Origin: Kineobactrum sediminis
GTDB taxonomy: Bacteria > Pseudomonadota > Gammaproteobacteria > Pseudomonadales > Halieaceae
DNA: 64,000 bases
Direction of reading: 5' to 3'
Assembly: GCF_002868715.1 (NCBI RefSeq)
Contig: NZ_PKLZ01000011.1
Location: 1-64,000, forward strand
Numbering within the stretch: position 1 is the stretch's first letter; each line of letters starts with the position of its first letter. Positions 1 through 64,000 of the stretch are shown here, in pieces. The position numbers and the translations under genes were made by a program. The notes beneath the pieces were generated by a model, which was given only the letters and a program-made list of their open reading frames with translations, ran no database searches and was not told the origin of the DNA.

Positions 1-93
1 CATCTGGCCTTTCAACGCTAACTAATTGATAGTTAAGGGTATCAGACCTCTCCACCGCACCTGCTTCTGCCTCTGTGCGCTGGAGGGAGGCGA

Positions 94-122
94 ACTATAC
101 GCAGAGGGATCATGGGGCGCAA
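94..122 (-). promoter_or_regulatory. Candidate strong sigma-70 promoter firing out of the left edge
   Basis: On the minus strand a -35 TTGCGC (117-122) and a -10 TATAGT (94-99) are separated by exactly 17 bases. The -10 is followed by a C-rich discriminator reading TCGCCTCCC, which resembles the GCGCC-type discriminators of stringently controlled rRNA promoters. No gene follows inside the remaining 93 bases, so the transcript leaves the window. An rRNA operon or a stable-RNA leader is one possibility and an ordinary gene another. Spacing and hexamers are seen; the identity of the product is inference. Confidence 0.35.
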
Positions 123-154
123 GCCCCTTGCCGTAAAAAACCTGAACTATCGTT

Positions 155-180
155 CGCAAGGGCGCCGTGGCGCCCTTGCG
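155..180 (-). terminator. Perfect 12-bp hairpin downstream of pssA
   Basis: Arms of 12 bases (155-166 and 169-180) are exact reverse complements around a 2-base centre. The structure starts 28 bases after the pssA stop on the minus strand. A T6 run occurs further on (135-140 as A6 on the plus strand) but not directly after the stem, so it is not a textbook intrinsic terminator. It could instead stabilise the 3' end of the pssA mRNA. Confidence 0.4.
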
Positions 181-207
181 ACTGCCTGCCGGGACAAGTG
201 CAACACG

Positions 208-1074
208 TCACGCCGCGGGCGTTTTTGCCTTGCGCCAGCGCTGCAACTGCATGATCGGGCCGGACACCGCATAGGCGAGAAACGCCATCAGCAGGATGGT
301 GGGCGGATTCAGGATAACCAGGCTGATGATCAACACCACCAGAATGATAACCACAAAGGGGACCCGACTACGGAAATCGACCCCCTTGAAGCTATAGTAG
401 GGAAAGTTCGCCATCATCAGCAGGCCCAGGACAGCGGTCATAACCGCGACCAGATAGGCGATTTCCGTTGGCAGTTGCTCGCCGACCCAGCCTATATCCC
501 AGCAGACCCACATGGTACTGGCAATCACCGCCGCGGCCGCCGGACTGGGAAGCCCGGTGAAATAATTCTTGTCCGCCGTGTCTATCTGGGTATTGAAACG
601 TGCCAGGCGCAAGGCGGCGCAGGCGACATAAACAAATGCCGCACTCCAGCCGAACTTGCCCAACTCCCCCAACGCCCAACTGAACATGACCAGCGCCGGC
701 GCAACACCAAAGGACACCATGTCGGACAAGCTGTCATATTCAGCACCGAACTTGCTGGAGGTATTGGTCATGCGCGCGATGCGACCGTCGAGGCCATCGA
801 ATATCAGCGCGAAGAAAATAGCCACCGCGGCGCTTTCAAAATCGCCCCGCATGGCCGAAACCACCGCATAGAAACCCGCAAATAATGCGCCGGTCGTGAA
901 CAGATTGGGCAGGAGGTAAACCCCCTTTCGGCGCACGGTCTGGCCGCCTTCGGACACTTCCTCTTCGTGTTCGTCAACAATCAGGTCCAGGGCCGGGGTC
1001 ACCGCATGTCGTTGCTGTTCCCGGGCGTCCGCTTGCGGCTCGCTGTCATCTTTATTGGTCATAGTAGTATCCAT
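208..1074 (-). CDS. pssA: CDP-diacylglycerol-serine O-phosphatidyltransferase
   Basis: This enzyme makes phosphatidylserine from CDP-diacylglycerol and L-serine in the inner membrane, the first step to phosphatidylethanolamine. The CDP-alcohol phosphotransferase signature is complete: D96-G97-x2-A100-R101, then G110, D114 and D118. The protein (288 residues) is membrane-integral, with several hydrophobic segments between residues 53 and 275. It carries about 50 mostly acidic residues ahead of the first membrane segment. The ATG at 1074 has only a weak ribosome site, and the Met at residue 5 is an alternative. It lies 22 bases downstream of ilvY on the same strand. pssA next to ilv genes is common in pseudomonad-type genomes, though here ilvC points away from it. 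Confidence 0.93.
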   Translation of the reverse strand: MDTTMTNKDDSEPQADAREQQRHAVTPALDLIVDEHEEEVSEGGQTVRRKGVYLLPNLFTTGALFAGFYAVVSAMRGDFESAAVAIFFALIFDGLDGRIARMTNTSSKFGAEYDSLSDMVSFGVAPALVMFSWALGELGKFGWSAAFVYVACAALRLARFNTQIDTADKNYFTGLPSPAAAAVIASTMWVCWDIGWVGEQLPTEIAYLVAVMTAVLGLLMMANFPYYSFKGVDFRSRVPFVVIILVVLIISLVILNPPTILLMAFLAYAVSGPIMQLQRWRKAKTPAA

Positions 1075-1096
1075 GTCCGCGTGTCATCAGAGTATA

Positions 1097-2005
1097 TCAA
1101 AGAGCTGCGCCATAGGTCTGTTGCGCCACATCCCACAAGGACTTGACCCTGGGGTCTGCCAGCCGGCTGCTCAGGCAGCACAACCCGATATCCAGCGCCG
1201 GCAGGGGCTCCCACACTGTTACCGGACTGACCCGCCCGGTAATGCCACTGGCCTGAATTACCAGGTCGGGGGCGATACCGACACCCAGGCCCAGGCCCAC
1301 CATGGCTACAATGGCCTCATGGCCCGACACCTGCGCGTAAATCCGCGGCTGGCTGCGGCGGCGCTCAAACCAACTGTCCAGCATATCCTTGGTGACTCCC
1401 CGCTCCGGCACGATAAAGGGAATGCCGGACCAGTCAAAGTCGGGGGAAGCGGGATCCCCGGAGAGCATGCTGCGCCGCACCGCACAATCACCGGCGGGAA
1501 TACACACCACCATGGGGGTTTGCAGCAACGACAGAAAACCGAGCTTCGGCGGCAAATATTGCGGGCGGCTGCTCACCGCCACATCATCCTGTCCCGAAAG
1601 CACCCGCTCGATACCATCCGCCTGGTCGCCGGTATGCATCATGATCTCCACCCCCGGCTGGCGCACGCGAAAGGCTTCCAGGACAGGTGCAAGAATACTG
1701 TAGCTGGCAGTCACCGAACAAAACAGGTTCACTTCGCCCGCGAGCTGGGCGTCGCCCCGCATCTGGCTGCGCACTTCGAGCCAGGCCGCCATGCTGCGCT
1801 GGGCATACTCGCGAAAGGTTCGGCCTGCGGGTGTCAGCCGCATACTGCGCTGGTCCCGCTCCAGTAGTACCTGGCCGAGATCCTCTTCGAGGCGCTGGAT
1901 GGTGCGACTGACAGCGCTGACACTGATATGCAGGCGCAGCGCAGCACGACTAAAATTAAGCGTTTCAGTCACAGCGAGAAAGATCTGCAGGCCACGGATA
2001 TCCAT
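1097..2005 (-). CDS. ilvY: LysR-type regulator of ilvC (IlvY)
   Basis: LysR-family activator of the divergent ilvC gene; in E. coli IlvY responds to acetolactate or acetohydroxybutyrate. A winged helix-turn-helix lies at about residues 18-37, with the typical RLEEDLGQ stretch following, and a periplasmic-binding-protein-like effector domain fills residues 90-300. An earlier TTG (2029) would add eight residues, but the ATG at 2005 gives the family's usual beginning MDIRGLQIF, so I chose it (302 aa). The gene is back to back with ilvC across about 108 bases that hold repeated TTTACGCAA elements. The assignment rests on the ilvC neighbourhood plus N-terminal similarity; the effector is inferred from the family. 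Confidence 0.88.
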
Positions 2006-2014
2006 CCGCCAATA

Positions 2015-2060
2015 TTGCACTTTACGCAAAACAGTTTCAACTATTTAGCGTTTTACGCAA
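2015..2060. promoter_or_regulatory. Candidate IlvY operator (two sites)
   Basis: Between ilvY and ilvC, positions 2015-2029 form TTGC-N7-GCAA, which fits the T-N11-A palindrome of LysR regulators. The element TTTACGCAA occurs twice, at 2021-2029 and 2052-2060. The second copy is part of an imperfect palindrome starting at 2045 and overlaps the ilvC -35 region. Two sites, one overlapping the -35, are what is expected for an activator of ilvC that also represses ilvY. Confidence 0.6.
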
Positions 2061-2080
2061 CACGCGGATTACCGTACAGT
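2052..2080 (+). promoter_or_regulatory. ilvC promoter
   Basis: TTTACG (2052-2057) and TACAGT (2075-2080) with a 17-base spacer, each four of six against consensus. The weak hexamers and the overlap of the -35 with the repeated TTTACGCAA element fit a promoter that depends on IlvY. The distance from the -10 to the ilvC ATG is 33 bases. Confidence 0.55.
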
Positions 2081-2113
2081 CTCTCCATCCAAGATCATTA
2101 CCGGAGCTTTACA

Positions 2114-3586
2114 ATGAGCAATAACTACTTCAATACCCTGCCCCTGCGCCTGCAACTGGAACAACTTGGCAAATGCCGCCTGATGAACCAGGCCGAGTTT
2201 GCAGATGGTGTGGAAAAATTACGTGGCAAGAAACTCGTTATCGTCGGCTGCGGCGCCCAGGGCCTGAACCAGGGCCTGAACCTGCGCGATAGCGGCCTGG
2301 ACGTATCCTACACGCTGCGCGAAAGTGCCATCACCGAAAAACGCCAGTCCTGGAACAACGCCAGTGACAATGGCTTCAAGGTGGGCACTTATGAACAGAT
2401 GATCCCCAAGGCAGACCTGGTGCTCAACCTGACCCCGGACAAGCAGCACACCGCCGTGGTTAATGAGGTCATGCCGTTAATGAAGGAAAACGCCTGCCTG
2501 GCCTACTCCCACGGCTTTAACATCGTCGAAGAGGGCATGAAAATCCGCCCGGACATTACGGTGATCATGGTGGCCCCCAAGTGCCCCGGCACCGAGGTAC
2601 GCGAGGAATACAAGCGCGGCTTCGGCGTACCGACGCTGATCGCCGTACACACCGAAAACGATCCCCATGGCGAAGGCCTGGAACTGGCCAAGGCTTATGC
2701 GGCGGGCACCGGTGGCCACCGCGCGGGAGTACTGGAATCCTCCTTCATCGCCGAGGTCAAGTCTGACCTGATGGGTGAACAGACCATCCTCTGCGGCATG
2801 TTGCAGACCGGTTCCATCCTCTGCTTTGACAAGATGGTAGAGAAAGGCATTGATTCCGGCTACGCCTCAAAGCTGGTCCAGTATGGCTGGGAAACCATAA
2901 CCGAGGGCCTCAAGCACGGCGGCATCACCAACATGATGGACCGGCTGTCGAACCCCGCGAAGCTGCGCGCGTTCTACATGGCGGAAGAGCTGAAGGAGAT
3001 CATGCGACCCCTGTATGAGAAGCATCAGGACGACATCATGTCCGGTGAGTTCTCCAGGACCATGATGGAAGACTGGGCCAACGATGACGCCAATCTGCTC
3101 AAATGGCGCGCCGCCACCGCGGAAACCGCGTTTGAGAAAGCGACCGGTACCGATGCCGAGATAAGCGAACAGGCATTTTATGACAACGGTATTTTGATGG
3201 TGGCCATGGTCAAGGCCGGAGTTGAACTGGCCTTTGAAACCATGGTGTCCGCCGGCATCATCGATGAATCAGCCTACTATGAGTCACTGCATGAGACGCC
3301 GCTGATCGCCAATACCATCGCGCGCAAGAAGCTGTATGAAATGAATGTGGTCATCTCTGATACTGCAGAATACGGGTGCTACCTGTTTGATCACGCCTGC
3401 CGTCCGCTGCTGGCGGATTTCATGGCGAACATCACCACCGATGTCATTGGCAAGTCCATCGGCGGCGACAACAGCGTGGATAACCAGGAGCTGATCATTG
3501 TCAATGAATCCATCCGCTCGCACCCCGTGGAAACTATTGGCAAGGAACTGCGCGGCTATATGACGGCGATGAAGCGCATCGTCTGA
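2114..3586 (+). CDS. ilvC: Ketol-acid reductoisomerase (NADP+), class II
   Basis: Converts acetolactate and acetohydroxybutyrate to the dihydroxy acids of valine, leucine and isoleucine synthesis, using NADPH and Mg2+ in the cytoplasm. The product is 490 residues, the length of the long class II enzymes such as E. coli IlvC, and about 150 longer than class I. It begins [20 protein letters not shown], almost the E. coli start, and has the GCGAQG nucleotide-binding loop at about residues 45-50. An open frame extends upstream to 1928, but the ATG at 2114 matches the family. It is monocistronic: an intrinsic terminator follows 34 bases after the stop. Confidence 0.97.
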
Positions 3587-3620
3587 ACCCGGCCTGCAGT
3601 TAGCCGGCAACCAGCATCAA

Positions 3621-3644
3621 GGGGCTCTTCGGAGCCCCTTTTTT
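3621..3644 (+). terminator. Rho-independent terminator of ilvC
   Basis: GGGGCTC (3621-3627), loop TTCG, GAGCCCC (3632-3638), then six T residues to 3644. A 7-bp GC-rich stem with a stable UUCG tetraloop and U tract is canonical. It works in the ilvC direction only; there is no T run on the other side for ilvN. Confidence 0.93.
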
Positions 3645-3695
3645 ATGGGTATTAATCAAGAAGAAACGGCAGCGCAACGGCTAACCAGGAACACA

Positions 3696-4187
3696 CTAGA
3701 GCTTTAGGACCTTTTCCCCGCGGGAAATACCGGCGATTCCCGAACGCACCACCTCAAGAATATCCGCCTCTCCCATCGCCGCCACAAATGAATCCAGCTT
3801 CTCGCCGGTTCCAGTGAGCTGGATGGTGTAGGTGTTGGGGCCCACATCCACAATCTGGCCTCGAAAGATATCAGTAGTGCGCTTGATCTCATCGCGCTGA
3901 CTACCCGAGGCGCGCACCTTGATCAACAACAGGTCCCGCTCAATGTGGGCGCCCTCGGTAAGGTCCACCAGCTTCACCACATCAACCAGCTTGTTCAGCT
4001 GCTTGGTGATCTGCTCCATGGTCTTGTCATCGCCTTCCGTGGTGAGGGTAAGGCGGGACAGCGATGGGTCCTCGGTAGGCGCCACATTCAGTGTCTCGAT
4101 ATTGTAGCCGCGCTGGGAGAACAGGCCGATTACGCGAGACAGGGCGCCGGGTTCGTTTTCAACCAGGATAGAAATAATACGTCGCAT
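3696..4187 (-). CDS. ilvN: Acetolactate synthase small (regulatory) subunit
   Basis: Regulatory subunit of acetohydroxyacid synthase; it binds valine at its ACT domain and passes feedback inhibition to the catalytic subunit. The protein (163 aa) starts MRRIISILVENEPGALSRV, the canonical ACT opening, and carries the C-terminal small-subunit domain with IFRGQIVDV at about residue 108. Several in-frame starts exist upstream. The ATG at 4187 matches the family and stands 7 bases after a GAGGA ribosome site, while the adjacent ATG at 4190 overlaps the ilvI stop codon. Translation is very probably coupled to ilvI. It is closest to E. coli IlvH. Confidence 0.95.
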   Translation of the reverse strand: MRRIISILVENEPGALSRVIGLFSQRGYNIETLNVAPTEDPSLSRLTLTTEGDDKTMEQITKQLNKLVDVVKLVDLTEGAHIERDLLLIKVRASGSQRDEIKRTTDIFRGQIVDVGPNTYTIQLTGTGEKLDSFVAAMGEADILEVVRSGIAGISRGEKVLKL

Positions 4188-4189
4188 CA

Positions 4190-5935
4190 TCAGGTCCTCT
4201 CGTTCTTGCTCAGCCACATGTCTTTCATGGCGCCATTGGGGGCAATGTGCATGGGGTACACGTGCTCCATGGGATCGATAAAGATATCGAGGAACACCAG
4301 CTTGTCCTTCATGGCAAAGGCTTCATCCATGCGCGCATCCAGCTCATCCAGCCTGGTGACCTGGATACCCACGTGGCCGTAGGATTCCACCAGCTTGACG
4401 AAGTCGGGCAAGGAGTCCTCGTAGGTACTCATGGCATGGCGACCTTCGTAATGCATGTCCTGCCACTGCTTGACCATGCCCAGGTAGTTATTGCGCAGGT
4501 TGATGATCTTGATCGGCGTCTTGTACTGGGTGCAGGTGGACAGCTCCTGGATATTCATCTGGATACTGCCCTCACCGGTAACACAGGCCACATTCATATC
4601 GGGGAAGGCAAGCTGTACACCCATGGCGGCGGGCAAGCCAAAGCCCATGGTCCCCAGGCCACCGGAGTTGATCCAGCGGCGCGGCTGGTCGAACTTGTAG
4701 TACTGGGCCGCAAACATCTGGTGCTGGCCGACATCCGAGGTGACATAGGCGTCGCCATTGGTGGCGCGGTACAGGCTTTCAATAACCTGCTGGGGCATGA
4801 TGCGGTCGCTTTCGCCATAGCGACGACCGGTCCACAGCCCATGCTTGCCGCGCCACTCCTCAATCTGCTGCCACCAGCGCCCAAGGGCGCCGCTATCGGG
4901 CAACTCAGGTGTTTTTTCCTGCAGGCCATCGATGATCTCCAGCAGATCCTCAAGCACCGACCTCACCGGCCCGACAATCGGGATATCCGAGGACACCGTT
5001 TTGGAAATCGAGGTGGGGTCAATATCGATGTGGATGATCTTGGCGCCGGGGCAGAACTTGCCCACGGTGTTGGTCACGCGGTCATCAAAGCGCGCGCCCA
5101 CCGCCAGAATCACATCACTGTGGTGCATGGCCATGTTGGCTTCATAGAAGCCGTGCATACCGAGCATACCCAGGAACTGGGGGTCGGTAGCCGGATACGC
5201 ACCCAGCCCCATCAGGGTGTTGGTGACAGGGTATTTCAGCTTCCGCGCCAGCTGTGTCAGCAGGTCACTGGCTTCACCCAGGATCACGCCACCGCCACTG
5301 TAGATAATCGGTCGCTTGGCGCCCAGCAGCATCTTCGCGGCCTTGCGGATCTGGCCGGTATGGCCGCGCTGGGCGGGCGCGTATGAGCGCAACTTGACCG
5401 ATTCCGGGTAGTGGTACTCGAATTTTTCATCCGGACGGGTACAGTCCTTGGGAATATCAATCACCACCGGGCCAGGGCGGCCGGTCGTGGCGATATGAAA
5501 CGCCTTCTTGATGATTTCAGGAATGTCTTCCGCATGGCGCACCATGAAGCTGTGCTTCACAATAGGTCGGGAGATACCGACCATGTCGGTTTCCTGGAAC
5601 GCGTCCTCGCCTATCAGGTGCGTAGCCACCTGGCCGGACAGCACCACCATGGGAATGGAATCCATATACGCCGTGGCGATTCCGGTGATGGCATTGGTGG
5701 CCCCGGGGCCGGATGTCACCAGCACCACACCGGGCTTGCCGGTGGCACGGGCGTAGCCGTCGGCGGCATGGGTTGCAGCCTGTTCGTGGCGCACCAGCAC
5801 GTGGGGCACCTTGTTGGTTTTGAACAGGGCATCGTAAATATGCAGTACGGCACCACCGGGGTAGCCGAATATAAATTCCACGCCTTCGTCTTCGAGGGCA
5901 CGGGCGATCATCTCACCGCCGGATAACAACTCCAC
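4190..5935 (-). CDS. ilvI: Acetolactate synthase large (catalytic) subunit
   Basis: Thiamine-diphosphate enzyme that condenses pyruvate with pyruvate or 2-ketobutyrate, the first common step of branched-chain amino acid synthesis. Start chosen at GTG 5935: a GGGAGA ribosome site lies 6 bases upstream and the protein then begins [10 protein letters not shown], like E. coli IlvI; a TTG at 5956 would add seven residues. The product is 581 aa. The N-terminal ThDP domain contains the catalytic glutamate in RHEQAA (E51), and the C-terminal ThDP domain ends in NN followed by YLGMVKQW. The metal-binding motif reads GEGS rather than GDGS, a change that I recall in related proteobacterial enzymes. It forms an operon with ilvN. 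Confidence 0.95.
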
Positions 5936-6310
5936 AATCTTTCTCCCAGATAACAAAACGCCCGGCGCGTAACCCTCGCCGAAGCTGTTCCGATAGATGT
6001 GTGAGCGTTGCGAAGACAGTACCTGAACCGGTACCGGATTGGCGACGCCACCCCCTTGAGGCGAGATACACTGCTCGAGACCAAGCCCACCGGATATTAC
6101 CCGGAAGGGCTATCCACGGAGGAAAACGATCACGAACACCCGTGTATCGGTCGCCCTGCGAGGTAGCGCAGTGTCTGGCCCTCAACCCGGCCAATGCGGC
6201 ACGGGATGAATACGGGACTCAAAACAGCCGGCACGAATAATCACATCGTGCTGGTAGACCATGGGCCGAGGGTACCCGGCAGTAGTCGTTGCCATTAGTG
6301 AGACCGGAGT
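5936..6310 (-). other. Long untranslated leader of ilvI
   Basis: About 375 bases separate the likely ilvI promoter from the GTG start. I looked on the minus strand for a leader peptide rich in Ile/Leu/Val codons and for an antiterminator/terminator pair. One 37-codon ORF (ATG at 6295) exists but has no run of regulatory codons, and no GC hairpin followed by a T tract was found. The function of this leader is therefore open. The plus strand of the same stretch holds no gene either. Confidence 0.4.
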
Positions 6311-6339
6311 ATTGTTGGCGGCAGCGCGCAATTTGTCAA
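6311..6339 (-). promoter_or_regulatory. Candidate promoter of ilvI-ilvN
   Basis: A perfect -35 TTGACA (6334-6339) and a -10 AACAAT (6311-6316) lie 17 bases apart on the minus strand. The next gene in that direction is ilvI. No better pair was seen closer to the ilvI start. Confidence 0.55.
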
Positions 6340-6442
6340 CGGCCATAGCCGTTAAAAATCCTCTTTGCGACCAGCTGCCGATTGCACACCCACTCCGGGT
6401 GGGGTAATTTACAGGGGTAATGATTCGCAGAGGCGAGGAAAA

Positions 6443-6913
6443 ATGCATATAAAACCAGTGTTCCGCAAAGGCTTGCAAGGCGGCATGATCGTGTTATTGG
6501 CCGCAGGCAGTGTGCAGGTGGCTGCTGCGGACGCGTATTATCGCTGGCTGGATGACCGGGGCATCCCGGTGCATAGCGATCGACCGCCGGCAGCAGGGAT
6601 AGATTATGAGGTCATCTCGAGCCAATCCGGACTGAAACGGGTGGTTCCCGCAGAGCAAGGGGCGGTGCCGAAAGAGGTAGAGCCACGCGTGGGGAATGAG
6701 TTCGAGACGGTAGACTCGCGTTCTGCAACCAAAGACACAATGAACGCAGAATACTGCCAGCGCGCCCGCGAGAACCTGGATACTCTGCAAATTAGTAAAG
6801 GAGGGCGTATTCGCGTTCGCAATGACCAGGGAGAATTGAGATACCTGGATGAAGAGCAGGTGGCAGGGGAAAAGCGCATCGCCGAAGAGGCCATCAAACT
6901 CTATTGTGATTAA
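6443..6913 (+). CDS. DUF4124-domain secreted protein
   Basis: A 156-residue exported protein of unknown function. Residues 1-29 form a signal peptide ending AAA before DAYYRW. The segment YYRWLDDRGIPVHSDRPP is a typical DUF4124 start, a small domain common in gammaproteobacterial envelope proteins, and the remainder is charged and probably helical. The ATG at 6443 follows an AGGAAAA ribosome site; an upstream open frame from 6365 lacks one and would spoil the signal peptide. It stands alone, divergent from ilvI and convergent with the pilY1 gene, so context gives no function. A role in the envelope is inference. Confidence 0.8.
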   Translation: MHIKPVFRKGLQGGMIVLLAAGSVQVAAADAYYRWLDDRGIPVHSDRPPAAGIDYEVISSQSGLKRVVPAEQGAVPKEVEPRVGNEFETVDSRSATKDTMNAEYCQRARENLDTLQISKGGRIRVRNDQGELRYLDEEQVAGEKRIAEEAIKLYCD

Positions 6914-7015
6914 TTCCGGCTAAGCTTGCCAAACTCCCCCACTTGCTTTTCATCTCACTGAAAATAACGATCGACCCCTCGAGCTCAACTCGAAGAGCCA
7001 ATAGTTGGACACAAG

Positions 7016-10000
7016 CTACTGGCGCTCTAAATCCTCAGTGAAGAACACTCGGCGAATCTGCGGATTGATCGCGGGATCGAGCTGTTCGAATGAAAAACCG
7101 TCCCAACCGATAATACCGGTCCGGACTTCCCCGCAGGGTGGCGTCTCACACACAGGCTCATAATTCGAGCAATCAGTGGCGGTACAACCTTCGGGTATCC
7201 TGACCGTTACCACGATCGGTGGAATCGGGATGCCACCGCCATCAATTTCCTGACCCGTTGGCACTTCTGGATTGAAGAAGTCTACCGCATAGCCCCTGCC
7301 TATACCGATCGGTGAACCACAGATGTCTCCTGGGGCACCGCCGGGCTGGAAGGTGTTGAAAAACACCCGTCCGCCACCGACAACTGCCGGGTTGGCCACC
7401 TGTTCTCCCTGATTCGGTAAATCCAGCCACCAGCCCTTGAAGTTCTGCAGATTCTCCCCGTCAGGAAAAGGGGTGCCGATCTGATGCATATCCTCGCCCT
7501 CAAGATCCACTACCGTCCTCTCCCACGACCCCGTCGTGGAATCTTCCTCCTCCTGCCAATCCAGGTATGGCTCTTCGATCAGCGCGTAGAAGCGGTTCTG
7601 GACATCGGCCGTATAGGGATAGTTGCTTTCCAGAGGCCGCTCACGATCACCCGTCCCGATTGCGACCGCGATCTGACCATTGGTCGGCAACGGCGAGGCA
7701 GTGGGTGAATTGTAGAAACGACGGGTGTTGCCGGGCATGGAGGCAATTTTCTCGATACGCCAGTCGCCTTGCTCACGGTCCACTATGACACCGTCCGGTA
7801 TGGTTGTGAGACCAACCAGACTCTGGACATAGTCTGCGAAGCGTATCCTGTAGAGATTGCCCTTCACATCTGCAACATAGGCCAGCTCAATCACGCCATC
7901 AACATTTATATCCACTGTAGCAATATCAGACATCACAGGCGCGTCGGTTGGGAACCATTTAAGGCGGGCACCTGACAAAGCGTCAAGGACATACACTCCC
8001 TTGCCTTTCGCACTGTCACACTCAGTAGGATAGGCCGCCTGATCAATATCCAGGCAGGCATCATAGCCGCCGCCGAAGATGATCACGGGCGCAGGGTCCG
8101 CATCATTGCCGGGGTATTCCGCTATGAACACACCTTGCGGGGTGGACCAGGTTTGGCCTAGCGAAGCAAAGTCCGTACCGGTACAGTTTCCTGCGTCATC
8201 ACAGCCCTGCTTCCACAAAAACAGCGGACTGTCCGGGATGGTGACATCAAAACCGTAAACCATCCTGCCACCCCGCCTCATGGTGGGGAAAATGTAAGCG
8301 TAATCAAGCTCTCCCACTCCCGAATCTGCCGGATCCACGGGGTCATCATACTTCACGTGCAGACCGGTGGGGCCGTCAAAAAAGTAATCCTTGGGTTCTG
8401 CATCCGGATCTTCAGCATCGACAAGCACACCCTCGAACGCAATCACCGGGTCGTCATCATAAAGTCGTTGCAGTTTCCCATAGTGCTCGGGCGCGACGAA
8501 ACCCCAGCGCTCACTCCCATTGCTGGCATCCACCGCACGGAACAGGCCGTCGTTGGCACCATAAAAAATAATTACCGTGTCGTCATCGTATCGAATCGAG
8601 AGCGGCCTTGAGTGCACCACATCTCCGTGCACGCTCGGCCTCGCAAGCGTATCACCAAGATAGGCGGCTTCGTTCGCACCCTGGAGATCACCCGCCATGA
8701 AATCGAAAATGTCGGTGCCGCCAAAAGACGCCGCTTCATCAAAAAGGTCAATTATCGCGCCAGCGCTATTAACCGTGTAAAGGTTGCGCGCGGCCCCCGA
8801 CGCCAGCAAGCGGATTCTCTGGCCAACACCACCCTTTTCCACAAAGGGTCCGTCCGGCAAATCGGAATACTCCCTTGAGGCCTCAATCGCTGTCCCACAG
8901 GCACTGGCCACCGGAGGATTGATCCCCAGGCTTTCCCAATAATCAATTGTATCCTCGGTCCACAGGCTCTTGGCGCAATCTCTCGGGAAGCCTGTCTGGC
9001 TGTTAATGGCCTGGGTGAAGTCGGCGTCTGCCAATTCTGCCACGCCATTGAACAACGCCAACTGATAGCGCTTCAGGTTACCGTACCAGCGCGGGGCCTT
9101 GCCCAGTTCCGGCCGGAACATGCCAATATAAACCTCGTTTTCAACCTGTGTTCTGTTGGTGGTACTCAATGGCAGGGTAACCGCCGCGAAGCTTGAGGCC
9201 TTGGCCACAATGTCTCCCAACGATATTTCCAGCGCCTTCAGGATCGCCTCTTCACTTTTCGCCTGAAAATACTGGCCGCCACCGGCGTTGGCGGCACTGA
9301 ACCAGAGCCCGCTCAGGTCAGCCTGTTGTTGCTTGTTAAAGACGTCCACTGTGTAGGTGATAACCTTGACACGCTGGTTGTGGGCTTCGTAGATACCGTC
9401 GCCATCCAGATCTTCGTTAAATGTGTAGGGGACACCCACATTGAAAAGAAACTTGGACCAGTCATCCATGTTGTAGCTGATGCCACTGGAGGTATCGAAC
9501 TCTCCAGAGGCCTGGATCTCGGTGACCGTCACATCTTGGCAGGTCGGCGGAATCACTTGTGCCGGAACATTAACGGTGTATTTAAGGCGATTATTTTTAC
9601 AACCGGAAGATACCGCGGGACTCGAACAGGAACAATTCGAAGCACCCGCAGGGCATTCATCTACCGCACAATCACCAAGCTGGTTACTCCGATAACAGGC
9701 TGCTGAGGTAAAATCATAAGAAGCCACCGTTTGTTCGTCGCTGCAGACCTCCTCCTCCGTTTCCACGGTAATGAATTCCGGCATCGGCAGCGGCGCACCA
9801 CTCTCCCCCGCCAAAGCATTTGGTGCGGTCAACCCCGCTTCAGCATAGGCCGCTTTCAAGGCATTAGTGTTAGCAGTGTCATCGCCGGCGATAGAGCCGT
9901 TGGTGTTATTGCCGATAAAGATCATGTAAGTGTCGGCACATATATCGGTGGAACTCAGGGGCGAACTGAATGTATTCCATTGGGATGTATATGCGTTGGC

Positions 10001-10528
10001 ATCGGCGAGATTAGCCGGGGTGCCAATACCATTCTTGCTTTGATTATCCCCCTTGAGATAGTTGTAGAGATCGTACGGCAAATAACCATAAGGATTTGAT
10101 GAGTCGCGCTTCTCGTCTGAAGACTCAATATTGTCTTCGATTCTCGTCAACGCGGGCGCAACCACGTTGTCAAAATAATCCTGCGTCAGCTCCTGGACAT
10201 CAATACGCGTGTAGGCACCATCCTTGTCTGAACTGCTACCACCCGTGGTGCCATACATCATCAGGCCCACATTGATCTTGCCGATCATATTGGACAGTGC
10301 GGCCTTGATCGCTCGAGCCTCGGATTCACCTTGAGTGCCGTCCGGCCACTGCTGTCCAATCCGGGACCAGTTGGCCGAGTTGTCGAGCACGAACACGACA
10401 TTGGGCAGAGCTGCACTTCCGGTATCACTGGTGCCGGCAAAGATATCGATATCCTCCGCAGATACCACTATCGAAAGCGCCAGACCCAACAGGGCAAGAC
10501 CCACTTTTTTCATCTGGAGATAGTTCAC
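7016..10528 (-). CDS. pilY1: PilY1-type pilus tip adhesin, copy 1
   Basis: Large secreted protein (1170 aa) associated with type IV pili, where PilY1 acts with minor pilins in pilus priming, adhesion and surface sensing. A signal peptide covers residues 1-24. A von Willebrand A-like region begins at VVFVLDNSANW, with a partial MIDAS (D49, S51, N53 in place of the second Ser). The C-terminal half, from about residue 620, is the PilY1 beta-propeller, with a DINVDGVIE loop at the position expected for calcium binding. Another EF-hand-like loop, DLDGDGIYE, lies near 9384-9413. The start is GTG 10528, 7 bases after an AGGAG site; the ATG at 10513 lacks a ribosome site. It is the last gene of the operon that begins at 13510. 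Confidence 0.9.
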   Translation of the reverse strand: MNYLQMKKVGLALLGLALSIVVSAEDIDIFAGTSDTGSAALPNVVFVLDNSANWSRIGQQWPDGTQGESEARAIKAALSNMIGKINVGLMMYGTTGGSSSDKDGAYTRIDVQELTQDYFDNVVAPALTRIEDNIESSDEKRDSSNPYGYLPYDLYNYLKGDNQSKNGIGTPANLADANAYTSQWNTFSSPLSSTDICADTYMIFIGNNTNGSIAGDDTANTNALKAAYAEAGLTAPNALAGESGAPLPMPEFITVETEEEVCSDEQTVASYDFTSAACYRSNQLGDCAVDECPAGASNCSCSSPAVSSGCKNNRLKYTVNVPAQVIPPTCQDVTVTEIQASGEFDTSSGISYNMDDWSKFLFNVGVPYTFNEDLDGDGIYEAHNQRVKVITYTVDVFNKQQQADLSGLWFSAANAGGGQYFQAKSEEAILKALEISLGDIVAKASSFAAVTLPLSTTNRTQVENEVYIGMFRPELGKAPRWYGNLKRYQLALFNGVAELADADFTQAINSQTGFPRDCAKSLWTEDTIDYWESLGINPPVASACGTAIEASREYSDLPDGPFVEKGGVGQRIRLLASGAARNLYTVNSAGAIIDLFDEAASFGGTDIFDFMAGDLQGANEAAYLGDTLARPSVHGDVVHSRPLSIRYDDDTVIIFYGANDGLFRAVDASNGSERWGFVAPEHYGKLQRLYDDDPVIAFEGVLVDAEDPDAEPKDYFFDGPTGLHVKYDDPVDPADSGVGELDYAYIFPTMRRGGRMVYGFDVTIPDSPLFLWKQGCDDAGNCTGTDFASLGQTWSTPQGVFIAEYPGNDADPAPVIIFGGGYDACLDIDQAAYPTECDSAKGKGVYVLDALSGARLKWFPTDAPVMSDIATVDINVDGVIELAYVADVKGNLYRIRFADYVQSLVGLTTIPDGVIVDREQGDWRIEKIASMPGNTRRFYNSPTASPLPTNGQIAVAIGTGDRERPLESNYPYTADVQNRFYALIEEPYLDWQEEEDSTTGSWERTVVDLEGEDMHQIGTPFPDGENLQNFKGWWLDLPNQGEQVANPAVVGGGRVFFNTFQPGGAPGDICGSPIGIGRGYAVDFFNPEVPTGQEIDGGGIPIPPIVVTVRIPEGCTATDCSNYEPVCETPPCGEVRTGIIGWDGFSFEQLDPAINPQIRRVFFTEDLERQ

Positions 10529-10547
10529 AGTGTTGCTCCTTGCCCGA

Positions 10548-11093
10548 TCAAACCGGACACGCGGTATCAATGTTGTTTAACGTGGTTAAAATAGAAACAC
10601 CCTGGCGAACGGTAACCTCTGCGCCAGATACCACATCAGTCGCTACAGCCTCAAATTCCCAAACCGAGGCCGCGCACATGGAATAAACACCCGGCGGCAG
10701 AAAACAGGTTGCCTGGTCGGGAAAATTGTACACGTCCAGCTCTATGTTCTTGCGAGGGATCACGGAAATACAGGCCGGAGTGGAAACCACGACGGTAACG
10801 TCCGTCTCGCCGTCCGCGTTGAAGTCGTAACACTTCTGATTGTCTTCATCACAAGATACCGCGAAAATGGAATCCGGATTGTCGGCAAACCTGGAAGAGC
10901 TGAGCGCCTCTTCTATTGCGGCTCTGGCGGCAATCCTTGCCTGTTCACGGCTCTCCATATTGCCCACCACTTTCAAGTTGGTTTGCGCGATGTTGGATGC
11001 CGTTACCACGATCACGGTCACCGCCAGCAACATGATCAGCGAGATAAGCAGCACTATGCCCTGCTGCTTCCCCTGATGCCCCACTGCCTTCAT
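10548..11093 (-). CDS. pilX: PilX-type minor pilin assembly protein, copy 1
   Basis: 181-residue PilX-family protein that works with PilW, PilV and PilY1 in the pilus-initiating complex. A single N-terminal hydrophobic helix follows the QQG cleavage region (residues 11-35), but position 5 after the Gly is not Glu, unlike the other pilins here. An ARIAARAAIEEAL helix and a Cys-rich globular part follow, including an EF-hand-like loop DFNADGETD at 10801-10838. The start at ATG 11093 overlaps the pilW stop (TGATG), implying translational coupling. A GTG three bases earlier is less likely. Confidence 0.85.
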   Translation of the reverse strand: MKAVGHQGKQQGIVLLISLIMLLAVTVIVVTASNIAQTNLKVVGNMESREQARIAARAAIEEALSSSRFADNPDSIFAVSCDEDNQKCYDFNADGETDVTVVVSTPACISVIPRKNIELDVYNFPDQATCFLPPGVYSMCAASVWEFEAVATDVVSGAEVTVRQGVSILTTLNNIDTACPV

Positions 11094-12064
11094 CACGGCA
11101 CCTCTCTTCTTCCCGCGATGTTGCGGGTAAACATGGTACGGGTATACAGCTGGCGGCGATGACTCGTAAACGTCGCCGGGGTATAACTCTGCCCTCCAAC
11201 TGTGTAGGTCCTGGTGTCAGTGAATCCCGGGCTCGGCTGGTGGCTTCTCACTATCATGCTCAGCCTGACCATGACCACCTGAGGCCAGATCAGGTCGTTG
11301 GGACTGGCAATATTGGAGGCATAACCGTCCACCTGTCCATCGCCATCGGTATCCAGACCGTATTCAAATCTCAGCAGTTCGACATTCTCAATCATCTCCT
11401 GCTCGACGTAACTGCTGCCCTCCAGTTCCGCTCGCATCAGCTTGTCATCGGCATTCACGTAGTAGATCCGATTCAAAAACCGGTATCGGGGGGCTATGTT
11501 TACGCCATCACACTCGCGCTTCTCCAGATCAAGGGCTGCTACATCATTGTCTATCAAAAAATGATCGCCGGGCTTATTCAAGCTATCCTGCTCAAAACAC
11601 GCCAGCACCTGAAGATGGAAATTGGACCCCGCGACTGGGCACCCGGGGCTTCCCAGGGCACAACTGCTGACGCGGCGGATGGCAACGTAGTCGGTGTTCG
11701 CCTTCGGCTGCAGATTGGCCGGAGTGCAGGCAATGGCTCCCTGGCCACCCTGAATCGGATAACCCATGGCCTCCTCAAGTTCGACAGCGGAATCAACGCA
11801 CACGGGCGGAATCGTACCGCCTGGCGTTACCTCACCTTTCTCGCCCCAGAACGCGGCACTCACAACGTCTCTTTCAATTGTGCCCATGGCGAAAATGGCC
11901 GATTCCATCTGGCGCCCGAATCGTTCAATTTCATTGCGGGTTGCGCTGTTCTGGGTCGCAATCTCCGTGACGCCCAACATGATGATTGCGCCGAGGCCCA
12001 GAGCAATCATTATTTCGATCAGGCCCAACCCAAGATTCCTGCGCCTGTAACGTAAAGTAGTCAT
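11093..12064 (-). CDS. pilW: PilW-type minor pilin, copy 1
   Basis: 323-residue minor pilin. The prepilin peptide reads GLGLIEIMIALGLGA, with Gly(-1) and Glu(+5) retained, so it should be processed by the prepilin peptidase PilD and inserted in the inner membrane. The globular domain has several cysteines and the loop DTDGDGQVDG near 11321-11360, an EF-hand-like calcium site candidate. It overlaps pilX by one base and sits 2 bases after pilV. PilW family members help to prime pilus assembly together with PilX, PilV, FimU/FimT and PilY1. Confidence 0.88.
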   Translation of the reverse strand: MTTLRYRRRNLGLGLIEIMIALGLGAIIMLGVTEIATQNSATRNEIERFGRQMESAIFAMGTIERDVVSAAFWGEKGEVTPGGTIPPVCVDSAVELEEAMGYPIQGGQGAIACTPANLQPKANTDYVAIRRVSSCALGSPGCPVAGSNFHLQVLACFEQDSLNKPGDHFLIDNDVAALDLEKRECDGVNIAPRYRFLNRIYYVNADDKLMRAELEGSSYVEQEMIENVELLRFEYGLDTDGDGQVDGYASNIASPNDLIWPQVVMVRLSMIVRSHQPSPGFTDTRTYTVGGQSYTPATFTSHRRQLYTRTMFTRNIAGRREVP

Positions 12065-12066
12065 CG

Positions 12067-12636
12067 TCAGTTCACCAGGTCCGCAAGTACAGCCTCTATG
12101 GCGACAACCCTTCGAAATGCATCGTTGTCACCATACGCATTGAAACCGCAATCAAGGTCCGGGGATGCCGTTGCAACCGCACCTTGCCAGGCCACAGTCA
12201 CCAGAATTCGAGTCTCGCCGTCAATCGAGCCCACAACATTTTCGATACATCCCCGCGCGGCATTGACACTTCCGGCATTGACTCCCCCTGCCAATACGTC
12301 TTGCCCCGCCAGGATATTATTCCAGTCGCAAAGATCGTACTCGGCCGTCGTCTGGGTAGCGGGGTCACAGACGGCAGGTGTGAGCAATCCATATTCAACG
12401 CCCGGCGTATACGCTCCGGCCCTGGCCGCGGGAGCATTGACCCGGATTCTGTTCACCATTTCTTCAGCCAGCATGACGGCTTGCGCCCTTTGATAGGCTT
12501 CGAGCTGACTTTGCAGCGAGAACACCTGTAGTCCCGCCAAACCCAACAGGCCAATCGCGATAATCACCAGGGTAATAAGTACTTCAATCAGCGTAAAACC
12601 TGGTGAGCCATGACTTTTTATTGGCAGCGTGTTCAT
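12067..12636 (-). CDS. pilV: PilV-type minor pilin, copy 1
   Basis: 189-residue minor pilin with the prepilin motif SPGFTLIEVLITLVIIAIG (Glu at +5), followed by the LLGLAGLQ and AQAVMLAEEMVNRIR stretches characteristic of PilV. It then has a globular part with paired cysteines. The start is ATG 12636, which overlaps the fimT stop in ATGA; a TTG two codons earlier is unnecessary. It is part of the tightly packed operon 13510 to 7016. Confidence 0.88.
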   Translation of the reverse strand: MNTLPIKSHGSPGFTLIEVLITLVIIAIGLLGLAGLQVFSLQSQLEAYQRAQAVMLAEEMVNRIRVNAPAARAGAYTPGVEYGLLTPAVCDPATQTTAEYDLCDWNNILAGQDVLAGGVNAGSVNAARGCIENVVGSIDGETRILVTVAWQGAVATASPDLDCGFNAYGDNDAFRRVVAIEAVLADLVN

Positions 12637-13112
12637 GCGCAATTATCATCCATATAGCCGCCTGGCTTGAGTTTGAGGCAACGGGTAAGACTTTCTGTTC
12701 CAGAGCCCACGATAACCGTGAAAGTAACAGGCTCTGCGGCTCTCCCCGATGGTGAAAAACCGACAGAACTACCGGTGACCGTAATCGCAATATCGGCACT
12801 TCCCGATTGTGCATGCTCCAGAATATCCGGCTCACTGGCATCGGGATTAACGATTTTCCAGCCCTCTTGCCAGCCCCCGGCTGCTGGAGTAACCAGGACT
12901 TTTCTGTTGCGTTTTATGGCCTCTGACCGAGCGGTCATAAGAGCTATCCTGAGATCAACCAGTGTCGCCCTGGACCTTTGCTCAATAATAAAGCCACGAA
13001 AAGAGGGCATAGCTACGATTGTCAGCACAGCCAATATCACCAGGACTATCATGAGTTCTATGAGAGTAAACCCACGCTCCGTCCGTATTGGCGGTTGAGG
13101 CCAATTTACCAT
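12633..13112 (-). CDS. fimT: GspH/FimT-type pseudopilin, copy 1
   Basis: 159-residue minor pilin of the GspH/FimT/FimU group. The prepilin signal [18 protein letters not shown] has Gly(-1) and Glu(+5). Mature features include the segment [13 protein letters not shown], which is typical of this group, and a C-terminal Cys pair. The reading frame overlaps the end of the preceding pilE-like gene by 7 bases and the start of pilV by 4. Whether it acts as FimU (priming) or FimT (DNA binding in natural transformation in some bacteria) cannot be told from the sequence. Confidence 0.85.
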
Positions 13113-13510
13113 GCCTCGGTTCCCCGCAACTTGTTACCCGTATTGTCGATAGTGAGAGAGCCATCCCGCACCTGGCTCGTGCCCGTCAGCGGCACCGCAG
13201 TGATGAGGTAGGTCGGCGGCGGACCCGCGTCAACGCTAAAGTTAACCGAATAACTGGAGGCGACACGCTCCGGTGTAGACAGGTTTAATTCAACAGCAGT
13301 ACTTGCATAAGTACGTGTGTCATTGAAGTAGAGCTGTTGCCTTTGGGCTATATCCAATAAAAAAGACTGTGCGGCACCACGATTGGCTTTGATCACATAG
13401 CCTTGATATGCAGGAAGTGCCACGGTCACCAAAATCGCCACAATAGCAATGACGATCATCAATTCAATGAGGGTGAAACCCCTCTGGGGAGCTTGTCTGG
13501 ACATCATCAT
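13106..13510 (-). CDS. pilE: PilE-type minor pilin, copy 1
   Basis: 134-residue type IV pilin-like protein with [19 protein letters not shown], then [30 protein letters not shown], the familiar PilE/ComP stretch. Three ATG codons are in tandem (13510, 13507, 13504); any may be used. It is the first gene of the six-gene operon. In the second cluster the equivalent gene is last. The 124 bases up to clpB contain no strong promoter that I can recognise and no clear terminator. Confidence 0.87.
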
Positions 13511-13634
13511 TATTATCAGGCTCTACCTTTCACGCACGCGTAATTCGACTTCTCCAGCATAACGTGCGCCGCCCGAAAGCCCAGTGAGGACAGACGAGCG
13601 GCTGTTTTAGGTGGATAAGCGGTCGTGTGGCCTG

Positions 13635-16214
13635 TTAGCGCTTCCCAAACACCGCCCCCTGCTCCCCCGCAACATCCACCACAATCGTATCCCCAGCACC
13701 GAATTCCCCTGAAAGGATGCGCTGTGCTAGCGGGTTCTCCAGTTCCTGCTGGATGGCGCGTTTCAAGGGTCGCGCGCCATAGACGGGGTCGTAACCGGTG
13801 GCGGCCAGGCGATCCATAAAGGCATCGGAGATCTCGATCATCAGGTCGCGTTCGGCCAGGCGCTTGCGCAGCGATTGCAGCTGGATATCGGCAATGCCGC
13901 GAATCTGGTCGGCGGCCAGCGGGTGAAATACCACGGTTTCGTCAATACGGTTGATGAATTCGGGACGGAAGTGGCGACCGACAATGGCCATTACCGCCGC
14001 TTTCATCGCCTCGTAGTTGTCCTCGCCCGCCGTCTCCTGGATAACATCGGAGCCCAGGTTGGAGGTCATCACAATGACCGTGTTGCGGAAGTTGACGGTG
14101 CGGCCCTGGCCATCGGTCAGGCGGCCATCTTCCAATACCTGCAGGAGGATATTGAATACGTCCGGATGGGCTTTTTCCACCTCATCCAGCAGCAGCAGTG
14201 AGTAGGGCCTGCGACGCACGGCCTCGGTCAGGTAACCGCCCTCTTCATAGCCCACGTAGCCCGGGGGCGCACCAATCATGCGCGCCACTGAATGCTTTTC
14301 CATGAACTCGGACATGTCCACCCGCACCATGGCCTGTTCGCTGTCGAACAGGAATTCCGCCAGCGCCTTGCACAATTCGGTCTTGCCCACGCCCGTGGGG
14401 CCCAGGAACAGGAAGGAGCCGCTGGGCCGGTTGGGGTCGGAGATGCCGGCGCGCGAGCGGCGCACCGCATTGGCAACGGCTTTCACTGCCTCGTCCTGGC
14501 CCACCACCCGCTGGTGCAGGGAGTCTTCCATGCGCAGCAATTTCTCGCGGTCGCCCTCAAGCATCTTGGATACCGGAATACCGGTCCAGCGGGATACCAC
14601 TTCCGCCACTTCCTCGTCCGTCACCTTGTTGCGCAACAGCGTATGTTCGGTGGTCTCGGCCGCCTGGGCCGCTTCCAGCTGTTTTTCCAGCTCGGGCATT
14701 TTGCCGTACTGCAGTTCAGACATGCGGGTGAGGTCACCGGCGCGACGCGCGGCCTCCATGTCCAGCTTCATCTGCTCCAGCTCGCTCTTGATCTGGGCAG
14801 CGCCCTGCAAGGAGGCTTTCTCCGCTTTCCAGATTTCTTCCAGGTCGGAAAATTCGCGCTCTACTTTGCCAATTTCGGCATCCAGCAGCTCCACCTGTTT
14901 TTGTGCCGCCGGGTCCTTGTCTTTTTTCACCGCCTCGCGCTCGATCTTGAGTTGGATCATGCGCCGCTCCAGGCGGTCCATGGATTCCGGCTTGGAGTCG
15001 ATCTCCATGCGAATACGGCTGGCCGCTTCGTCCACCAGGTCGATCGCCTTGTCCGGCAGCTGCCGATCGGTGATGTAGCGCTGGGACAGCTTGGCCGCGG
15101 CGATAATCGCACTGTCGGTGATATCCACCCCATGATGTACCTCATAGCGCTCTTTCAGGCCCCGGAGGATGGCGATGGTGTCCTCTTCATTGGGTTCGTC
15201 CACCAGCACTTTCTGGAATCGACGCTCAAGGGCTGCGTCTTTCTCAATATGCTTGCGGTACTCATCCAGGGTGGTGGCGCCCACGCAGTGCAATTCGCCA
15301 CGGGCCAGCGCCGGCTTGAGCATGTTGCCGGCATCCATTGAGCCCTCGGTCTTGCCGGCGCCGACCATGGTATGGAGCTCGTCGATAAACAGGATAATGC
15401 CACCCTCCTGCTTGGAGAGCTCATTGAGTACAGCCTTCAGGCGCTCCTCAAAATCGCCGCGATACTTGGCACCGGCCAGCAGCGCACCCAGGTCCAGCGA
15501 CAGGATGCGCTTGCTTTTCAGGCTCTCGGGTACCTCGCCGTTGACCACGCGCTGGGCCAGGCCTTCAATAATCGCAGTTTTACCCACGCCGGGCTCGCCG
15601 ATCAAGACCGGGTTATTCTTGGTGCGGCGTTGCAGTACCTGGATGGTGCGGCGAATCTCGTCGTCGCGGCCAATCACCGGGTCCAGCTTGCCCTGCTCGG
15701 CGCGTTCGGTGAGATCAATGGTGTATTTGTCAAGCGCCTGGCGGGACTCTTCGGCCTCGGGGTTGGTCACGTTTTCTCCTCCTCGCACCTGCTCAATGGC
15801 AGCCTGCAGGGCCAGTGCGGTGGCGCCGTGGTTCTTGAGCAGCTCCCCGGCGGTGGTTTTGCTTTCCAGCATTGCCAGCAAAACCAGCTCACTGGAAATG
15901 TAGGTATCGCCGCCCTTTTGCGCCAGTTTGTCGCTGACATTGAGGATGCGCCCCAGATCGTTGGACATGTGGACATCGCCGCCACCCCCACTCACGGTAG
16001 GCAATGCCTCTACCGCAGTAGTCACCGCCGTATCGAGGGCGGCAATATTAGCGCCGGTTTTTTGCAGCAGTGGCCGCACCGACCCGCCTTTTTGCTGCAG
16101 CAACGCCGCCAGCAAATGCACTGGCTCAATAAAATTGTGATCCTTGCCCAGCGCGATCGACTGGGCATCCGCAAGCGCCAGCTGCAGCTGGTTGGTCAGT
16201 TTATCCATTCTCAT
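13635..16214 (-). CDS. clpB: ATP-dependent disaggregase ClpB
   Basis: Hsp104-family AAA+ hexamer that with DnaK-DnaJ-GrpE rescues aggregated proteins in the cytoplasm. It is 859 residues, the usual length. Domains in order: Clp N domain (1-145), AAA1 with Walker A GEPGVGKT (206-213), the coiled-coil middle domain (about 400-530), AAA2 with GPTGVGKT near residue 605, and the C-terminal D2 small domain. The start ATG 16214 has AGGAG 8 bases upstream; the beginning [19 protein letters not shown] matches E. coli. A sigma-32 promoter lies in the 92-base gap to pgeF. Confidence 0.98.
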
Positions 16215-16272
16215 GCATCAATCTCCTTCAATGCCCGCGCCTGCATCGGCGCATATTGTTTCATGGAGACTG

Positions 16273-16300
16273 AAATGGGGGGGAAAGCGGCTAATTCAAG
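16273..16300 (-). promoter_or_regulatory. Sigma-32 heat-shock promoter of clpB
   Basis: CTTGAAT (16294-16300) and CCCCATTT (16273-16280) are separated by 13 bases, almost exactly the RpoH consensus CTTGAAA-N11-16-CCCCATNT. It is placed 59 bases upstream of the clpB start and overlaps nothing but the intergenic space after pgeF. Confidence 0.85.
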
Positions 16301-16306
16301 TAAGGT

Positions 16307-17065
16307 TCAGCGGCTAACCGGCGTGGCCTTGAGCTGGATCAAGGTCGCCATGCGACCGGTCTGGCCATCACGGCGATAAGAATAGAAACGGGCGGCATCC
16401 CCAAAGGTACACAGGCCGCCGCCGTAAACGGCGGTCACTCCTGCTTGTCGCAGACGCAGGCGAGCCAGCGCATACAAGTCCGCCAGGTAATGCCCGGCAA
16501 GGGGCGAGGGGCGAAAACAGGCTGCAATCTCAGCTCGGGCCGACCCGGCAACATCACAAAAGGCTGCGCGCACTTCGGCGCCCACTTCGAATGCATCGGG
16601 CCCGATCGCCGGGCCAAGCCAGGCCAGCAACTCGCCGGGGACTACCGGCAGGGCTTTCACCGTGGCTTCAAGAATACCCGCCTGCAGCCCGCGCCAGCCC
16701 GCATGGGCGGCAGCCACCACGGAGCCGGCCCGGTCGCACAGTAATACCGGCAGGCAATCGGCGGTCATGATGGCGCAGGCGATTCCGGGCCGGGCAGTCC
16801 AGCTGGCATCTGCAGTGGGGACGGGACCTTGTCCGCAGGCTTCTACCACCTCTATCCCATGACACTGCTGTAACCAGGAAAGGCGGGTACCCGCAGGCAA
16901 CAGTGCCTGCAGTGCCGCGCGATTGGCCTGCACCGCGGCGGGCGCGTCCCCCACATGATCGCCCAGGTTAAATCCCTGACAGGCACCTGTACTGATGCCT
17001 CCTTGCCGGGTGCTGGTAAATGCCAGAACCTCTGGCGGCGCCGGCCAGTCAGCTGTAATCAGCAC
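16307..17065 (-). CDS. pgeF: Peptidoglycan editing factor / purine nucleoside phosphorylase (YfiH, PgeF)
   Basis: Cytoplasmic protein of the YfiH/YlmD (formerly laccase-like) family, 252 aa. Members act on purine nucleosides, and E. coli PgeF prevents misincorporation of serine into peptidoglycan precursors. Zinc and active-site residues are visible in the QQCHG, TADCLPVL and AHAGWRG motifs, and the FYSYRRD-x6-GRMA ending is intact. The longest frame begins at 17092, but the GTG at 17065 (start MLITADWPAPP) fits the family better and overlaps the rluD stop by only 17 bases. The exact start is uncertain. It lies between rluD and clpB, as in pseudomonads. Confidence 0.9.
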   Translation of the reverse strand: MLITADWPAPPEVLAFTSTRQGGISTGACQGFNLGDHVGDAPAAVQANRAALQALLPAGTRLSWLQQCHGIEVVEACGQGPVPTADASWTARPGIACAIMTADCLPVLLCDRAGSVVAAAHAGWRGLQAGILEATVKALPVVPGELLAWLGPAIGPDAFEVGAEVRAAFCDVAGSARAEIAACFRPSPLAGHYLADLYALARLRLRQAGVTAVYGGGLCTFGDAARFYSYRRDGQTGRMATLIQLKATPVSR

Positions 17066-18025
17066 GGTTTGCCACCGGATCTTCCTCCGCAAGCACCAGC
17101 AGCAGGGCTTCCAGATCAGCGGGTAGCGGACATTCGAACTGCATATGTTCTCCGGTTACCGGATGAATAAGTCCCAGCGCCTCGGCATGCAGTGCCTGTC
17201 GACGGAAACCCCGCAGGGCGTCTATCAACCTCTCGGACGCCCCCTTGGGGATCCGGGGGCGACCGCCATAGAGCGGATCACCGATCAACGGGTAGTGCCT
17301 GTGTGCCATGTGCACCCGGATCTGGTGGGTGCGGCCGGTTTCCAGGTTAACGGCGATCCGGGTGTGATGAGCGAAGCGTTTGGTGACCCGGTAGTGCGTG
17401 ATTGCCGTTTTGCCGCCGGTGACCCTGACCGCCATTTTCTTGCGCTGCCGCGCATGCCGCCCGATAGGCTCGTCAACGGTACCCCCGCCGGTCATGGCGC
17501 CGATACAAACCGCGACGTACTGGCGCTTGACCGTGCGCGCCTGCAGCTGCTCCACCAGGTTATGATGGGCCCGCACGCTTTTGGCTGCCACCATCACCCG
17601 GAGGTTTCCATGTCCAGCCGATGAACGATGCCGCCCCGGGGGAGTAGCGCCATGCCGGGTGCGTGACCGAGCAAGGCGTTAACCAGGGTACCATCGGCAT
17701 GGCCCGCCGCGGGGTGCACCACCAGCCCGGCCGGCTTGTTCAACACCAGGATCGCTTCATCCTCATACAGAATGTCGAGGTCAATGGCCTCCGGTTGCCA
17801 GTTGACCTCGTCTTCCAGCAGGGCATCCAGCGTCAGCGAGGTACCACTGTGCACCTTATCCCGAGGCCGGCACTGCTGCCCGTTCGCCAGTAGTTCACCC
17901 TGCCTGATCCAGGTTTGCAGTCGGGACCGGGAATATTCGGGGAACAGTTGGGCAGCGGCCTGGTCTAACCGCTCGCCGTCAAGTTCTGGTCCCACTTCGG
18001 CCCGGGCACGGATTTTCTCTGTCAT
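17049..18025 (-). pseudogene. rluD: 23S rRNA pseudouridine synthase RluD, frameshifted
   Basis: RluD makes pseudouridines 1911, 1915 and 1917 in helix 69 of 23S rRNA. Here it is split. From 18025 the frame gives an S4 RNA-binding domain (residues 1-75) and the catalytic domain through GGIVHRLDMETSG, containing the catalytic Asp, then hits TGA at 17596-17594. The rest, from LMVAAKSV (lacking its Leu codon) to the end at 17049, continues in another frame with all RluD motifs (GRTHQIRVH, DPLYGGR). The junction reads TCCGGGTGATGG where TCCGGGCTGATGG is expected, so one C is missing. Either a real recent frameshift or a sequencing error; the TGATG would allow reinitiation at the ATG. Confidence 0.9.
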
Positions 18026-18060
18026 TGGAATTCCTGTTTATGCCCCCGCACCTATGTGTT

Positions 18061-18088
18061 TAAATAGGAGGCCTTGCCAAAACGTCAA
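18061..18088 (-). promoter_or_regulatory. Possible promoter of rluD
   Basis: TTGACG (18083-18088) and TATTTA (18061-18066) with a 16-base spacer on the minus strand, in the 88-base gap between divergent rluD and bamD. The -35 is good and the -10 poor. No equally good pair was seen for bamD. Confidence 0.35.
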
Positions 18089-18113
18089 TTCTAACACGCC
18101 AACGGTTGCCATC

Positions 18114-19004
18114 TTGCTGAGATCATTGAAAATCACTACCGCCCTGCTGCTCGCAGTCCTGCTTTTCGGCTGCGCCAGCCAGGATGACGAGGAACTGTCC
18201 GCCGATTCCGGTGAACAGCAGATGTACGAGAATGCCCAGCGTTACCTGCGCAACAAGAGTTTTGACCTCGGCGTACGCAGCCTGCAGTTGCTGGAATCGC
18301 GTTATCCATTCGGCAAATACGCGGAACAGGCCCAGCTGGAGCTGATCTACGCCCACTACAGTGCTTTCCAGCACGAAGCTGCCGTGGAAGCGGCCGACAG
18401 GTTCATCCGTCTTCACCCGCAGCATCCCAGTGTCGACTACGCCTATTACATGAAGGGCCTGGCTGCCTACTCGGCCAAGTCAGACGTTTTCGCGCGCTTC
18501 CTGCCCACTGACGTAAGCAGTCGCGATACCAGTCATGCCAGGGAGGCTTTTGCGGAATTTTCGCAGCTGGTGTCGCGTTTTCCCGCCAGCCCCTATGCAG
18601 CCGACGCCAAGGCTCGAATGGTGCACTTGCGCAACCTGCTGGCCCGGCATGAAATTATCGTCGCCAATTACTACTTTCGCCGCGGCGCCTATCTGGCGGC
18701 CGCCAACCGTGGTCGCTATGTGGTGGAAAATTTCCAGCGCACACCCGCTGTTCCCGACGGCCTCGCAGTCATGGCCCAGGGCTATATATTGCTGGGCATG
18801 AGCGATCTTGCCGAGGACGCGATTGAAGTACTGGCGCTGAATTACCCGGATTATCCGGCGCTGGACAAGGACGGCAACTTCAAGAGCCGCTATTCGCTGG
18901 AAGGCATGCAGCGTTCCTGGATCAACAAGGCCACCCTGGGTCTGTTTGATCCAACACCGCCCCCTCAGTTCGACAGCCGCGAACTGTACGAAAACGTTCG
19001 CTGA
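18114..19004 (+). CDS. bamD: Outer membrane assembly lipoprotein BamD
   Basis: Essential lipoprotein of the BAM complex that folds beta-barrel proteins into the outer membrane. A lipobox LLFGC lies about 20 residues in, with Asp after Ala-Ser-Gln in the mature part. The body is five TPR-like repeats, with motifs such as [43 protein letters not shown] and [11 protein letters not shown], which are strongly conserved in BamD (YfiO/ComL). No ATG precedes the signal peptide at a sensible distance. TTG 18114 or TTG 18126 are likely starts, and ATG 18054 would give an unusually long leader. It is divergent from rluD, as in Pseudomonas. Confidence 0.93.
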
Positions 19005-19006
19005 TA

Positions 19007-20638
19007 TCAGTCCCCCAGCGTCCAGCCGGACGTAATCGGATAACGACGGTCGCGGCCAAAGCCGCGGCGCGTGGTGCGGACACCGATCGGCGCCTGTCGC
19101 CGCTTGTATTCATTGATATCCACCAGCCGTAACACCCGGTGCACCTGCTCCGCGTCCATACCGGTCGCTATAATCGCCGACGCGCTGAAATCCTGCTCTA
19201 CATACAGTTCCAGAATACGATCCAGTACCGGGTACGGGGGCAGGCTGTCCTCATCTTTCTGGTCGGGCGCCAGCTCTGCCGAGGGCGGGCGGTCAATCAC
19301 TCGCTGTGGGATGCAGGGCCCAAACGTGTTGCGGTAGCGCGACAGCTCGAATACCAGGGTCTTGGGTATGTCCTTGAGCACGTCAAAGCCGCCGGCCATA
19401 TCACCGTACAATGTGGAATAGCCCACTGCCAGCTCACTCTTGTTGCCGGTGGTCAGCACCAGCAGGCCTTTTTTGTTGGAGATGGACATCAATATCACGC
19501 CCCGACAACGGGCCTGCAGATTTTCCTCCGTGGTATCGGGCTGGGTACCGGCAAATTCTTCCTGCAAGCTGGCCATAAAGGCCTCGTACATGGGTTCAAT
19601 GGAAATGACCTTGTGCTTGACCCCCAGCAGATGGGCCTGCTCCGCCGCATCCTCAACACTCATTTGCAGGGTATAACGAAACGGCATCATCACCGCCTCC
19701 ACCCGCGCGGGCCCCAGCGCTTCCACCGCCACCGCCAGAGTAAGTGCGGAGTCAATCCCCCCGGAAAGCCCCAGTACAACGCCGCGGAAGCGATTCTTGT
19801 TGACGTAGTCGCGCATCCCCAACACCAGTGCCTGCCAGGTCGCTTCCAGTTCATCCATTGCCGGCTCAACCTCGAGACCGCCAAAGCTGATGCCCGCATC
19901 CGACTTGTGCGCGGTAAGCCAGTAATCGCCTTCAACAAAATGCGGTACCGAGGCACACACTTTACCTTCGGCATCTACGGCGAACGAGCCGCCGTCAAAT
20001 ACCAGCTCGTCCTGTCCGCCTACCTGGTTTACATAAACGATAGGGCAGTTGTTGGTGCTGGCACGCTCACCCACAAGACTCCAGCGTTCGACCCGCTTGC
20101 CACGATGATAGGGCGATGAATTCAGGTTCAGCAGCAGTTCCGCGCCTGCCTGTACAGAATCGCGCACGGGCGCCGTTTCCCAGATATCCTCGCATATGGT
20201 CAAGCCAACCCTGACACCGGCAATGGTCACTACGCAGGGTGCGTCGCCGGCCTGAAAATAACGCTTCTCGTCAAATACTTCGTAGTTGGGCAGGCATTGC
20301 TTGCGGTATTCCGCCACCAGCTTGCCCCGATGGATGACCCCGGCCACATTATAAAGCGCGATACCTTCCCGGCGCGGATACCCCAGCACTACCCAGGCAT
20401 TACCGGTCATCGCGGCGCAAATTGTCTCCAGCGACTGATTGACCCGCAGTTCCACGCTGGGCCGCAACAGCAGGTCCTCGGGGGGATAACCGATCAGGGT
20501 GAGCTCGGGGAACACCACTACCGGTTCTGCACACTGTTGCTCGGCACTCTTCACCGTGGCGATGACCTTCGCGGTATTACCCTCGAAGTCGCCTACGAGC
20601 GTGTTCATTTGGGCCATCAAGATGTTGAGGGTGGTCAT
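19007..20638 (-). CDS. nadE: Glutamine-dependent NAD+ synthetase
   Basis: Last step of NAD synthesis: amidates deamido-NAD with ammonia released from glutamine. It is a two-domain enzyme of 543 aa. The N-terminal nitrilase-type glutaminase has the triad E45, K113 and C149 (in TICEDIW), and the C-terminal synthetase has the ATP pyrophosphatase loop SGGIDS at 292-297. It is convergent with bamD with only 2 bases between the stop codons and no visible terminator. The start ATG 20638 has a poor ribosome site but fits the family length. Its position between bamD and pilS is not part of the Pseudomonas order. Confidence 0.95.
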   Translation of the reverse strand: MTTLNILMAQMNTLVGDFEGNTAKVIATVKSAEQQCAEPVVVFPELTLIGYPPEDLLLRPSVELRVNQSLETICAAMTGNAWVVLGYPRREGIALYNVAGVIHRGKLVAEYRKQCLPNYEVFDEKRYFQAGDAPCVVTIAGVRVGLTICEDIWETAPVRDSVQAGAELLLNLNSSPYHRGKRVERWSLVGERASTNNCPIVYVNQVGGQDELVFDGGSFAVDAEGKVCASVPHFVEGDYWLTAHKSDAGISFGGLEVEPAMDELEATWQALVLGMRDYVNKNRFRGVVLGLSGGIDSALTLAVAVEALGPARVEAVMMPFRYTLQMSVEDAAEQAHLLGVKHKVISIEPMYEAFMASLQEEFAGTQPDTTEENLQARCRGVILMSISNKKGLLVLTTGNKSELAVGYSTLYGDMAGGFDVLKDIPKTLVFELSRYRNTFGPCIPQRVIDRPPSAELAPDQKDEDSLPPYPVLDRILELYVEQDFSASAIIATGMDAEQVHRVLRLVDINEYKRRQAPIGVRTTRRGFGRDRRYPITSGWTLGD

Positions 20639-20798
20639 AGGGGGGGTCCGGTATCGCGTTCAGCCAAAACACCATTTTCCGGTAAACCCGCGGCCGCTGC
20701 CAGCCCTCGCGACAAATTAGGATGGACGTTTAACGCATTCCCCAACCCAACAGGCCTGTTACACTAGCGTTTCACTATTGACCAGGGCTCTTCCAGGC

Positions 20799-22424
20799 GT
20801 GAACCGACCCGCAATCCTTACCCGGCCCAGTCCCCACAGCGTTTCCCAGCAAAACGCCGTACTGTTCCGCATCTACGTAGGCTACAGGTCGCTGCTGTCG
20901 ATCGCATTGCTGATCATGCTGGTGAGCCCCAACACACGGCAATTGGTGGGCAGCCTCAACCCGACCCTGTACGTCACTGTTGCATTGCTTTATCTCGGGA
21001 CCAGCGCCCTGCTATTGGGGTCGCTGGCCAGTGACTGGCGCTACAACCAGCGCATGCTGTTCCTTGTCTTCCTGGTTGATATTGTCGCTATAGTGCTGAT
21101 GACCGATGCCAGCGGTGGCATGACCAGCGGGCTACCCGTTTTGCTGGTTATTACGGTAGCCGCCAGTGCAGTGATGATTCCCAATCGCACCCTGGCCACG
21201 CTGATCGCCGCCCTAAGTGTGCTTGCCACCCTCGCTGATACCGTATGGCTGATACTGCGCAACGAGATTGGCATCAATGAACTGTTCCGTGTCGGCCTGC
21301 TGGGGTTGCTGATCTTTGGTGTCTCGGTGATGGTACAGTTTGTCGCCTGGCGCCTGACCCGGGCCGAGGAACTGGCGCGCGACCGGGCCAGTGACCTGTA
21401 CAACCTCCAGCGCCTGAATGAGCAGATCGTGCAACATATGCAAACCGGTATCCTGCTTGTTACTGAAGAGGGCGCGGTGCGGGTCCTGAACAAGGCTGCC
21501 AGCCCGCTACTCTCCCCGGATCGGGCCATCACCATGGAACAGGGAAGGAAACTGGCAGACTACAGCCCCGAGCTGGCGGCCCAGTATCAATATTGGCGCG
21601 AAACCGACCAGCATCGGATGCAGCCTTTCCGGGTTTCTGAAGAAGCACCCCAGGTCATGGCCCACTTCCAGGCACTGCAGCCCGGCACCGAGCGCGAGAC
21701 CCTGGTATTTCTTGAGGACTATACGCCGGTGACACAGCAGGCACAGTCGCTGAAGCTCAGTTCCCTGGGGCGGCTGACTGCGAGTATTGCCCATGAAATC
21801 CGCAACCCCCTGGGCGCCATCAGCCACGCTGCACAACTGCTCCAGGAATCCACTACCCTGGCGCCAGCGGACCAGCGCCTGGCCGATATTATCCAGCAAC
21901 ACAGCAAACGCGTGAACCAGACGGTAGAGAGCGTCATGCAGATATCCCGCCGGGAGCTGCCAAAGCCCGAGTATTTGCTGCTGGCGGAGTGGTTGCCCGA
22001 CTTCATTGGCCGACACCTCGACACTATCAGGGACGAAGCTGAAATTACCGTTGATTGCAGTTATCCCGATTTACTGGTGGAGTTTGACCAGGAAAACCTG
22101 CAGCGGGTGCTGGGCAACCTGCTGGACAATGCGCTGCGTCACAGTAAGATGGCGACAGGACGGGAAACGGCGAGAGTTGAGGTTACCCTGGAGTTCAGTC
22201 GGCACCAGTGCCTGATTGATGTCGTCGACCAGGGCACCGGTGTGCCGCCAAAGGAACGCTCAAAGCTGTTTGAACCGTTTTATACGACGGTTGAGGAAGG
22301 CAGCGGCATGGGTCTGTTCCTGTGTAAAGAACTGTGTGAAATCAATAACGCCGGTCTCCATTACAGAACCACCAGCAGTGGCGAAAGCTGTTTTCGGCTG
22401 TCCCTGAACCAACGCGCATTTTAA
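20799..22424 (+). CDS. pilS: Sensor histidine kinase PilS
   Basis: Membrane sensor kinase that controls pilin expression through PilR. About six transmembrane segments occupy the first 185 residues, followed by a PAS-like cytoplasmic domain (about 195-310), the HisKA domain with phospho-acceptor in SIAHEIRNPLGAI (His 332 from this start), and the HATPase domain with NLLDNALRHS, a D-x-G-x-G motif and GMGLFLCK. Start uncertain: GTG 20799 or TTG 20778; a possible -10 (TACACT, 20760-20765) would leave almost no leader for the TTG. The stop is followed 8 bases later by pilR, so they form one operon. Confidence 0.92.
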   Translation: MNRPAILTRPSPHSVSQQNAVLFRIYVGYRSLLSIALLIMLVSPNTRQLVGSLNPTLYVTVALLYLGTSALLLGSLASDWRYNQRMLFLVFLVDIVAIVLMTDASGGMTSGLPVLLVITVAASAVMIPNRTLATLIAALSVLATLADTVWLILRNEIGINELFRVGLLGLLIFGVSVMVQFVAWRLTRAEELARDRASDLYNLQRLNEQIVQHMQTGILLVTEEGAVRVLNKAASPLLSPDRAITMEQGRKLADYSPELAAQYQYWRETDQHRMQPFRVSEEAPQVMAHFQALQPGTERETLVFLEDYTPVTQQAQSLKLSSLGRLTASIAHEIRNPLGAISHAAQLLQESTTLAPADQRLADIIQQHSKRVNQTVESVMQISRRELPKPEYLLLAEWLPDFIGRHLDTIRDEAEITVDCSYPDLLVEFDQENLQRVLGNLLDNALRHSKMATGRETARVEVTLEFSRHQCLIDVVDQGTGVPPKERSKLFEPFYTTVEEGSGMGLFLCKELCEINNAGLHYRTTSSGESCFRLSLNQRAF

Positions 22425-22432
22425 GGACCCTT

Positions 22433-23821
22433 ATGAGCACACAAACCGTGCTGATCGTCGATGACGAACCCGACATCCGCGAATTGCTGGGTATTACCCT
22501 CAGCCGCATGGGCCTGCAGTCATCCAGCGCCGCCACCTTGCAGGAGGCCCGCGAAAAAATTCAGGCGTTACAGCCGGATTTGTGCCTGACCGACATGCGC
22601 CTGCCGGATGGCAATGGCATCAGCCTGGTTGAGTATATCCAGGGCGATTTCCCACATATTCCAGTGGCCATGATCACCGCTCACGGCAGTGTGGAGATTG
22701 CAATTTCGGCACTCAAGGCCGGTGCCTTCGACTTTATCAGCAAGCCCATTGAGCTGGAGCGGCTGCGTAACCTGGTTAGCTCGGCGCTGCGCCTGAACGA
22801 CCAGCCTCAACCGGCTGCGATAGCGGAGCACAGTACCAGCGGTCTGGTCGGTAACGCGCCCGGTATCATCGCCCTGCGAGAGCAGATCTCAAAGCTTGCG
22901 CGGAGCCAGGCGCCGGTCCATATCCACGGCGAGTCCGGGGTGGGCAAGGAAGTTGTGGCCAGGCTGATCCACAGCAGTGGCCCCAGGGCGGAGCGACCCT
23001 TCATCGCGGTAAACTGTGGCGCGATTCCTCCAGAACTCATGGAGAGCGAATTTTTTGGCCACCTGAAAGGAAGCTTCAGTGGCGCCAATCGCGACAAACT
23101 GGGTCTGTTCCAGGCAGCCCAGGGCGGCACCCTGTTCCTGGATGAAGTGGCAGACCTGCCATTGGCAATGCAGGTAAAGTTACTGCGTGCGATACAGGAA
23201 AAGGCCGTGCGCCCGGTCGGCGCGAGCGAGGAATATCCCACCGATGTACGCCTGCTCAGTGCAACCCACAAGAATCTGGCCGCCGAAGTACAGACAGGGT
23301 ATTTCCGCAATGACCTGTATTATCGTATCAATGTCATTGATGTCCATGTCCCCAGCCTGAGAGAGAGGCTGGAAGACCTGCCTGGCCTGGCGCAGGTACT
23401 GTTACTGCGTATCGCGGAAGCGAGCGGCGCCAGCCCCCCCACTCTCGCATCGTCTGCCATGGCTGCGCTGGCGCACTATCACTTTCCGGGCAACGTGCGG
23501 GAGCTGGAGAATATCCTGGAACGCGCGTTTGCTCTCGCCGAGGGCGATACCATTAGCGCACGCGACCTGCAGCTGTCGGACCGGCCGCCTGTGGAGACCC
23601 GGAAAGGTAATGGCAGTACCGGTAACGGAAGCAGCGATACATCAACAGACGTTGAAGCCGCCTACGGTAACCTGGAGGCCTATCTCGAGGATATTGAACG
23701 GCAGATACTCAGCGCGGCACTGGAACAATGCCGCTGGAACAAAACCGCAACCGCAAAGCTCCTGGGTATCAGTTTCCGTAGTTTGCGTTACCGCCTGCAA
23801 AAGCTGAAGCTGGAAGATTGA
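22433..23821 (+). CDS. pilR: Sigma-54-dependent response regulator PilR
   Basis: NtrC-family activator (462 aa) that with sigma-54 drives pilin genes. Receiver domain: D10, D11, phospho-acceptor D54, K104. AAA+ domain: Walker A GESGVGKE (166-173), Walker B GTLFLDEV (232-239), and the sigma-54 contact loop reads GSFSGA (213-218) rather than the usual GAFTGA. The C-terminal Fis-type helix-turn-helix is at about residues 425-460. A Gly/Ser/Thr-rich linker precedes it. It is convergent with the second minor pilin operon (12-base gap), which places pilSR between the two pilus clusters. Confidence 0.94.
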   Translation: MSTQTVLIVDDEPDIRELLGITLSRMGLQSSSAATLQEAREKIQALQPDLCLTDMRLPDGNGISLVEYIQGDFPHIPVAMITAHGSVEIAISALKAGAFDFISKPIELERLRNLVSSALRLNDQPQPAAIAEHSTSGLVGNAPGIIALREQISKLARSQAPVHIHGESGVGKEVVARLIHSSGPRAERPFIAVNCGAIPPELMESEFFGHLKGSFSGANRDKLGLFQAAQGGTLFLDEVADLPLAMQVKLLRAIQEKAVRPVGASEEYPTDVRLLSATHKNLAAEVQTGYFRNDLYYRINVIDVHVPSLRERLEDLPGLAQVLLLRIAEASGASPPTLASSAMAALAHYHFPGNVRELENILERAFALAEGDTISARDLQLSDRPPVETRKGNGSTGNGSSDTSTDVEAAYGNLEAYLEDIERQILSAALEQCRWNKTATAKLLGISFRSLRYRLQKLKLED

Positions 23822-23833
23822 ACACCGGGCTAA

Positions 23834-24301
23834 TTACCAGCACTGCGTCGCCTGGCCCGGGCCAGTGGCCGACTTTATGCCGGTCGACGTCACCTGCAGA
23901 GTGCCGCACACCGTATCCAGCGCCTGCGAACCCACCGGGGTGGCAGAGAGACTGAAACCCCGGCCGCTGACTTCCATTAACAACGTAATGAGATAAATAC
24001 CGCCGGTTGCTACCTGCGCCCCGCCATCATCTATTCGGTAGGCAGTATCTGCTGTCATGCCAAGATCATTAAACGCTGCGGCATACTGGCGGTTATTAAC
24101 GAAAAACTCTTCCTGGCGGGCAAGCAGCCTAAATAATTCGGCCTGCGCGACCGTACGGCCGGCCTTGCGCACCTGACCCTGGTAGGCCGGTAACATCAGC
24201 ACCAGCAGCAACCCGACAATCAGCACCACAACCATCAGCTCAATCAGGGTGACCCCGTTCTGGTGATGCCGCTGGTCCCTTGCCTTCGTCGCGGAACTCA
24301 C
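23834..24301 (-). CDS. pilE: PilE-type minor pilin, copy 2
   Basis: 155-residue pilin-like protein with NGVTLIELMVVVLIVGLLL (Gly-1, Glu+5) and PAYQGQVRKAGRTVAQAELFRLLARQEEFF, the PilE signature. Two cysteines near the C-terminus probably form a disulfide. The start at 24301 overlaps the pilY1 stop by 4 bases. It is the last gene of the second minor pilin operon, the position pilE also has in Pseudomonas. It is clearly divergent from the copy at 13106-13510 except in the N-terminal helix. Confidence 0.87.
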   Translation of the reverse strand: MSSATKARDQRHHQNGVTLIELMVVVLIVGLLLVLMLPAYQGQVRKAGRTVAQAELFRLLARQEEFFVNNRQYAAAFNDLGMTADTAYRIDDGGAQVATGGIYLITLLMEVSGRGFSLSATPVGSQALDTVCGTLQVTSTGIKSATGPGQATQCW

Positions 24302-27300
24302 AACCTGTCGATGCCGGGTTCTCGCCAGTAAAGCTGGAACAGGCGTGGCGCAAGGCTCTCGATTAACGGTCCGGACAGGTGCAGGCTATCATCCGTCGTT
24401 CCTTCACCGGTTATGCCGCCCCCCGGAATCAGTATGCCCTCAGCGAGCAGGACAGGATCAGCAGGAATGCCCTCACCCAGGCTAAACACCCGACTGGAGG
24501 CGTTCACCGCCGCACCGTCGGCGAGCTGCACTACGTACAAGCGGCCTTCACCGACAGCGGAAATACAGCCTTCCTCCCCCGGGGTAAAGGTGGTCAGGAA
24601 TACCCGCCCCGCATCCACGAGGGGGCTGGATAAGCCCTTTTCGCCAGAGCCGGCCAATTCAATCTTCCAGCCATTGTGGAGTGCCGTGTCGCAACCAGGC
24701 TCACTACCAGACAGGCAATTTGTGCGAGTCGGCAGATCGTCGGGCGTGAGAGGTGCCCGACTTTTTACTCCAGGGTCACCACTGGTGGTGTGATAGTCCT
24801 TGAGGTAAAAGTGGAAGTTGGTCACCGCTGTCTCGTTGGGGTGTGCACGGTCACCGCTTGAGATAATAACGCCATCGAAAGATGCCCTGGTATCATCGAG
24901 CACCTCCACGACTTGTGGGGCATGGAAAAAACGCCGGTCATCACTGGCCGGATCTGCGCCGCCCAATGACGCCAGCTTACTGATGAACCAGTTGTTGGCA
25001 CGATGATCGGTATCTGTGCTGTTGCCCACAGGCAGATCGACACGCCAGACCGTGCCGCCGGTGTCACCTACATAGAGCCGGTGAATGTGACCGCCGGCAT
25101 CCGTCAGTGCGCTAACCGTGGAGGGAATACTGTCCACCAGGCCAGTGTGAACATAATGCCGGTTGCTCTGAACCGCGGTGAGCCCGCCGATGGCTTTCCA
25201 CACCAGTTCGCCACTGCGAGCATCGACAATGTAAATCGCGTTGCCAATGTCGTCCGCTGCGGCGCTGAGGTCCTTGCCGATACGGTGCTCCAGATCAGCG
25301 TCCCAGCCACCGTTGTAACCGCCACCAAAAACCAGTACGTCACGGCTGCTGCCTCCGTACCTGACCTTGCCGACAACCGGTGTTGAAAAACTGAGCGCTA
25401 GCTCGTCGAAGTCACCGCCGGTGGTGCGGCTGATCTTCCATAGCAGTGAGGGCGGTGCAGTGGCGTCGCTGATATCCAGCGCATAGTAACTGGCGCCTCC
25501 ACGGCGCAAACCAAAGTAGACATACGCTTCGTCGCCGTCCTCCGCCTTGAGGGCGCCATCCTGGTCGCGGTCCCTGGTAAACAGCACAGGCGCACCGTCA
25601 ATCCCGTACAGCATTTTGCCACTGGGCCTGGTGCCTGCCCGGCGGGTACGAATATTGGACAATAATTCACGGGGTAAAAAGCCCACCACCTCCCTCCCGC
25701 TCTCATTACCCGCACGATCGGTATTCTCGAGTATGTGGAATATCCCGTCACCGCTACCGAACAGTATGCGCACAGCCGGGTTGGCAGCGTCGTAGCCGCC
25801 ACCAATGGCGCCGTAGTCAAGTATTGCAGGGCGCGAATGCAGGTTTTCACCGAGCAGCCAGGCCCCGGCGTAGGGTGACCGGCCGTCGTCACGCAGGCCC
25901 CTGGCCCAGCGAATCAACGCCAGGGCCTCGGTGCTACTCTGCGCACCCAGTCGTGTCTGCAGATCAGCGGCTGTAGCCTCATCGGCATTGAAGGCAAGCA
26001 GCCTGTTACCGTTCGCTGCGCCATTGAGTACCAGTGCCGGCTCGACATAAAGCTGGCGGGTGTTGGCGCCATTAACACTACCGACTTCCTGGCCGTCGCT
26101 TGCGATAAACCCGGGAATCTTTTGTCCGGCACCGCCACGGGTGACGATCCTGCCATCGGCCGCCCCGGGGATCATCGGGTTACCCAACGTCGAAGGCAAT
26201 GCATCGACATCGGTCCAGAAGGTCAGGGCATCAAAGGCAATTCGCCCTTTATCCTTTCCCGCCAGCGTGAGGCCGGGATTACCCCTGCTATCCACTATCG
26301 GGCTGTCCGTTACCGAGCGGTCCACAGGTGTCTCACTGTTGGCAGGTACCACCCGAGCAGGTTTTACCAGACGAAGTTTTTTGAGATTACCGGGCCAGCC
26401 CACTGTGGGCTGGGCCGCAAACAGGGTGATGAACAACTCGCCGTTCTTGCCGACCTGGCCGAACGCGCTGACCGGCACCGATGCTGCAACCGCTGTACTC
26501 GCATCGGCAATCATGTCGCCCAGCGCAGTGGTTAGATCGCGCTCCAGTGCATGAAGATCACGTAAACCGGAAATCAGCGTGCCACCTCCCGCCGCTGCTT
26601 GAGCGTCTGCCTGTTCCAGACGGTCCGTCGCGCTGATGATCCATGTTTTCTGCAACTGAACCAGAGCCCGATGGAGAGGCGCAAGATCAGTACCCGGCTG
26701 ATGAAAGTGGCGCAACAACTCGTCAAATCCAGGCCCACCCGGGTACAGGCCAGCACGATAAATATCATCGAGGTCGGCATCGTCACTTACCTCACCTGTT
26801 GCCAGCACCATGGAATACAGACGTGGACAGGTATCGGATGAAGCAAACGGGGAGATATAGCGGGGCCCGGCCATGATGCCCGGATCGTGATCCGGCAGCG
26901 GGCGGTCCAGCCCGAAGTTGCCGCGGGTATTTCTACCCGATAAAACATTCCTGCCGTTCAGATACCGGTACCACTCCAGGTAGGCGGCCACCGGTTGCAA
27001 CGACTGGGGGTCGGCGGCGGGTAGTTCCGGCAGGGACTTTATGCTCGCCTGAATGTCTACACGCGCGTCACCCAGGCGCCGGTAACCCTGCAGCAGGGTA
27101 CCACCACCGACAATGGGCTCGCCCTCTATTAACAGCGTATTACCTCTATTATTGGAAACCGCCAACGCCAGCTCAACATCATTGAACAGCGGATTGTCCA
27201 GCACGGCGGCAAGCACAGCTTTTACACCGCCCGCCATCGTGACATTGTCGGCATCCGCATGGAACCCGGCAAGGTGGGCATGGGCCGCTGCCGACATTTT

Positions 27301-27501
27301 CGGTGCGCAATCCTTATTGTAAATACACACTGGTTCTGCGTCGGCTGTTGCACGCACATCCAGCAACATGAACAGGTAAGGCGTGACCGGCAACGTACCG
27401 CCTACGTATACGTCAATATCGTCGGCAAATCCGCTCTTGCATAACAACAAACCAATCACCAACAATGCTGCGGCATTCGTCCATTTCTGCCTTGCTCTCA
27501 T
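24298..27501 (-). CDS. pilY1: PilY1-type protein, copy 2 (degenerate MIDAS)
   Basis: 1067-residue secreted PilY1 homolog. The signal peptide ends at about residue 26 (GFA before DDIDVYVG). The von Willebrand A-like start reads PYLFMLLDVRATADAEP, so the MIDAS Asp-x-Ser-x-Ser is D48-V-R-A-T and metal binding there is probably lost. The C-terminal propeller is recognisable from about residue 540, with FGGGYNGGWDAD and the SPLVDAGRVFLTTFTPG ending. An EF-hand-like loop, DRDQDGALKAEDGDE, is encoded near 25528-25577. GTG 27510 is a possible earlier start; the ATG at 27501 gives the cleaner signal peptide. This copy stands at the locus where Pseudomonas has its pilY1. Confidence 0.85.
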   Translation of the reverse strand: MRARQKWTNAAALLVIGLLLCKSGFADDIDVYVGGTLPVTPYLFMLLDVRATADAEPVCIYNKDCAPKMSAAAHAHLAGFHADADNVTMAGGVKAVLAAVLDNPLFNDVELALAVSNNRGNTLLIEGEPIVGGGTLLQGYRRLGDARVDIQASIKSLPELPAADPQSLQPVAAYLEWYRYLNGRNVLSGRNTRGNFGLDRPLPDHDPGIMAGPRYISPFASSDTCPRLYSMVLATGEVSDDADLDDIYRAGLYPGGPGFDELLRHFHQPGTDLAPLHRALVQLQKTWIISATDRLEQADAQAAAGGGTLISGLRDLHALERDLTTALGDMIADASTAVAASVPVSAFGQVGKNGELFITLFAAQPTVGWPGNLKKLRLVKPARVVPANSETPVDRSVTDSPIVDSRGNPGLTLAGKDKGRIAFDALTFWTDVDALPSTLGNPMIPGAADGRIVTRGGAGQKIPGFIASDGQEVGSVNGANTRQLYVEPALVLNGAANGNRLLAFNADEATAADLQTRLGAQSSTEALALIRWARGLRDDGRSPYAGAWLLGENLHSRPAILDYGAIGGGYDAANPAVRILFGSGDGIFHILENTDRAGNESGREVVGFLPRELLSNIRTRRAGTRPSGKMLYGIDGAPVLFTRDRDQDGALKAEDGDEAYVYFGLRRGGASYYALDISDATAPPSLLWKISRTTGGDFDELALSFSTPVVGKVRYGGSSRDVLVFGGGYNGGWDADLEHRIGKDLSAAADDIGNAIYIVDARSGELVWKAIGGLTAVQSNRHYVHTGLVDSIPSTVSALTDAGGHIHRLYVGDTGGTVWRVDLPVGNSTDTDHRANNWFISKLASLGGADPASDDRRFFHAPQVVEVLDDTRASFDGVIISSGDRAHPNETAVTNFHFYLKDYHTTSGDPGVKSRAPLTPDDLPTRTNCLSGSEPGCDTALHNGWKIELAGSGEKGLSSPLVDAGRVFLTTFTPGEEGCISAVGEGRLYVVQLADGAAVNASSRVFSLGEGIPADPVLLAEGILIPGGGITGEGTTDDSLHLSGPLIESLAPRLFQLYWREPGIDRL

Positions 27502-27539
27502 CGTCTTCACTCAACTGTCTATGAACTGATTCCCACCCG

Positions 27540-28085
27540 TTAACCGGCCCCAGAGGCAATGCGTATCGCCACGCCCTGCACCACGCGGGCACTGCCGAGA
27601 CCGACGTCCACACCATCTACTTCTACAATGATTTCAAACAGCGCAACGGCAAAATTTCCGGTGGCTGAGGCTTCATTCTCCACCTGCCGGAACGGATGAT
27701 GACTCGACAGCAGTGGAGCCTGTCGAACAATCCGGTACTCCACGTTCACGCCGGGTTCAACGGCTTCCGCGGTAGCGGAAACAGCGAGCGTGGGTGAATC
27801 ACATACTGCATCACGCTCACACAGGGTATAGCCGACGCCGCCAGTGACCGGGAAATGGCTGATGTGTGCCACAAGGGCATTGGCGATACCACGAGCTTTC
27901 TGGAAAGCCTGCTCACGAAACTGGTCATTACCCGCCATGCGGAATTCCAGGATACTGGTATTGATGACGGTGTTCGCGATCAGGCCCAGCAACAACAGGA
28001 AAAGCATGGCAAGCAGTAACACCTGCCCCCTTTCAGCCCCGCCATGGGCTGGCTCGAAACCTGCACCTGTGGTCGGCGTGAACAA
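27540..28085 (-). CDS. pilX: PilX-type minor pilin assembly protein, copy 2
   Basis: 181-residue PilX-like protein with an N-terminal hydrophobic helix (about residues 21-43) after ERG, again without Glu at +5. It has the QAFQKARGIANALVAHI helix and a short globular domain. The only available start upstream of the helix is TTG 28085, which lies right behind an AGAGG sequence, so the initiation site is doubtful. It is located between pilW and pilY1 as expected and shows only weak sequence resemblance to the copy at 10548. Confidence 0.75.
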   Translation of the reverse strand: MFTPTTGAGFEPAHGGAERGQVLLLAMLFLLLLGLIANTVINTSILEFRMAGNDQFREQAFQKARGIANALVAHISHFPVTGGVGYTLCERDAVCDSPTLAVSATAEAVEPGVNVEYRIVRQAPLLSSHHPFRQVENEASATGNFAVALFEIIVEVDGVDVGLGSARVVQGVAIRIASGAG

Positions 28086-28089
28086 CCTC

Positions 28090-29091
28090 TCAACCCGCTA
28101 CTGCTGCGATATTACGCAGTGCGATGGTGGTGCTGAAAACCCGTCGGAGATACCGGTCATTGAATGCTGTAAGAACTGTTTGCCCCAGCTGGTAACGCTT
28201 GCTATTGCGGTAACCGGCCACAGGCGACAGGCTCCTTACCAACAGGTGTAGCCGGGCCACTACGGCGGCCTCTAACTGGTCGGCATTGGGACGCCCTGAA
28301 TACAGCTCCGCAACGCCATCGCCGTTATGGTCAATACCAATCTCCAGCTGCAGGTGTTCGATTCCCTCCACGAGGCACTGGGTGTTCATACCGGAGGTCG
28401 AGAGTCGCTCGGCACACAGTGTGGGAATGCCGTCAGCGGCGCTAATTGAATAGCGCCTGACATAGAAAATCCTGGAGTGAAGTCGCCAGTAATCCACTCC
28501 CGTCCCGTTACCCAGCTGTTCGGCAGGAACCGTACCGGCCTGCCACCATCCAGCCACTGTCTCGGGTGCCAGGGTGCGCAAATACCAGTGACCAGTGGCG
28601 ACTGATGAGGTGTTCGCCTGATAGACACCATTTTTGATCGTGGCCTCGCCGGCCACGCGCCCTATCAACAGCAGATCGCTCCCGGGCTGCAAATTGCCGG
28701 CGGCTATGCAGTCAAGAACGGCGCCACCGACTGACACCGGCTGTGTGCCACTGGCATCATCGAGCAGGTCCAGGCCGGGCGTCTTTACCGCGGCACCCCC
28801 CGCTGTAAGGCTGCAGCCTGCAGCGGGTGCCGGTGGCAATTCACCCTCCCGCGCCACCTGGCTGCCGAAAAAGCCTGCCAGCATGAGTTCGCGCCGGAGA
28901 AGGTTCAGCGCAAAGCGGCCATTTTCATGCAGCCGCGCCATCTCATCAGTAACCAGATACTGCTGCCTGTTCTCGAGGTAGATCGCAACAATGGCCGAGG
29001 ACAACAGGAGGCCGAGCAGCATTGAAATCATCAGCTCCGGCAGTGACAGACCATACTGGTACCGTGTGACAGGATGCCAGTGACCAGTCAC
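28090..29091 (-). CDS. pilW: PilW-type minor pilin, copy 2
   Basis: 333-residue minor pilin. The prepilin region reads YGLSLPELMISMLLGLLL, with Gly(-1) and Glu(+5) but Pro at +4. The following stretch (ENRQQYLVTDEMARLHENGRFALNLLRRELMLAGFFG) is the PilW hallmark. The loop DHNGDGVAE, near 28299-28340, looks like an EF-hand calcium site. Start GTG 29091 overlaps the pilV stop by 4 bases (GTGA), a coupling pattern. Confidence 0.87.
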   Translation of the reverse strand: MTGHWHPVTRYQYGLSLPELMISMLLGLLLSSAIVAIYLENRQQYLVTDEMARLHENGRFALNLLRRELMLAGFFGSQVAREGELPPAPAAGCSLTAGGAAVKTPGLDLLDDASGTQPVSVGGAVLDCIAAGNLQPGSDLLLIGRVAGEATIKNGVYQANTSSVATGHWYLRTLAPETVAGWWQAGTVPAEQLGNGTGVDYWRLHSRIFYVRRYSISAADGIPTLCAERLSTSGMNTQCLVEGIEHLQLEIGIDHNGDGVAELYSGRPNADQLEAAVVARLHLLVRSLSPVAGYRNSKRYQLGQTVLTAFNDRYLRRVFSTTIALRNIAAVAG

Positions 29092-29696
29092 AGGGCAGTC
29101 CCACTGAAACCGGCAACCTGTGTAGTGAGTACCAACAGTCTGCGCAGCTCATCTTCGGGTCCATAAATACCAGCGCCCGCACCACAATCCGACTCGGCAC
29201 TGCTGGTCATTGGGTTCACCCCGCGCCATGCGAGTACTATTTTGACATCGCGCCCACTACTGCGGATACAGGCGCGAGGGTCAACCAACCCTCCTGCGCT
29301 GACTACCGCCGCATTGATTACCACGGTTTCCGCGGCCCCAAACAGCAGGGCCCGCCAGTCTGCCAGGTCATATGCCGCAAGCTCAGCCGGGGTGCAAAGC
29401 GCCGCAGTCTCGGTAGAGCCGGGGGCACTGGCACAGTCTTTAGCGCCGGCTATGGGAGCCGTTATGTCTTCCAGCAGATACTGGCTGAGTTGGCCGGGGT
29501 TACTGTGGATGCGCTCGACGATATCGCGCGCCAGGCTGGTCGCGATGGACCGTTGCAGGGCCTCATGGCTGTTCTTTTTTGCCGCCAGCTGGAGCCCTGC
29601 CATACCCAGCAAGCCCACGGCAAAGACCAGCGTGGCGATCAGCACTTCCACCAGACCGACGCCGGACTGATATTTTCGCGGCCACAGACAGGCCAT
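29088..29696 (-). CDS. pilV: PilV-type minor pilin, copy 2
   Basis: 202-residue minor pilin with SGVGLVEVLIATLVFAVGLLGMAGLQL (Gly-1, Glu+5), the PilV type, then the conserved SIATSLARDIVERIHSN helix. The C-terminal part has paired cysteines and the CGAGAGIYGPEDELRR segment. The ATG at 29696 overlaps the fimT stop by one base (TGATG). PilV is a component of the tip-priming minor pilin complex. Confidence 0.87.
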   Translation of the reverse strand: MACLWPRKYQSGVGLVEVLIATLVFAVGLLGMAGLQLAAKKNSHEALQRSIATSLARDIVERIHSNPGQLSQYLLEDITAPIAGAKDCASAPGSTETAALCTPAELAAYDLADWRALLFGAAETVVINAAVVSAGGLVDPRACIRSSGRDVKIVLAWRGVNPMTSSAESDCGAGAGIYGPEDELRRLLVLTTQVAGFSGTAL

Positions 29697-30265
29697 CAGA
29701 CTGCACCATCCTGTGGGCAGCGGCCCCAGCCACGGACCAATCGCGACCTGCCGACCACATTCATCACCAGGCTCCAGGAGGAGAGATCAGGACGCTGCCG
29801 GGAGCAGATCATGAGTGTGCGGTTACGTCCTGCTGAACCATCCGGCATAAAGGTTATCAGTTCTTCGGACCGGGTCGTTCCCGCGCGATTGGTCAATAGC
29901 AGATTACGGTGCATCGGCTCATAGGCCTGGAGCATTACGTCGTGCTGGTCTATAACCCGGTTCCGGGCACGATTACTGAAGACAATCCAGCCATCGGAGT
30001 AATCACCCGCACAGACTTGTTCGCCGGTGTCCGCATAGGCAGAGGGACACAAGCTCACCGGGATACCCTGCCTCACTGCTTCGCTGCGGGCCAGGTTAAG
30101 GGCAACCAGTAAACGACTTGCCTCGGCCCGCAGCTGCAACCGCTGTTGTACACCCTGAAAACCCGGCACCGCGACGGCGGCCATGATACCCACCATGGCG
30201 ACGACGATCATGAGTTCCACCAGGGTAAGCCCCCTGGCAGGCCTGTGCGCTGACATTCTGCTCAC
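29696..30265 (-). CDS. fimT: GspH/FimT-type pseudopilin, copy 2
   Basis: 189-residue FimT/FimU-type minor pilin with ARGLTLVELMIVVAMVGIMAA (Gly-1, Glu+5), LLVALNLARSEAVRQG and a GWIVF motif, all typical of the GspH family. The start is GTG 30265: a GGAGA site is 6 bases upstream, whereas the ATG three codons later lacks one. It is the first gene of the second minor pilin operon, next to ispH, which is the Pseudomonas arrangement. No convincing sigma-70 or sigma-54 promoter was found in the 132 bases between it and ispH. Confidence 0.86.
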   Translation of the reverse strand: MSRMSAHRPARGLTLVELMIVVAMVGIMAAVAVPGFQGVQQRLQLRAEASRLLVALNLARSEAVRQGIPVSLCPSAYADTGEQVCAGDYSDGWIVFSNRARNRVIDQHDVMLQAYEPMHRNLLLTNRAGTTRSEELITFMPDGSAGRNRTLMICSRQRPDLSSWSLVMNVVGRSRLVRGWGRCPQDGAV

Positions 30266-30363
30266 AACTCATCTCCCTGTTTGTTATCTCCAGCTTAATC
30301 AGCAATGGAGTGAACACCAGAGAACGGCGGGATATGACTAAAGGAGGACGGTATGGATCAGCT

Positions 30364-30386
30364 CCGGCGCCAGCCAGGCGCGCCGG
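30364..30386 (-). terminator. GC hairpin after ispH
   Basis: CCGGCGC (30364-30370) and GCGCCGG (30380-30386) pair around a 9-base loop, 11 bases beyond the ispH stop. There is no T run behind it on the minus strand, so termination is uncertain and read-through into the fimT-pilV-pilW-pilX-pilY1-pilE operon is possible. Confidence 0.35.
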
Positions 30387-30397
30387 GATGTAAAAAG

Positions 30398-31348
30398 CTA
30401 GAGATTTTCAGCGGGAATGCGCAACTCTCGCGGCAGGGAAAATGTGACATTCTCAGGGCGACCGACCAGTTCAACCGGCGCCTGTGCACCGAGCGCCTGC
30501 AAGCCTGCCACGACTTCGGCAACCAGCACCTCGGGCGCAGAAGCCCCCGCGGTCACGCCGATGTGACTCTTACCCTGCAGCCATGCCGGATCGATATCGG
30601 CCACGTTGTCTATCAGGTAGGCGACACTACCCATACGTTCCGCCAGTTCCCGCAGCCGATTCGAGTTGGAGCTGTTGGGCGATCCTACTACCAATACCAG
30701 GTCACACCGCCCGGCCAGTTCTTTAACCGCATCCTGGCGGTTCTGGGTGGCGTAGCAAATGTCATCCTTGCGCGGCCCCTGGATATTCGGGAACCGCCGT
30801 CGCAGGGCATCAATCACCTTTGCGGTATCGTCAACAGACAGCGTGGTCTGGGTAACATAGAACAGGTTATCCGGGTTGCGCACCACCAGGCTTTCCACCT
30901 GGCGCTCATCTTCCACCAGATAGATATCGCCACCGGCGGCACGATCGTACTGGCCCATGGTGCCCTCAACCTCGGGATGGCCGCGGTGCCCGATCAGCAC
31001 ACACTCGCTGCCGTCCTGGCTGTAGCGCGCCACCTCGATATGAACCTTGGTGACCAACGGGCAGGTGGCATCGAATACTTTCAGGCCGCGGCGCCCGGCT
31101 TCCACGCGCACCGCCTGGGAAACGCCGTGGGCACTGAAAATCACAATGCAGTCATCGGGCACTTCTTCCAGCTCGTCGACGAAAATCGCGCCCCGGGAAC
31201 GCAGGTCATCTACCACAAATTTGTTGTGTACGACTTCGTGGCGAACATAAATCGGCGCACCGAAAATATCCAGCGCCCGGTTGACGATATCGATCGCGCG
31301 GTCCACCCCCGCACAAAAACCGCGTGGGTTCGCCAGCTGGATATCCAT
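30398..31348 (-). CDS. ispH: 4-hydroxy-3-methylbut-2-enyl diphosphate reductase
   Basis: Last enzyme of the MEP isoprenoid pathway, giving IPP and DMAPP; iron-sulfur protein in the cytoplasm. The cluster ligands C12, C96 and C198 and the catalytic region around residue 126 (HPEVEGT) are all present in a full-length product of 316 aa. The start ATG 31348 overlaps the fkpB stop (TAATG). It belongs to the ileS-lspA-fkpB-ispH operon, a conserved gammaproteobacterial arrangement. Confidence 0.97.
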
Positions 31349-31803
31349 TAATGCAACTCCGCCGGTTCTACCCGGTGTATCAGTACGTCAAACAGGATAT
31401 TACGGCCGGCCAGGGGGTGATTGAAATCGACGGTAACCTCGGCGTCATCAAAGGCCACAACCAGTCCCGGCAATTCGCCACCGGCGGCATCGGCAAACGC
31501 AAACATCACGCCAATTTCCAGTCCGGCGTCGTCATCAAAGTGCTGCCGCGACATCACCTGCACATTGTTGTCATTGGGCTGCCCGAATGCATCCTCCGGT
31601 GGCACTTTAAACAACTGCCGTTCGCCGGGCGCCATGCCTATCAGGCGCTGCTCAAAACCCGGCAAAAGACTACCGTCGCCCACCACAAAATCCACCGGCT
31701 CGGCGCCAAAATTGGTATCCACCTCAGATCCGTCTTCCAGGCTCACTGAAAAATTGAGAAACACCCGGGTACCTTCACCCACGGCTACAGCCAAAGTGTT
31801 CAT
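31348..31803 (-). CDS. fkpB: FKBP-type peptidyl-prolyl isomerase (SlpA/FkpB)
   Basis: SlyD-like FKBP of 151 residues, the E. coli FkpB (SlpA) type. The FKBP halves (N-terminal [19 protein letters not shown] and C-terminal [22 protein letters not shown]) flank an inserted IF chaperone domain at about residues 75-120. It lacks the histidine-rich metal tail of SlyD. It is cytoplasmic and its substrates are unknown. Placed between lspA and ispH as in E. coli and Pseudomonas. Confidence 0.93.
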
Positions 31804-31823
31804 ATCACAATACTCATACGCGC

Positions 31824-32312
31824 TTAATCACCATTTTTTACGGCCGCTATGTCGCGAGCCAGAAAACTGTCAACAATCATGCATAGTGCGCCCACGGTAA
31901 TCGCTGAATCCGCAATATTAAAGGCCGGGAAGTAATACCCGCCATAATGCACCGAAATGAAGTCGACGACATGACCCAGCATCACCCGGTCCCACAGGTT
32001 GCCGATTGCGCCGCCGAGAATCAAGGCCAGCGCCAGCGCCAGCAGCCACTGCCGGCGGCTCAGGCGAGACAGCCAGACCACCAGCACAATGCTCATCACC
32101 ACGGCCACGGTGCTAAAAAAATACCGCTGCCAACCACCGGCCTCACTGAGAAAACTGAAGGCCGCCCCGGTATTATACTGCAATGTGAGATTGAACCAGG
32201 CAGTCAGCACCAGCGGTTGCCCATATTGCAGATAACTCTCAGCCAGGGTCTTGGTCACCTGGTCCAGGCCGATAACGACCAGCGCCAGCAGGTACCACTG
32301 GCCGTGCCACAT
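31824..32312 (-). CDS. lspA: Lipoprotein signal peptidase (signal peptidase II)
   Basis: Membrane aspartic peptidase that removes signal peptides of diacylglyceryl prolipoproteins such as BamD above. It has four transmembrane helices in 162 residues. The catalytic aspartates sit in the conserved blocks GNLWDRV-x5-VVDFI and FNIADSAI, and the NTGAAFSFL block is intact. The longest frame starts at TTG 32324, inside ileS; ATG 32312, 4 bases after the ileS stop, seems more likely, although neither has a strong ribosome site. Co-transcribed with ileS. Confidence 0.93.
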   Translation of the reverse strand: MWHGQWYLLALVVIGLDQVTKTLAESYLQYGQPLVLTAWFNLTLQYNTGAAFSFLSEAGGWQRYFFSTVAVVMSIVLVVWLSRLSRRQWLLALALALILGGAIGNLWDRVMLGHVVDFISVHYGGYYFPAFNIADSAITVGALCMIVDSFLARDIAAVKNGD

Positions 32313-32316
32313 CAAC

Positions 32317-35121
32317 TTACGCAAAGTGCCGCTGCTCCCCTGCCCCGTCGATATTCTCTATGCAACGGCCGCACAGTGTCGGGTGTACGCTGTGTGTCCC
32401 CACATCCGGGCGACGGTGCCAGCAGCGCTCGCACTTGGCGTCGGTAGATACCAGCACCTGCAGGCGCAACCCGTCCAGCTCGGTGGCGGCGGCCTTTTCC
32501 GGCGCGGCGGCCAGGGGCTCAAGTTCAGCTCCCGAGCTGATCAGTACAAACCGCAGCTCGTCACCCAGGGCTTCCAGCAGCGCCCGCAATGGTTCGGAAA
32601 CATACAGGGTCACCACCGTATCCAGGGATCCGCGAACCGCACCCGCGGCACGCTGGACCTCGATTTCCCGGTTCACCGCCGCGCGTATCGCCATGACCTG
32701 CTGCCAGTAGTCGCGCCCCATGGGCTCATCGCCGCGGAGAGTATGCAATTCGCCATACCATTGGCATAAAAGCACGGACTCGGGGCGCTCACCGGGCAGG
32801 TTTTCCCAGATTTCATCCGCGGTAAAGCTCAGGATCGGCGCCACCCAGCGCACCAGTGCCTCCGCGATATGATACAGCGCGGTCTGCGCCGATCGACGGG
32901 CGGTGCTATCGGCCCGGGTTGTGTACTGACGATCCTTGATCACATCGAGATAAAAGCCCCCCAGGTCGTTACTGCAAAAGTTGTGCAGCTTCTGGTAGAT
33001 CAAGTGAAACTGGTAGTCGTCATAAGCGGCAGAGAGTTCCTCCTGCAGGCACGCGGCGCGGTCAATTGCCCAGCGATCCAGCGACAACAGCTCCGAAAAA
33101 GCCAGCGCATCCGTGGCTGGATTGAAACCGGTCAGGTTGGACAACAAAAAGCGTGCGGTATTGCGTATCCGACGGTAGGAGTCCGCCGTGCGCTTGAACA
33201 CTTCATCGGAGACGGTGAGCTCGCCACGATAATCGGTAGCAGCGACCCACAGGCGCAGAATATCCGCACCGAGGTCATTCATCACACTGTGCGGGGCAAT
33301 CACGTTACCCAGCGATTTGGACATCTTGCGACCCTGGGCGTCAACCGTGAACCCGTGTGTAAGCACCTGGCGATAAGGGGCTTCACCGTAGGCGCCGATA
33401 CCCGTTAGCAGCGAGGACTGGAACCAGCCACGGTGTTGGTCGGAACCCTCCAGGTATAAATCCGCGGGTGACCGCAAGCCCTCGCGCCGGCGCAGGACGC
33501 AGGCGTGGGTAACACCGGAATCAAACCACACATCCAGGGTGTCGGTCACTTTCTCGTAGGCCACGGCCTCGTCGCCCAGCAGTTCCTCCACACCGAGATC
33601 AAACCAGGCGTCGATACCACGACTCTCAATTCGTTGGGCTATGGCTTCAATCAGTTCGCCGGTCTGCGGATGCAATTCACCGGTTTCCCGGTGAATGAAG
33701 AGGGTGATTGGCGTACCCCAGGTACGCTGGCGGGAAATACACCAGTCCGGGCGCTGCGCCAACATGGATTCGATACGCGACTTGCCCCACTCCGGCACCC
33801 ACTCCACCTGCTCTGCCGCCGCCAGTGCCTGTTGCAGCAAGCCCTGCTGCTGCATGCTGATAAACCACTGTGGCGTGGCGCGAAAGATAATCGGCGTTTT
33901 ATGCCGCCAGCAGTGCGGATAGGAGTGATCGTAACCCTCGGTGTGCAGCAGTGTTCCACGCTCTCGCAGTAATTCCAGCATGCCGGCATCAATCTTGTGT
34001 ACATGCTGGCCTGCAAAGAGCTCGGTGTCCGGCAAATAGACACCATTGCCGCCCACCGGGTTATATACCTCGAGGCCGTACTCCTGCCCAACAATGTAGT
34101 CATCCTGGCCGTGGGCCGGAGCAGTGTGTACCGCGCCCGTTCCGGCCTCAGTGGTCACATGTTCGCCCAGCACCACCGGCACCTGCCGCTGCAGGTAGCA
34201 ATGCTGCAGCAGCTGGCCCTCCAGAGCACGCCCCTTGCAGCGGCCCAGGATCTCCAGCGCCGGCAGGCCGTATCGTGTCACCACCGAGGCCGCCAGCTCC
34301 TCAGCCACGACCAGGGCGCGCCCTTCCCCGGCCAGCAACACATACTCCAGCTCGGGATGCAGGGACACCGCCATGTTGGCAGGCAGGGTCCAGGGTGTTG
34401 TGGTCCAGATGGCCACTGCAATTTCACCGGCATAGTCACTGCCGCAGGCCGCGTTAACCGCAGCCGGGTCCAGCACCGGAAAGGCGACATCAATGGCGGT
34501 AGACCGTTTGTCCTGATACTCCACCTCGGCCTCGGCCAGGGCGGAGCCACAGTCCAGACACCAGTGCACGGGCTTGAAGCCCTTGTGCAGGTGGCCATTG
34601 TCGATGATACGGCCGAGGGTGCGCACGATATCGGCTTCAAACTGGAAATCCATGGTCAGGTAGGGATTGTGCCAGTCACCCAGGACACCCATGCGGATAA
34701 AATCCTCACGTTGCCGATCAACCTGGGTAGCGGCGTAATCACGGCACTTTTGCCGAAAATCCGCTGCCGATACCTTGACGCCGGGTTTACCGACTTTCTT
34801 CTCCACGTTGAGCTCAATCGGCAGGCCATGGCAATCCCAACCGGGCACGTAGGGCGCGTCAAACCCGGCAAGGGTTTTTGACTTGACGATAATATCCTTG
34901 AGGATCTTGTTAACGGCATGGCCCAGGTGCAGATCACCATTGGCGTAGGGCGGACCATCGTGCAGGATAAACAGTGGCCGTCCGGCACTGGCGGCGCGGA
35001 TTTTCCGGTACAACCCCGCCTCCTGCCACTGCAGTAAACGCTGGGGCTCCCGCTGGGCCAGGCTGGCCTTCATCGGAAAAGCCGTTTGCGGCAGGTTCAG
35101 TGTGCTCTTGTAATCACTCAT
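32317..35121 (-). CDS. ileS: Isoleucyl-tRNA synthetase
   Basis: Class I aminoacyl-tRNA synthetase (934 aa) that charges tRNA-Ile and edits valine. The HIGH signature is HLGH at residues 65-68, KMSKS is present at about residue 604, and the CP1 editing domain lies between. The C-terminal zinc finger (CERCW and CGRC) is the form found in bacterial IleRS1 and needed for full activity. It is located between ribF and lspA as in E. coli. Confidence 0.98.
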
Positions 35122-35148
35122 GCAGTTGTCAATCCAGTTCCTGTTCGT

Positions 35149-36096
35149 TCAGCGGCCGGCGAAGTCGTGCTCGGCAAACCATTGGCGGGCGTGGTCTGTA
35201 TCCCGGGCAATCTGTTGCCGCAAGATATCAATGGATGGAAATTTCTCTTCTTCCCGCAGCTTGTGCAGGAAAGTCACTTCGATATGTTTGCCGTATAACT
35301 GCGGTTCACCGTCAAGCACATGTACTTCAAGGTTGGCACGAATACTGTCGTTAACCGTTGGCCGGGTACCGACGTTGGCAACCGCCGGCGCACCATCCAG
35401 GCCCGCGCCCCGTACCCGCACCGCATACACCCCCGACAGCGGCGAACGCAGTCGGTGCAGCTCCAGGTTGGCGGTTGGGAACCCCAGCTTGGCCCCAAGC
35501 TGGCGCCCGTAGACCACTTTGCCACTCATACTGTAAGGACGACTCAACAGCCGTTCTGCCAGGGGGAAATCGGCCTCTGCCAGGGCCTTGCGGATCCGGG
35601 TGCTGCTGACACGTTCCTGACCAAGTTCCAGGGTGTCGGTGGCCCCCGCTTCATAGCCATAGCGCTTGCCCTGCTGCTGGATAAACTCCACATCGCCCTG
35701 GCGATCATTGCCGAAGCGGAAATCGTCACCCAGAACAACGTAGCGCACTCCCAGGGCATCGACAAAGATCTCGTCGATGAACGCCTGTGCACTCATGCTG
35801 CGCAGGCGTTCGTTGAAGGTCACGCGTAGCACACGGTCGACACCCAGCTGCTGCAGCGCCAGGGCTTTCTCCCTGAAACTCATGATCCGTGCCGGCGCGG
35901 TGAGTGGCGTCAGGTATTCCCGCGGCAGCGGCTCAAATACAATCACCATGGACGGCAGGGCCAGCTCCGCGGCCTTTTCCTGCAGCTGGCGGATGACCGC
36001 CTGATGGCCAAGATGCACCCCATCAAAAGCGCCAATCGTAACCACGCAATTACGGTGTCTTGGCCGCAGATTGTGCAGGCCTCGAATCAGCTCCAT
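35149..36096 (-). CDS. ribF: Bifunctional riboflavin kinase / FAD synthetase
   Basis: Makes FMN and then FAD. The N-terminal adenylyltransferase domain (residues 1-180) has GAFDGVHLGHQAVI and the SSTRIRKAL motif. The C-terminal riboflavin kinase domain (about 185-310) has GRQLGAKLGFPTANLEL and the GVYAVRV stretch. Length is 315 aa, normal for the family. It is 27 bases upstream of ileS and begins at ATG 36096. Confidence 0.97.
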   Translation of the reverse strand: MELIRGLHNLRPRHRNCVVTIGAFDGVHLGHQAVIRQLQEKAAELALPSMVIVFEPLPREYLTPLTAPARIMSFREKALALQQLGVDRVLRVTFNERLRSMSAQAFIDEIFVDALGVRYVVLGDDFRFGNDRQGDVEFIQQQGKRYGYEAGATDTLELGQERVSSTRIRKALAEADFPLAERLLSRPYSMSGKVVYGRQLGAKLGFPTANLELHRLRSPLSGVYAVRVRGAGLDGAPAVANVGTRPTVNDSIRANLEVHVLDGEPQLYGKHIEVTFLHKLREEEKFPSIDILRQQIARDTDHARQWFAEHDFAGR

Positions 36097-36201
36097 GGAG
36101 TCGGGATCACCCTCTCAGATCAAACACAGGAGTATATCGAAAACCCACCCCCGAGCCTATGCCGTGTGGGCAATTGCTGCGATCGGGTCCGTGCATGGGT
36201 T

Positions 36202-37797
36202 TTACCGCAGGGGGGCGCGAAGGTGGTGCAAACGGGTTCCCAGCAGGGCGTGCAGGCCGAGGTAGGTGCCCGCACCCGCGGTGCAGGTCAGTGCCAGCTG
36301 CCACACCCGCTGTGGCAGGCTCCAGGCCAGCCAGACCTCGGTGCCGGGGCTAAACCAGTACACGGTGATCGCCATACCCGTGGCGGCCACCAACAATCGC
36401 ACACTGTAACGGGACCAGCCGGGCTGGAACACAAACACCTGTTCCCGCATCAGCCCCCGTAGCAACAAGCCGGCATTGAGATAGGCCGCAACACTGGTAG
36501 CCAGCGCCAGGCCGACATGCCCGAGCTCAAAAAAATACATCAGCGGCAGTACGAATACCAAATTCAGCACCATGTTCGCGACCATGGCGATAATACCGAT
36601 CTTCACCGGGGTCGCCGTATCCTGGCGGGCATAAAAACCCGGCGCGAGCACCTTGATCAGCATGAAGCCGCCAAGCCCGAGACTGTAGGCCTGCAAGCTG
36701 ATTGCCGCCATGCCCACATCCCGGGGCATAAATTCACCGTACTGGAACAGGGTAACCAGAATAGGCTCCGCGAGCAGCAGCAGCGCCAGTGCGGCCGGTA
36801 CGGCGATTAACAGGATTGAGCGCACTGACCAGTCCAGGGTCAGGCTGAACTGGTCCATACGCGCCCCGGCGCGATTGGCAGACAAACTGGGCAGGATCAC
36901 TGTGGCGATCGCCACGCCAAATACGCCCAGGGGCAATTCCATCAGCCGGTCGGAATAATACAACCAGGAGACACTGCCGGTGGGGAGGAATGACGCCAGC
37001 ACGGTGTCCAGCAGCAGGTTGATCTGGCTGACCGATACCCCAAACAGTGCCGGTACCATCAATTTGAGAATACGTCGTACGCCGGGATCTCGAGTATCCC
37101 AGCGCGGCCGGGGCACGAGTTCCAGGCGGTACAGAAAGGGAATCTGGAACAACAGCTGGACTACACCCGCCAGTGCCACCCCCCACGCCAGGGCAAATAC
37201 CGGCTCTTCAAACCAGGGTGAGGCCACCAGGGCTGCGCCAATAAGGGACAGGTTGAGGAATACCGGCGTCAGCGCCGGTACTGCGAAGCGTCCATAACTG
37301 TTGAGGATTGCCCCACACAAGCCGGTCATGGAAATCAGCAGCAGATAGGGAAACGTAATGCGGATCATCTGTACGGTAAGTTCGTACTTGTAGGGGTCAC
37401 CGACAAACCCCGGCGCGAACAGCGCAGTCACCAGTGGTGCGGCAAGGATGGTCAGGGATGTCACCAGTAGCAGGGTACCGCCCAGCACTCCCGCCACCCG
37501 GTCTATGAGCGCGCGCACTGCAGCCACACTACCCTCTTCCTTGTAATCTGCCAGTACCGGCACAAACGCCTGGGCAAAAGCGCCTTCGGCAAACAACCGG
37601 CGCAGGAAATTGGGGATTTTGAAAGCCACGAAAAAGGCATCGGCATTGGCGGTAGCGCCCACCACCGCGGCTATGACCACATCCCGGAGCAAACCCAGCA
37701 CCCGTGACAGCATGGTCATGGTGCCCACCAGCAGGCTGGACCGAAGCAGGCCCGGCGCCGCTGGTGCCGGTGTATCAGGAAGCGACGTATTGGTCAC
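36202..37797 (-). CDS. murJ: Lipid II flippase MurJ
   Basis: Inner-membrane MOP-family exporter that flips the peptidoglycan precursor lipid II to the periplasm. It has fourteen predicted transmembrane helices in 531 residues. The N-terminal hallmark VLGLLRDVVIAAVVGA-x-ANADAFFVAFKIPNFLRRLFAEGAF is fully conserved. The start GTG 37797 has no clear ribosome site, so the first 20 residues are uncertain. Located upstream of ribF as in Pseudomonas. Confidence 0.96.
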   Translation of the reverse strand: MTNTSLPDTPAPAAPGLLRSSLLVGTMTMLSRVLGLLRDVVIAAVVGATANADAFFVAFKIPNFLRRLFAEGAFAQAFVPVLADYKEEGSVAAVRALIDRVAGVLGGTLLLVTSLTILAAPLVTALFAPGFVGDPYKYELTVQMIRITFPYLLLISMTGLCGAILNSYGRFAVPALTPVFLNLSLIGAALVASPWFEEPVFALAWGVALAGVVQLLFQIPFLYRLELVPRPRWDTRDPGVRRILKLMVPALFGVSVSQINLLLDTVLASFLPTGSVSWLYYSDRLMELPLGVFGVAIATVILPSLSANRAGARMDQFSLTLDWSVRSILLIAVPAALALLLLAEPILVTLFQYGEFMPRDVGMAAISLQAYSLGLGGFMLIKVLAPGFYARQDTATPVKIGIIAMVANMVLNLVFVLPLMYFFELGHVGLALATSVAAYLNAGLLLRGLMREQVFVFQPGWSRYSVRLLVAATGMAITVYWFSPGTEVWLAWSLPQRVWQLALTCTAGAGTYLGLHALLGTRLHHLRAPLR

Positions 37798-37813
37798 GCC
37801 GACGGGTGACCGA

Positions 37814-38437
37814 TCATGTCGCGCACCAGCGCTGGCGCAGGTTGTCGCCGTGGATTTGCAGCCATTGCAGGGCGATCAGGGTGTGTGCATTGGGGATCCG
37901 GTTCTCCGCCAGCAATGCCAGTGCCTCGGTGCGTGGAATACGATGTACCAGGATATCCTCATGCTCTGCCTCGGCACCGTGCACACCACCCACACCCGCT
38001 GTCTTTACCCGGCCACAAAACAGGCGTACATGTTCGGAACAGGCGCCGGCGCTGGGGTAATAGCTGGCAATGGGCAGCAGCTCGGTCAATTCACAGGCCG
38101 CTTCCTCTGCGGCTTCCCGGTGCGCTACCGTCTCATCGCTCTCCCCGATCTCAACCACACCAGCGATCAGTTCCAGCATCCAGGGACTGCCGGCGGCGCG
38201 CAGGGCACCGGGGCGAAACTGCTCAATCAGGATCAGGCTGTCGGTTTCGGGTTCGTAGGGCAAAACGCCAACCGCATCGCCACGCTCAAACACCTCGCGA
38301 ACCACGGGTATGCTCCAGCCGCCGGCGAACAGGCGATGCTGCACGGTAAGCCGCCGCACGCTGAAATGCCCTTCAAAGGCGGCCTCATCGGCCAGTACGC
38401 GCACATCATCGGTGCTGAATTTGAGCTCGAAAGTCAT
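37814..38437 (-). CDS. nudF: ADP-ribose pyrophosphatase (NudF type)
   Basis: Nudix hydrolase of the NudF/TrgB type, 207 aa, which cleaves ADP-ribose to AMP and ribose 5-phosphate. The Nudix box is at about residues 92-114 (G-x5-E-x7-REAAEEAAC). The usual Gly two residues after the EE pair is Ala here, while the metal-binding glutamates are kept. The C-terminal IALQWLQIH matches the E. coli enzyme. ATG 38437 overlaps the pyrB stop (ATGA), so it is probably translated with pyrB. Confidence 0.9.
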   Translation of the reverse strand: MTFELKFSTDDVRVLADEAAFEGHFSVRRLTVQHRLFAGGWSIPVVREVFERGDAVGVLPYEPETDSLILIEQFRPGALRAAGSPWMLELIAGVVEIGESDETVAHREAAEEAACELTELLPIASYYPSAGACSEHVRLFCGRVKTAGVGGVHGAEAEHEDILVHRIPRTEALALLAENRIPNAHTLIALQWLQIHGDNLRQRWCAT

Positions 38438-39450
38438 CCCCGACGCCCGGCGGTATACCAGTTGACGTCGCGGGCATGGCTGTCCACCTGCCCGACAACA
38501 TCCAGTACCAGCGCAAACAGGGCCATGCGCACCAGCAGGCCGTTATCCGTCTGGCGAAAAATGGCCAGGTTGGGATTGTCATTGAGGTCATCATCCAGCT
38601 CGCGAGCGCTCACCCGGGAGTCCCTGGGTAGCGGATGCATGATCACCGTGTTCGGCTCACAGTGCTCGGTATAAATGCTCTGGTTGAGACGAAACCGTCC
38701 CCGATAGAGATCCGCTTCCTGCTGTGAGCTGAACCGCTCTTCCTGGATGCGGGTGGAATAAACAATATCCACGTGCTTGATGCTGGACTCGAGCGCCTCT
38801 GACTCCAGCACCTGGTGGCCGGCATCACGCAGTTGTTCGACAATGGCGGCGGGCATGCGTAATTCCTCGGGCGACACCAGTACTACCTGGATAGACTCGA
38901 ACAGGCACAACAGCTTACACAGGGAATGTACCGTACGCCCGAAGCGCAAGTCTCCCACCATGGCGATACGCAGCTTATCAATGCCACGGCCGCGCCCTGC
39001 CAGCTCTTTCTTGATGGTGTACAGGTCCAGCAGGGCCTGGGTAGGATGCTCGTTAGTGCCATCGCCGCCATTGATTACCGGCACCCGGCTGGCGGCGGCG
39101 AACTCCGCCACCGAACCCTCCTGGGGATGACGCATAACGATGATGTCCGAATAGCCACTGAGTACCCGCGCGGTATCGTACAGTGACTCACCCTTGGCAA
39201 TGGCTGACTGCTCGAAGCCGGTGGTCTCGCGGACTTCGCCGCCGAGGAGGTTAAAAGCACTGCCAAAACTGACCCGGGTTCGAGTACTGGGCTCGAAAAA
39301 CATGGCACCGAGAATGGCGCCATCAAGTACCCGGGTCACACGACGACGCTGGGCATAAGGCTCCATGCGATCCGCGATCGTAAACAGGTATTCAACGTCG
39401 GGCCGCTCGAAGGGGCCGATTGAGAGAATATGGCTACCGGCAAACTGCAC
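38434..39450 (-). CDS. pyrB: Aspartate carbamoyltransferase catalytic chain
   Basis: First committed step of pyrimidine synthesis, joining carbamoyl phosphate and aspartate. The carbamoyl-phosphate loop FEPSTRTR (about residues 52-59), HPTQALLDLYTI and the HPLPRDSR motif are all present. GTG 39450 (protein MQFAGSHILSIG, 338 aa) has a GGAGAG ribosome site with 7-base spacing; the longest frame begins at GTG 39483. The chain is longer than the E. coli catalytic subunit (about 310). No pyrI or pyrC' is adjacent, so its quaternary partner is unknown. Confidence 0.92.
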   Translation of the reverse strand: MQFAGSHILSIGPFERPDVEYLFTIADRMEPYAQRRRVTRVLDGAILGAMFFEPSTRTRVSFGSAFNLLGGEVRETTGFEQSAIAKGESLYDTARVLSGYSDIIVMRHPQEGSVAEFAAASRVPVINGGDGTNEHPTQALLDLYTIKKELAGRGRGIDKLRIAMVGDLRFGRTVHSLCKLLCLFESIQVVLVSPEELRMPAAIVEQLRDAGHQVLESEALESSIKHVDIVYSTRIQEERFSSQQEADLYRGRFRLNQSIYTEHCEPNTVIMHPLPRDSRVSARELDDDLNDNPNLAIFRQTDNGLLVRMALFALVLDVVGQVDSHARDVNWYTAGRRG

Positions 39451-39503
39451 GCAAAAGCTCTCCACGCTGGTGTCGTGCCCCACTTGTCTGCGGAGCTGGG
39501 GCT

Positions 39504-39532
39504 ATTATACGGGTCGACTGCGGACCTGCCCA
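39504..39532 (-). promoter_or_regulatory. Promoter of pyrB-nudF
   Basis: A perfect TATAAT (39504-39509) with TGGGCA (39527-39532) 17 bases upstream, on the minus strand. The expected transcript starts near 39497, giving a leader of roughly 47 bases to GTG 39450. No pyrimidine attenuator hairpin fits in that distance. Confidence 0.7.
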
Positions 39533-39563
39533 TGACTCATGCCGGGAATATAACCACGCCGTC

Positions 39564-41042
39564 TCAGGCCAGCAGGCTATCGCCATAATCAAGCAGGTCC
39601 TGCAGCAGCTGTTGCTGCGCCGGGGGCCGGCTCTCTGACTGGAGGCGCTCGATCAGCGCCTGGTACTCATCCATACAGATACTGGCTCCGGCCTCGGCTT
39701 CGGTAAGTCGCTGGAAGCGAAACTCATCCCACTGGGCCTGTTCTTCTGCCGACAGGGAATCGGGGAAATTCCGGGCGCGATAGCGAAACAACATCTCCGG
39801 AAGCCGCGCGTCCTCGAAAACAAAGGTCTGACTGGCCAGCGCCTCCGGAGCCGCCTCGCGTACCCCTTGCAGTGCCTGCCGATCGCGGTCAGAGAAGAAA
39901 CCGCCGCTGTAGAGCATGCGATCCGGGTCAGTTATCGGTGTGAAACTGCGGCCCTGGTAGACTGCCTGGATCTTGTTGAGAAAGGCGACCGGATCGCGCT
40001 CACGCCACTGCCGCAACAGGGCGAGATGCTCGCGGCAGCGCTGTCCGTTCAGGCCGATGCGAGCCGCTGTGGCCGGGTCGGCCATTTTGGCCGGAACCAG
40101 CACCGGACAACGGTTGCTGTGCACGGTTTTAAGGCCGGGCCTAGCCTGGCCGGACCTAGCCTGGTCCGGCCCTCCCTGGCCGGGTTCCGGGACATCGCGG
40201 CGTGCGAACAGGGCCTGCTGGATTTCGGCTACCGACATGTCCTGCAACATCTGTGGATCGCTCTCCAGGTCAAAACAGATCACCTCGTTGCGGTTGTCCG
40301 GATGCGGCGCGAGCGGCACTATCAGTCCGGTATTGTAACGCGCACCACCAAACATGCCCGACACATGCAGCACCGGCTTCATACTTGCCACGTCAAGCTG
40401 CGATTGCACACTGCGTTTGTCACGCTGGCCGAGGATATAGTCATATAAGCGCGGCTGGCGTTCGCGCACCAGCCGCGCCATCGCAATGGTGGCCTCAACA
40501 TCCGACAGTGCATCGTGCGCCGCCGCATGGCTGATACCGTTGGCGGCTGTCAGTTCTTCCAGCCGAAAGCTGGCCAGGCCATCTTCGCGTAGCGGCCACT
40601 CGATACCGTCAGGACGCAGGGCCCAGGCGGTTCGCAGCATATCGATGATGTCCCAGCGGGAATTACCCTGTTGCCATTCACGCGCGTAGGGATCATAGAA
40701 GTTGCGATACAGGGTGAAGCGGGTCACCTCGTCATCAAAGCGCAGGGAATTGTAGCCCACGCCGCAAGTACCCGGCTGCGACAGTTCGGCGTGAATCCGG
40801 CGGATGAACTCACATTCCGGCAGACCCTTCTCAAGCGCCAGCTGGGGGCTGATCCCGGTGACCAGACACGCCTCCGGATGGGGCAGAACGTCGGTGGCCG
40901 GGCGCGCATAGATCACCAGCGGTTCGCCGATCACATTCAGCTCGGCATCCGTGCGCACACCGGCAAACTGCACAGGCCGGTCCCGAGATGGATCCACCCC
41001 GAAAGTTTCGTAGTCGTGCCAGTAAAAGGTCTGCGCCGCCAT
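39564..41042 (-). CDS. sbcB: Exodeoxyribonuclease I
   Basis: 3'-5' single-strand DNA exonuclease of the DnaQ-like fold, active in recombination and mismatch repair, 492 aa. The ExoI motif HDYETFG gives D10 and E12, and later DEDD residues lie in NSRWDIIDM and AHDALSDVEATI. SH3-like and helical C-terminal ExoI domains follow. Compared with E. coli ExoI, the segment between the SH3-like core and CPVLVPAKM contains a Gln/Gly/Pro/Arg-rich insertion encoded by a 15-bp tandem repeat (40134-40190). It stands alone between pyrB and the fumarase gene on the same strand. Confidence 0.96.
   Translation of the reverse strand: MAAQTFYWHDYETFGVDPSRDRPVQFAGVRTDAELNVIGEPLVIYARPATDVLPHPEACLVTGISPQLALEKGLPECEFIRRIHAELSQPGTCGVGYNSLRFDDEVTRFTLYRNFYDPYAREWQQGNSRWDIIDMLRTAWALRPDGIEWPLREDGLASFRLEELTAANGISHAAAHDALSDVEATIAMARLVRERQPRLYDYILGQRDKRSVQSQLDVASMKPVLHVSGMFGGARYNTGLIVPLAPHPDNRNEVICFDLESDPQMLQDMSVAEIQQALFARRDVPEPGQGGPDQARSGQARPGLKTVHSNRCPVLVPAKMADPATAARIGLNGQRCREHLALLRQWRERDPVAFLNKIQAVYQGRSFTPITDPDRMLYSGGFFSDRDRQALQGVREAAPEALASQTFVFEDARLPEMLFRYRARNFPDSLSAEEQAQWDEFRFQRLTEAEAGASICMDEYQALIERLQSESRPPAQQQLLQDLLDYGDSLLA
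40134..40190 (-). repeat. 15-bp tandem repeat inside sbcB
   Basis: Three complete 15-base units (40134-40148, 40149-40163, 40164-40178) and a partial fourth to 40190. Units one and two differ at a single base; the third is more diverged. Being a multiple of three it stays in frame and encodes repeats of the type QARPG, QARSG, QGGPD. It is a likely site of copy-number change between strains. Confidence 0.85.
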
Positions 41043-41060
41043 CAGCTGGGCCCCGCCTGC

Positions 41061-42584
41061 TCAGATGAGTTTAATGGCCTGTTCCTCGATCTTCGCCCGC
41101 CAGATTTTGGGGCCGATATCATGTACCGACGTGCCGCGGGCATCCACCGCCACACTGACCGGCATATCCTTCACTTCAAACTCGTAAATGGCCTCCATGC
41201 CCAGCTCCGGGAATGCAACTACCCGCGCCGAGGTGATGGCCCTGGAGACCAGGTAAGCAGCGCCACCTACGGCCATGAGGTATACGGCCTTGTGCTTCTT
41301 TATAGCCTCGATACCTACCGGGCCGCGCTCGGCCTTGCCAATCATGCCCAGCAGGCCCGTGTGCTCAAGGATAAAGTCGGTGAACTTGTCCATACGCGTT
41401 GCCGTGGTGGGGCCGGCAGGGCCCATTACCTCGTCGCGCACCGGGTCAACCGGGCCCACGTAGTAGATAAACCGACCCTTGAGATCAACCTCGGGGGGCA
41501 AGCCCTCGCCACTTTCAATCAGTTCCTTCATTTTCTTGTGCGCGGCATCGCGGCCAGTCAGCATTTTGCCGGACAACAAGACGGTATCCCCTGGTTGCCA
41601 TTGCTGCGCTTCCTCGGCGGTCACCGTATCGAGGTCAACCCGGCGCACATCCGCGCCCACTTCCCAGGTAATGTCGGGCCAGTCGTCCAGGTCCGGGGCG
41701 GTTTGCAGCGCGGGGCCGGAGCCGTCCAGCACAAAATGAGCATGCCGGGTAGCGGCGCAGTTGGGAATCATCGCCACCGGCAGCGACGCGGCGTGGGTAG
41801 GATAGTCCTTGATCTTGACATCCAGGACAGTGGTCAGGCCGCCCAGACCCTGGGCACCAATGCCCAGTCGGTTAACGGCATCCATGATTTCCAGACGCAG
41901 CTCTTCAGCGCGACTGGATGGGCCACGGGCGCGCAGCTCATGGATATCGATGGGCTCCATCAGGGCCTCCTTGGCCATTACCGCGGCTTTTTCCGCCGTG
42001 CCGCCGATGCCAATCCCCAGCATGCCCGGCGGACACCATCCCGCACCCATGGTCGGCACCGTCTTGACCACCCAATCCACGATACTGTCCGAGGGGTTAA
42101 GCATGGCCAGCTTGGACTTGTTCTCGGAACCACCACCCTTGGCAGCCACCTGCACATCCAGGGTATCACCCGGGACGACCTCCATATGAATGACTGCCGG
42201 CGTATTGTCTTTGGTATTGCGGCGCGCACCGGCGGGGTCCTCGAGAATAGAGGCACGCAGGACGTTATCCGGGTGCAGGTAGGCGCGACGTACGCCTTCA
42301 TTGACCATGTCCGCCACCGACAGAGAGCCTTCCCATTGCACGTTCATACCAATTTTGAGGAATACCGTCACAATGCCCGTGTCCTGGCAGATTGGGCGAT
42401 GTCCCTGGGCACACATGCGTGAATTGATCAGAATCTGGGCCATGGCGTCTTTCGCAGCGGGGTTCTGCTCCAGCGCCCAGGCCTCATGAACGGCTTTCAC
42501 GAAGTCCAGCGGGTGGTAATAGGAAATGAATTGCAGCGCATCGGCCACACTATCAATAAGATCATCCTGACGGATTATGGTCAT
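41061..42584 (-). CDS. fumA: Fumarate hydratase class I (iron-sulfur)
   Basis: [4Fe-4S] enzyme that interconverts fumarate and malate in the TCA cycle; 507 aa, homodimeric type with fused alpha and beta parts. Conserved elements: CQDTGIV, GSENKSKLAML, GWCPPGMLGIGIGG, NCAATRHAHF and the beta-part GPTTATRMD and FPELGMEAI. The cysteines in these blocks are the cluster ligands expected from the family. Placed 18 bases upstream of sbcB but with no evident shared role. Confidence 0.95.
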   Translation of the reverse strand: MTIIRQDDLIDSVADALQFISYYHPLDFVKAVHEAWALEQNPAAKDAMAQILINSRMCAQGHRPICQDTGIVTVFLKIGMNVQWEGSLSVADMVNEGVRRAYLHPDNVLRASILEDPAGARRNTKDNTPAVIHMEVVPGDTLDVQVAAKGGGSENKSKLAMLNPSDSIVDWVVKTVPTMGAGWCPPGMLGIGIGGTAEKAAVMAKEALMEPIDIHELRARGPSSRAEELRLEIMDAVNRLGIGAQGLGGLTTVLDVKIKDYPTHAASLPVAMIPNCAATRHAHFVLDGSGPALQTAPDLDDWPDITWEVGADVRRVDLDTVTAEEAQQWQPGDTVLLSGKMLTGRDAAHKKMKELIESGEGLPPEVDLKGRFIYYVGPVDPVRDEVMGPAGPTTATRMDKFTDFILEHTGLLGMIGKAERGPVGIEAIKKHKAVYLMAVGGAAYLVSRAITSARVVAFPELGMEAIYEFEVKDMPVSVAVDARGTSVHDIGPKIWRAKIEEQAIKLI

Positions 42585-42625
42585 GGCAGGTGCCTTGTAT
42601 CAGAGGTTGGAGAATGTGCGGGCGC

Positions 42626-43393
42626 TCAGGGCGCCCCTTGCAAAGTGTTTACCGATGACTGCAGATCGGACAGGGTGCGATTGACCTGGCCGCGGAAAGC
42701 GTTGATGGAGTTCACCCAATCCTCATTGTCCTGCACCCGCTTGCTCAGCTTGGCGAGGTCAACGTTAATCCGGTTGAGGTTGTCCGCCACCTTCTCAACC
42801 TGGGCCTGGTTACTTTTGGCGCTGGCCATCAGTCGCTCGAGGTCGGCGGCAACATTCTTGAGCTTGGCAATATCGTTGGTCGCCGCTGCCAGCGTGGTTT
42901 TCGTGCCGGCAAGGCTCTTTTCGACAGCGGCCACTTTTCTGGCCTCGCTGGCACTGGTCTTTTGCAGCTCTTCGATCGCGGCCTTGTTGCGCCGCCAGGC
43001 GGAGGCCCACAGCTTGTCGACCTCGGAGTACAGCTCCTTGATCTTGACCGCCATGGCCGCGGTGTTCTGGCTCAAACCCTCGTCGGTGTCGGACAGGCGG
43101 TCCTCCAGGTCGGCGATCCGACTGGCGTACCGCTCCATCTGGGTATCGGCCAACTCCAGGCGCTCCTGCAGCTGGAAAGCCCAGGCGCAGGCCACCCCGG
43201 CCACAACAAGCGCCAGGGCGATGAACAGGCGCGACCAGAGCCCGCCGCCACCATTGCTGCCGCCCTTCGGCGGCCCTGCACTGCGACGGGGCTTGTCCGG
43301 CTTGCCGCCCCGGGGCTTACCGGCAGAAAAATCCTGCCCGGATTCGCGCTCGGGGATAATGGAGGGAATGTCATCGATATCGTCTTGGGACAT
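42626..43393 (-). CDS. Single-pass membrane protein with long coiled coil
   Basis: 255-residue protein of unknown function. Residues 1-50 are Gly/Pro/Lys-rich and disordered in appearance, one transmembrane segment spans about 53-73 (SRLFIALALVVAGVACAWAF), and residues 75-250 are almost wholly coiled coil with repeated K-x2-A-x3-E/L patterns. Topology by the positive-inside rule: N-terminus in the cytoplasm, coiled coil in the periplasm. I do not recognise the family. It lies 41 bases upstream of the fumarase gene on the same strand; a structural or tethering role in the envelope is conceivable but not shown. Confidence 0.8.
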   Translation of the reverse strand: MSQDDIDDIPSIIPERESGQDFSAGKPRGGKPDKPRRSAGPPKGGSNGGGGLWSRLFIALALVVAGVACAWAFQLQERLELADTQMERYASRIADLEDRLSDTDEGLSQNTAAMAVKIKELYSEVDKLWASAWRRNKAAIEELQKTSASEARKVAAVEKSLAGTKTTLAAATNDIAKLKNVAADLERLMASAKSNQAQVEKVADNLNRINVDLAKLSKRVQDNEDWVNSINAFRGQVNRTLSDLQSSVNTLQGAP

Positions 43394-43522
43394 AACACCG
43401 CGCTGCCTGTAGAAACCGGGGGCTCATTATACATGGCCGGGCACCGCGGTGGCAGACCGACATCAACAAGATACTGACCAGCACTTACCCGACACGCAAG
43501 GAATTTGGGGTGGAAGAATGCA

Positions 43523-43545
43523 AATCACCCGCAGAGCGGGTGATT
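43523..43545 (-). terminator. 10-bp hairpin after the PuuD-like gene
   Basis: AATCACCCGC (43523-43532) and GCGGGTGATT (43536-43545) pair perfectly around AGA. It lies 51 bases downstream of the gene at 43597 and has no T tract on either side. It may act as a weak or Rho-assisted terminator, or as an mRNA end-protecting stem. Apart from this the interval 43394-43596 shows nothing I can support. Confidence 0.4.
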
Positions 43546-43596
43546 CTGGTGTGGCAACAGGAGCCTACGCTGGCTGAACGGACTCCTGCAACGGCG

Positions 43597-44217
43597 TTAC
43601 AGAACGATCAGTAGCCCCCACACAGCAGCGGCCAGGGCGATGCTGAGGTGCACGACTCCCTTGACGCTGGCCATGGGACCCATTTTGCCGAACAGGGCGT
43701 TGGCTTCAAGCAGCAGGATCAGGGCACAGCAAACAATAAGACCCGTGGCGGTCACATCGGCAATGTACAAGTGCTTGGAACCCAGCATACCAAACAGCAT
43801 TACGCCGGAAAGCAGGGTGTTGGTCCGCGAGGCAAGGCCCGCCTTGGCTGCAGCCGCCGGGCCATCGCCCTCTTTCATGCCCAGCACAATCTGTTGCTTT
43901 GGCCAGATAATCAGCCACACGTTGAGGAACATCAGGGTACCGGCCAGTGAACCGATCCAGATCAGCGAACTGCCCACGAAATTTTTCATCGCACCGGTTG
44001 CCATCAGTAACACCAGGCCGGTGAGGAAGGTAAACATTGCGCCCCAGCGGAACCACCACAGGGCCCGGGGTGCGAGCTTCTTCATGGCATCTGTTTTGGC
44101 GCCCGCCTCGGCTTCCTTGAAGTATTCCGTTTGGACAAAATTGAAATAATAGAGCATACCTATCCAGGTAATACCGAATAATACGTGGGCCCAACGGAAA
44201 ATAAATTCAACAATCAT
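43597..44217 (-). CDS. PuuD/urate hydroxylase N-terminal-like membrane protein
   Basis: 206-residue integral membrane protein with seven or so hydrophobic helices. The opening IFRWAHVLFGITWIGMLYYFNFVQ and the WPKQQIVLG segment resemble the membrane domain of PuuD, the cytochrome c-linked urate hydroxylase described in proteobacteria. The C-terminal cytochrome c domain with its CxxCH motif is absent here and no purine genes are nearby. It may be a stand-alone membrane haem protein with another role. The His in RWAHVLFG is a candidate haem ligand by analogy. Function is inference. Confidence 0.7.
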   Translation of the reverse strand: MIVEFIFRWAHVLFGITWIGMLYYFNFVQTEYFKEAEAGAKTDAMKKLAPRALWWFRWGAMFTFLTGLVLLMATGAMKNFVGSSLIWIGSLAGTLMFLNVWLIIWPKQQIVLGMKEGDGPAAAAKAGLASRTNTLLSGVMLFGMLGSKHLYIADVTATGLIVCCALILLLEANALFGKMGPMASVKGVVHLSIALAAAVWGLLIVL

Positions 44218-44321
44218 AGCGCGCTCCTTGCCTTGGTTATTAGACTTCGATCAAGTGTACACCCTTTTCACGCCGCTGCGTAAGCAGTCAAAACGTCTCC
44301 GGACAAACATTCAGCCGAAAA

Positions 44322-44346
44322 AAAACCCCGCAAAGTGCGGGGTTTT
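44322..44346 (-). terminator. Intrinsic terminator of groES-groEL
   Basis: An 11-base stem (44322-44332 with 44336-44346) including ACCCCGCA/TGCGGGGT around a 3-base loop. On the minus strand it is followed by a run of T residues, making a canonical terminator 23 bases after the groEL stop. The A/T tracts on both sides make it potentially bidirectional. Confidence 0.92.
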
Positions 44347-44369
44347 CAAGGGTTTCAGGTGGAGATGGC

Positions 44370-46052
<1,683 letters not shown>

Positions 46053-46081
46053 TCAGTCATTGATGTGGTTGTCAGAGAGTC

Positions 46082-46372
46082 TTACTCGACGATCGCAAAA
46101 ATCTCGCTCTCACCCATGATGATCAGCTTCTCGCCATCGATTTCGATGGTGTTACTGCCGGCATACTGGCCAAACACGATCTTGTCCCCTACTTTCACAG
46201 CCAGGGGGCGCAGGTCGCCATTTTCCAGTACCTTGCCTTCGCCAACCGCAATCACTTCTCCCTGATTGGGCTTTTCTTTGGCGGAACCGGGCAGCAGAAT
46301 GCCTCCAGCTGTGGTTTCTTCCTCTTCCTTGCGACGAACGACAACGCGGTCGTACAGCGGACGGATTTTCAT
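46082..46372 (-). CDS. groES: 10-kDa co-chaperonin GroES
   Basis: Heptameric lid of the GroEL chamber, 96 aa. It begins [14 protein letters not shown] and contains the mobile loop [12 protein letters not shown] with GGI that contacts GroEL. An open frame extends to 46483 but ATG 46372, with AGGAG 10 bases upstream, is the family start. Expression should respond to heat: a CIRCE palindrome and a sigma-32 promoter lie in the 130 bases upstream. Confidence 0.98.
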
Positions 46373-46441
46373 TAGTCTGATTCTCCTGGTTACAATGTTA
46401 TACAGGCCCGATCGGGCACACCCCTTTGGGGCTTGGTGCGG

Positions 46442-46469
46442 ATATTGGGGCGCGGGGATGATTTTCAAG
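46442..46469 (-). promoter_or_regulatory. Sigma-32 promoter of groES-groEL
   Basis: CTTGAAA (46463-46469), the exact -35 consensus, and CCCCAATAT (46442-46450) with a 12-base spacer, close to the RpoH -10 consensus. It lies about 70 bases upstream of the groES ATG and directly downstream of the CIRCE element. Confidence 0.75.
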
Positions 46470-46476
46470 GGTATTT

Positions 46477-46503
46477 TTAGCACTCAGCGTAAAAGAGTGC
46501 CAA
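46477..46503. promoter_or_regulatory. CIRCE element (HrcA operator) upstream of groES
   Basis: Reads TTAGCACTC (46477-46485), nine bases, GAGTGCCAA (46495-46503) on the plus strand: the CIRCE consensus TTAGCACTC-N9-GAGTGCTAA with one mismatch. On the minus strand the left arm supplies TTGGCA, a good -35, and TAAAAA follows 18 bases on, so a sigma-70 promoter may be embedded in the operator. HrcA would repress this promoter under non-stress conditions. Confidence 0.85.
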
Positions 46504-46522
46504 AAATAAGCCGGGGACCGGC
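46502..46522 (-). terminator. Possible terminator of fxsA
   Basis: On the minus strand GCCGG, loop TCC, CCGGC (46510-46522) is followed by TTATTTTT. The stem is only 5 bp but the U tract is good. It directly abuts the CIRCE element, separating fxsA from the groES promoters. Confidence 0.45.
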
Positions 46523-46597
46523 CAAAGATCGGGGAGCACCCGTATTTACACCTGAAAATATTGAATATTCTTCTTAAAAATCAATGGTATAAATGCG

Positions 46598-47026
46598 TCA
46601 ATCGTCCAGGCGACGATAATCACCCTCAATTGTGGTCGACCCGGGCTTATCGGGCCCGGAGCTGTCGCGCTCCGGCGCGTAAGGCTCGGGCTGCGGCCCA
46701 CCGAAACGACGGGCCAGCTTGCGCCGCAGGGGCCCGATCAGCAAAATCACTGCCCCCACATCAGAGATCATCCCCGGGAATATCAGCAAAATACCCGCCA
46801 GGCCCAACGCCATGTCATCCAGCAACAGTTGCGGCCCCAGCACAGCGCCCTGTTGCGCTTCGCGCAGGCGCTGGAACATCCCCCTGCCCTGCCGGCGCAG
46901 TAGCATCACGCCCAGTACCAGGGTTAACAATACATAAGCCAGGGCCGTGAGGGCACTGGTCTCTACCCCCAACTTGATCAGGGTATAGAGTTCCAGCCAG
47001 GGAAGTAGCAGGATAATCAACCGCAT
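46598..47026 (-). CDS. fxsA: FxsA family membrane protein
   Basis: 142-residue inner-membrane protein of the FxsA family; E. coli FxsA alleviates F-plasmid exclusion of phage T7, its normal role being unclear. Hydrophobic segments lie at residues 1-18, 25-50 and 70-100, and a polar Pro-rich tail follows. The conserved LELYTLIKLG and DDMALGLAGILLIFPGMISD motifs are present. The start is ATG 47026 with GGAG 8 bases upstream; a longer frame to 47110 is not needed. fxsA next to groESL is common in gammaproteobacteria. Confidence 0.9.
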   Translation of the reverse strand: MRLIILLLPWLELYTLIKLGVETSALTALAYVLLTLVLGVMLLRRQGRGMFQRLREAQQGAVLGPQLLLDDMALGLAGILLIFPGMISDVGAVILLIGPLRRKLARRFGGPQPEPYAPERDSSGPDKPGSTTIEGDYRRLDD

Positions 47027-47071
47027 AAAATGTTCTCCATAGTCCTTACTATGAGGATGGAATAACGAATT

Positions 47072-47120
47072 GCAAGAACAGCCGCCGGATTTGGCCCTGG
47101 AAACGGACACTTGTTCTTGC
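47072..47120. promoter_or_regulatory. Inverted repeat upstream of the sulfotransferase operon
   Basis: GCAAGAACA (47072-47080) is repeated inverted as TGTTCTTGC (47112-47120), 31 bases apart, in the gap between fxsA and the dioxygenase gene. A weak sigma-70-like pair TTGCCT/GATTAT with 17-base spacing begins inside the right arm (about 47117-47145). The arrangement could be a regulator operator or a looped RNA stem; I see no known family consensus. Confidence 0.4.
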
Positions 47121-47211
47121 CTGCGATGGCGAAAATACCGATTATGGGTGCCTCATGTCGTCCAGGGGACCCAAAAAAGGGCAACAACAAGGTGGTTGGA
47201 GGAATTAACCG

Positions 47212-48219
47212 ATGAGCTTTTTCTACCCTGACAATATCCAGCCAATGCGTGAAGCCAATGCACTACGTGACGATGTCACCGCACTGCGAGCGCAAATGGA
47301 TGAGGACGGCTATCTGCTTTTCCGCAATGCTATAGACCCACACAAGCTGACTGTGCTGCGCGAACAGATCACCACTATCCTGGCCGGGATTGGCTGGATT
47401 CTTGGTGATGAACAGCAACTCGACGCCAGGGCTGCGGGGCTGCCGCAACGCGAGGGAGAAGAGGGTTATTTTGAGGCGCATGACAAGATTGTAAAACTCG
47501 AAGCATTTCATGCATTGGCTCACGATGAAAAGCTGATGCATATTATACGGCAATCCCTGGGCGAAGACGTGTTTGCACACCCCCTGAGTATTGTGCGCCT
47601 GGTATTCCCCAATAACCCTGAGATCACCACCCCTCCGCATCAGGACTACCCTAACAATCAGGGCAGCGAAAAACTTACCGCGGCCTGGATACCGCTGCAT
47701 GATTGCCCGATTGAAATGGGAGCATTGGCCATACTGAAAGGCTCACACAAAAATGGCTTATTACCATTGCAATTCCATATGGGGCCCGGAAATCGTTGCG
47801 CGGTAATTCCGCAAACTATGCATGAACTCGAGTGGGTAAGCACTGATTTTCAGGTGGGCGACGTCCTGCTGTTCCCGGCATTGACAGTCCACAGCGCGCT
47901 CGAGAACAAGGACCCTGAACGTATGCGTTTATCTGTGGATTACCGTTACCAGCTGGAAGGTGAGGCGCTGACAGAGAACTCATTGAAACCGCATTTTTCC
48001 CGCCTGAGCTGGGAAGAAATCTACCGGGACTGGCAGTCAACGGATTTACAATATTATTGGTACAAAAAGCGATTCGACGTTATCCCCTGGCAGAACCTGC
48101 ATGAGCTTCCCGATGACCATGTCAAAGACGCCATGAAACAATGTATCCGCTATGAAAATAAACGCCAGCAACGTTATGCAGAAAACCGTCTGCATCACCA
48201 CGAAGATAAAGCAGTCTAG
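47212..48219 (+). CDS. Phytanoyl-CoA dioxygenase (PhyH) family oxygenase
   Basis: Fe(II)/2-oxoglutarate-dependent dioxygenase of the PhyH superfamily, 335 aa. The facial triad is visible as H143-x-D145 (in PPHQDYPNN) and H227 (TVHSALEN), with R237 or R239 as the 2-oxoglutarate anchor. Members hydroxylate or oxidise very different small molecules and glycolipid moieties, so the substrate cannot be named. ATG 47212 has a GGAGG site. First gene of a five-gene + strand operon with three sulfotransferases and a methyltransferase, which suggests that it tailors a glycan, lipid or amino sugar there (inference). Confidence 0.85.
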   Translation: MSFFYPDNIQPMREANALRDDVTALRAQMDEDGYLLFRNAIDPHKLTVLREQITTILAGIGWILGDEQQLDARAAGLPQREGEEGYFEAHDKIVKLEAFHALAHDEKLMHIIRQSLGEDVFAHPLSIVRLVFPNNPEITTPPHQDYPNNQGSEKLTAAWIPLHDCPIEMGALAILKGSHKNGLLPLQFHMGPGNRCAVIPQTMHELEWVSTDFQVGDVLLFPALTVHSALENKDPERMRLSVDYRYQLEGEALTENSLKPHFSRLSWEEIYRDWQSTDLQYYWYKKRFDVIPWQNLHELPDDHVKDAMKQCIRYENKRQQRYAENRLHHHEDKAV

Positions 48220-48228
48220 GCTGCCGTT

Positions 48229-48999
48229 ATGTCCAGCCCACTCAAGGCAATTATCTGCGGATACGAAAAATCAGGTACGACCTTGCTCAATGAAATCCTG
48301 CGCCGCCATCCAGATATGGATTCGGGCTTCGAGTGCGGATTCCTCCTGGGTGATTCGCCACAAGATTTTCCGGGGATTCAACCGTATTACGGAAATTTTC
48401 GTAAAACGTGGCAACTCACTCGCCAGGATATGCATTACATCTGTAACACTGATGACTGGCAGGAGTGTTATGCACGTGCCAGGGAACGCTGTCCCTTTAT
48501 TGCAGATAAGACAACCGGTCTTTTCGACAAGACGCCTATTTACATGCTCCACTTGAACGCCGTCCTGAATAAAATGCCCCAGCTGCCGTGTGTCGTGAAT
48601 GTTCGTGACCCGCGCGCTCTGTTTCTATCCTGGGCCAGGTGGTCATGGCAAGAGAATCCAGAACAGTGGATAAACGATAATTTTGAAGTAAACTGCCGCC
48701 GGTTTATCAGCTATGCCGAGGGATACCGCCAGGCACTGGCATCCCACGGTGACAGAATTATTGTCAACCAGTTCGAAGTCTTCTGCCTTAACGCCGAAAA
48801 ACAACTGGAAAAAATATTCAATCACCTTGGATTATTGTTTGACCCCGACTATCTGTATTTTTCTTCCAGGCATTTTGTCTACGGAAACACCATCTCCGAT
48901 GAATACGTGTTTCCCTATCGCGAAGCGTTTTCCAACGAACTTTGCGAACGTATTCTCACTGCCACAGAAAAATACTCAGAGTGGCACTATCATGCCTGA
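48229..48999 (+). CDS. Sulfotransferase family protein A
   Basis: 256-residue PAPS-type sulfotransferase. The 5'-phosphosulfate loop is CGYEKSGTTLLNEIL (residues 10-24, P-loop-like GxxKSGTT), and the 3'-phosphate motif is VVNVRDPRALFLSW at about residues 123-136. DKTPIYMLHL follows the usual sulfotransferase pattern of a conserved Lys/Thr-Pro. The enzyme would transfer sulfate from PAPS to a hydroxyl of a glycan or small molecule. It lies 9 bases after the PhyH gene and shares its operon. Base composition here appears richer in A/T than in the housekeeping genes. Confidence 0.85.
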   Translation: MSSPLKAIICGYEKSGTTLLNEILRRHPDMDSGFECGFLLGDSPQDFPGIQPYYGNFRKTWQLTRQDMHYICNTDDWQECYARARERCPFIADKTTGLFDKTPIYMLHLNAVLNKMPQLPCVVNVRDPRALFLSWARWSWQENPEQWINDNFEVNCRRFISYAEGYRQALASHGDRIIVNQFEVFCLNAEKQLEKIFNHLGLLFDPDYLYFSSRHFVYGNTISDEYVFPYREAFSNELCERILTATEKYSEWHYHA

Positions 49000-49026
49000 G
49001 CTTCCATCGATCGGCATGGGGCGCCG

Positions 49027-49839
49027 GTGTTAACCCCCTACCGCGACTTGCTGGACAGTCATGGCAGCCCATACTATGAATGCGCAGCCCACGTTCCCGA
49101 CCCGGTTGCAGTTGGGGGTGTCGGCGGCAGCGGCACGCGTGTTATCAATCAGCTTCTTGCGGAACTCGGCTTTTGCATGGCCACACCCATGAATGATGCC
49201 GGCGATGCCCTCGAATGGCCACCCCTGGATAAGCTGTTGGCACCGTGTGCGCATGGTATGGAAGCCCGGGATCCTGACTTCTTCAGGGCCCTCAACGTCC
49301 TGGACGGATTGCTGGCCCTCAGGCGACATAACCTCGGGGCCACTCTGCGTTCGGGCTGGAAAGTCCCCAGCACCTTCCTCTGGCTTACCGGCCTGGCAGA
49401 GTTCTTTCCGCAGATGCAATATATACACCTGATAAGAAATGGCCTGGACATGGCGTACTCCGGCAACCAGAGGCAAGTTCGAAGGTGGTCGGCCAAGTTC
49501 GGTATTAACGGGGATCACGGAGCCGGAGATAGAATGCCACCGGCACTCATGCTCGAATACTGGCTGCGAGCCAACAAGTTCGTACTCGATACTGGCCCTG
49601 AACTCCTGGGCAACCGATTCCTTCTTGTCAGGTACGAGGCCCTGTGCCTTAATCCCGAGAAAGAAATCCGTCGTCTCTGCGCATTTCTGGAAACCGACAT
49701 TGAATCGACCAGGCTGCAGCTGCTCGCCAGCAGGATTACTCCGCCGGCCTCTCTGCACCGTTACCGAAAGGCCCGGTGGCAGGAAGATTTCAGTACACAA
49801 CAACTGCAAAGGGTCCAGGCACTGGGCTACACTCCCTGA
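49027..49839 (+). CDS. Sulfotransferase family protein B
   Basis: 270-residue sulfotransferase-like protein. It opens with AVGGVGGSGTRVINQLLAELGF (residues 28-49), a glycine-rich variant of the PAPS loop in which the usual Lys is not evident, and has MQYIHLIRNGLDMAYSGNQ as the 3'-phosphate motif. WKVPSTFLWL corresponds to the conserved KTP-like block. Start GTG 49027, the only initiator giving the complete loop. Its stop is immediately followed by the ATG of the next gene (TGAATG), so the pair are probably coupled. Confidence 0.75.
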   Translation: MLTPYRDLLDSHGSPYYECAAHVPDPVAVGGVGGSGTRVINQLLAELGFCMATPMNDAGDALEWPPLDKLLAPCAHGMEARDPDFFRALNVLDGLLALRRHNLGATLRSGWKVPSTFLWLTGLAEFFPQMQYIHLIRNGLDMAYSGNQRQVRRWSAKFGINGDHGAGDRMPPALMLEYWLRANKFVLDTGPELLGNRFLLVRYEALCLNPEKEIRRLCAFLETDIESTRLQLLASRITPPASLHRYRKARWQEDFSTQQLQRVQALGYTP

Positions 49840-50760
49840 ATGTCGACATCCACGGAATCACACAAGCCGCCCCTGATTCATATCGGGATGCCAAAAGCCG
49901 CGTCCACCTGGCTACAACAGCGATTTTTCAGGCCGGAACACGGGTACAAATTATGCTATGGCCCCCTGGCCGCCCACCTGGCATTCATTTCGCCACGGCC
50001 GTTCTGCTGGACGCCCCCCACCAACACGGGCGTTGAAAAGGCCGGCAGCCTGACGCCGGTCATATCCTGTGAAGCACTTTCGGGGGACCCGCTATCGGGT
50101 GGTGCCGATGGCGAAATGATTCTGGCGAGGCTGCATCAGGCGCTTCCGGATGCCAGAATCCTGATTGTTATCAGGGAGCAGATCGACATGCTGCGGTCGC
50201 TTTATCAGCTTCTGGTGAATTGGGGTTACCCTTACAAACTCGATCTGCTGGCAAATAACACGCTCTCCGCCAAGGCCCCCCGATTCGAACCGGCCTTCCT
50301 GTGCTACGATCGCATCATCAAAGCCTATCAGGATGCCTTCGGACATCACAAAGTCCTCGTTCTCAGTTTCGAGGAATTCCGCTCACAACCCCTGATTTTC
50401 CTCAATAAACTGAATCTTTTCTGCGGGGTTGAATCGCCGCCTCATGCCCCGCAGCCAGCAGTACATGAACGCATCAACAGCAAGCGGGATCTTTTCAGTC
50501 TCGAGTTGAAACGGCTGTACAACCGCCATATCGCCAGAACGGTATTTGATATGGGCGGCTTCTACTCCCCCGCCAGGATACAGGCGGCAGGCAACGTCTC
50601 CCTGCCGGCACCCAGGATACTGACCGATATATACGAGCGCAGATTCAGTCAACGCGCACGGTCCCTTATTGGGCCGTTGTACGAAGAGAGTAACCTCAAC
50701 ACGGAACAACTGACCGGGCTACCCCTGGGTGCTCTCGGCTACATAAAAGGTTCAAGATAG
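49840..50760 (+). CDS. Sulfotransferase family protein C
   Basis: 306-residue protein with LIHIGMPKAASTWLQQRFF (residues 12-30), the GxPKxAST PAPS-binding loop, and RILIVIREQIDMLRSLYQLLV as the 3'-phosphate region. Asn-rich middle and C-terminal helices resemble bacterial sulfotransferases of polysaccharide loci. Only distantly similar to A and B. It begins directly after B and ends directly before the methyltransferase gene, so the operon is very tightly packed. Confidence 0.8.
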   Translation: MSTSTESHKPPLIHIGMPKAASTWLQQRFFRPEHGYKLCYGPLAAHLAFISPRPFCWTPPTNTGVEKAGSLTPVISCEALSGDPLSGGADGEMILARLHQALPDARILIVIREQIDMLRSLYQLLVNWGYPYKLDLLANNTLSAKAPRFEPAFLCYDRIIKAYQDAFGHHKVLVLSFEEFRSQPLIFLNKLNLFCGVESPPHAPQPAVHERINSKRDLFSLELKRLYNRHIARTVFDMGGFYSPARIQAAGNVSLPAPRILTDIYERRFSQRARSLIGPLYEESNLNTEQLTGLPLGALGYIKGSR

Positions 50761-51519
50761 ATGATCACATGGACAGGGAAAAAACATTTCGAATTGGGTG
50801 ACACCAGCTTCCGCCTGGTCAATTTTCAAGAGTCGCACGTGAAGGCTGGTGATGACGCCCAGATCATCTTCAAGGAACGCTGGATGATCGAGCGCTACAC
50901 ACACCTCTTCACCAGGATAAAGCCACAGAATATTGTTGAACTGGGAATCCACCAGGGTGGCAGCGCAGTATTTTTTCATAAACTGGCAGAAAGCCCCAAA
51001 CTGGTCGCCATAGAGTTGAACGAAAACAGGATCGAAAGCCTGGATTCCTATATCCGGGACCACGGCCTTGAGACCTCCCTGATTCCGGTTCACGGGGTAA
51101 ACCAGGCAGATAATCATCGCGTCAGCCGGATTCTCGACGAAGAGTTTGGCGACCGGATGATTGACCTGGTCATTGACGACGCTTCCCACTTCCTCGACGA
51201 AACCCGCGCTTCCTTCAATACGATTTTTCCCCGCCTGCGCCCAGGTGCCGCCTATATCATCGAGGACTGGTCCTGGGCACACGCGGACGCGGGAGCCCCC
51301 GATGACTCCCCTGGCTTTTATCCGGAGCGCGAACCACTCACCAAACTCCTGTTTGAGATTGTTCTGGCCTGTGGGTCGACACGCAACCTGATCAATCGCG
51401 TGGAAATCGACAATAACTCAGCAATAATCTGGCGTGGCACAGCCTCTCTGGCCGCGGGTGAGTTTGATATCGCAAGCAGCTGCCTGGCCCGGGGGCGTAA
51501 CCTGGTCAGTATCGGCTAA
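50761..51519 (+). CDS. Class I SAM-dependent methyltransferase (CmcI/Methyltransf_24 type)
   Basis: 252-residue methyltransferase. Motif I is NIVELGIHQGGSAVFFHKL (about residues 58-76), with an acidic end of beta-2 (AIELNENRI), and motif IV-like DLVIDDASHFLDETRASF places a metal/substrate-binding Asp-Asp-x-x-His. Relatives methylate hydroxyls of sugars or antibiotics such as cephamycin. ATG 50761 follows the stop of sulfotransferase C without a gap. Last gene of the + strand operon; it converges with the - strand glycosyltransferase gene with 19 bases between and no terminator visible. Confidence 0.8.
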   Translation: MITWTGKKHFELGDTSFRLVNFQESHVKAGDDAQIIFKERWMIERYTHLFTRIKPQNIVELGIHQGGSAVFFHKLAESPKLVAIELNENRIESLDSYIRDHGLETSLIPVHGVNQADNHRVSRILDEEFGDRMIDLVIDDASHFLDETRASFNTIFPRLRPGAAYIIEDWSWAHADAGAPDDSPGFYPEREPLTKLLFEIVLACGSTRNLINRVEIDNNSAIIWRGTASLAAGEFDIASSCLARGRNLVSIG

Positions 51520-51538
51520 AGGGCCAAGCCTGCCGGGA

Positions 51539-53095
51539 TCAGGATGAGCGTCCCCTGACGTTGCCACTTATATCGCCGGCATCATCACGCCAGGTCTGTA
51601 CGTCACCCGGCTGACTAAGGACGCCGAGATCGACTCTTGAGGAGGTGCTCATACAGTGTGCGCGCGGCGTCCAGAGCAACACCGGCGGCGAGGTTGCGGA
51701 AGGTTGAACACCGGCAAGGAACTGCGTGGACGTGGTCAGGTAGCCAGAGTCAAAACACATTGGCGAGGGACTGCCATGACGAGTATCCAGCAATATACAG
51801 GCAGTAGAAAGGGCGCATACCTCCAAATCGAAAGACAACACGAACGCGCTGATGCTCGATTCATAATCAGAGTCTGTTCCGACCTCAACTGCGGGCGCAA
51901 TCACGCCACCAGCAAGCTGCAAGGCCGGTCCTACTGCTACCGCATGAGTGCCTTTTAGCCTGGAAACCATCGCCAGCACCGCGCCGGGAGAAGCCACCGT
52001 GATGCCCGCCATTACCAGTAATACCGGTCCGGCGGGTCGTGAGGAAATCCAACAACAAATTGCCCCGGACAGACTCGCCGGGCGCTCATGTAGCGTTTCC
52101 AGCCGCAAACGGAGACCGTCGGGCGTATCCTCTACGACAGATTTGCAAGTCAGGCGAATATCGGCTTCATCACTACCATAGACCAGGCACGACAGCTCAC
52201 CGCCCGGCTTGTCGAAAGCCAGAGTGTTGTAGATCACCTGGTCCGGATGGGGCTCGGGCCGGGCACTGCTGCCCAGGCGCAACAGATGGTCCCGAAGCAC
52301 AGCACGGCCTCTCTTTACGGCCAGGCCAAGGTTGCCAAGGGAAACTGAACCCTCCACAACGCGCCAGTGATACAACAGCTCCGGAATATGCAGAATTTCA
52401 CTGCGCCCGAGCGACTCGACCGCCCTCAGGACATAATCATAGTCCTGGCTGCCATCGCACTCTGGCGCCATACCACCCAGGCGGGCGACGAGATTCGCGC
52501 TGTATACGCTCAGGTGATTGAGGTAGTTATGTGACAGGAGCAGAGCATGATTCCAGGCTGGCTTGAAGTAGGGATCCGCCCTGGCGCCAGTAGCGGTAAT
52601 CCGGTCCGAGTTGGTGTAGATCAACCCAGCTTCCGGGTTGCTCCGAACCGCCAGACAAATATAGAGCAGTGCATGCCTCGCGAGTCGATCATCATGGTCC
52701 AGGAGAGCAACAAAGTCGCCCGCAGCGTCAGACAGCCCCACATTAGTTGCCCCTGCAATGCCATGGTTCTCGGGCAGAAACCTGACTCTGACTCGTGGAT
52801 CAGCCGCCGACATCTGCATCAGCAGTTCACCAACGCCAGAATCGGGTGACGAGCCATCATCAATCAGGCATAGCTCCCAACGTGGGTAACTCTGCTGCAC
52901 TACAGACGCAATACACTCCCGCAACCATGCCAGCGGCGTGTTGCAGACAGGCACCACCACGGATAGCAGCGGATCCGTATCGGCGAGCAGAAAGTCCCGA
53001 AAAACATCCTCATGGCGGAGTTTTTCAGCCTCCAGGTACCGAAGGAAAGTGTCGCACTTGTCCGGTGCGTCTCCGGAGTTTATGGAAGCAGTCAT
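51539..53095 (-). CDS. Two-domain GT2 glycosyltransferase with degenerate second domain
   Basis: 518-residue protein. Residues 45-250 form a GT-A domain: LSVVVPVCNTPLAWLRECIASVVQQSYPRWELCLIDDGSS, ALLDHDDRLA (the DxD) and DGSQDYDYVLR (the ED-like catalytic part). The second half (about residues 290-470) shows a faint second GT-A fold ending VAVGPALQLAGGVIAPA, matching the region where related two-domain enzymes have PEVGAVGAKLLYPDG, but without its DxD. ATG 53095 lies 2 bases after the stop of the preceding gene; a longer frame to 53170 would overlap it. It is the last gene of the run that begins at 58706. Confidence 0.82.
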   Translation of the reverse strand: MTASINSGDAPDKCDTFLRYLEAEKLRHEDVFRDFLLADTDPLLSVVVPVCNTPLAWLRECIASVVQQSYPRWELCLIDDGSSPDSGVGELLMQMSAADPRVRVRFLPENHGIAGATNVGLSDAAGDFVALLDHDDRLARHALLYICLAVRSNPEAGLIYTNSDRITATGARADPYFKPAWNHALLLSHNYLNHLSVYSANLVARLGGMAPECDGSQDYDYVLRAVESLGRSEILHIPELLYHWRVVEGSVSLGNLGLAVKRGRAVLRDHLLRLGSSARPEPHPDQVIYNTLAFDKPGGELSCLVYGSDEADIRLTCKSVVEDTPDGLRLRLETLHERPASLSGAICCWISSRPAGPVLLVMAGITVASPGAVLAMVSRLKGTHAVAVGPALQLAGGVIAPAVEVGTDSDYESSISAFVLSFDLEVCALSTACILLDTRHGSPSPMCFDSGYLTTSTQFLAGVQPSATSPPVLLWTPRAHCMSTSSRVDLGVLSQPGDVQTWRDDAGDISGNVRGRSS

Positions 53096-53097
53096 GC

Positions 53098-54003
53098 TCA
53101 GCCAGTCTTCATTAACAATCTGGTAGCCTGGTTGGGCATGGTGCCGTAATAAACAATATCCTTCTGGCAAACCGCAAAGGGCTTGCCGCGAATTTTCTCA
53201 TACTGAACCAGGTACTCGGACCAGCTCTGGCGCTGCATTTCCGGGGTGGCATTGGTAGTCACTCCGCCGTGCAACTGGTGAAATGTAGCCTCGCCCAGCA
53301 ATTGAACAACATCAGCTTGCGCAGACTCCGACAATCTCAGGCACAGATCCGGCAGCAGTGCACCTCCCCCGGGAAGGTCAAAGCATTCATCACAGCCGCC
53401 AACGGCGGTGAACAGGTTTTTTCTGAAGAACAGGCAGTTACTTTCGAACATCCTGACGAACCAGTACAGTTTGGGTCGTGTCGCGGGGTCTTCGTACAGG
53501 CGGTAGGGTACACCGATCTCAAACAACCGATAACCGTCGCGCCGCCAGTCCGCCCGGCTCAACAGGTCTTCCTCCACAGCCGGAGTGTAGCCTTCCTGCA
53601 GGGTCCGTGGCTGGGGGCCGGGCCCCAGATAGAACTGCGCGGTAAACACCACCGGTTGCGCCCGTGCGCGAAACATGTCCAGGGCAGATGCCAGAACTCC
53701 CGGGGTCAGGATATGTGCGCCATCGACCATAAGGCCTATGACTTCACCCCTCGCCTGGCTGATGGCCTGGTTAATGGCCAGCGCCGGTGACGGCGGCGGC
53801 GTGGTCAGCCTGATATAGCGGACATTGGGAGCGACACCGATAACATCCGCCTCCTCAAGGGGAGCATCAGAGCCATTGTCGACCACAATGATTTCGTAAT
53901 CATCGACATCAATCCGCGACTGATAATCGGCGGTCAACGAATACAGTGAGTTCATCGCCACCCGATTCATGTTGTAGAAAACGATTACTACCGACAGCTT
54001 CAT
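53098..54003 (-). CDS. GT2-like glycosyltransferase, DGA paralog 1
   Basis: 301-residue GT-A fold protein starting MKLSVVIVFYNMNRVAMNSLYSL, with EIIVVDNGS in the nucleotide-binding part. The expected DxD is replaced by LMVDGAHILTPGV. Other diagnostic blocks are RRDGYRLFEIG, FDLPGGG and FHQLHGGVTTN, which probably build the acceptor site. It overlaps the next upstream gene by four bases (ATGA). Paralogous to 54000-54899 and 57726-58706. The donor sugar is unknown; GT2 enzymes invert and usually use UDP- or dTDP-sugars. Confidence 0.78.
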   Translation of the reverse strand: MKLSVVIVFYNMNRVAMNSLYSLTADYQSRIDVDDYEIIVVDNGSDAPLEEADVIGVAPNVRYIRLTTPPPSPALAINQAISQARGEVIGLMVDGAHILTPGVLASALDMFRARAQPVVFTAQFYLGPGPQPRTLQEGYTPAVEEDLLSRADWRRDGYRLFEIGVPYRLYEDPATRPKLYWFVRMFESNCLFFRKNLFTAVGGCDECFDLPGGGALLPDLCLRLSESAQADVVQLLGEATFHQLHGGVTTNATPEMQRQSWSEYLVQYEKIRGKPFAVCQKDIVYYGTMPNQATRLLMKTG

Positions 54004-54899
54004 TTTATGGGCCTGCTGCGCCGGTGAATCTTGGCATGCTCCGTGGGAACATGTCCCAGATAATGGATGTTCTTGTCGGTTACCGTGGAGTCCGCACCCC
54101 GGATTACGCGATACTGATCGTGATAACGCTCTACCTTGGCGTCGCGATCTTCAGGCGTCACATTGGTCGTAATGCCGCCATGCAACTGGTGGAAGCTGCC
54201 CTCACCCACCAACTGCACCGGGGTTATCCCCTCAATTTTTGCGGCTTCCGCGTAAAGATCAATATTCAAAAAGCCACCGCCCGGAAAGTCGAAACGTTCA
54301 TCGGCTCTTCCCATCGTGTTAAAATCCTCTTTGGCGAGAAACAGGCAGTTGGTCTCGAACATCTTGCTGAGCCAGGTAATTTTCGGTTGCCTGCCCTGTA
54401 ACGCCGCACCGATTTCAAACAAGCGATAACCGTCCCGGGGCCAGTCAATTGAGGCGAGCAACCGGTCCTCTTCCCGCTTGCTGTAGCCTTCCAGGATGGT
54501 CTCATTCTGGGAGCCCGGACCAAGGTAAAAATAGCGTGTAAGTACCACACATTGCCCGAATGCCCTGAATGCTGACATGGCAAGACTGAGTACTCCGGGG
54601 GTCAGGATGTGCGCACCATCAATCATGAAGCAGAGAATATCGCCCCGTGCCTGGACGCTGGCAAAGTTCAGCGCAAACGCTGGCGAGGGTTTACCCTCTT
54701 CCAGGTAGAAGTAGCGAAAATTTGGCCCGAATGACTCCACCATTTCCCGGTCCACCGGGTCAGGCGATTTATTGTCAATTACCAGCACCTCATAATCTTC
54801 CTCCGCGATGCCTTGCTGATAGTTGGCAGTCAGGCTTTGCAATGTACGGGGAATCTCGCGTTGCATATTGTACGCGATGACAATCACGGACAGTTTCAT
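54000..54899 (-). CDS. GT2-like glycosyltransferase, DGA paralog 2
   Basis: 299-residue paralog of the neighbouring gene. It begins MKLSVIVIAYNMQREIPRTLQSL, has VLVIDNKSPDP, FMIDGAHILTPGV in place of a DxD, PRDGYRLFEIG, DFPGGGFLNIDLY and FHQLHGGITTN. The middle of the protein (about residues 170-200) is shorter than in paralog 1. Both ends overlap neighbours by four bases (ATGA), so it is translated as part of a continuous operon with the methyltransferase upstream. Confidence 0.78.
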   Translation of the reverse strand: MKLSVIVIAYNMQREIPRTLQSLTANYQQGIAEEDYEVLVIDNKSPDPVDREMVESFGPNFRYFYLEEGKPSPAFALNFASVQARGDILCFMIDGAHILTPGVLSLAMSAFRAFGQCVVLTRYFYLGPGSQNETILEGYSKREEDRLLASIDWPRDGYRLFEIGAALQGRQPKITWLSKMFETNCLFLAKEDFNTMGRADERFDFPGGGFLNIDLYAEAAKIEGITPVQLVGEGSFHQLHGGITTNVTPEDRDAKVERYHDQYRVIRGADSTVTDKNIHYLGHVPTEHAKIHRRSRPIK

Positions 54900-55762
54900 G
54901 CCAGCCCCCCCTCAACCACAGACCCTGCCGCCTGTTCCGCTTCCAACAGACGAATGTGGTCTTCAGCCTGATTGAGGCGCCGGTTAATGGCCTGCATCAT
55001 AATCCCATCTACGCACCGCAGATGTTCGGCCTGTTGCAGCAAGCCCAGAGTATGCGCAGGAAGATCAAATTTGCCCAACTCGGCGAACAGGGCTGCATTG
55101 GCAGCTACCGTTGAACTCGGCGCAAGCACGCCAATACCGTAATAGGTGGGCAAGTGCCTGAATACCCATGCCTCACGGGAGTCGGCTATATAATCCTCCA
55201 CCGCGGTCATCACGCCGTTGCGCGGGCCGCCCTCTTGCACTGCGTTGCACAGATCCGCATTCATGCCACCGGCCTCGACCAGCTCGTTCCGGTTTGGCAG
55301 GATTCCGCGCCTTGCAAACGGCTGCCGAAATGCAGCAGGTATCACGTCGGGATTATAGTAAAGATCCCGGCGGCCGTAGGGCCAGCCCAGGTCGTGGATA
55401 AAGATGAGCGGCTGGTCGGCGCCATGTTGCCTGTGTAGTTCCTCCAGTTGTTGCAGCTCATGGTAGACCGTATACCAATTGTGGTCCCCATCCAGCAGCA
55501 CTACGTCAACCGGCGTCAAACCCGGCAAAACATTGAGGCTCAGGTCCCCGTGGAAGGAAAATCGGGAGCCATATTGTGACGACAACACCGCTGGATCGAA
55601 CTCCGGACTGGGATCTATACAGTGGAGATGACCGTTGCGTTTATCCACGTACTTGGCCAGCGTTGTAGTGCTGCTGCCATATTCTGCACCAATTTCCAGT
55701 AACTTTGTCGCTCCAACAGCCTCGCAGATCGGCATGAGCAAGTGTTTCCAGAGTTTTATCAT
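54896..55762 (-). CDS. Class I SAM-dependent methyltransferase (Methyltransf_24 type)
   Basis: 288-residue methyltransferase. Motif I is KLLEIGAEYGSSTTTLAKYV (about residues 20-39), with acidic HCIDPSPEF at the end of beta-2. DVVLLDGDHNWYTVYHEL matches the metal-binding Asp-Gly-Asp-His block of CmcI-like enzymes, and HDLGWPYGRRDLYY adds a second His. About 90 C-terminal residues form extra helices, the last 40 probably coiled coil. Four-base overlaps with both neighbours. It is only distantly related to the methyltransferase at 50761; probably acts on the same glycan (inference). Confidence 0.78.
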   Translation of the reverse strand: MIKLWKHLLMPICEAVGATKLLEIGAEYGSSTTTLAKYVDKRNGHLHCIDPSPEFDPAVLSSQYGSRFSFHGDLSLNVLPGLTPVDVVLLDGDHNWYTVYHELQQLEELHRQHGADQPLIFIHDLGWPYGRRDLYYNPDVIPAAFRQPFARRGILPNRNELVEAGGMNADLCNAVQEGGPRNGVMTAVEDYIADSREAWVFRHLPTYYGIGVLAPSSTVAANAALFAELGKFDLPAHTLGLLQQAEHLRCVDGIMMQAINRRLNQAEDHIRLLEAEQAAGSVVEGGLA

Positions 55763-57729
55763 TTGTTTTTCGTTCCTTCAGCAAAGTGACAACTACCCGC
55801 GAGCAAGTGCTCAATGGTACGGCCTGGTGGCGAATTGTCAGGGGCCTCGTGATAAATCATTTCATTGTACAAAAGCGGCCGTGACAGGCGACCCCGAAAA
55901 CGGCGTTCGCCCTTGTGATCCTGGCCGAGATAAGTAGGCTCAAGATAGTCGTCCGGCTCGAGGACGGAATCATCCGACAGCTTATGGTCTGCCGTCTGCC
56001 CATCGATAAAAAGAGTGGCAGTGTTGAAATTATTGCCGGGGAAACGCGTCGATTGCTTGAAGAATGCCGTCACCGCCACGTTAACGCAGTCTTTTCCCGC
56101 AGGCAGTTCACCGCGAAGGCTGAGCCCTCCCATTTCTATGGCCACGGTATTTTCATCAAGGCTGGCAGACCAGGCCCCCTTTTGCAGGGCAAGGACCTGC
56201 TCCCCCCTCTCACCGGCTTCCATCGAGGCCGACGTTTGTGTATTTGCCTCCGGATATAAATCGATGGCGAAGGTAAACCCGCCGGATCCGGGTGTACGCT
56301 GGAGACTGTGTCCTTGCAGGGTCGCTTTTCCGCGATCATCCAACGGGTGGTAGCTGACTGGCAATTCGCGCGAGGACTGCCGCCATATCACGTACTGCCG
56401 GGTCAGCTCTGCCACTATTGCGGGGTATCGGGATGCTACATCTGTATCCCCCGCCGGGTGTATCGCGAGGTCATACAACAGGGGGTGCCCTGTATAGTTC
56501 TGGTAAAGTCGCCAGCGTCCATCCGCTGACAGCGCTCCCCAGCTGATATATTTCGGCGTAACGGTTTCCCAGAATAGCGGCCCCACTTCACGCTCCTGTC
56601 CTGCCAATAGTAACCGCAAATCCCGACCGTCCAGACCGGCTGGCCTCTCTACCCTTGCGGCAGCCATAATGGTGGGGAAGTAGTCCAGATTAGTGACGGT
56701 TCCATGATACACTTGGCCTGCATTCAGCACTCCCGGCCAACGCAGCAGCAAAGGTGTTCGCAGCCCCCCCTCCGTATAGGTCCCTTTGTTTCCGCTGAAG
56801 GGTGCGTTGCTTTGCTCCTGTTGCCGTCCCGTGCCACCGTTGTCACTCGCGACAATGAGCAACGTATTGCGGTCCAGGCCAGACTCCCGCAGAGCTTGCA
56901 TGACGGCTCCGACAGCCATATCGGCGACTTCCACCATAGCCCTGTACTTGCCCTCGGGCGTATCCGGGTAGCGCGCAGCCACGTCGGCAGGTGGCTGCAG
57001 AGGGCTATGGGGAGCAAAGGGCCAGTAGTTGAGAAAAAAGGGTTTCGATTCACCCCGGCTGGCACGGATCAGTGCAACCGCCCGGGACTTCAGAATGTCA
57101 CTCAGATGCCCTTCGTGGCGACTGAAATATTCTTGCTGGTCATACAACCAGGGATTGAAGTAAGTTGGCCGGCGCGGAGTCAGCTCACCTTTCCCGTCCA
57201 GACCCTGTAAAAACCACTGGTGCGAGAACCCGAAGAACGAGTCGAAGCCCTGAACCGCAGGCATGGCCAGCGGAGTGGTGTGGCCGAGGTGCCACTTGCC
57301 GACATGGTGGGTACTGTAGCCGTTGCCCTGCAATACCTTGGCCAGGGTGGGGACCTCCGGTGAAAGACCGCGATGGTCAGGGCGAAATCCGTGACTGGCA
57401 GGCGCGGTACCGGTAAGACTCCCCGCGCGGGACGCGGCACAGGTACTATCGGCGTAGTGGCGGGAAAAATAGACTCCTTCATTGGCCAGTACCGCCAGAT
57501 TAGGCACGGCGAGCTCCGCTGCACCCGGCAGATTAATGTCACCGTAACCCAGGTCATCCAGCAGGATGAGCACAATGTTGGGTCGCGAGGTCAAATTTTC
57601 CGCTGATTCGACGTTTCCCGGATCCCGGCAGGCGGCCAGCACCAAGAGCAGGCATAGAAGCAGGATGCCGGGCCTACCCCGCATGATTACCGCCGCGGCC
57701 AGGCAACTGGGGACTGCCCCCGCAATCAC
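55759..57729 (-). CDS. Lipoprotein sulfatase with C-terminal lectin-like domain
   Basis: Type I sulfatase of 656 residues. The formylglycine motif is C97-A-A-S-R101 (C-x-A-x-R), with metal ligands D58-D59 and a DNGG block near 296, and HVGKWHLG carries the active-site Lys and His. Residues 17-34 are a lipoprotein signal with lipobox LAAC (C34), so the enzyme should be anchored in an envelope membrane. The last 170 residues look like a concanavalin/LamG-type beta sandwich (FTFAIDLYPE, TATLFIDGQ). GTG 57729 overlaps the previous stop (GTGA); ATG 57684 is the alternative and gives a shorter signal. No maturase (FGE) is in the window. Confidence 0.85.
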   Translation of the reverse strand: MIAGAVPSCLAAAVIMRGRPGILLLCLLLVLAACRDPGNVESAENLTSRPNIVLILLDDLGYGDINLPGAAELAVPNLAVLANEGVYFSRHYADSTCAASRAGSLTGTAPASHGFRPDHRGLSPEVPTLAKVLQGNGYSTHHVGKWHLGHTTPLAMPAVQGFDSFFGFSHQWFLQGLDGKGELTPRRPTYFNPWLYDQQEYFSRHEGHLSDILKSRAVALIRASRGESKPFFLNYWPFAPHSPLQPPADVAARYPDTPEGKYRAMVEVADMAVGAVMQALRESGLDRNTLLIVASDNGGTGRQQEQSNAPFSGNKGTYTEGGLRTPLLLRWPGVLNAGQVYHGTVTNLDYFPTIMAAARVERPAGLDGRDLRLLLAGQEREVGPLFWETVTPKYISWGALSADGRWRLYQNYTGHPLLYDLAIHPAGDTDVASRYPAIVAELTRQYVIWRQSSRELPVSYHPLDDRGKATLQGHSLQRTPGSGGFTFAIDLYPEANTQTSASMEAGERGEQVLALQKGAWSASLDENTVAIEMGGLSLRGELPAGKDCVNVAVTAFFKQSTRFPGNNFNTATLFIDGQTADHKLSDDSVLEPDDYLEPTYLGQDHKGERRFRGRLSRPLLYNEMIYHEAPDNSPPGRTIEHLLAGSCHFAEGTKNK

Positions 57730-58706
57730 GCAACACTTCCGCGTCCTCCCGCATTCAGCGCCCTGAGCGCCGAGTCGTGAAGGAATCTCTGAACAGCAGG
57801 GTGGATCGAACCAAGGTAGATCGGGTCAGTCACGGGGCTCGAAAACTCCTCTCCCCGCAAAACGCGATATTGCCTTTTGCTGTTATCAATATAATCATCG
57901 CGCATTTTCGGGTCTTTACCACCGGTGGTAACACCGCCGTGAAATTGGTGAAAGCTGCCCTCGCCATGCAGGACCAGGTGTTGTACTCCGGGAAATTCGC
58001 ACACTCTTTTATACATATCCAGGTTCACCAGGCCCCCGCCCGGCAGATCGAATTGCGGGTCGTAACCGCCAAGCGCCTGCCAGACCCTGACTGGAATGCT
58101 GATGCAGTTGCTCTCGCTGTTGGGCAGGAAAAAACCGGGAGCGCTGGAACCGCTGAAGCAGGCGATATCAAACAGACGGTAGCCGTCGTCAGGCCACGCT
58201 ATGGACGCGAGAAGTTCCCGCTCCACTTCCGCACTGTAGCCGCTGCTTACGGCCTCCTGCTGCAACTCGCTGCCCAGATGGTAACCCGGCACCGCCACTA
58301 TGGCATTACCAGCCGCACGGTGGCCCATGATGATATGCCGGACGACTCCCGGGGTGAGCATTCTCGCGCCGTCTATCATCACGCAAATGCAGTCACCCTT
58401 TGCCTGCTCGGCACCCGCATTGATCGCGCCAACCGGGCTGGGCTCCGGGTCCCGACGCAAAACATAGCGAAAATTGCCCGGCAATGTCTGCAGGAAATCT
58501 TCCCGCATCAGCCTGGATGAAGCGTTTTCGACAATAATGACTTCGTACTCATCGCCGCTCACACCGCGCTGATAACCGGGCAGTAATGAACGCACGGTAT
58601 TTTCCGCCTGCAGCTGCATGTCATAAACCACCACGACAAAGCTGACCAGGGCAGGTTTTTCGAGACCTTGCCGTTTTTTTCCCTTACTGAATAGTCGTGC
58701 CAGCAT
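57726..58706 (-). CDS. GT2-like glycosyltransferase, DGA paralog 3
   Basis: 326-residue third member of the local family. After a basic N-terminus (SKGKKRQGLEK) it reads VSFVVVVYDMQLQAENTVRSL, VIIVENASS, VMIDGARMLTPGV, DDGYRLFDIA, FDLPGGGLVNLDMY and FHQFHGGVTTG. It differs most from paralogs 1 and 2 at the N-terminus and between residues 165 and 200. It is separated from them by the methyltransferase and sulfatase genes, so the duplication was followed by insertion or rearrangement. Overlaps the sulfatase start by four bases. Confidence 0.78.
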   Translation of the reverse strand: MLARLFSKGKKRQGLEKPALVSFVVVVYDMQLQAENTVRSLLPGYQRGVSGDEYEVIIVENASSRLMREDFLQTLPGNFRYVLRRDPEPSPVGAINAGAEQAKGDCICVMIDGARMLTPGVVRHIIMGHRAAGNAIVAVPGYHLGSELQQEAVSSGYSAEVERELLASIAWPDDGYRLFDIACFSGSSAPGFFLPNSESNCISIPVRVWQALGGYDPQFDLPGGGLVNLDMYKRVCEFPGVQHLVLHGEGSFHQFHGGVTTGGKDPKMRDDYIDNSKRQYRVLRGEEFSSPVTDPIYLGSIHPAVQRFLHDSALRALNAGGRGSVA

Positions 58707-58717
58707 GCGTAACCCGT

Positions 58718-59416
58718 TTAGAGACTTGCCCGTTTCAGTTTGTAATATAAAAAGCGTATTTTCCAGGGAAGACCATGATGTGAACGTGCGGCGAAGGTTT
58801 TTAACTGATTGTCATAGAATCGCTGGGGCGAGGCCACGGGATCAAGATTCAACTGACGCACAACGGTATCCACCCTGGCGTTGAAGACGGTCTCCTCCTG
58901 ATCAAAACACAGCAGTGGGAACCGCTCCTGGCACCACTCCCTGTACAAAATGCGATTATAGGCATACCACAGTGACAGCGCCTCCTCTCGCGGGATTTGG
59001 CTACGATTTTGCAAGGACTCCGCAACCGCTTCGGGGTGCCGGAAGATGCCGACATACTCAAGATCCGGCAGTAGCGATTTCCATCCCCCCAGCACCAACA
59101 AGGCGCGCGGATCCTTGAACCCCAGTACGGCACTGGACGCATGGTCCGCCAGCAGTCGGCGACCGGCGGCCAGGTGGCCGGCAGACCAGATGGCACGCTC
59201 GGGAGGCTGGTCCCAGGCACCGCCGCTATCCGCCAGAATCCGGTCATGCAGGTCAACAAATGCCTGGTTTTCCCGATTACCCTTCTTGTTGTAGGGGTTC
59301 CAGGTATGACACTCACCCAGATCCAGGCCCGCCTCCTGCAGCGAGCCGGTCAGGCAACTGGTACCGCTGCGATGCATGCCCAGTATGGCGATCACCCGCC
59401 CGGGTTTTTGATTCAT
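58718..59416 (-). CDS. Sulfotransferase family protein D
   Basis: 232-residue compact sulfotransferase-like protein. PAPS loop: AILGMHRSGTSCLTGSL (residues 10-26). LGFKDPRALLVL corresponds to the KDPR block, and VGIFRHPEAVAESLQNRS is the 3'-phosphate motif. Such short GMHRSGTS proteins occur widely in polysaccharide gene clusters, and not all have proven sulfotransferase activity. It overlaps the AmpG remnant by four bases and precedes glycosyltransferase paralog 3 by 11. Confidence 0.78.
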   Translation of the reverse strand: MNQKPGRVIAILGMHRSGTSCLTGSLQEAGLDLGECHTWNPYNKKGNRENQAFVDLHDRILADSGGAWDQPPERAIWSAGHLAAGRRLLADHASSAVLGFKDPRALLVLGGWKSLLPDLEYVGIFRHPEAVAESLQNRSQIPREEALSLWYAYNRILYREWCQERFPLLCFDQEETVFNARVDTVVRQLNLDPVASPQRFYDNQLKTFAARSHHGLPWKIRFLYYKLKRASL

Positions 59417-59700
59417 GCCTCGCCCTCACGCCATGGCGCCACCCAGAATAAGAGAAGCATACCGGGTAACGCGATTACGGCACACAATAAAAAGGCCATA
59501 TTGTCGCCGATCTTGTACAGGAACATAAACCCGACGACCAGGGCAAACAGCCCGATTTCGGTCAGCGAGACACCCTGGTCCCGGAGCCAGGCAGGAACCA
59601 GCTGCAACAGGACATACAGCGGCATGCCCGAGGCAAGCCCGGTGAATACGCAAGTCAGTATTCGCTTGTTAAATACCGCCGCATGCCATGGGGCCTTCAA
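59413..59700 (-). pseudogene. Collapsed AmpG-like permease remnant
   Basis: An open frame of 95 codons that looks like three pieces of an AmpG-type major facilitator protein joined in frame. Residues 12-51 resemble its first helix and loop (GLASGMPLYVLLQLVPAWL-x5-SLTEIGLF), residues about 54-65 its seventh helix start (FLYKIGDNMA), and residues 66-88 its last helices (FLLCAVIALPGMLLLFWV). A full AmpG is about 490 residues, so roughly 400 residues in two blocks are missing. The start would be TTG 59700. A transporter is not possible; it is a decayed gene or a novel small membrane protein. Confidence 0.65.
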
Positions 59701-59739
59701 TTCCTGGTAATTATTAATCGTAAGACCCTGTGCGCGTGG

Positions 59740-59850
59740 CTATCTGCGTGAAATGAAGAACCAGATTATCACTATCACCCCCATTAGTAATCCCGACTGC
59801 ACCGGATACTGGGCCAGTAAGCGTGATGTGCTACCGCGACCTGCCTTCAT
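59740..59850 (-). CDS. Possible 36-residue single-pass membrane peptide
   Basis: ATG 59850 to TAG 59740. The peptide has a basic N-terminus (MKAGRGSTSRLL), one hydrophobic segment (SGLLMGVIVIIWFFI) and a basic end SRR. It overlaps the 3' end of the sulfotransferase gene by 20 bases in another frame, which resembles the coupled overlaps elsewhere in this cluster. It may be a real small protein or a residue of the degraded permease region. Only the topology can be stated. Confidence 0.35.
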   Translation of the reverse strand: MKAGRGSTSRLLAQYPVQSGLLMGVIVIIWFFISRR

Positions 59851-60949
59851 GGGGGGACAATAAGTCCACCGGGTCGTGCCCTAACTCCGGCCACAAGCCA
59901 AGCTCTGCGTGCATAAGCAGGGCGGCTCGCGCTGCGGCTTGCCTCAGTTCCGGCGATTTAAGCTGACGCAGCTCATGTTTCACGATCGCGAGGAATTCGG
60001 CAATGACCTTTCTGTCGACGTTCTCAAGCTGCAATTCATCAGCCGCCGGTAGCGGTTCGGAAAACAGCTGTTCCTGCTGCAGAAAAATACGGGCAAGACG
60101 GTTATTGTCCCGCTGCCACTGCTTGCGGTAGCGGCCGTACAAGGCACGATTCACGTAAACCGTATTATTGGCGGGCGATTCCGGGCACAAGCGCTGGATA
60201 AACGCCACAACCGTATCATTATCCGCCTTGGGAAAACCGGTCCGATTGAAACAACGCTTGATGTAGAGCTGGTTGACCCCCAGGCCCTGGTTGCTCTCAA
60301 GCGGTGCCGAACCCAGGGCCGGAATGCCAATCGTTGCACAGAAGTCCTGCACAATATCCCCACCAACCCACTGGGCACGCTCGTAAGGACGAATAATAAT
60401 GTTTTCAACGCCAAACGCGCTGGACCAAAACTCCATCAGCCGGGAGTAACTATGCCTGAAAATCTGGTGGGTCCCGTAGAACTCATAGGCACTTCGCGAC
60501 CATTGCCGCGCGCCTTTAACATCCTGGTTATAAAACGAGGCATATAGCTGGTCCTGCCGACGCAGATACACGACGATCTTTACAGTGTGTCCCGCCAGCG
60601 CTTGCCGGATATCCCCCAGCATTGCCTCCAGGCCCACGGACTGGCCGAAAAACAGTTCTGAACTCAACACGACCTTATCAAACTTGCCAGCTTTGGCTTC
60701 AAGCTCGGTTTGCAGGCGTGCCCAGGCTTTCCCGCGTGGAAAATCCCCGTACCAGAAATCCGGCAGGTGCCCGGACTGATGCTTTCCAATCAGGTCCGCA
60801 ACCAGTATGTGGTGGGCATCGCCGTGACGGCACTCGCGAGGGTACAGAACGCCCCGAGAGCCCAACTTGCGCTTGTGCCTGGCAAACACCGCCTGCAGGC
60901 TGGAAGTTGCGGTTTTAGGAGAACCAATGTGAAGATAAACCGTTGCCAT
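59831..60949 (-). CDS. Sulfotransferase family protein E
   Basis: 372-residue protein starting MATVYLHIGSPKTATSSLQAVFARH, where GSPKTATSS (about residues 9-17) is the PAPS loop. VKIVVYLRRQDQLYASFYNQ is the 3'-phosphate motif with Arg and Ser. The C-terminal 130 residues are helical and charged. The frame is open to 60973, but ATG 60949 gives the usual short N-terminus before the loop. Of the local sulfotransferases it most resembles protein C in the PKxAST-type loop. 68 bases separate it from the end of the fused glycosyltransferase. Confidence 0.8.
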   Translation of the reverse strand: MATVYLHIGSPKTATSSLQAVFARHKRKLGSRGVLYPRECRHGDAHHILVADLIGKHQSGHLPDFWYGDFPRGKAWARLQTELEAKAGKFDKVVLSSELFFGQSVGLEAMLGDIRQALAGHTVKIVVYLRRQDQLYASFYNQDVKGARQWSRSAYEFYGTHQIFRHSYSRLMEFWSSAFGVENIIIRPYERAQWVGGDIVQDFCATIGIPALGSAPLESNQGLGVNQLYIKRCFNRTGFPKADNDTVVAFIQRLCPESPANNTVYVNRALYGRYRKQWQRDNNRLARIFLQQEQLFSEPLPAADELQLENVDRKVIAEFLAIVKHELRQLKSPELRQAAARAALLMHAELGLWPELGHDPVDLLSPHEGRSR

Positions 60950-61017
60950 TAAATAGTCCGTCAGGCTGATCAAGAATTATGCAGGATTTACCGGGTGATG
61001 CAGAGAGGACATTGCCA

Positions 61018-63207
61018 TTAGCGCACGATGTCGTGCATGGGTCGCGCCGAGAAGCGACGCTTTATGGCCTGTTGCAGCCCGAACGGGACCAGTGCGACCA
61101 ACCTGGCCACCAGAGGCCTGCGACTGAAACGCCAGATTCTGCCGAGCCAGCGTTCCGAGCTAGTGAGTTCATGCCCGGCGCCACGAAAATTCTCCCGCAG
61201 ACCGGCCATCACAGTGGCACTGACAACCCCGCTGATAACCGCTACACCACGCAGATACTCATCCGCATAGAAATCATGCATTTCATCGGTGGTGTCAACC
61301 GCGGCGAGGCCTGGTTTCTGGTCCATGCCGTGGGCAGCGACATCCTGCCAGAACAGCTGCCATTCCCGCACCGACCTGTCCCAGGGACACACCACACTCA
61401 AGACCCGGCCGGCGACCCGCTCAACGAAAGCGCCTATATCCGGCACGACAACCGGCAGGCCCAGCCGTAGCGCCAGGCTCAGGGTATAACTGTATGTTTC
61501 CGGCCACAGTGCCGGAAACCATACTACATCGGGCGCGATTGTCTTGATCAGGTCTTTGGCCTGTGCGCTGTCGTAAGGCCCATGAGTGATAATGCCCTTG
61601 CCCAAGGCCCGGTAAGCATAGCCCAACAAATGCATTTCAACAGGTGACCCGGCCAGTGCGGCGGCGACCTCTTCCAGGATGTCGGCTCCTTTCTCCCGAC
61701 TGATGGCGCCCACCACCAGAATCCTCAGCGGTCGCGAGTTATCGTGGTGCCACTGGGGTTGCGGATAAGGTTGCGCCGCCAGGTAATCGGGATGCCAGCA
61801 AATAACGGGCTGGGCCACGGTAAAGTACCGCTGAAACCTGCGCGCGCAATCAGTTGAGGGAAAGATGACCCGCCGCGCCCTGCTGACCAGTGGCCTTTGA
61901 TTTAACCGCCATTGCTGCGCCGAAATGCCATCGGGTAGAGGATAATGTCCGGCGCAGCGCTGATCAAATTCCGGACTACTCTCGGCAACAAACCTGGCTT
62001 CGGCATCGGTCAGTGTCGGGTTGCCATTGACCAGATAATAATCGTGGATTGTGAGGTCGTAATCGCAATCCAGCGCCCCCGCGACCGCCCATATCCGCGG
62101 GTGCAGCCCCAATGTGTGATGAAAGTGTACATGACCAACACCCAGCTCCCGCAATAGCGCAACCAGCTTGTCAAACTCGCTGTCGACGTCAAAATACAGT
62201 CCATCTCTCAGCCGTCTACCCTGATCGAATATACCGAGCGTTACCGATTGCCCATCCTGCTCGGGGACCAACTGCAGAAACAGGGCGTCAGCGGCATAAA
62301 GTTTGGCCAGCTCATTCAGGTGTTCCTGTACGCCACCACCCAGCTTGTGCGATATGAACAACACCTTGGGCCGATGTTGGGCTGCAAACAAGCCCAGCAA
62401 TACGGGTATCCGGACCTCCCGTGCGGGGTCCTGGACAACAAATGACCCGATGGTGGCGTGATAATGTGGGTAGCGCTGGTCGAGCAATTCCATTGCCCTG
62501 GCCACCCGCGGGGTCTGCTCCTGCGCAAAGCTGACGCCGCCTTTGTGATAGACAAAACAGTTGCCCAGATGAAGGTTACGCCAGCCCGCCTGTTCCGCAC
62601 GCTGGCACCAGTCATTTTCCTCCCCGTAACCGCGACCGAAAGTATCTTCGTCAAAATAACCGATGTCATCGAGGCAATCCCGGCGCAGGTACATACAGCA
62701 TCCGATACCGGTCGGTATGGAAAACACATCCTCTACTGAAAAATGGGTCGCGAAGTGGCTGTCCAGTTGTGCCACATCCAGGTCAAACAGCAAATTATTG
62801 TCTTTGCAGAAATCGGGAAAGCTGCAAATGGTGGCGTTGTTGGCGAAGGGTGTAAGGCTGGCCACTCTCTGGTGATGGTAGGCAGCCTCCCGTAGCCGGA
62901 ACAGCCAGTCGTTGGCGACCTCGACGTCACTGTTCAACAATACCGCATCATTGTTGGAGTCATAGCGCAGGCCGCGATTGGCGGTAGCGACAAAACCGAG
63001 GTTGTGTTCGTTCTCCAGCAGCACCAGCTGAGGGTTATCAGCAGCATAATTTCGCAACAAGGTCGTAATGTGCGGATCTGGCGAGGCATCGTTGATCACC
63101 ACAAGCCTGGCCCAGGCACTATCCACCGTTGCCAGTGCCGTCTCGATACAGCGACGGGTTTCCTCCAGGCCGTTATAGACCGGAATGATGACATCAACGT
63201 TGCGCAT
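61018..63207 (-). CDS. Fused GT2-GT4 glycosyltransferase
   Basis: 729-residue two-enzyme protein. Residues 1-280 are a GT2 domain: VDVIIPVYNGLEETRRCIETAL, VVINDASPD, VLLNSDVEV (the DxD-type NSDVE) and the GYGEENDWCQRA catalytic block. After a short linker, KVLFISHKLGGGVQEHLNELAKLY starts a GT4-like GT-B half (about 290-680) with ILVVGAISREKGADILEEVA and PETYSYTLSLALRLGLPVV, the nucleotide-sugar site. It could add two sugars in succession. ATG 63207 has a GGAG site; a longer frame to 63309 lies inside the preceding gene. It overlaps that gene by 14 bases. Confidence 0.85.
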   Translation of the reverse strand: MRNVDVIIPVYNGLEETRRCIETALATVDSAWARLVVINDASPDPHITTLLRNYAADNPQLVLLENEHNLGFVATANRGLRYDSNNDAVLLNSDVEVANDWLFRLREAAYHHQRVASLTPFANNATICSFPDFCKDNNLLFDLDVAQLDSHFATHFSVEDVFSIPTGIGCCMYLRRDCLDDIGYFDEDTFGRGYGEENDWCQRAEQAGWRNLHLGNCFVYHKGGVSFAQEQTPRVARAMELLDQRYPHYHATIGSFVVQDPAREVRIPVLLGLFAAQHRPKVLFISHKLGGGVQEHLNELAKLYAADALFLQLVPEQDGQSVTLGIFDQGRRLRDGLYFDVDSEFDKLVALLRELGVGHVHFHHTLGLHPRIWAVAGALDCDYDLTIHDYYLVNGNPTLTDAEARFVAESSPEFDQRCAGHYPLPDGISAQQWRLNQRPLVSRARRVIFPSTDCARRFQRYFTVAQPVICWHPDYLAAQPYPQPQWHHDNSRPLRILVVGAISREKGADILEEVAAALAGSPVEMHLLGYAYRALGKGIITHGPYDSAQAKDLIKTIAPDVVWFPALWPETYSYTLSLALRLGLPVVVPDIGAFVERVAGRVLSVVCPWDRSVREWQLFWQDVAAHGMDQKPGLAAVDTTDEMHDFYADEYLRGVAVISGVVSATVMAGLRENFRGAGHELTSSERWLGRIWRFSRRPLVARLVALVPFGLQQAIKRRFSARPMHDIVR

Positions 63208-64000
63208 GAATACTCCGGAGCCGGCGCAGTATCGGGCCAATAAGGGGGAGTTTGTAAATGTCCTCCAGGTGTTGTTCGAGCTGTGTGATTTGGGCATCCT
63301 TGCGGGCAACGATGTCCGTTAAACGGTGATCAAACTCGATTATTTCGCGATCCCGCCTGGCAATTACCTCAAGCGCCTCGCTGTGCTCTGACCCTATTGC
63401 AGCAAGACGTCGATCAAATTCCATGATCTGGCCGTCACGTAACGCTATGGTCTCCAACGCCAGATCGTGCGCCGCACCGGCTTCAAGCAGGCGCCTGTCA
63501 AACTCCACAATCTGGGCATCACGCTCGGCGATGATTGCCAATGCGCCGCTATGGGCTTCACCGAGTTCGGTGAGTTTGCTGCCCCGTGCCACAAACACCA
63601 CGGCCAGTTCTGAGAGCAGCGTCGTGGAGGAATATTGTGTTTCTATTTCGGCTTCGAGGTCTGGCAGTGACTCGGGAGCAATCACTGCCGTGGCAAGCAA
63701 GCCGCGCGTGTCTCCGGCACTGTCATGATGACGCAGATCATTGCGTACGGCGGTCGCCAGTGCCGCATGGTTAATCACCAGCGGCACGCTTTCCGCCAAA
63801 CGCTGCATCACCGGCACAGGCGCGGTTGCCAGGTCGGCATATGACACCTGAAGCTCGGCGGATGGAAGCCCGCTTGCCAACGCCTGTCGATAAGCGAGAT
63901 CCAGGCGCAAACCATATCCGAGAGGGAAGCCGTCGCGCCGAGACAGTGACTGTGCCACCTCCAGCGGAGGCCGGAAAGCTGTGCAGACTCGCGGCGTGAT
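63194..64000 (-). CDS. Sulfotransferase-like protein with coiled-coil tail (N-terminus outside window)
   Basis: Only the last 268 codons are present; the frame is open to the right edge, so the start is outside. The first residues seen, TAFRPPLEVAQSLSRRDGFPLGYGLRLDLAYRQAL, followed by LQVSYADLATAPVPVMQRLAE, match the 3'-phosphate motif and C-terminal part of sulfotransferases of the RNP-LE-A-SL type. From about 63530 to 63270 the protein is coiled coil built of three 28-residue repeats with the core IxxRDxxIxEFDxRL. The end PLIGPILRRLRSIHAQR is basic and might touch membrane. The next gene, the fused glycosyltransferase, overlaps its end. Confidence 0.78.
   Translation of the reverse strand: MTPRVCTAFRPPLEVAQSLSRRDGFPLGYGLRLDLAYRQALASGLPSAELQVSYADLATAPVPVMQRLAESVPLVINHAALATAVRNDLRHHDSAGDTRGLLATAVIAPESLPDLEAEIETQYSSTTLLSELAVVFVARGSKLTELGEAHSGALAIIAERDAQIVEFDRRLLEAGAAHDLALETIALRDGQIMEFDRRLAAIGSEHSEALEVIARRDREIIEFDHRLTDIVARKDAQITQLEQHLEDIYKLPLIGPILRRLRSIHAQR

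Follow-up and report, generated by a model that had tools for sequence, protein, structure and literature searches.

The window analysed here is the whole stretch of 64,000 nucleotides from Kineobactrum sediminis (contig NZ_PKLZ01000011.1). It contains three genes for putative GT2-type glycosyltransferases (GT) of one family, here called the first, the middle and the third copy in the order of their coordinates (Table 1). An earlier note on this DNA had singled them out as paralogs sharing DGA and HGG motifs; the coordinates given there were correct, the genes are complete and all three are on the minus strand, which the note had not stated.

Table 1. Features of the locus, in window coordinates
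Feature	Position	Strand	Basis
DGA/HGG GT2, H97 type with GGGxL[LM]PD variant (P0001, 301 aa)	53098..54003	(-)	PF00535 match, motifs, tree
DGA/HGG GT2, H97 type (P0002, 299 aa; AlphaFold2-modelled protein)	54000..54899	(-)	PF00535 match, motifs, tree
DGA/HGG GT2, R97 type (P0003, 326 aa)	57726..58706	(-)	PF00535 match, motifs, tree
DGAH, residues 94-97 of the 53098-54003 gene	53713..53724	(-)	
DGAH, residues 94-97 of the 54000-54899 gene, in the DxD region	54609..54620	(-)	
DGAR, residues 112-115 of the 57726-58706 gene	58362..58373	(-)	
FHQLHGG, residues 236-242 of the 54000-54899 gene	54174..54194	(-)	
Ordinary GT2, DHDD motif, final gene of the run (upstream start uncertain)	51539..53170	(-)	
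Methyltransf_24 class I methyltransferase	54896..55762	(-)	Pfam; 4-bp overlap with downstream GT2
Sulfatase (PF00884) between GT2 copies	55759..57729	(-)	Pfam; 4-bp overlap on each side
Sulfotransferase adjoining the R97-type GT2	58718..59416	(-)	PF13469, 23.7 bits, below the 27 cut-off
Sulfotransferase-like protein	59831..60973	(-)	neighbourhood cluster and P-loop only; no Pfam sulfotransferase match
GT2 plus GT4-like protein, ordinary NSD, GEEND and HKGG motifs	61018..63309	(-)	
Facing run: PhyH dioxygenase, three sulfotransferases, CmcI-like methyltransferase	47212..51519	(+)	

The three paralogs and their gene run

Read on the minus strand, the sulfotransferase next to the third copy is followed by this GT, the sulfatase, the methyltransferase, the middle and the first GT copy and finally the ordinary GT2, the genes overlapping by 4 bp at all four junctions from 57729 to 54000. 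The translations confirmed that the DGA, DGYRLF, PGGG and FHQxHGG motifs are common to all three copies. For the first, middle and third copy, respectively, the DGA region reads MVDGAHILTPGV, MIDGAHILTPGV and MIDGARMLTPGV, the second motif DGYRLFEI, DGYRLFEI and DGYRLFDI, the third FDLPGGG, FDFPGGG and FDLPGGG, and the C-terminal one FHQLHGGVTT, FHQLHGGITT and FHQFHGGVTT. The other two copies share 48% and 36% identity with the first, they were retrieved at E 1.2e-83 and 1.1e-64 when the genome was searched with the middle copy, and each of the three matches the GT2 family PF00535 above its gathering score of 23.3 (42.8, 53.5 and 32.9 bits); thus the sharing of the motifs reflects homology and not chance. 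When a profile of 113 relatives was applied to the same genome, with all 19 candidates scored, the three copies gave 394-428 bits and the next protein 24, and the genome has no family member beyond the three genes of the window.

In a quick tree with SH-aLRT support each copy groups with Halieaceae relatives of its own: the third in a clade of 16 rows (98, starred), 15 of them with a sulfotransferase immediately upstream, the first in a clade of five rows (99, starred) and the middle one in a group of 33 rows (86, not starred). Since the three clades are separate, the copies are old paralogs that were kept together, and they are compatible with three non-identical reactions or linkages, as the earlier note had proposed.

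Extent of the family and its conserved residues

The family was collected by a degenerate-pattern scan of GTDB contigs, which gave 455 stretches, 364 of them relatives, of which the best 80 were kept, and by searches of whole genomes. In the near-relative genomes 19 of 58 carried the family (E 1e-15, own genome included); with all candidates scored, the lowest match there was 306 bits, save for two pieces of one fragmented genome (196 and 82). In the class 7 of 274 genomes were positive (E 1e-20, own genome included). In the phylum 84 of 398 genomes gave a match at E 1e-6, only 10 of them with matches of at least 277 bits (15 matches); no score fell between 277 and 41.7 bits, with up to five candidates scored per genome, and the matches below 277 bits were mostly confined to the N-terminal half, three of them extending to residues 197-221. 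By these scores the family is sharply bounded and discrete. The tree rows, many of them from MAGs, carry nine phylum names (Pseudomonadota, Thermodesulfobacteriota, Planctomycetota, Acidobacteriota, Chloroflexota, Verrucomicrobiota, Vulcanimicrobiota, Actinomycetota and Candidatus Tharpellota); phages gave no family match at E 1e-5. Over 88 loci, three of which are pieces of one contig, one copy is present in 49, two in 29, three in nine and four in one. Stand-alone members are common, 99 of 134 open frames being no longer than 450 aa.

Residues were counted in 133 distinct sequences: 138 open frames were matched, one partial frame was dropped and identical ones were merged, and the three proteins of the window were kept but further copies of the window left out. 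The finer alignment holds 113 of 119 chosen rows, the six left out coming from loci of the whole-genome searches. Numbered as in the middle copy, D94, A96 and P101 occur in all 133 sequences, G95 in 131, and a His or Arg at position 97 in 132; in the 113-row alignment this position is Arg in 53, His in 59 and Cys in one row. G209 and G232 are found in all 133, and E182, G208 and E233 in 132 each. The "strictly kept HGG-TT block" of the earlier note stood only in its first part: F236, H237, Q238, H240 and G242 never vary and G241 is present in 130 of 133, but the two Thr residues vary (T244 in 80, T245 in 125). The conservation of FHQxH and DGYRLF was partly pre-selected, as the scan patterns used DGYRLF or FHQ[LF]H. 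A second sample was taken from the whole-genome searches (all nine other genomes above 277 bits and four of the 18 other near-relative genomes). Its 25 members, of which 16 are new, seven are identical to rows of the 113-row set and two others lie on contigs equal in length to ones already sampled, all have DGA followed by His or Arg as well as FHQxH in their printed motifs. None of the 25 has an acid at 210-213, 24 have Asn at 212, and D214 is variable.

GT-A enzymes are usually recognised by their DxD and xED motifs. How DGA is placed on DxD depends on the alignment. HMMER put it on the DSD of the later GT domain of the chondroitin polymerase K4CP (a weak stretch, 9.4 bits, i-E 4) and on the DAD of dolichol-phosphate mannose synthase (also weak, 11.9 bits, i-E 0.89), in both cases with a one-residue insertion before DGA; hhalign set D94, with no gap, on the x of DHD of an ordinary GT2, and in another comparison on the last Asp of NSD. 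D94 stands seven residues before the invariant P101, and by eye the first Asp of DxD is likewise seven residues before a Pro in five of the genome's 11 other GT2s. The equal spacing favours D94 as the first Asp of DxD, and this is probably the right one of the three registers. The DxD-like motifs of these 11 GT2s (DAD, DGD, DSD, DDD, DHD, NND, DAD, HAD, NSD, DQD and DAD) all end in Asp when read by eye. Since D94 and A96 are invariant and residue 97 is nearly always His or Arg, the DxD place of the family has a single Asp: whichever register is taken, it has one acid instead of two, and in the likely one of the three D94 stands alone in place of an ordinary DxD with its two acids, the metal-binding one included.

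The xED base fared similarly. Its Asp falls on N212 in one hhalign comparison with an ordinary GT2 and its equivalent on L211 in the other, and the aligned place is without an acid in both; Asp or Glu occurs at positions 210-213 in 0 of 113 rows. N212 itself is Asn in 101 of 113 and hence not strict. In GT27 enzymes, too, the position of the xED Asp is occupied by Asn.

The AlphaFold2 model of the middle copy, built with 113 sequences, has a pLDDT of 94.9 and a pTM of 0.93. The best Foldseek matches and the 50 VIA-align matches listed are all GT-A enzymes. The best structural match among those listed is K4CP (Z 21.3, rmsd 2.8 A over 224 residues), and further listed matches are heparosan synthase (19.7), RmlT (19.4), TarS (19.3), AvpGT (19.2), TarP (18.5), WrtF (18.2), SpsA (17.9) and GalNAc-T2 (17.7). 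Failure to predict a GT-A fold, which the earlier note had named as counting against its proposal, did not occur, and a distinct GT2-type subfamily lacking an ordinary DxD is borne out by the residue counts together with the predicted fold. PDB searches with single sequences and with the C-terminal half were uninformative on the domain's second half.

Neighbouring and fused genes

Neighbourhoods were counted in 86 loci, the window included. Hits of the methyltransferase profiles that had strayed into the GT domain, 68 in number, were removed before counting. An O-methyltransferase of the CmcI/TylF/Methyltransf_24 type lies within 3 kb in 53 of the 86 loci and shares an open frame with the GT in 27; a sulfotransferase is found within 3 kb in 37, a sulfatase in 13 and PhyH in nine. 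Within 5 kb, 27 loci have only the methyltransferase, 26 have both, 14 only the sulfotransferase and 19 neither. The strongest genomic link of the family is to O-methyltransferases, with sulfotransferases second, and a constant co-occurrence with sulfotransferases, which the earlier note had raised, was not observed. The earlier note had mentioned neither the recurrent methyltransferase fusions nor the missing xED acid.

The density of methyltransferase hits falls from 3.32 per 10 kb within the first kb to 0-0.14 at distances above 6 kb. The 113 methyltransferase stretches kept within 3 kb matched Methyltransf_24 (84), TylF (42) and CmcI (29) in overlapping counts, and 52 sulfotransferase stretches (54 found, two short ones left out) gave 36 matches to Sulfotransfer_3 and nine to Sulfotransfer_1. 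The fusion state has changed at least six times on the tree; fusions confirmed by Pfam include Methyltransf_24-TylF-GT-CmcI in an actinomycete and GT-TPR-Methyltransf_24 in Mesorhizobium. Gene calling around GC-rich loci was confused by long antisense frames, and the neighbour clusters c1 and c7 were set aside. Pfam scans of ten neighbours chosen from four loci of the whole-genome sample identified three Methyltransf_24 proteins and two sulfotransferases, along with a 630-aa sulfatase, an acyltransferase and an ABC-2 transporter, and left two proteins unmatched.

In the rows of the tree a sulfotransferase adjoins 24 of the 53 R97 members versus 0 of the 59 H97 members, the one Cys row being left out. 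Since Arg and His are exchanged only twice on the tree, these counts are not independent and the association was rejected as separate evidence.

One annotated plasmid locus has a CmcI fusion beside rmlABCD-type genes, and another has a stand-alone copy beside genes for an acyl carrier protein, PhyH, an acyl-AMP ligase and a P450. A dTDP-rhamnose donor was considered and dropped: RmlA-like genes were found in three, RmlC-like in two, RmlD-like in three and RmlB-like in six of 100 loci (a few of which repeat one contig), in addition to one plasmid locus, and these are too few.

Three matching plasmid records carry only the annotations "glycosyltransferase family A protein", "CmcI family methyltransferase" and "hypothetical protein". 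No curated NCBIfam GT equivalog reached its cut-off (best 35.9 bits vs 370), and the third copy had no listed match. The possibility that the motifs belong to a described GT2 family of known function found no support in Pfam, NCBIfam, the PDB sequences or the three plasmid records, and a literature search by topic, limited by licence and in which the motifs themselves were not searchable, returned nothing on a DGA/HGG GT2 family. Within the reach of these sources the family is uncharacterised.

Proposed function and comparison with known GT-A systems

On balance we lean towards a discrete GT-A subfamily that would transfer sugars with a remodelled donor site and act with O-methyltransferases on a surface glycan, the probable product being a methylated and often sulfated glycan. 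We infer the activity, the donor-site chemistry, the stereochemistry and the glycan product as follows. In the donor site D94, with Gly and Ala next and then a cationic residue (His or Arg 97), would take the place of the two DxD acids, and the FHQxHGG block with E233 and E182 may supply the remaining polar groups. The diphosphate might be held by these cations or by a relocated metal site made of D94, H237, H240 and E233; the "metal-independent or altered donor site" of the earlier note fits the sequences. With the xED base absent, the reaction would be retaining or would rely on another base; dolichol-phosphate transferases also lack the xED Asp, according to PMC7185993. O-methyltransferases of the CmcI/TylF type and, in part of the family, sulfotransferases too may be partners in the assembly and modification of the surface glycan.

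A stronger form of this proposal can be offered only tentatively: a new type of GT-A enzyme that dropped the second DxD acid and the base, adopted a pocket of His/Arg and HxxH/Glu, metal-free or with a new metal site, is possibly retaining and is coupled to the O-methylation and sulfation of the same sugar.

The relocated metal site, in which D94 would bind Mn or Mg with H237, H240 and/or E233, is a sub-case of the favoured reading and its likelihood overlaps with that reading; taken by itself we regard it as possible, on the doubtful side. All four residues are invariant or nearly so, the C-terminal His ligates the metal in GT27 and GT8 (PMC7185993), and the family HGG block aligns by hhalign with the HKGG of an ordinary GT2, offset by one at the His. 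However, the Arg found at residue 97 in 53 of 113 rows, beside the site, would disfavour a metal.

The loss of both DxD and xED is equally the look of an inactive protein with a GT fold, and this counts against an active enzyme. As a binding or scaffold protein, a GT-A domain of this kind would bind a glycan acceptor (or nucleotide) and present it to the methyl- or sulfotransferases with no transfer of its own, for which the methyltransferase fusions in 27 of 86 loci would also speak. There are two precedents: COSMC, which lost DxD and xED and is an inactive protein serving as a chaperone (PMC7185993), and the GalNAc-T-like stem of FKRP, which aids acceptor recognition with its motif missing (PMC6965139). 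A DGA-region profile hit the FKRP stem in a colinear alignment, but its E of 0.064 was no better than that of unrelated proteins such as the colicin E5 immunity protein (about 0.06), and the hit was taken as chance or at best a lead. Against this stand the retention of D94, A96, E182, G209, G232, E233, H237, Q238 and H240, each in 132-133 of 133 sequences across the nine named phyla, the many stand-alone members and the maintenance of three lineages side by side, and we consider the non-catalytic role, the main rival of the favoured reading, rather unlikely. That the proteins are ordinary GT2s whose DxD and xED acids lie elsewhere and were missed by the alignment is improbable: no PDB sequence matches the domain's second half and the DGA region yields three registers, but in any of them positions 95-97 are occupied by G/A, A and H/R/C, while 210-213 are acid-free in 113 of 113 rows.

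A family from nine named phyla that lacks DxD and xED and keeps a strict alternative set of residues offers a clean test of the extent to which a GT-A fold can be rewired. It also provides a marker of loci whose products may be O-methylated, sulfated glycans.

In PMC7185993 the GT-A core residues are DxD, xED, the G-loop and the C-terminal His, and K4CP (2z86/2z87) is the prototype of this core. K4CP is the closest to the family among the listed structures, and its DSD lies under the family DGA in the weak HMMER stretch; by this description of the core it has DxD and xED, whereas the family has one Asp and no xED acid. TarS, TarP, RmlT and WrtF have the same GT-A fold (Z about 18-19), but their sequence match is N-terminal only, up to residue 105. 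The GalNAc-transferases of GT27 share the fold (Z about 17.7) and have an altered metal motif, DxH (PMC7185993), which the family lacks; their sequence match is weak and confined to the N-terminal half (E 0.007). The CmcI/TylF O-methyltransferases are recurrent neighbours and fusion partners, with a domain separate from the GT2 domain. GT14 and the prokaryotic GT6 enzymes have independently lost DxD and the metal, which is replaced by protein contacts or basic side chains, as described in PMC7185993 and, for a GT6 enzyme, PMC3961637. This GT6 enzyme is set apart, by description, by NxN and cations near the C-terminus, unlike the family, in which DGA has an adjoining His or Arg.

Sulfotransferases and the sulfatase of the cluster

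The cluster at 47212-63958 of the window is rich in sulfotransferases. Four were recognised by Pfam match, one of these below its cut-off, and two further ones by resemblance only. The open frame truncated by the window edge could be placed within a protein of 399 amino acids on L127 (L-numbers denote sampled contig loci), the N-terminus of which looked sulfotransferase-like by eye. Among the scanned proteins of the cluster no exporter or sugar-nucleotide genes were recognised. Past the cluster, genes resembling those of acyl-CoA metabolism were seen by eye on L127.

In the case of the sulfatase lying between the glycosyltransferase (GT) copies, inspection by eye revealed a lipoprotein-like N-terminus with LAAC and a formylglycine-type CAASR motif. 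A PF00884 sulfatase of 630 amino acids also adjoins DGA/HGG GTs in a genome of the same order (L116).

Features of the window and of the sampled loci
Feature	Location	Remark
Sulfatase	window 55759-57729	inside the biosynthetic run
ORF truncated by window edge	window 63194-63958	C-terminal portion of 399-aa protein, L127 198-1394
Long actinomycete protein, single DGA/HGG GT domain	L053:8075-11572	three flanking methyltransferase domains (Pfam)
Long actinomycete protein, single DGA/HGG GT domain	L059:13446-16274	two flanking methyltransferase domains (Pfam)
Wzm/Wzt-like ABC polysaccharide exporter genes	L017, L049, L052, L061, L076, L078, L116, L118	close to GTs

A paralog lineage and long fusions

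One paralog lineage, comprising the 53098-54003 protein and members from L013, L014, L015 and L023, is marked by GGGxL[LM]PD in place of GGGxxNLD. In all five of its rows Asn 212 (numbering of the 54000-54899 protein) is replaced by Leu or Met. Eight more open frames of >1000 amino acids looked similar to the actinomycete fusions, as judged by our own profiles only.

ABC exporter genes near the relatives

In phmmer searches with single seeds, Wzt-like genes were found near the GTs in 18 of 100 loci and Wzm-like genes in 15 of 100. This gene neighbourhood points to a tie between part of the DGA/HGG family and ABC-exported polysaccharides.
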